Origin: a virus
Reading direction: 5' to 3' (one strand)
IMG/VR virus record: IMGVR_UViG_3300032053_003791
Location: 1 to 22,075 of that record
Length of the DNA: 22,075 bases
The notes under the pieces were generated by a model, which saw only the letters and a program-made list of their open reading frames with translations, had not been told where the DNA came from and did no database searches. Position numbers and translations under genes: made by a program. Position 1 is the stretch's first letter, and every line of letters begins with the position of its first letter. Of the stretch, positions 1 to 22,075 are shown in pieces.

Positions 1-179
1 AAAGTTTGCTTGAAGTTAAAGAAGATGATGATTTAAAAGGTTTAATTGATTCTGGTGATTTATTTAAAGCAGATGATGCATTGGAAAATGATGTATTGAA
101 TGTAGATATAAATTTAGAGTCTGATCATAATCTAGATGCAAATTTTACTTCATATAAAGAAGATTGGGAAGATACATAA
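1..179 (+). CDS. C-terminal end of an acidic protein of unknown function (5' partial)
   Basis: The frame with codons starting at base 3 is open from the left edge to a TAA at 177-179 and encodes the last 58 residues of a protein. The visible part is rich in Asp, Glu and Asn (for example VKEDDDLKGLIDSGDLFKAD) and ends in SYKEDWEDT. I do not recognise a family. The strong acidity would suit a scaffold or capsid-associated phage protein, but that is only inference from composition and from the virion genes that follow. It is separated by about 100 bases from the next gene. Confidence 0.7.
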   Translation, partial: SLLEVKEDDDLKGLIDSGDLFKADDALENDVLNVDINLESDHNLDANFTSYKEDWEDT

Positions 180-281
180 ATAGTCGATTTTAATTAATCA
201 GCTAAAAACTTCATAAATTGTGATATATACTTATATGGTGACATTAATGTTAAGCATATTTATAAGTTTTTGGAGGATACC
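180..281 (+). promoter_or_regulatory. Intergenic leader with possible promoter and strong ribosome binding site
   Basis: This gap holds no convincing ORF. A CATAAATT box at 212-219 lies about 70 bases before the next gene and is one mismatch from the TATAAAT boxes seen upstream of other units in the window. A strong Shine-Dalgarno sequence, TGGAGG at 271-276, sits five bases before an ATT at 282. There is no other good ribosome binding site in the gap, so this site decides the start of the next gene. Confidence 0.4.
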
Positions 282-971
282 ATTTTAAAATTATTACAAA
301 TAGGAAACAATTTACCAGCATCTTTTATTTGTGACCCTAGTTCGGAATTTATGCCCGGTATGGTGGCCGAGTTAACTGTTATTGGCAATCAAGTAATGGC
401 AACTGTAAGTAAAGGTACAGCTCCTATTGGCATTATTGATGAAATAAAAACAAAAGCATTTACAAATGTTTCTTGGAATGAAACAATTATAGTGCCAGCA
501 ACTGGAGTGCCAGGTCCAGGTGGACGACCAGTAACACCAGTTGATATTAAAGCAGAATTAAAACATCCAAATGTTATTGGTTCAAGCTTTCTATCAACAA
601 TTGATGTATTATTAAATACAAATAATGGTGTAATTACATTTGTTGCCGGAACAGAATTAAATTATGATTTATTAGGAACTGGGTCTGCAAACGCAATTAA
701 AACAATTGTTAATTATACATATTTTGTACCTAATATTCCTGGTGATGATAGCACTTTAGGATCTGGACGTATGACTGTATGGTTTAATAGAATATTTTTC
801 CAAACAGATATGTTTGAGTCAAATCAACAATATCCAGTTAATGCTAATTTATATGTTTCTGAAAATGGAATATTAACTACTAGACGTCCTAGCACTATTC
901 ATCCTGCTGTAGCACTATTAACAGCTCCACCGAGCGCCTTCAGTAGCATGGTGGAGGTTATGTGGTATTAA
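282..971 (+). CDS. Probable virion (decoration-like) protein, apparently starting on ATT
   Basis: A 229-residue, beta-rich looking protein with no signal peptide or membrane segment. The usual start-codon search gives TTG at 270 (233 aa), but that TTG overlaps the TGGAGG ribosome site and has none of its own. ATT at 282 is correctly spaced from TGGAGG and gives a protein beginning with fMet-LKLLQ, matching the beginning MALKLLQ of the gene at 8574. Near its C-terminus it has LYVSENGILT, which parallels LYATSAGLLT in the 8574 product. These shared ends suggest two distant paralogues. Small beta-rich proteins with such an LYVSxxGxLT stretch are common among phage head decoration or other surface proteins, so a virion role is likely; the exact role is inferred. 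Confidence 0.7.
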   Translation: MLKLLQIGNNLPASFICDPSSEFMPGMVAELTVIGNQVMATVSKGTAPIGIIDEIKTKAFTNVSWNETIIVPATGVPGPGGRPVTPVDIKAELKHPNVIGSSFLSTIDVLLNTNNGVITFVAGTELNYDLLGTGSANAIKTIVNYTYFVPNIPGDDSTLGSGRMTVWFNRIFFQTDMFESNQQYPVNANLYVSENGILTTRRPSTIHPAVALLTAPPSAFSSMVEVMWY

Positions 972-1013
972 AATTATCCATTCTGTTGATATATATGATG
1001 CAAGGAGTTCCTC

Positions 1014-1922
1014 ATGGACAAATTGCATTATTTATACAAAATAACAAATCAAATTAATGGTAAAATTTATATCGGACAGAGCATTAATACACAAAAAAGA
1101 TGGGCGGGACATAAAAATCAGGCTAAACAACCCAATCCAAATCAATTAATTAGCATGGCTATTAAGAAATATGGCACTGATGCTTTTGAGTTTGAAGTTA
1201 TTGCTACTTGTAAATCTTATGAAGACGCCAACTGGACAGAAGAAGAGCTTATCAGGCAATATAGTTCTTTAGCTAAAGATGATAAAGGTTATAATTTATC
1301 TCTTGGCGGAGAAACTGCGCCTAAATCTGAAGAGTGGAAACGAATGCATAGTGATTGGCATGCATCTCTAACTCCTGAAGAAAAAGAAATAAGAAGCGCA
1401 GCCCTTAAAAAAGCGACTCTTAATCAAATTGCCACTCAAGGTCATCCGGCTAAAGGAACTAAGAGAACTCCCGAACAATTGCAAACATTAAGCAAAGCCC
1501 GTCGAGATCATCCTGTTGATTATACTTTTGAAAAAAGACAAAACATGTCTCAAGCTCATATTGGCATCAAAGATACAGAAGAGACTAAAAAGAAAAAAGC
1601 TGAGAGGGCAACTTTAGCTTGGAATAAGCGTAATACTGAACGTTTTGCAACTGGTGAAATTAAGTGCAATGTACCTGGTTGTGAGGTTAAAAATAAAGCT
1701 TCTTATAGAATTATTGATGGTATTAGATATTGTTCAATGCATGCTACACGCCTTTTAGTTAAAGGTTCATTTGATAAATCACCAGCCCATAATAAAATAT
1801 ATTTTACAGAAGAGCAAATCAAAATAATATTATCAGGAATTAAATCAATTAGTTCAATGTCTAAAGATTTTGGAATAAGCGAGGGCGTTATTAGTAAATT
1901 TAAAAAAGCTAAAAGCCAATAA
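1014..1922 (+). CDS. GIY-YIG family homing endonuclease
   Basis: Predicted free-standing site-specific DNA endonuclease of 302 residues. The N-terminal GIY-YIG nuclease domain (about 1-100) shows YLY at 6-8 and YIG at 19-21, a candidate catalytic Arg29 in KRWAGHK, a candidate metal-binding Glu76 in WTEEELI, and the closing GYNLSLGG. The middle (about 100-210) is Lys-rich with NUMOD3-like segments such as KGTKRTPEQLQTLSKARRD. A zinc-knuckle candidate follows with Cys218, Cys223, Cys240 and His243, and the C-terminus (about 265-300) reads as a helix-turn-helix (SISSMSKDFGISEGVISKFK). The start ATG has a good AAGGAG eight bases upstream. It lies alone between structural genes, as freestanding homing endonucleases often do. 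No intron or intein is evident around it. All catalytic residues appear intact, so it may be active. Confidence 0.92.
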   Translation: MDKLHYLYKITNQINGKIYIGQSINTQKRWAGHKNQAKQPNPNQLISMAIKKYGTDAFEFEVIATCKSYEDANWTEEELIRQYSSLAKDDKGYNLSLGGETAPKSEEWKRMHSDWHASLTPEEKEIRSAALKKATLNQIATQGHPAKGTKRTPEQLQTLSKARRDHPVDYTFEKRQNMSQAHIGIKDTEETKKKKAERATLAWNKRNTERFATGEIKCNVPGCEVKNKASYRIIDGIRYCSMHATRLLVKGSFDKSPAHNKIYFTEEQIKIILSGIKSISSMSKDFGISEGVISKFKKAKSQ

Positions 1923-1941
1923 ATTGAATTATACATAACTG

Positions 1942-1972
1942 TGCATAATATTGATAAATAAATCTATAGAGG
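1942..1972 (+). promoter_or_regulatory. TGCATAATAT element, GATAAATA box and ribosome site before 1980
   Basis: TGCATAATAT at 1942-1951 is followed by GATAAATA at 1953-1960 and by the ribosome site AGAGG at 1968-1972, seven bases before the ATG. The same TGCATAATAT decamer followed by TATAAATA stands before the paralogous gene at 7105, at a similar distance. Promoter function is inferred. Confidence 0.35.
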
Positions 1973-1979
1973 CTAAATT

Positions 1980-3251
1980 ATGACTTTTAAGCATACAAAA
2001 TTTGATGAATCAAGTGTAATGCGTTCTTTTGAGAAAACCGCTAGAAATAAAGGTTTAATTGAAGAAGATGTAATGGTTCATGGTTTAATAAAGCAAGCTA
2101 AAAGTAAAATAGATTTAAAACCATCTGAAGATTTTACTTTAAATATTGTAAAGTTATGTGAAGGATTAAGATCCAAAGGTTTTAATAAATATGCAAATGA
2201 AATTGAAAATAAATTCATGACATATAAGAGAGCCGAGACATTATATGATATTCATAAAGAGACTGGTGAGGATGTAGTTGATCAGGCGCATCCAGATGGA
2301 AGTCATAAATTGGAAGGTGTTGATGGAGATTCAACATTTGAAACAATTTTAGATCAACATGAAATGATTAAGAAGGTTGTTGAAAAGAATCCAACCGGAA
2401 AATTATCAAATAACAAAGATATATTAAAAGCGGTTAAGGTTGCATTAGGACAAAATAATCCGCCAGCAACAAAAGCCAGCATAGAATTATATAAAATAAA
2501 ACAAAATTTTATAGCAACAACAACTTCTTTAATTTTATATGCTAACCAAACATTGCCACATTTACCAAATCAAAACTCACCAGGAGATTGGATTCCATTT
2601 ATGATAGGTGATGAAGAAAAATATGAAGCTTTCATGGCAGCTTTACAAAATTTAAAAACTGCAAGTACATCTGCAGATTCTTATTTTTCAGATATTGATA
2701 CTGCAAAAAAATCAGTAAAAAATGCAGAATATTCTGCCAAAAGTTTATTATATAGTACGCCAAATCATATTAAATTTAAAGATCAAAGAAATGCATTTTC
2801 AACAGGAATAGGGTTTTATCAACAACAATGGCAGAGTTTAGATAATATTTCTGTAACAGATATTAATACTCCAAATGAAACTCCTGCCGCCCCAGGAGTG
2901 CAAGAAGACAAGGTAAAACTAAAATCATTGGTTGACGGCGCTCTACAATCTGTTCGTGCGAAAGCTACTAAAGAACATAGTGATTTACAAGAGCATAAAG
3001 ATTATTTAAAAACAAATAATCCTACAGGATTACAAAAAGCACAAGAATTTGTTAATTTTATAGTACAATTACGAGATAATTTACAAAATATAAGTGCAGC
3101 TTTATTAGTTCCAGAAAACACTATAGATAAAATTTTTGCAGGAAGAGGAATTTTTTCAAAAGTAACATCTGTGGATGCATTTAATATGGTTATGGTAGAA
3201 GTTAATGCTTATATAAAAAAATATGATGCTTATTGGGCTTCAAAAGGATAA
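1980..3251 (+). CDS. Unknown phage protein, first of five-gene block; paralogue of the 7105 gene
   Basis: A 423-residue soluble, mostly helical protein that I do not recognise as a named family. The N-terminus (MRSFEKTARNKGLIEED) resembles that of the 7105 product (FDSYVKIALEKDFDKDADD). Further in, both share a spaced set of motifs: an AHP tripeptide (DQAHPDG here, EDAHPKP there), then an I-x3-V-x-K-x-P-x-G-x-L segment (MIKKVVEKNPTGKLSNNK here). A segment before it, LRSKGFNKYANEIENKF, looks like a helical hairpin of a kind I associate with hypothetical proteins of environmental phages, from memory only. A Pro-rich linker lies near residues 297-310. It is followed after seven bases by the next gene, so co-transcription is likely. 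A virion role is inferred from its position among structural genes. Confidence 0.8.
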   Translation: MTFKHTKFDESSVMRSFEKTARNKGLIEEDVMVHGLIKQAKSKIDLKPSEDFTLNIVKLCEGLRSKGFNKYANEIENKFMTYKRAETLYDIHKETGEDVVDQAHPDGSHKLEGVDGDSTFETILDQHEMIKKVVEKNPTGKLSNNKDILKAVKVALGQNNPPATKASIELYKIKQNFIATTTSLILYANQTLPHLPNQNSPGDWIPFMIGDEEKYEAFMAALQNLKTASTSADSYFSDIDTAKKSVKNAEYSAKSLLYSTPNHIKFKDQRNAFSTGIGFYQQQWQSLDNISVTDINTPNETPAAPGVQEDKVKLKSLVDGALQSVRAKATKEHSDLQEHKDYLKTNNPTGLQKAQEFVNFIVQLRDNLQNISAALLVPENTIDKIFAGRGIFSKVTSVDAFNMVMVEVNAYIKKYDAYWASKG

Positions 3252-3258
3252 TACATAA

Positions 3259-4257
3259 ATGTCTAAAAAAGAATATTATCAAAATATTATTAATATAATA
3301 AAAAATGCTCAAGATGCAATTCCTGGGTCTGGAGGTCCCGCGACTGGAGGTGGAGGTGCTGGAGCGGGTCCTGGTGTTGGAATGCCAAATAAACATGTTA
3401 GAGATATGCAAACTGAAATGAAAAATCTTGCAGCAACGGTTACTCGTGCAGGCTTAAATAAAGATAAATCAGTTACTCAAAGTAGAGATGCTTTTAATAA
3501 TTTCATAACTGAACAATATATTGGCACGGCTAAAACTAAAGGAGTAACTCATACCACTGAACCATTAACTCCAGAAGAACAAAAAGAACATGGTGGTGAC
3601 GAACCAACAGAAATGCATGCTGTTCTTGAAACTTTTAAAAGATTAAGTTCCACAACTGGCGGTTTAAGTGCAGATGGAAAATGGAATGATAATACAAATA
3701 ATGGTTTGTTAAACATTGTTGCATTTGCAGAAGCATTATTAAGAGTTGAGGCAGATTTAGGCTATAGGGCACAAGGATTTGATACTAATCAACTTAAAGC
3801 ATTAAGAAATGCAGTCCCAACCGACTGGTATACTACAGAAGAGCTTTTTAAAAAGAATCCAAGAGAACCAGAAAAAAGAGCAAATAAATTAGTTCCTATT
3901 TTACAAAATTTAACAAGATTTTATAGAAATTTTAATACTGGAATTATGAAGGGCACAGGATTTAGGGGATATATTGAAGGGCGTCAACCATTTGAAACCT
4001 ATAATAATAAATCAGATCCTGCGCAATTAACTATTGAAGATCAAAATAAACTACAAACTGGAGCAGGAATATCAACAGCTAAAGTTCCAGTTACTAATAT
4101 AACTACTTATGATAATCAAAAAGTGGATTCTATTCCGCTTGTGGCATTAACAAGTAAAGAAAAATTATTTGAATGGGCTAAAAGTATTGGATATACTACG
4201 CCACAACAAGTGGCAAAGTTATTAGTCTCAATTAAAGGTTCTTTGGGGGCAGCATAA
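3259..4257 (+). CDS. Unknown phage protein with Gly-rich linker and DGKW motif
   Basis: A 332-residue protein. It starts with MSKKEYYQNIINIIKNAQD, which resembles the start of the 5992 product (MSEKIEYYQN...KSAQD). A flexible Gly/Pro/Ala linker (GSGGPATGGGGAGAG) at about 23-40 separates this head from the body. Around residues 135-160 the stretch GLSADGKWNDNTNNGLLNI recalls the DGxxGxxT pattern of peptidoglycan-binding domains (PG_binding_1), but the key Gly after the DG motif is an Asn, so the resemblance is weak. The rest is helical without recognised motifs. AAAGG inside the end of the preceding gene serves as a ribosome site. Its TAA overlaps the next ATG by one base, a sign of translational coupling. 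Function unknown. Confidence 0.8.
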   Translation: MSKKEYYQNIINIIKNAQDAIPGSGGPATGGGGAGAGPGVGMPNKHVRDMQTEMKNLAATVTRAGLNKDKSVTQSRDAFNNFITEQYIGTAKTKGVTHTTEPLTPEEQKEHGGDEPTEMHAVLETFKRLSSTTGGLSADGKWNDNTNNGLLNIVAFAEALLRVEADLGYRAQGFDTNQLKALRNAVPTDWYTTEELFKKNPREPEKRANKLVPILQNLTRFYRNFNTGIMKGTGFRGYIEGRQPFETYNNKSDPAQLTIEDQNKLQTGAGISTAKVPVTNITTYDNQKVDSIPLVALTSKEKLFEWAKSIGYTTPQQVAKLLVSIKGSLGAA

Positions 4258-5990
4258 TGTCTTTTATATATAATGATAAAAATTTAATTGAGAGCCTATT
4301 AAAAGCTGGTCTTGATTTTGAAAACAAATTCAACAAAAGGGCAGTAGACCCTAATGCTCCAGCTGCTGGAACGCCAGTGCAAACAGCGCCTCCAGGATCT
4401 TCTGTTGCGACTCCTGCTGCCGCTGGCTCTCCCGTTATGCCACCTACTGTTACTCCAGGTTCACCTGCGCCGCTTACACCTAATAGAACCCCTGAAGATA
4501 TTGCAAAACAATCAATTACTGAAAATATTGCACTTGCCAAAAAATTATTAGAACATCGTTTAAGAGAAGTTGATCCTAAATCAGCAGAAACTGCTAGTCA
4601 TATTAGTTCTGATACTGATACTGGATTAAAAATGACAGATTTAGTTAATTTAGGAACTTTGATTAGATTTTTAGCAACAAATAATATTAAATATGATGGG
4701 CAACCAATTGCTTATAAATATGATCCAAACAATCAAGCAATAACAAAATTAAATGATGATAATAATGCAGTTTTTATTTCAGCAACAACCGGAACTGAAG
4801 TTGATTTTCAAAAAGAAGAAGAAGGTTACATTGCTAATAAAACTCTTTTAGCTAATTATTTAAAACATTTAAGAGCAAAATCACAAGGTAATCCAGTATT
4901 TAGAACCCCAGTTGGCAAGATGATTGATCAACTTAATATGAGATTCCCAACTCCATTAGTTGAACCAGTTAAAAAATCTGAACCTGGTAAGCCCGCTGAA
5001 CCTGCTGATAATGTTGTTTTAGATAGTTTAGTTAAAATTATGACTATTCATGCGGGAAATCCACAATTAAAAGGACCTGTAGTATTAACTGCAAGAGATA
5101 TTAGAACCGATACAAATTTAAATGCTTGGTTAAGTTCCAATAATATCGCCTGGCAAATTGGTGAAGAGCTTGGCAAATGGACGGCTGATGAGAGGACTTT
5201 TGTTTTTGGTGATGTAAAGAATTATAATAAATGTGGCATTGTTCATGTTTTATATACTAGAGCTAGAAATTTGGTTGGTAATGCACAGACGCCAGAACAA
5301 AAAGCTAATTATACATATTACATGACTCAAATGCTTGAAACTGGTCGTCAAATGACTGGTCCAGATGGAACTGCTTGTCCTGTAACTACTGCTCCTGGTG
5401 CAACCCCACAACCAACACCGGGAACTACGCAGCCTGGACAACCAGGAAAGCCAGGAGAATTAACTCCAGAACAAAATAGGCAACGTCAGAAGTTTTTCCA
5501 AGCGGCTTCACAATGGCTACCATTTGAAAATGGTGTAATTAGTTTTGGAAACATTCAAAGATTTTTGAATCAAATTTCCAAATTAGCTGAAGAGCCAACT
5601 TTTGTAACAACGCTTAATGCTTTGACTGCAAGATTTAATCAAATGTATGGTGAAGTCAATGCTATGTTACATGTTCCATCAGATAGATTTGTTCTTACTC
5701 GTTCCGCGTCATCACTTAATCAAATGATGAAACCAGGAGTAAGCCCAGTTGCATTAATAAGAAATCTAGAAGGAATAATTATTTTAGGTAAACAGGCAGT
5801 TGATTTATTTAGAGGAACATTTGCTGATCAGATGTCAAAAGAAACAAAAGCAATATTTCTTAATGCTGTAAATGAACATATTGGTTATGGAAGCGATGCA
5901 AGCCCAGGTGGATATGCGGGAAATAATTTGGCAGATCTTAGAGCGCTTGCAGCAGATTTGCCTTCATCTTTTCAAAAAGCAATGAAATAA
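4257..5990 (+). CDS. Large unknown phage protein with two Pro/Thr-rich linkers
   Basis: A 577-residue protein built from three parts: a short helical head (MSFIYNDKNLIESLLKAGLD), a Pro/Ala/Thr-rich linker at about 31-80, a central globular region (about 85-375), a second Pro/Gly/Thr linker near 378-405, and a helical C-terminal region (about 406-577). No catalytic motif or membrane segment is visible. The body contains single cysteines only. It begins one base inside the preceding stop codon (TAATG) with GGGGGC upstream as ribosome site, and ends one base before the next ATG. The head-linker-body layout matches the 3259 product, suggesting that these proteins are anchored through their N-terminal helices in the same assembly. 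I do not recognise the family. Confidence 0.8.
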   Translation: MSFIYNDKNLIESLLKAGLDFENKFNKRAVDPNAPAAGTPVQTAPPGSSVATPAAAGSPVMPPTVTPGSPAPLTPNRTPEDIAKQSITENIALAKKLLEHRLREVDPKSAETASHISSDTDTGLKMTDLVNLGTLIRFLATNNIKYDGQPIAYKYDPNNQAITKLNDDNNAVFISATTGTEVDFQKEEEGYIANKTLLANYLKHLRAKSQGNPVFRTPVGKMIDQLNMRFPTPLVEPVKKSEPGKPAEPADNVVLDSLVKIMTIHAGNPQLKGPVVLTARDIRTDTNLNAWLSSNNIAWQIGEELGKWTADERTFVFGDVKNYNKCGIVHVLYTRARNLVGNAQTPEQKANYTYYMTQMLETGRQMTGPDGTACPVTTAPGATPQPTPGTTQPGQPGKPGELTPEQNRQRQKFFQAASQWLPFENGVISFGNIQRFLNQISKLAEEPTFVTTLNALTARFNQMYGEVNAMLHVPSDRFVLTRSASSLNQMMKPGVSPVALIRNLEGIIILGKQAVDLFRGTFADQMSKETKAIFLNAVNEHIGYGSDASPGGYAGNNLADLRALAADLPSSFQKAMK

Positions 5991-5991
5991 A

Positions 5992-7041
5992 ATGTCCGAA
6001 AAAATTGAATACTATCAAAATGCATTAATTACTCAAATTATTGGACAAGATATTGATCCAATGGTTAAGAGTGCCCAAGACGTTTCTGTTCAAGGCATTA
6101 TTGGTGGTGTAAAAAATTATGTACTATCAAATATAAATCCAGAAAATCCTACTGCAAGCGTATTATCCATGTTTGCGCCTATGGTTATTACTAAAATATT
6201 TCAAGCAATGGGATTTGGATGGATTAGTTATTTATTTGGAATTTTAGCAAGTGTTTTTCGAGTTGATGTTGCAAATATTATAGCTTCAGTATGCAGTGGT
6301 GTTAAGTCATTAGTTTCTGGCGGAAAACAAACAAGTTCAGAACAAATAAGTGGTGTAGTAGATGATGTTATTTCAAGTCACGCTGGACAGTCAACAGAAG
6401 AGTTAGGCGCAAAATCTTTTGAAATGCAAATAAGAGACGCAAAATTATTTAAACTTGCATTAATAGATTATAAAAATTCATTAGAGAATAATGTTGTAGA
6501 TTTTAATAAAACATCTAGTAGGACATCTGTAACTAGAACTACAGGACTTCATATTCTTGGTGGAATTTTAAAATGGGTGATGTTAACAATAGCTGGTGCT
6601 GGAGGCATGCTTCTTGCTGGTGATGCAGTTAGAAAAACTCTTCAATTAGATAATGCTTTGGATAATACCCTACAACATGGCAAAGAAAAAGATAAGCCAT
6701 CAATGTCACCAAATCAACCATTACAAGTGCGTCCCAAAATTATTCAAACCAAATATAAACTTAATCCAATTTATAAAGATATTCCTCTTAATCCTGGTTG
6801 GACCGAATCAATTATAAATAATAGGCAGAATATTGAAAATATGGTAATGACATTTGCCAATGAAGTATATCTTGGATTGGAAAATAAAGATAGTCAAATG
6901 AAATCTTCTATTGGATTTAATGGTGTTGTAGATAGTATTGAAGATTTAAATAGGAAATCGACTGGAAATCGTATTGTATCTATTCCTGAAATGTTTAAAA
7001 CTAAAAAAGATATAGTAGATTCATTTATTGAAGATCTATAA
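5992..7041 (+). CDS. Unknown phage protein with two hydrophobic (membrane-type) regions
   Basis: A 349-residue protein whose N-terminus (MSEKIEYYQNALITQIIGQD) resembles that of the 3259 product. A long hydrophobic region at about 58-101 (MFAPMVITKIFQAMGFGWIS then YLFGILASVF) could hold one or two membrane helices, and a second at about 188-210 (VMLTIAGAGGMLLAG) could form another. The C-terminal 140 residues are soluble and polar. Membrane-type segments in a gene embedded among virion genes are consistent with an ejected or membrane-penetrating virion protein, or less likely a holin-like protein (it is too long and not small-holin shaped). The gene begins one base after its neighbour and is followed by a 63-base gap holding a possible promoter. 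Confidence 0.75.
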   Translation: MSEKIEYYQNALITQIIGQDIDPMVKSAQDVSVQGIIGGVKNYVLSNINPENPTASVLSMFAPMVITKIFQAMGFGWISYLFGILASVFRVDVANIIASVCSGVKSLVSGGKQTSSEQISGVVDDVISSHAGQSTEELGAKSFEMQIRDAKLFKLALIDYKNSLENNVVDFNKTSSRTSVTRTTGLHILGGILKWVMLTIAGAGGMLLAGDAVRKTLQLDNALDNTLQHGKEKDKPSMSPNQPLQVRPKIIQTKYKLNPIYKDIPLNPGWTESIINNRQNIENMVMTFANEVYLGLENKDSQMKSSIGFNGVVDSIEDLNRKSTGNRIVSIPEMFKTKKDIVDSFIEDL

Positions 7042-7069
7042 TATCATTTTATCTGAAATCATAGAATGC

Positions 7070-7091
7070 TGCATAATATAATATATAAATA
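7070..7091 (+). promoter_or_regulatory. TGCATAATAT element and TATAAATA box before 7105
   Basis: TGCATAATAT (7070-7079) is followed by TATAAATA (7084-7091), an exact match to the T4-type late promoter box. It is only 14 bases from the ATG at 7105, so a transcript starting just after it would have a very short leader. The same decamer occurs 38 bases before the ATG of the paralogous gene at 1980; here it is 35 bases before. Function is inferred. Confidence 0.35.
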
Positions 7092-7104
7092 ATTGGATAA
7101 AAAT

Positions 7105-8457
7105 ATGACTAGTAGACGCAGCGAAATATTTGATAGTTATGTAAAAATTGCTCTGGAAAAGGATTTTGATAAAGATGCAGATGACATTAAATCAAAATTA
7201 GAAAAAAATCCTCGCGCAGATTCTCATTCCATTTCTGATATTGAAGCTTTATATGGCGTTAAACCAAATACTCCAAAAGATATGGAATATAAACATAACA
7301 TTATGGAAGACGCTCATCCTAAGCCAATGGTTATTTCTCCAGCTTATGATAAAATTAATGGATTAGTTGAAAATAATATTGAACGTCAAAATATTATGAT
7401 TAATATTGTTAATAAAGTTCCAAATGGACATTTAACAGGTCATAAATATGCTCAACACGACTTATTATTATCATTAGTTAGAGTTGCTAATGATATGGAT
7501 AATAATGATGCAGAAGAATTAAGAAAATTAGCTGATGTTTGTGCTGAACAATTAACAAATTCAAAAAAAAAAGTAATTATTAAGGACGCCTTCGCGCCTT
7601 TAGCTTTTATTGGCATTGGTCTTGGAGTAAAGGCTTTGGCTGGAATTACTGCGGGAATAATTGGAACTATTTGGGTACAACAACATTGGCCAGCATTTTC
7701 AGAAGGATTTGAAACGGGTTATAAAAATCTTCAAGATCAACTTAATGATTTTATAAAATCAAATACTAATTGGGGCGTTGGTGCCCAATATAAAGAAAGT
7801 TTTTTGAAAGAAATTTCAACAATACAAGGTGAACTTTCTAATTTTTACAATCAATATAAAGCAATCGAAGCATATATTGTAAAAATTGATAAACCATCAG
7901 GAGATAAAGAATTATTAGAATATGCTCAAACTGACAAGGGCAAACAAGATGCTCAAGCTTTTGAACAACTAAAACAAGCAGCATTATCTATAAGTGAAAA
8001 ATTAACTGATTTATCATCTAGATTTAAAGATGAAAATTATAAGCTTCGTCAAATTCAAGAAAAAGGATTTATTACTAAATTAATTGATAAAACTCAAGTA
8101 TTGCATGGCGGAAAAGGTTTATTTACAGACGATTTTGATGATGTTCGCGATGCTATAGTCTCTTTTGAAGAAGGTGTTAAAAGTTTAGTTGGCATTGTTA
8201 ATGGTGGCGAAAGAGTTAAAGAAAAAGCAGAAACAAAAGCAACCTCTATGCTTGATAAAATGAAATCTGCATTTACTGGAGCTAAAGATAAAGCTTCAGA
8301 AATAGTTAGTGGGGCTTCTGGTAAAGCTTCTGAAATGGTTGGTGATAAAACTCCAGATAATAAACCAACCAATAAACCCACGAAAAAACCATTTAATCCA
8401 TCAAGTGATCTTGATGAATTACAAAAACAATTAAATAAAGCAATGCAAGTTAGATAA
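7105..8457 (+). CDS. Unknown phage protein with a central hydrophobic segment; paralogue of the 1980 gene
   Basis: A 450-residue protein. I choose ATG at 7105 over the in-frame TTG at 7093, because TTG has no ribosome site and would begin inside TTGGAT, which can serve the ATG. The N-terminal half (about 1-155) carries EALYGVKP, the motif EDAHPKP, and NIVNKVPNGHLTGHK, paralleling the 1980 product. A hydrophobic Gly/Ala/Ile-rich stretch at about 162-191 (FAPLAFIGIGLGVKALAGIT) could be a membrane helix pair. The following region is helical and probably coiled coil. The last 80 residues are a repetitive Lys/Ala/Ser segment (KDKASEIVSGASGKASEMVG) and a Lys/Pro/Thr linker. It is probably a virion protein; a role in the host envelope during DNA delivery is a hypothesis. 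Confidence 0.78.
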   Translation: MTSRRSEIFDSYVKIALEKDFDKDADDIKSKLEKNPRADSHSISDIEALYGVKPNTPKDMEYKHNIMEDAHPKPMVISPAYDKINGLVENNIERQNIMINIVNKVPNGHLTGHKYAQHDLLLSLVRVANDMDNNDAEELRKLADVCAEQLTNSKKKVIIKDAFAPLAFIGIGLGVKALAGITAGIIGTIWVQQHWPAFSEGFETGYKNLQDQLNDFIKSNTNWGVGAQYKESFLKEISTIQGELSNFYNQYKAIEAYIVKIDKPSGDKELLEYAQTDKGKQDAQAFEQLKQAALSISEKLTDLSSRFKDENYKLRQIQEKGFITKLIDKTQVLHGGKGLFTDDFDDVRDAIVSFEEGVKSLVGIVNGGERVKEKAETKATSMLDKMKSAFTGAKDKASEIVSGASGKASEMVGDKTPDNKPTNKPTKKPFNPSSDLDELQKQLNKAMQVR

Positions 8458-8472
8458 TTATTAAAAAATTTT

Positions 8473-8480
8473 TATAAATC
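8473..8480 (+). promoter_or_regulatory. Possible late-type promoter box TATAAATC
   Basis: TATAAATC lies in the gap before the gene at 8574, about 100 bases upstream of its ATG. It matches seven of eight positions of the T4 late box. AT-rich DNA makes chance matches likely. Confidence 0.3.
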
Positions 8481-8512
8481 TAGTAATAATAATATATTAT
8501 ATTAGATTTTGA

Positions 8513-8548
8513 TAAGACCCAAGACGTAAGACCACCGCTTTTTAGCGG
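8513..8548 (+). promoter_or_regulatory. Three 7-base tandem repeats followed by a small hairpin in the 8574 leader
   Basis: TAAGACC, CAAGACG and TAAGACC stand head to tail at 8513-8519, 8520-8526 and 8527-8533. A hairpin follows immediately: CCGCT (8535-8539), loop TTTT, AGCGG (8544-8548). The hairpin is not followed by a T-run, so it is unlikely to be a terminator. It lies in the likely 5' untranslated region, 15 bases upstream of the ribosome site AGGA (8563-8566). It may protect the mRNA or bind a regulator; that is inferred. Confidence 0.4.
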
Positions 8549-8573
8549 ATTATATAGATTATAGGAAAATAAC

Positions 8574-9251
8574 ATGGCATTAAAATTACTTCAGCCCGGC
8601 GTGCAACCCCTTGGGCAATTTGACGGATATGATTCAGAAGTATTAACTCTTTTAGGCGGTGAAGTTGTAACTTTCACCTCAGTTCCAGTAGCAGGAACTG
8701 ATAAGGCAGCATCAGACGCATTTGACGGATACGTCAATACAAGCGGTGTTGCAAGACGCCCAGTAGTTACAAAAACCCTTACCTCTGGTAAGCGTCCATT
8801 AATGTTAGCTGATGAAGGAACCTCTGGTTACGGTACATTGTTTGGTACAGTAGTTGGTGGAACTGTTGGACAAGTTGCAACTGGTGGAACAGTATTAGGA
8901 CCACACACAGCAACTGGTTCTGGTAAAGTTACTTGCTGGGATAAACCAGGTCTTTACGCAGTATCCTTAGATGCATGTGATTTAACTGTCTCTACAGGTC
9001 TTCAACCAACCAACACCACTCTTGATGCAGGCTCTGCTCTTTATGCAACCTCTGCTGGCTTGTTAACTCCGAACTCAGCATTGTCATTCCAAGCTGGTAT
9101 CGTAGTTGGTCGCTTCATCGAATTCACCACAAATGGTGCATTAGTAAATACCCCAAACAAGTTAGTTCAAGCACTTAACAGCCCATCAGGCTCAGTAGCT
9201 CTTGCACAAAGCTTTGCCTTTGCCGTGTTTAGCTTCAATCAAGTTAACTAA
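8574..9251 (+). CDS. Probable head decoration or other abundant virion protein
   Basis: A 225-residue, Gly/Thr/Val/Ala-rich and apparently all-beta protein directly upstream of the major capsid gene. It starts MALKLLQPGVQPLGQF, like the 282 gene product, and contains LYATSAGLLTPN followed by AGIVVGRFIEF near the C-terminus, an arrangement often seen in capsid decoration or similar surface proteins. The codon choice is richer in C-ending codons (TTC, AAC, CGC, ACC) than in the neighbouring unknown genes, which suggests high expression. It has a good ribosome site (AGGA, eight bases upstream of the ATG), a structured leader, and a strong terminator after it, so it is probably its own transcription unit. 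Other abundant structural roles, such as a tail protein, cannot be excluded. Confidence 0.78.
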   Translation: MALKLLQPGVQPLGQFDGYDSEVLTLLGGEVVTFTSVPVAGTDKAASDAFDGYVNTSGVARRPVVTKTLTSGKRPLMLADEGTSGYGTLFGTVVGGTVGQVATGGTVLGPHTATGSGKVTCWDKPGLYAVSLDACDLTVSTGLQPTNTTLDAGSALYATSAGLLTPNSALSFQAGIVVGRFIEFTTNGALVNTPNKLVQALNSPSGSVALAQSFAFAVFSFNQVN

Positions 9252-9274
9252 TAACATATAGTTAAAAGAATCAT

Positions 9275-9314
9275 ATAATGCCGACAGTAGAAATACTGTC
9301 GGCATTATGCTTTT
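9275..9314 (+). terminator. Strong intrinsic terminator after the 8574 gene
   Basis: A perfect 15-base-pair stem (left arm 9275-9289, right arm 9294-9308) with core ATGCCGACAGTA, closed by the stable tetraloop GAAA, followed by GC and TTTT (9311-9314). It lies 24 bases after the stop codon at 9251. Confidence 0.88.
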
Positions 9315-9460
9315 GTAAATATAAATTTTGAAAATATTTTCATTTAATAATAACTTTTTTATAAAAACAGGTAATAATTAAATATATCTCTTACAAGACA
9401 TTATATTTGATGTCAAATAAAGCTGATAAGATCGGCAAATAATTCTTAGGAGATAATTAT
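9315..9460 (+). promoter_or_regulatory. Leader and probable promoter region of the major capsid gene
   Basis: This gap of about 146 bases holds no gene. It contains TATAAATT at 9320-9327, an inverted repeat GACAT (9397-9401) and ATGTC (9410-9414) around an AT-rich loop, and a strong ribosome site TTAGGAG at 9446-9452 spaced eight bases from the ATG at 9461. Since a terminator precedes it, the capsid gene needs its own promoter here; the exact site is uncertain. Confidence 0.45.
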
Positions 9461-10474
9461 ATGAATATGTTTAATAATCAAGGACAAGTAAATGCAAGCT
9501 CTTTAAAAGACGCTTTAACTACGCTTGTGAAGTACGCTTCGATCCTCGAAGATAACCAACCATCTAATATGGGATTAGCTGGACAACCTTCTCTTTCAGA
9601 TGATAAGAGGGATGAATTAATTGCCAGAGCAATTACCACACAAGAAGGTAAAATTGCTTTAGCTCAAGCAATGGCAAACCCAATTCGTAGAAACTTAGAT
9701 TACCACGGTATTGCCCGTAGAGCCTTAGTGGTTGATCCTCTTCCACAAGGTGCAATGCCAACATATGATAGAGATATCGATGTTGCCGCTGTAGTTATTT
9801 CAAGCAACGGCTCTGGTCCAGAATCAAGAGTATTCGGTGACAGAGTAGTTGTTCCTGAATTCGAAATTTTTGCAAACCCAACTGTAAGAATTGCAGAAGT
9901 CAAACGTCGTAGATTTAACGTAATTGACAGAGCGGTTCAAAAAGCTCGTCAAGAAATTATGGCACAAGAAGACGCAAACGTTTTCGCAGCCATCGATGCA
10001 GCTGCGACAGTTGAAAATACTGCTCAAGATATTGCAGATGCAGGCTTGTTAAAGAGAGATTTAGTAGAAATTAAGCAACAAATTGATCGTTGGGACTTAG
10101 TAACAACCAAGTATTTCATGAATATCAATGAATTTACTGATATTTTGAAGTGGGGTGCTGGTGGTGGACAAGGTGTTGGTGGGGGTGAATTCGATCCCGT
10201 TACAATGCGCGAAGTTCTTCAAACAGGTCTTTATGCTCACATTTGGGGCGCGGACATTATGGTATCTAAGATCGTTCCACCAGGAACTGTTTATGGATGC
10301 TCTGATCCAGAATTCGTTGGTGTTATGCCAGTTCGTCAAGACATCGAAGTATTACCAGCAGATGAACCAAAACAACTTAAATTAGGTTGGGTTGTATCAG
10401 AAATCATAGGCATCGCAATAGTTAACCCACGCGGCGTAGCCTTGGGCAGGAAAAGCGTTGTAATTGGAGCCTAA
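9461..10474 (+). CDS. Major capsid protein (HK97 fold)
   Basis: Forms the icosahedral shell of the virion. The protein has 337 residues, a usual length for an HK97-type capsid protein. The stretch NPIRRNLDYHGIARR (73-87) followed by PLPQGAMPTYDRDID (93-107) is of a type I know from major capsid proteins of large tailed phages. The later pattern also fits the fold: a long charged helix (RAVQKARQEIMAQEDANVFA), an alternating middle part, and a C-terminal beta-rich part ending VVNPRGVALGRKSVVIG-like. The first 60 residues are polar and helical and could include a cleavable delta-like domain, but no cleavage site can be shown. Codon use is the most C-rich in the window, and it is flanked by its own leader and a strong terminator, fitting a very abundant product. 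A second ATG at 9467 is possible but too far from the ribosome site. Confidence 0.88.
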   Translation: MNMFNNQGQVNASSLKDALTTLVKYASILEDNQPSNMGLAGQPSLSDDKRDELIARAITTQEGKIALAQAMANPIRRNLDYHGIARRALVVDPLPQGAMPTYDRDIDVAAVVISSNGSGPESRVFGDRVVVPEFEIFANPTVRIAEVKRRRFNVIDRAVQKARQEIMAQEDANVFAAIDAAATVENTAQDIADAGLLKRDLVEIKQQIDRWDLVTTKYFMNINEFTDILKWGAGGGQGVGGGEFDPVTMREVLQTGLYAHIWGADIMVSKIVPPGTVYGCSDPEFVGVMPVRQDIEVLPADEPKQLKLGWVVSEIIGIAIVNPRGVALGRKSVVIGA

Positions 10475-10503
10475 TAAATAGTTAGGTTACAATAAAAATA
10501 ACT

Positions 10504-10541
10504 GAAAAGGCACTGTGAAAACGGTGCCTTTTCTATTTTTT
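10504..10541 (+). terminator. Intrinsic terminator after the major capsid gene
   Basis: GAAAAGGCAC (10504-10513) pairs with GTGCCTTTTC (10524-10533); two further pairs close the loop. A T-rich tract (TATTTTTT, 10534-10541) follows on the plus strand. The A-run on the left arm means it could also work on the minus strand, where the open frame described next ends. Confidence 0.88.
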
Positions 10542-10682
10542 GTAGTATCGTTTTTGATAGTCTTGTGTTCCAGATAAAATTAGTTTATCAGTCTCTATAT
10601 TTTTATCAATCAATTTTAAATATAGTCCATATTTCCTATTTAAATAGATAGTGGCGTCTTTATAAAATTTAAAGCTTATAAA
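10533..10682 (-). pseudogene. Possible remnant of a small minus-strand gene without a start codon
   Basis: On the minus strand a frame is open for 49 codons, from just after an in-frame TGA (10683-10685) to a TAG (10533-10535). It reads as plausible protein (KDATIYLNRKYGLYLKLIDK then ending SGTQDYQKRYYKK) with unbiased codon use, but no ATG, GTG or TTG occurs before residue 27, and no ribosome site is visible. The stop falls inside the terminator of the capsid gene, which could serve both strands. It may be the degraded tail of a lost gene, a gene with a non-standard start, or chance. I recognise no family. Confidence 0.25.
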
Positions 10683-10763
10683 TCAAAATGATTTGTAAGT
10701 TATTGATTTTATTGAAAAAATTTAGCTACTAATAATAGGATATGTAACCTCAACCGAGGTAAT
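10542..10763 (+). promoter_or_regulatory. Gap before the lysozyme-like gene with promoter-like box
   Basis: No plus-strand gene is seen in these 222 bases. TATAAATC at 10677-10684, 80 bases before the ATG, resembles the boxes before 8574 and 9461. The rest is AT-rich, with the minus-strand open frame noted separately. Confidence 0.3.
10747..10760 (+). promoter_or_regulatory. Hairpin covering the ribosome binding site of the lysozyme-like gene
   Basis: ACCTC (10747-10751) and GAGGT (10756-10760) are perfect complements around the loop AACC. The right arm is the ribosome binding site itself, three bases before the ATG at 10764. Formed in the mRNA, the hairpin would hide the site and lower translation. 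The phage T4 lysozyme gene is known to have a comparable arrangement in its early transcripts. Confidence 0.5.
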
Positions 10764-11336
10764 ATGACAAAAATACTCATAGTAATTTTAATGCAAATAT
10801 TATTAAGTTCAGCACCAATAAAAATCAGCCCATATCTTTCAGGAGAAGAACAAGAAGCAATATTACAATCAGAAACTCAACGCTATCAAGAAATTTCAGA
10901 AGCAATTGTTAGGGTTGCTCAAAATACAAAACAATTAGAAAGCAATACAGAGTTCGATATAATTAAAAAAATTGCATTATTATCAGCAATTGCAGTAACT
11001 GAATCTGGTTTAAATAAAGACATTCAATTAGGTAAAAGGCGTGGAGATTGGGGTCGTTCAGTTTGCTTAATGCAAATGAATATAGGAAAAGGTAAAACTC
11101 CTGAAGGTTGGACAGCAGAAGATTTAGTAACTGATTTAGATAAATGCCTAACAACTGGTTTAAGAGCCGCAAAACAGTCACTAGGAGGCTGTAGTAATTT
11201 AAAAAATTATATAGATAGATTGGGTGGCTATACAACTGGTAAATGTTTGGATAATGAACCTGAATCAAGAAAAAAAATGAATTTAATGTTTTATTACTAT
11301 TCAAAATTGTTATATCAGATGAAAAAGCAAAAATAA
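10764..11336 (+). CDS. Secreted lysozyme/lytic-transglycosylase-like protein
   Basis: Probably cleaves cell-wall glycan chains. The 190-residue protein has an N-terminal signal sequence (hydrophobic stretch TKILIVILMQILLSS, likely cleaved near residue 17) and then a helical domain. The catalytic glutamate is most likely Glu80 in AVTESGLNKD, followed by RRGDWGRSVCLMQMNIGKGK (92-111), the usual ES(G/R)...GRS.CLMQ(I/M)N signature I know from lysozyme-like phage proteins. Cysteines at about 101, 130, 144 and 161 may form disulfides, which suits an extracytoplasmic enzyme. The ORF ends at TAA 11336. It could be the lysis enzyme (secreted through the host Sec pathway) or a tail-associated cell-wall enzyme; the signal peptide favours lysis. 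No holin is visible next to it. Confidence 0.8.
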   Translation: MTKILIVILMQILLSSAPIKISPYLSGEEQEAILQSETQRYQEISEAIVRVAQNTKQLESNTEFDIIKKIALLSAIAVTESGLNKDIQLGKRRGDWGRSVCLMQMNIGKGKTPEGWTAEDLVTDLDKCLTTGLRAAKQSLGGCSNLKNYIDRLGGYTTGKCLDNEPESRKKMNLMFYYYSKLLYQMKKQK

Positions 11337-11366
11337 CTCACGCAATAATGGTGCATATTATATGAA

Positions 11367-12122
11367 ATGAAAAATCTTGATTTAGATGATGTTTTAGACA
11401 TTTATAAAACAATAAATGTAAGTAAAAAATCTTTTGCTGCTCGTAAAACTGCATTTTTATTGCGTAAAAATGGCATAGAATTAAAACATTCTAATGAAAT
11501 GATCAAAAATGCATTTGATACTAGAAGGATAGATCAAGAAACCGAATATAATCCTAGAAGAGGATTACAAAATTATAGTAGGAGTGATTCTTTTTTGTCT
11601 GCGTCAATGGGAGATAAATTAAAAAAACTAGCTATCTTACGAGATGTTTTATTGGAGTTAAAAGATAAATTTGGTAAAGAGCCGGAATGGCAAGATAGTT
11701 ATTCTAGAATTTTATTATCTACTTTAGATAAAACATTAAGAATAAACGAAGAAGATGGTGATTTTACAGATAGTCAACCTGGTGTAGGTAATGTTGATTA
11801 TGTTGAACAATTATTACATATGAGATATCGTTTAAGTTTTGATGATTTAGGTAGACTTGATCAACAAGTTATTAAACAAGCTATTCTTAATAAAGATGAA
11901 GAATTACTTTATAAAGATTTAAGTAAAGTTATTGGTTTGAAAAAATCTAATAAAGAAAATGATAATATTAAAACTGGTTTAGAATCACAAGCCCCAATTA
12001 CTAGAAATGAAATATCTACACAAAGTTATGAAGATTTAATTAGTAAAGTGTTTGCTGGTGGAACAACAGTTACTAAAGAAAAAAATGATGGCAAAACAAT
12101 TTCAATTACAATTAATTTGTAA
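11367..12122 (+). CDS. Unknown helical phage protein
   Basis: A 251-residue charged, mainly helical protein without signal peptide, membrane segment or known motif. The first part (LDLDDVLDIYKTINVSKKSF) is basic; the middle has a long helix (KLKKLAILRDVLLELKDKFG); the C-terminal 60 residues are polar and probably flexible, ending in TISITINL. The ATG lacks a clear ribosome site; TGCATATTATAT directly upstream resembles the TGCATAATAT element before 1980 and 7105. It lies between the cell-wall enzyme and a tail-type protein, so a tail or baseplate role is possible but not shown. Confidence 0.72.
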   Translation: MKNLDLDDVLDIYKTINVSKKSFAARKTAFLLRKNGIELKHSNEMIKNAFDTRRIDQETEYNPRRGLQNYSRSDSFLSASMGDKLKKLAILRDVLLELKDKFGKEPEWQDSYSRILLSTLDKTLRINEEDGDFTDSQPGVGNVDYVEQLLHMRYRLSFDDLGRLDQQVIKQAILNKDEELLYKDLSKVIGLKKSNKENDNIKTGLESQAPITRNEISTQSYEDLISKVFAGGTTVTKEKNDGKTISITINL

Positions 12123-12146
12123 TTTTATTACAAGAGAAATTTAATT

Positions 12147-12743
12147 ATGGATATATTTGCACCTTACTTAAAAAAAAATGGAGTTTTTATTGTTAAAAAT
12201 ATTACCCCAGATAGAAATAAAATAATTAAAATATTTCATTATCCAATTTTATTTAATGAAACTAGAGATTTATTACAAATTCCAGGCGTAGCAGAAAGTG
12301 ATATAAGGGCTAGCCTTTTAAAAGGTGAAATTAGACATAAAATTTTAGCAAAAGATATTGTGGTAATTGATAGCGATATTGATTTATTACAATTTAATTC
12401 AGATCAAAAGCAATTTTTATCAAATGCTGGCATTATTAAAGGATTACAAGTTGATTATACAAATATGAATGTTTTAAGAAAAGAAGATATTCAATTAATA
12501 GGCATTGTTAATGATGTAAATACAATTTTTACTGTTCCTTTTGCTCCATTTATACAAAACTCTACATATAAAATAATTGTATATAAAAACGGTGTTAAAC
12601 AGGTTATGGCAGATGATTTTTTTATCGCTGAATCTGGTGGAGTTGGATCAGGATATGATACTGTTATTTTTGTTGTGCCGCCTACAACTGTTCCCGCTCC
12701 AGATGATATAATGACAGCAGATTATTATATAAGCAATTTATGA
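12147..12743 (+). CDS. Probable tail/baseplate or fibre-attachment protein
   Basis: A 198-residue protein directly upstream of the fibre genes. The N-terminal half (GVFIVKNITPDRNKIIKIFH; DIRASLLKGEIRHKILAKDI) reads as a small alpha/beta domain. The C-terminal part (about 118-198) has the pattern of a beta domain frequent in phage tail and baseplate proteins: IFTVPFAPF..., IIVYKNGVKQ, DFFIAESGGVGSGYDTVIFV, then DDIMTADYYISNL. In such proteins the motif VYxNGVxQ...DY...G...I.F...P...D.l.aDY is typical. This suggests a connector or adaptor for the fibres that follow. The ribosome site is AAGAG about eight bases before the ATG. The stop is TGA. Confidence 0.75.
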   Translation: MDIFAPYLKKNGVFIVKNITPDRNKIIKIFHYPILFNETRDLLQIPGVAESDIRASLLKGEIRHKILAKDIVVIDSDIDLLQFNSDQKQFLSNAGIIKGLQVDYTNMNVLRKEDIQLIGIVNDVNTIFTVPFAPFIQNSTYKIIVYKNGVKQVMADDFFIAESGGVGSGYDTVIFVVPPTTVPAPDDIMTADYYISNL

Positions 12744-12750
12744 GATAATA

Positions 12751-12798
12751 ATGAGTAAATATAAAATTGCTAAAAATATAGGACTAAATATTGAGTAA
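12751..12798 (+). CDS. Possible 15-residue leader peptide overlapping the start of the first fibre gene
   Basis: ATG at 12751 opens a frame encoding [15 protein letters not shown], ending in TAA at 12796-12798, seven bases beyond the TTG start of the fibre gene. It has a weak ribosome site (GAGA). It may couple translation to the fibre gene. Alternatively it is the true N-terminus of the fibre protein, joined by a +1 shift at GAG-TAA-G, which would give ...[16 protein letters not shown]. It may also be chance. Confidence 0.3.
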
Positions 12799-15700
12799 GG
12801 TAAACGCAGATCAAATAAAAGGTGTGCCTACAGGATCTGTTGGTGGTAGCACTGGTGCGACCGGTCCACAAGGTCCACAAGGATCGCCAGGTGTTACTGG
12901 ACCTAGAGGAGCTACTGGATATCAAGGAGTTGATGGTGCAACTGGAGCAATAGGTCCTCAAGGTCCAACTGGACCTGCGGGAGCCCCACAGGGCTCTCCT
13001 GGCGTAACTGGACCGACAGGACCCCAGGGACCTACTGGTACAATTGGAGCGACAGGAACACAAGGTCCAACCGGTCCAAGAGGAGCTACAGGTTATCAAG
13101 GAATTGATGGAGCTACAGGAGTTACTGGACCTCAAGGACCAACCGGTAGCATTGGTACTACTGGAGCCCAAGGAGCTACTGGACCAACAGGTCCTCAAGG
13201 ACCAACTGGAACTATTGGAGCTACTGGTCCAGTAGGCAATCCAGCAACTTATGGCGAATTAAGTGTAACAAATAATGTAACTGGACAAACACTTACTACT
13301 TTAAATACTTATTATCAAATTACACAATTTGATACTATTGCGAATGCATTTGGAACAACGCCAAGCATTGCTTCTAATAATATTACAATTAATATTGCCG
13401 GCTGGTATCAAACAATAGCAAGTTTATCTTGTGGTGTTAATTCTGGTACACCAAGATTTACATTTTCTCTTTTTGTTAATGGCGTTGAGCATATAAATGC
13501 TAGATTAGAACAAGATATTGGATCTGCCGATCATGAAAGTTTAACATTAAATGATTTAAATTATTATAATGTTGGCGATGTAATTGATCTTAGAGTTTCA
13601 TGTGATAATAATAGTAAAATACTAACTGTTGTACAGGGAAACTTTATTGTTTTTAATATTGGTGCTACTGCTACTGGTGCTACAGGTCCTCAAGGTGCTA
13701 CAGGTACAATCGGACCTACAGGATCTATCGGGGCTACAGGTACAATTGGTTCTACAGGACCTACTGGATCAATTGGGGCTACTGGAACAATAGGAAGTAC
13801 CGGACCAACAGGACCGCAAGGATCAACTGGAACCATTGGATCAACCGGATCACAAGGACCTACTGGTACTATAGGATCTACCGGACCAACAGGTCCGCAA
13901 GGTCCAACTGGAACTATTGGTTCAACTGGTCCAACCGGACCAACCGGACCTGTTGGATCTACAGGATCAATAGGCGCAACGGGATCTATTGGTCCTACTG
14001 GTACAATAGGATCAACTGGATCGCTGGGACCAACAGGCTCTATCGGCGCTACAGGAACTATTGGTTCTACTGGACCAACAGGTCCACAGGGTCCAACTGG
14101 TACAATTGGAGCTACTGGTCTTCAAGGTCCAACTGGTACAATTGGAGCTACCGGCACAATAGGAAGTACCGGACCAACTGGACCACAAGGACCTACCGGA
14201 ACTATTGGATCTACAGGTCCAACTGGAAGTATTGGTCCGACCGGAACAATAGGATCTACTGGATCTCAAGGACCAACTGGTACCATTGGATCAACAGGAT
14301 CTACTGGAACTGCCGGTCAAAATGCCTTTAATACTACTCCGACTTTCGTAACTAATAATGCTGGTTTAGTTTCTGTAGTATCAGGTGCCTTTAAAGGCTG
14401 GGAACAAGTAGGTCAAGCAGTATATATAGCTACTGGTGGTTATTTCATAGTTACTGGTATTTCAGGAAGCAATCTTGTATTAAGTAATTTAGCTTCTAAC
14501 TTACCTTCTGGTATAACGATTAATGCAGCAAGTATTTCTCCTGCAGGACTTCCAGGAATAACTGGAGCCACAGGAACTATTGGATCTACAGGAAGCGTAG
14601 GACCTACAGGAAGCGTAGGACCTACAGGAAGCGTAGGACCTACAGGAACTATAGGATCTACTGGTCCTACTGGACCGCAAGGACCAACTGGCACTATAGG
14701 AAGCATTGGACCAACTGGAACTATCGGCTCTACAGGACCTACAGGTCCTCAAGGACCAACTGGAACTATTGGATCTACTGGACCAACTGGTCCTCAAGGA
14801 CCAACTGGAACTATTGGATCTACTGGACCAACTGGACCTCAAGGACCAACTGGAACTATTGGATCTACTGGACCTACTGGAAGTATTGGACCTACAGGAT
14901 CAATCGGAAGTACTGGAACGCAGGGAATTCAAGGTTCTCCCGGTGTTACAGGCGCACAAGGTCCAACTGGACCAATTGGTGGCGGACCTCAAGGCGCTCA
15001 AGGTTCTCCAGGTCAAAATGCCTATAATATTACCCCCACTTTCGTAACTAATAATGCTGGTCAAGTAGCGGTTGTTTCTGGTGCTTTTCAAGGATGGGAA
15101 CAAGTAGGTCAAGCAGTTTATATCGGGACTGGTGGATACTTTATAGTAACAGGTATTTCTGGAAGCAATTTAGTATTAAGCAATCTCGCATCTAATTTAC
15201 CATCTGGCATTACAGTCAATGCTTCTAATATATCTCCAGCAGGTTTACCAGGAATAACTGGAGCTACCGGCACAATTGGGTCAACAGGTCCTACTGGATC
15301 TATCGGATCTATCGGAGCTACTGGAACTATCGGAAATACCGGACCAACAGGACCTCAAGGACCAACTGGAACTATTGGATCAACTGGACCTACTGGACCA
15401 CAAGGTCCTACCGGCACTATTGGATCAACAGGATCGATAGGACCAACTGGAAGTATTGGATCAACAGGATCAACTGGAACTGCCGGTCAAGATGCTTTCA
15501 ATACTACTCCTACCTTCGTAACAAATAATGCTGGTAATGTTTCTGTAGTATCAGGTGCCTTTAAAGGTTGGGAGCAAGTAGGTCAAGCGGTATATATAGC
15601 TACTGGCGGTTACTTTATAGTAACTGGTATTTCAGGAAGCAATCTTGTATTAAGTAATTTAGCTTCTAATTTACCTTCTGGCATTACTATTAATGCTGCA

Positions 15701-18682
15701 AACATTTCTCCAGCAGGTTTACCAGGAATTACTGGAGCTACCGGTACAATTGGTTCAACAGGTACTATTGGAGCAACAGGATCAATCGGTGCAACAGGAA
15801 CGATCGGAAGTACAGGACCAACTGGACCTCAAGGACCTACCGGCACAATTGGATCTACCGGTCCAACCGGTTCAATTGGACCAACTGGAAGTATTGGATC
15901 AACTGGCAGTATTGGTTCAACAGGATCTACTGGAACTGCTGGTCAAGATTCCTTTAACACTACTCCTATTTTCGTAACAAATAACGGCGGTTTAGTTTCT
16001 ATTGTTTCTGGAGCCTTTAAAGGTTGGGAGCAAGTAGGGCAAGCGGTATATATAGCTACTGGTGGATACTTTATCGTAACAGGTATATCTGGAAGTAACT
16101 TAGTACTTTCTAATCTTGCTTCTAATTTACCTTCAGGTATTACGATTAACGCAGCCAGCATATCACCAGCAGGTTTGCCAGGAATAACTGGAGCTACAGG
16201 AACAGTTGGACCAACAGGCACAATTGGGTCAATAGGTCCTACTGGATCTATCGGAGCTACTGGTACAATCGGAAGCACAGGACCTACTGGACCACAAGGT
16301 CCAACTGGAACTATTGGATCAACAGGTCCTACAGGAAGTATTGGACCTACTGGATCAATTGGATCAACTGGCTCTACTGGTACAGCAGGACAAGATGCAT
16401 TTAACACTACTCCTACCTTCGTAACTAACAATGCAGGTAATGTTTCTGTAGTTTCAGGTGCCTTTAAAGGATGGGAACAGGTAGGTCAAGCCGTTTATAT
16501 AGCTACTGGCGGTTACTTTATTGTAACTGGTATATCTGGAAGTAACTTAGTATTATCTAACTTAGCTTCTAATTTGCCTTCTGGTATAACTATTAATGCA
16601 GCCAGTATATCTCCAGCAGGTTTGCCTGGAATTACTGGAGCTACTGGCACAATTGGTTCAACAGGACCTACTGGATCTATCGGGGCTACTGGAACTATTG
16701 GGTCAACAGGACCTACTGGATCTATCGGAGCTACTGGAACTATTGGTTCAACAGGACCTACAGGTCCACAAGGTCCAACTGGAACTATTGGATCAACAGG
16801 ACCTACTGGACCGCAAGGACCAACAGGAACTATCGGTAGTACAGGTCCAACTGGAAGTATTGGACCTACAGGATCAATCGGAAGTACCGGATCTACTGGA
16901 ACTGCTGGTCAAAATGCCTATAATACTACTCCTACTTTCGTAACGAATAATGCTGGTCAAGTAGCGGTTGTTTCTGGAGCTTTCCAAGGTTGGGAACAAG
17001 TAGGTCAAGCAGTATATATAGCTACTGGTGGTTATTTTATTGTTACAGGCATTTCAGGAAGCAATCTCGTATTATCTAACTTGGCTTCTAATTTACCTTC
17101 TGGTATAACTATAAATGCTGCAAATATTTCTCCTGCAGGACTTCCAGGAATAACTGGAGCTACAGGAACTATTGGCGCAACCGGTTCTGTCGGACCTACA
17201 GGATCTATTGGTTCAACCGGCTCTGTCGGACCTACAGGAAGCATTGGATCTACCGGAAGTATTGGTAGTACTGGACCAACTGGACCTCAAGGATCTACTG
17301 GCACAATCGGATCAACTGGACCAACTGGTCCTCAAGGACCAACTGGAACTATCGGATCAACAGGACCTACCGGACCTCAAGGACCAACTGGTACAATTGG
17401 ATCCACCGGCTCTATTGGACCTACCGGATCAATAGGTAGTACAGGATCTACTGGTACTGCTGGACAAGATGCTTTTAATACAACGCCTACTTTCGTTACT
17501 AATAATTCGGGTCTAGTTTCTGTTGTCTCTGGAGCTTTTAAAGGATGGGAGCAAGTAGGGCAAGCTGTCTATATAGCTACAGGTGGCTACTTTATTGTCA
17601 CAGGTATATCTGGAAGTAACTTAGTACTTTCTAATCTTGCTTCTAATTTACCTTCTGGTATTACTATTAATGCAGCAAATATTTCACCAGCAGGACTTCC
17701 TGGAATTACTGGAGCCACAGGAACTATTGGGCCAACCGGTTCTGTGGGATCTACAGGAAGCATTGGTTCAACTGGATCAATCGGTGCAACCGGAACAATT
17801 GGAAGCACAGGACCTACTGGACCACAAGGACCAACTGGAACTATTGGATCAACTGGACCTACAGGTCCTCAAGGTCCAACCGGAACTATAGGATCAACAG
17901 GACCTACAGGAAGTATCGGACCTACAGGAAGTATCGGATCAACAGGATCAACTGGAACTGCAGGACAAGATGCCTTTAATACTACTCCTACCTTCGTAAC
18001 AAATAATAGCGGTTTAGTTTCTGTTGTTTCAGGCGCGTTTAAAGGATGGGAGCAGGTAGGTCAAGCCGTTTATATAGCAACAGGTGGTTACTTTATAGTA
18101 ACTGGTATATCAGGAAGTAACTTAGTATTATCTAATCTTGCGAGTAATCTTCCAAGTGGCATTACAATTAACGCTGCCAGCATATCTCCAGCAGGACTTC
18201 CTGGCATTACAGGAGCTACGGGAACAATTGGACCTACAGGAACTATCGGAAGTACGGGACCTACTGGACCAAAAGGAGCAACTGGAACAATTGGACCAGG
18301 TGCTGGAGCTATTATATATTGGGGAGCAGACAGTATATTAACTACAACTACAACAAGATATTTGTATCCAGGATATTCTACAAGTAATGCAGCTACCAAT
18401 GATATATATAGAGTTATAGTTCCAAGAGCCGGAACACTTAAAAATATGAATATTATGCAGAATAGTACAAGCACATCTGCAAATAATGTTGTATATACAG
18501 TATTGGTAAATGGTGTTGCTTCAATATTAACAGTAACAATTGCTGGCAATGTATCTACTGGTTCGGATACAACGGATACTGTGGCATTATCTAGTGGTGA
18601 TCAATTGACTTTACAAGTAACTAAAGCTGCCTCCGTATCTCCTGCCGTACAACAAGTTGTTGTATCTGCGGAGTTCGTATGA
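12791..18682 (+). CDS. Giant collagen-like tail fibre protein with eight repeated modules
   Basis: A 1963-residue fibre protein, probably a trimer reaching from the virion to bind the cell. The start is TTG, with AGGA (12780-12783) seven bases upstream. Order of parts: a short head ([11 protein letters not shown]); Gly-X-Y collagen (about 15-150); a beta jelly roll of C1q/TNF-like type (about 154-291; YGELSV..., then [14 protein letters not shown]..., [13 protein letters not shown]); collagen again; then eight copies of an 81-residue module alternating with collagen; and a C-terminal beta domain (1841-1963; [20 protein letters not shown]) of a type frequent at the ends of phage fibres. The collagen is dominated by units like [15 protein letters not shown], so Thr and Ser are abundant, few charged residues occur, and glycosylation is possible. 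The TGA overlaps the next ATG as ATGA. Highly repetitive DNA makes assembly errors here possible. Confidence 0.9.
14591..14644 (+). repeat. Exact 18-base tandem repeat, three copies
   Basis: GGAAGCGTAGGACCTACA occurs three times head to tail at 14591-14608, 14609-14626 and 14627-14644, encoding GSVGPT each time. Its exactness contrasts with the codon-scrambled collagen around it, so it is probably a recent slippage expansion. Confidence 0.95.
14735..14869 (+). repeat. Near-exact 45-base tandem repeat, three copies
   Basis: Three head-to-tail units at 14735-14779, 14780-14824 and 14825-14869 encode [15 protein letters not shown]. They differ at only a few third positions. The same 15-residue unit is the commonest collagen block throughout both fibre genes. 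Confidence 0.92.
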
Positions 18683-21600
18683 GTATTTTTAGATATAAAT
18701 CTTTGGGTGTTGTTCAAAACTCATTACTTCATTTGGTTCCAACAACGCCAACTGGTGTTATTGTCAATTCAACCGTACCTAATTTTCTAGATATTACATT
18801 AAATAATGATGTTATGAAAGACGACTTAGATCAAGTTATGTCTTCCATGGGATTTTCTTTTTATGCAACTGGACCTACTGGATCTCCACAATTAACTTTA
18901 CAAACTCCAAGTGGAAATTATTGGGGAATTGTAGTTGCTGATGATGGGACTATATATAAAATGTCTCCTGATGGAGTTACCGGAACATTTGGAACATTTG
19001 GAGCAACTGGTCCTACAGGACCGCAAGGTCCAACTGGAACTATCGGATCAACTGGTCCAACTGGAAGTGTTGGACCTACAGGATCTATAGGATCTACCGG
19101 AAGTATTGGACCTACAGGAAGTATAGGGTCAACAGGATCAACGGGTACAGCAGGACAAGATGCCTTTAATACTACCCCTACTTTCGTAACCAACAATGCA
19201 GGCAATGTTTCTGTAGTTTCAGGTGCTTTTAAGGGCTGGGAACAGGTAGGTCAAGCAGTATATATTGCAACTGGTGGTTACTTTATAGTCACTGGTATAT
19301 CTGGAACTAACTTAGTATTATCTAATCTTGCGAGTAATCTTCCAAGTGGCATTACAATTAATGCTGCAAGTATTTCACCAGCAGGACTTCCAGGAATAAC
19401 TGGAGCTACAGGAACTATAGGACCAACTGGAAGTATTGGATCAACGGGATCAATCGGCGCAACCGGAACAATAGGAAGTACCGGACCAACTGGACCGCAA
19501 GGATCTACGGGTACAATTGGATCAACAGGACCTACTGGACCGCAAGGACCTACAGGTACAATCGGATCAACTGGACCAACAGGACCGCAAGGACCTACTG
19601 GAACTATAGGATCAACTGGACCTACCGGAAGTATTGGACCTACAGGCTCTATAGGAAGTACTGGCTCAACAGGAACTGCTGGTCAAGATTCCTTTAACAC
19701 TACCCCTACTTTCGTAACCAACAATGCTGGTCAAGTAGCGGTTGTTTCTGGTGCTTTCCAAGGATGGGAACAACTAGGTCAGGCAGTTTATATTGGGACT
19801 GGTGGTTACTTCATTGTTACGGGCATATCTGGAAGTAACTTAGTACTTTCTAATCTTGCTTCTAATTTACCTTCTGGTATCACGATAAATGCAGCTAGCA
19901 TATCTCCAGCAGGTTTGCCTGGTATAACTGGAGCTACTGGAACAATTGGACCTACAGGAAGCATAGGATCAACCGGATCTATCGGGTCTACAGGAACTAT
20001 AGGATCAACAGGATCTACTGGATCTCAAGGTCCAACTGGTACAATCGGCTCAACTGGACCTACAGGTCCTCAAGGACCTACAGGATCAATTGGCTCAACG
20101 GGATCAATTGGACCAACAGGATCAATTGGAAGTACCGGCTCAACAGGTACAGCTGGTCAAGATGCTTTTAACACTACCCCAACTTTCGTAACAAATAACG
20201 CTGGTCAAGTAGCTGTAGTTTCTGGAGCATTTAGAGGCTGGGAACAGGTAGGTCAAGCAGTATATATTGCAACAGGTGGTTATTTTATAGTAACCGGTAT
20301 ATCTGGAAGCAACTTAGTACTTTCTAATCTTGCCTCTAATCTTCCAAGTGGTATTACGATAAATGCAGCTAGTATATCTCCAGCAGGTTTGCCAGGAATT
20401 ACTGGAGCTACTGGCAGTATTGGTTCAACTGGAAGCATAGGCGGCGCAGGACCTACAGGAACTATTGGGTCTACTGGTCCTACAGGTCCACAGGGTCCAA
20501 CAGGAACTATCGGATCAACTGGTCCTACAGGAAGTATTGGACCAACTGGAAGTATAGGAAGTGTAGGACCCACAGGAACAATCGGAAGTACTGGACCTAC
20601 AGGACCACAAGGTCCTACGGGAAGCGTTGGATCTACAGGAAGTGTTGGACCTACCGGAAGTATTGGTTCGACAGGTTCTACCGGAACTGCTGGTCAAGAT
20701 GCCTTTAATACTACCCCTGCCTTCGTTACTAACAACGCAGGTAATGTTTCTGTAGTATCAGGAGCTTTCCAAGGGTGGGAACAGGTAGGTCAAGCCGTTT
20801 ATATTGCTACTGGTGGTTATTTTATAGTAACTGGTATATCTGGAAGTAACTTAGTATTATCTAACTTAGCTTCTAATTTACCTTCTGGTATAACAATTAA
20901 CGCTGCTAGTATTTCTCCCGCAGGATTACCTGGCATTACAGACGCTACAGGTACAATTGGTTCTACAGGAACAATAGGTTCAACTGGACCAACAGGTCCT
21001 CAAGGTCCAACCGGCACAATAGGAACAGTTGGTCCTACTGGAACTATTGGATCAACAGGTCCTACAGGACCTCAAGGACCAACTGGCTCTATAGGTCCAG
21101 CAGGCAATGGGGGCGGTGGATCTCCAGCGACAGCCACTCAATTTGGAATTATTTCACTAGGTGGAGATTTGCAAGGTACTGGATCGACGGCATCTGGACC
21201 AAGAATTAGCAGTCTTCAAGGAAATGGAACTGGAGTTAATCAAAATGTAATAGTTCCTACTGGAGTATCTATTTCATTTGGAGCATCGGCGGCTGGAGCT
21301 ACTGGTTTAATAAAAGTCGGACCATCTATTGGGTCATTTTCTGAAATTATTGGAATGATTGATGATGATGGAGTTAATAACACATTAATTTCTTATGGTA
21401 GCAGTCCAGGAGAATTAAATTTTGGAAGCTTAACAACACAGCTAGCTATGACGGCATATGTTAGTAGTTTTCTTTTGGCAACTGTTAATTTTGGCGGATT
21501 TACATATTTTTCAGTAGACTATGGTGCAGCAAAAGTTATAGTATCTGAATTGCCAAAATTCATATTTAATAATGGCGTTACTGGTGTAGCTATACTTCAT

Positions 21601-22075
21601 GCAGCTAGAGGCGCGGACACAAATACAGATGATCTTTCTATAATTTCACAGGGACCATTTTCAGCAGCAACAAATCAAGCAAGAAAACCTGGAGATATCA
21701 ACTTAATGGTTCCGGCTCCAGTTGGAACTAATTTTTATGGCGCCATTGATCATTATGTTGGAGCTTCTGGATCTCCAACCGGATCATTATTAGCAGTTAC
21801 AAGAGATCAATTTGGAGCGCCAGTAACTAGATTTAAATCTAAAAATACTGGCACACTTAATTTCCAGGTAGCATCAACTGTGGCTTCATTTGCTGCAATT
21901 TGGCCAGGAACGGCGGGAGCTTCTGGAACAGTATTACAATCAATTGATGGTGTTGGTAATTTAAATTGGGTTATGCCTACAGTTGGAGCACAAGGACCTA
22001 CCGGAACTGTCGGACCTACCGGGTCTGTCGGATCAACCGGATCTATCGGTCCTACTGGAACTATAGGAAGTACAG
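18679..22075 (+). CDS. Second giant collagen-like tail fibre protein (3' partial)
   Basis: An open frame of 1132 codons running off the right edge without a stop. It starts at the ATG overlapping the TGA of the preceding gene (ATGA), a sign of translational coupling. The N-terminal domain (about 1-107) includes [20 protein letters not shown] and the following [10 protein letters not shown], a pattern I know from phage fibre N-termini that attach to the virion. Collagen begins near residue 108. Four 81-residue modules alternate with collagen up to base 20934. A non-collagen region (about 809-1102) follows, starting [20 protein letters not shown], which resembles beta repeats of other phage fibres, and including [15 protein letters not shown] and [16 protein letters not shown]. 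Collagen then resumes and continues past the edge. Being a tandem paralogue of the 12791 gene, it may form a second fibre, or the next rod section, of the same adhesion device. Confidence 0.9.
19153..20934 (+). repeat. Four copies of the 81-residue module in the second fibre gene
   Basis: Copies start at 19153, 19681, 20155 and 20692, each 243 bases. They match the eight copies of the first gene in length and motifs. The copy at 19681 has [13 protein letters not shown], matching the IGTGGY variant of the copy at 15011. The copy at 20692 is followed by GITDATG instead of GITGATG, an Asp for Gly change at the return to collagen. Confidence 0.93.

What the first reader, a model, noticed from the sequence alone, without database searches (positions are those of the whole stretch)
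1980..8457. Five-gene block of unknown proteins: candidate internal or ejected virion complex
Genes at 1980, 3259, 4257, 5992 and 7105 are packed with gaps of 7, -1, 1 and 63 bases. The 5992 and 7105 products carry hydrophobic membrane-type segments, and the 3259 product has a weak peptidoglycan-binding-like DGKW motif. Three have flexible Pro/Gly-rich linkers. They sit next to capsid genes rather than tail genes. Together this would suit a set of proteins that travel in the virion and act in the host envelope at infection, comparable in logic to the T7 core proteins but without visible sequence relation.
Basis: inference. Interest (0 to 1): 0.58.

Follow-up and report, generated by a model that had tools for sequence, protein, structure and literature searches.

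The report
Head-interior gene block of huge phages
Five neighbouring genes of unknown function lie in the head-building gene cluster of a widespread group of very large phages and most likely encode proteins packed inside the virus head, possibly to be injected into the host; virion proteomics is needed to decide.

Summary
In detail: five genes (g1-g5: 1980, 3259, 4257, 5992, 7105) are packed with gaps of 7, -1, 1 and 63 bases. They are real, conserved genes. The window is a fragment of a huge-phage clade (relatives' contigs up to 481 kb) whose capsid protein resembles Bacillus phage G gp27. Where contigs are long enough, the order g1-g5, decoration-like gene, major capsid protein (MCP) is kept, with one exception (L043). 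In a 481-kb relative the block lies between the head maturation protease and the MCP, away from tail genes. No family library or named phage record knows these proteins. New: g1 and g5 are paralogues; hydrophobic segments are confined to g4 and g5; all five families begin with a short segment ending in K-x-A or K-x-G-Q, seen also on the MCP, the protease and a scaffold-like protein but not on two decoration-like proteins. I read this as a capsid-targeting/propeptide tag, so the products are probably prohead-interior proteins. Ejection into the envelope is plausible (hydrophobic g4/g5; an exchangeable wall-hydrolase gene near the portal) but not shown. The peptidoglycan-binding reading of DGKW is not confirmed.

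The parts
1980..3251 (+). g1, 423 aa: N-terminal segment, conserved domain (about residues 10-182) shared with g5, variable helical remainder
3259..4257 (+). g2, 332 aa: N-terminal helix 3-18, Pro/Gly linker, helical body with invariant D139, W142, T146
4257..5990 (+). g3, 577 aa: conserved first residues MSF-I/L-Y, Pro-rich linkers, fast-diverging body
5992..7041 (+). g4, 349 aa: two hydrophobic segments and a conserved C-terminus
7105..8457 (+). g5, 450 aa: N-terminal segment, domain shared with g1 (about residues 5-154), one hydrophobic segment, helical remainder
2010..2054 (+). g1 N-terminal segment, residues 11-25, candidate capsid-targeting tag
   Evidence: K.A in residues 6-45 in 31/31 and 35/36 further homologues
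3265..3312 (+). g2 N-terminal helix, residues 3-18, candidate tag
   Evidence: 25/30, 26/32
4269..4349 (+). g3 N-terminal segment, residues 5-31, candidate tag (often K-x-G-Q)
   Evidence: K.A 18/27, K.[AG][QAS] 23/27; K.A 25/38
6013..6078 (+). g4 N-terminal segment, residues 8-29, candidate tag
   Evidence: 38/40, 25/28; failed the leave-one-out ranking (302 of 672)
7111..7164 (+). g5 N-terminal segment, residues 3-20, candidate tag
   Evidence: 49/49, 23/26
6235..6291 (+). g4 hydrophobic segment 1, residues 82-100
6562..6618 (+). g4 hydrophobic segment 2, residues 191-209
7573..7629 (+). g5 hydrophobic segment, residues 157-175
   Evidence: present at this threshold in 38/49 homologues
3673..3696 (+). 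g2 DGKW region, residues 139-146
   Evidence: no family match
270..971 (+). dec0, 233 aa: conserved gene upstream of the block, named decoration-like by position and look only; lacks the tag
   Evidence: K.A 0/24; 0/49
8574..9251 (+). dec, 225 aa: gene between block and MCP, named decoration-like by position only (phage G has a capsid decoration gene there); mostly lacks the tag
   Evidence: 6/59; 5/24
9461..10474 (+). major capsid protein, 337 aa, with an N-terminal extension that carries the tag
   Evidence: PHROG 2522 E 6.8e-77; 54% to phage G gp27; tag 56/58

Best explanation
The five genes encode proteins of the prohead interior of a huge-phage clade. Each begins with a short segment ending in K-x-A (or K-x-G-Q) that I propose works like the T4 capsid-targeting sequence: it brings the protein into the prohead and is perhaps cut by the head maturation protease encoded upstream. 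The mature proteins would stay in the head with the DNA, and at least g4 and g5, which have hydrophobic segments, would act in the host envelope after ejection, as the ejection proteins of T7, P22 and giant phages do. Shown: genes, order, head-module position, hydrophobic segments, recurrent N-terminal segment, g1-g5 paralogy. Inferred: targeting, cleavage, presence in virions, ejection, envelope action.
For: Position between head maturation protease and MCP in G001, same layout read by eye in eight further records. Fixed gene order and co-occurrence. N-terminal K.A in 31/31, 25/30, 18/27, 38/40, 49/49 homologues of g1-g5 and 56/58 of the MCP, against 6/59 dec, 0/24 dec0, repeated on further distinct sequences. 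Head cluster 11/19 against 103/653 elsewhere in G001, Fisher 5e-5; 7/14, p 0.0035, without g1-g5. Leave-one-family-out profile ranks g5 8, MCP 12, g1 24, g2 28, g3 30 of 672. Conservation falls right after the N-terminal segment in g1, g3 and g5. Hydrophobic segments within the G001 head cluster only in g4 and g5. A wall-hydrolase gene, SLT or glucosaminidase, near the portal in the same cluster.
Against: No proteomics; no homologue of known role. K.A is a weak pattern: 92 of 518 G001 proteins have it N-terminally, about the internal rate of 86, and 25% of internal windows of the head proteins have it, so composition explains part of the excess. g4 failed the leave-one-out test, rank 302 of 672. 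Gene 11367, outside the block, has it in 34/50. g5 lacks a segment above threshold in 11/49. L043 has the MCP but not g4 or g5 in its 78-kb record. The clade's closest named relative by MCP, phage G, has no detectable g2, g4 or g5 N domain.
Confidence: 0.48

Rival explanations
1. Assembly core or inner shell: the five proteins are scaffold/core or inner-shell glue proteins that shape a very large capsid and are then degraded or stay in place; they are not ejected and do not act on the host.
For: Location between protease and MCP is where related phages have one or two scaffold-like genes (read by eye); the N-terminal segment is shared with MCP and protease; P1 DarA and Hdf line the inner capsid surface (passages of PMC12810830).
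Against: Hydrophobic segments in g4 and g5; a separate Asp/Ser/Lys-rich scaffold-like gene exists upstream.
Confidence: 0.24
2. Internal counter-defence set: the block is packaged and ejected, like the P1 Dar proteins, mainly to protect the incoming DNA rather than to build an envelope channel.
For: P1 packs at least six Dar proteins, DarA after N-terminal cleavage (passages of PMC12810830); fast divergence of g2 and g3.
Against: No known anti-restriction family found (the PADLOC library was not searched); hydrophobic segments do not fit; the whole set is fixed, whereas defence genes tend to vary (recalled).
Confidence: 0.1
3. Prohead initiation at the host membrane: g4 and g5 anchor proheads to the inner membrane during assembly, the other three support them; none is a virion part.
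For: Proheads of giant phage SPN3US accumulate on the inner membrane (abstract of PMC7411985); g4 is hydrophobic in 40/40.
Against: Does not by itself explain the shared segment in all five.
Confidence: 0.1
4. Lysis or other non-virion function of some of the genes, merely encoded in the head cluster.
For: In phage G annotated endolysin genes lie shortly upstream of the decoration and MCP genes.
Against: No lysis family supported for the five (one holin PHROG at E 0.14 for g1 and one spanin PHROG in 2/46 g5 members at best E 0.0014 are weak); five-gene order fixed with the capsid genes.
Confidence: 0.08

Closest known systems
Internal/ejection proteins of giant myophages (SPN3US, phiKZ)
   Same: Large contractile-tailed phages; several head-interior proteins with N-terminal propeptides and a prohead protease (passages of PMC5694885 and PMC10052503)
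   Different: No sequence relation found; SPN3US propeptides are mostly longer than 100 residues and its cleavage motifs differ; virion location shown there, not here
T4 internal proteins with capsid-targeting sequence
   Same: Short N-terminal segment, 10-20 residues in T4 (passage of PMC5694885)
   Different: Sequence of the segment differs; targeting and cleavage shown for T4 only
T7 ejectosome gp14-gp15-gp16
   Same: Neighbouring genes, membrane-type segments in a small member; a wall-cutting activity in the set (passages of PMC8954989)
   Different: Five genes, no relation, contractile-tailed huge phage; wall hydrolase is a separate gene near the portal; no envelope channel shown
P1 Dar internal proteins
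   Same: A set of at least six internal head proteins, one N-terminally processed (passages of PMC12810830)
   Different: No relation tested; hydrophobic segments here
Bacillus phage G
   Same: MCP 54% identical; decoration gene next to it
   Different: No g2, g4 or g5-N-domain relative in the whole record and none of the five in its first 45 kb; its annotated MCP lacks the N-terminal extension

Membership tests
Internal/ejection proteins of giant phages | Present inside the mature head | not testable with these tools
   No virion proteomics for this clade
Internal/ejection proteins of giant phages | Enter the host with the DNA | not testable with these tools
   Needs infection experiments
Internal/ejection proteins of giant phages | Encoded with head genes and a prohead protease | tested here: met
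T4-type capsid-targeting sequence | Short conserved N-terminal segment shared by several head proteins | tested here: inconclusive
   Recurrent K-x-A segment, but weak pattern, g4 failed leave-one-out and composition contributes
T4-type capsid-targeting sequence | Removed by the prohead protease | not testable with these tools
   Needs mass spectrometry
T7/P22 ejectosome proteins | Sequence or fold relation to gp14, gp15 or gp16 | tested here: inconclusive
   No match by PHROG or PDB sequence; folds of g2 and g5 only, without clear match
T7/P22 ejectosome proteins | A member with membrane-type helices | tested here: met
   g4 40/40 and g5 38/49 by hydropathy
Peptidoglycan-binding domain (g2) | Match to a PG_binding family above the curated cut-off | tested here: not met
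   Best E 0.1 (PG_binding_3 in 4 of 30 members)

The most novel reading that the evidence does not exclude
The clade builds a five-part delivery complex inside its head. A common N-terminal address tag, shared with the capsid protein, the protease and the scaffold-like protein, loads all parts into the prohead; membrane-active g4 and g5 and the g1-g5 paralogue pair are then ejected, together with an exchangeable wall hydrolase encoded near the portal, to carry a genome of some 0.4-0.5 Mb through the envelope. It would be an ejectosome of independent origin in contractile-tailed huge phages.
Probability: 0.25. Interest if true: 0.65.

Novelty: new variant of a known kind. Interest (0 to 1): 0.45.

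Why it matters
Huge phages carry hundreds of unannotated genes, and what their large heads contain besides DNA is mostly unknown. A fixed five-gene set with a testable N-terminal segment gives a short list of candidate head-interior proteins, and a sequence rule that proteomics can confirm or reject and that could find further cargo in metagenomic genomes with no cultured host.

Tried and rejected
Peptidoglycan-binding domain in g2: no family match above cut-off. The AlphaFold2 model (pLDDT 79) is mainly helical; Foldseek's best PDB match has E 0.31, and the VIA-align list is led by fumarase/adenylosuccinate-lyase type bundles at Z about 8, which that tool calls possibly only a common arrangement. 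This neither proves nor excludes a wall-binding fold.

g5 fold: mean pLDDT 68; best VIA-align Z 11.1 to a chemoreceptor ligand-binding helical bundle, within the range the tool warns about for helical proteins. The viral structure library gave one strong hit each for g2 and g5, both uncharacterised proteins of uncultured phages, probably orthologues.

PDB sequence searches with profiles A1-A5 gave only weak matches, mostly coiled-coil or helical proteins, best E 0.0014 for g5. PHROG scans of all members of the five alignments gave scattered hits, each in at most 3 members.

A helix motif that I recalled as common in huge-phage proteins was looked for by pattern in G001: strict form none, loose form in 4 proteins; dropped.

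Relatives in cellular genomes: 62 pattern matches, none confirmed. Relatives of g2, g4 and the g5 N domain in the whole records of phage G, Tunturi_5, Rctr197k and LR745208: none (whose output notes that an empty answer without a positive control shows nothing; the A4 search did match two clade records). All five profiles against about 40-45 kb around the MCP of each: none. These show no detectable relative, not absence of a functional counterpart.

Papers: 8 searches returned nothing that I recognised as describing this block. Listings and starts of abstracts were seen, passages of PMC5694885, PMC8954989, PMC12810830 and PMC10052503, and abstract and outline of PMC7411985; no paper was read whole.
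Full report
What the window is. The window is a 22,075-base IMG/VR virus record. The gene at 9461 is a major capsid protein (MCP; PHROG 2522, E 6.8e-77), 54% identical to Bacillus phage G gp27 over residues 45-327. A scan of viral contigs with it found 367 relatives, of which the best 80 (86-99% identical) were kept; some lie on contigs of 430-481 kb.

Observation. The five ORFs and their gaps (7, -1, 1, 63) are as described. In 25 of the 80 MCP-anchored loci g1-g5 and the following decoration-like gene (dec) were all extracted complete; in these the five genes are tightly packed, mostly with a gap of about 40-55 bases before g5 and of 107-167 before dec. The other loci are mostly cut by contig ends. 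Counting only loci with enough sequence upstream of the MCP, dec was found in 66/68, g5 in 48/49, g4 in 44/45, g3 in 38/38, g2 in 35/35 and g1 in 33/33. The misses are L043 (dec, g5, g4) and L081 (dec). In the whole 78-kb record of L043 neither g5 nor g4 was found, so that contig breaks the rule, though it is a fragment.

Co-occurrence without the MCP as anchor. Scans with g5 (113 relatives, 80 kept) and g1 (111 relatives, 80 kept) brought 56 and 77 new loci. Where sequence was long enough every neighbour was found (g5-anchored: g4 55/55, g3 52/52, g2 50/50, g1 47/47, dec 53/53, MCP 45/45; g1-anchored: dec0 68/68, g2 58/58, g3 52/52, g4 47/47, g5 46/46, dec 44/44) and the order held in 56/56 and 77/77. 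These contigs overlap with the MCP-anchored set and belong to one clade; they are not independent lineages.

Rate of change. Relatives are 86-93% identical in the MCP (one at 99%), mostly 50-70% in dec, about 30-45% in g5, about 30-38% in g4, 21-34% in g3, 22-32% in g2, and mostly 47-58% in the first 160 or so residues of g1.

Genome context. In the 480,838-base relative G001 the order is terminase (PHROG 675, E 5e-61), portal (PHROG 16240, E 1e-49), a 411-aa gene, a wall hydrolase, small genes, a 1242-aa head maturation protease (PHROG 18299, E 1.8e-12 over residues 105-213), a 236-aa Asp/Ser/Lys-rich protein, 71- and 306-aa genes, dec0, g1-g5, dec, MCP. Fibre-like genes follow, and sheath-, tube- and baseplate-like genes some 35-60 kb later (named by look and position, recalled, not searched). 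The same layout was read in G006 and seven further records, where genes were matched by eye from their first residues.

A wall-hydrolase slot. The gene after the 411-aa gene is an SLT transglycosylase in L252 and L255 (Pfam above cut-off) and, below cut-off, in L256 and G001; it is a glucosaminidase in L251 and L253. L257 gave no family; L254 and G006 were not scanned but look like the glucosaminidase type. So two unrelated wall hydrolases exchange in one place of the head cluster. Two of the SLT proteins (L252, L255) also match the PHROG of internal virion proteins with endolysin domain weakly (E 7.3e-5 and 1.2e-5). Whether the enzyme is in the virion or is the endolysin cannot be told here.

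Anatomy. g1 and g5 share an N-terminal domain: hhalign probability 94.6, E 7e-8 for a single comparison; the g1 profile finds g5 in the G001 ORF set with E 1.6e-4 and no other gene. g1 is single-copy in 10 of 10 large records. Hydrophobic segments are found in g4 (40/40) and g5 (38/49), rarely in g1-g3; in G001, 63 of 518 proteins of 100 aa or more reach the threshold, and within the head cluster only g4 and g5 do. Conservation is high in the first 10-20 residues of g1, g3 and g5 and drops after them; in g2 the contrast is milder and in g4 small.

N-terminal segment. All five families have a short N-terminal stretch ending in K-x-A or K-x-G-Q. K.A in residues 6-45: g1 31/31, g2 25/30, g3 18/27, g4 38/40, g5 49/49, MCP 56/58; dec 6/59, dec0 0/24, gene 12147 0/45, gene 11367 34/50. 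On further distinct sequences: g1 35/36, g2 26/32, g3 25/38, g4 25/28, g5 23/26, MCP 10/15, dec 5/24, dec0 0/49. In G001 head-cluster proteins have it in 11/19, fibre/tail 7/47, rest 96/606 (Fisher 5e-5); leaving out g1-g5, 7/14 (p 0.0035). But 25% of internal windows of the same head proteins have it too, so part of the excess is composition, and genome-wide there is no N-terminal excess (92 of 518 against 86 expected). A leave-one-family-out profile ranked g5 8, MCP 12, g1 24, g2 28, g3 30 and g4 302 of 672. I read this as moderate support for a shared tag, not proof. The MCP carries it in an N-terminal extension that the annotated phage G gp27 lacks.

Known families. Nothing convincing in Pfam or PHROGs, in the PDB by sequence, or in the phage collection by tblastn (no match at E 1 for any of the five). 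Structure predictions of g2 and g5 gave no telling match.

Mechanism. T4 targets internal proteins into the prohead with 10-20-residue N-terminal sequences removed by the protease; giant phages do likewise with longer propeptides and carry many ejection proteins (passages of PMC5694885, and PMC10052503). T7 ejects gp14, gp15 and gp16, with membrane helices and a wall-cutting domain (passages of PMC8954989). P1 packs at least six Dar proteins (passages of PMC12810830). The block fits this class of head-interior proteins best; I give 0.48 to interior proteins that are at least partly ejected and 0.24 to assembly core or inner shell.

Limits. All evidence is sequence-based and from uncultured phages of one clade; the host and its envelope are unknown, and no virion data exist here.

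Noticed in passing
window 1014-1922: GIY-YIG endonuclease gene (PF01541, E 5.2e-10) between dec0 and g1; a similar gene sits at the same junction in L251, L255, L256 and L257, looks broken in L253 and G006, and is absent in G001, L252 and L254: a likely homing site.
   Followed up: partly
window 12791-18682 and 18679-22074: Two very long collagen-like G-x-T proteins with 8 and 4 copies of a conserved module spaced about 150-230 residues apart; probably fibres.
   Followed up: partly
L098:16571-17719; L251:7961-8944; L252:9007-10068; L253:6681-7697; L255:6641-7789: Wall-hydrolase slot near the portal that alternates between SLT transglycosylase and glucosaminidase in relatives.
   Followed up: partly
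L099:2066-5794: Head maturation protease domain sits in an unusually long protein of about 1150-1240 aa in all nine records read (PHROG match tested in three); the rest of it is unassigned.
   Followed up: no
L043:6443-7492: MCP without the block upstream; neighbours differ from all other loci and some look like homing endonucleases.
   Followed up: partly
window 10764-11336: 190-aa gene with a hydrophobic start that looks like a transglycosylase to the eye, no family match, found only in L006 among the MCP-anchored relatives.
   Followed up: partly
window 9461-9590: The MCP has an N-terminal extension of about 40 residues absent from the annotated phage G gp27, a possible scaffold or propeptide region.
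   Followed up: partly
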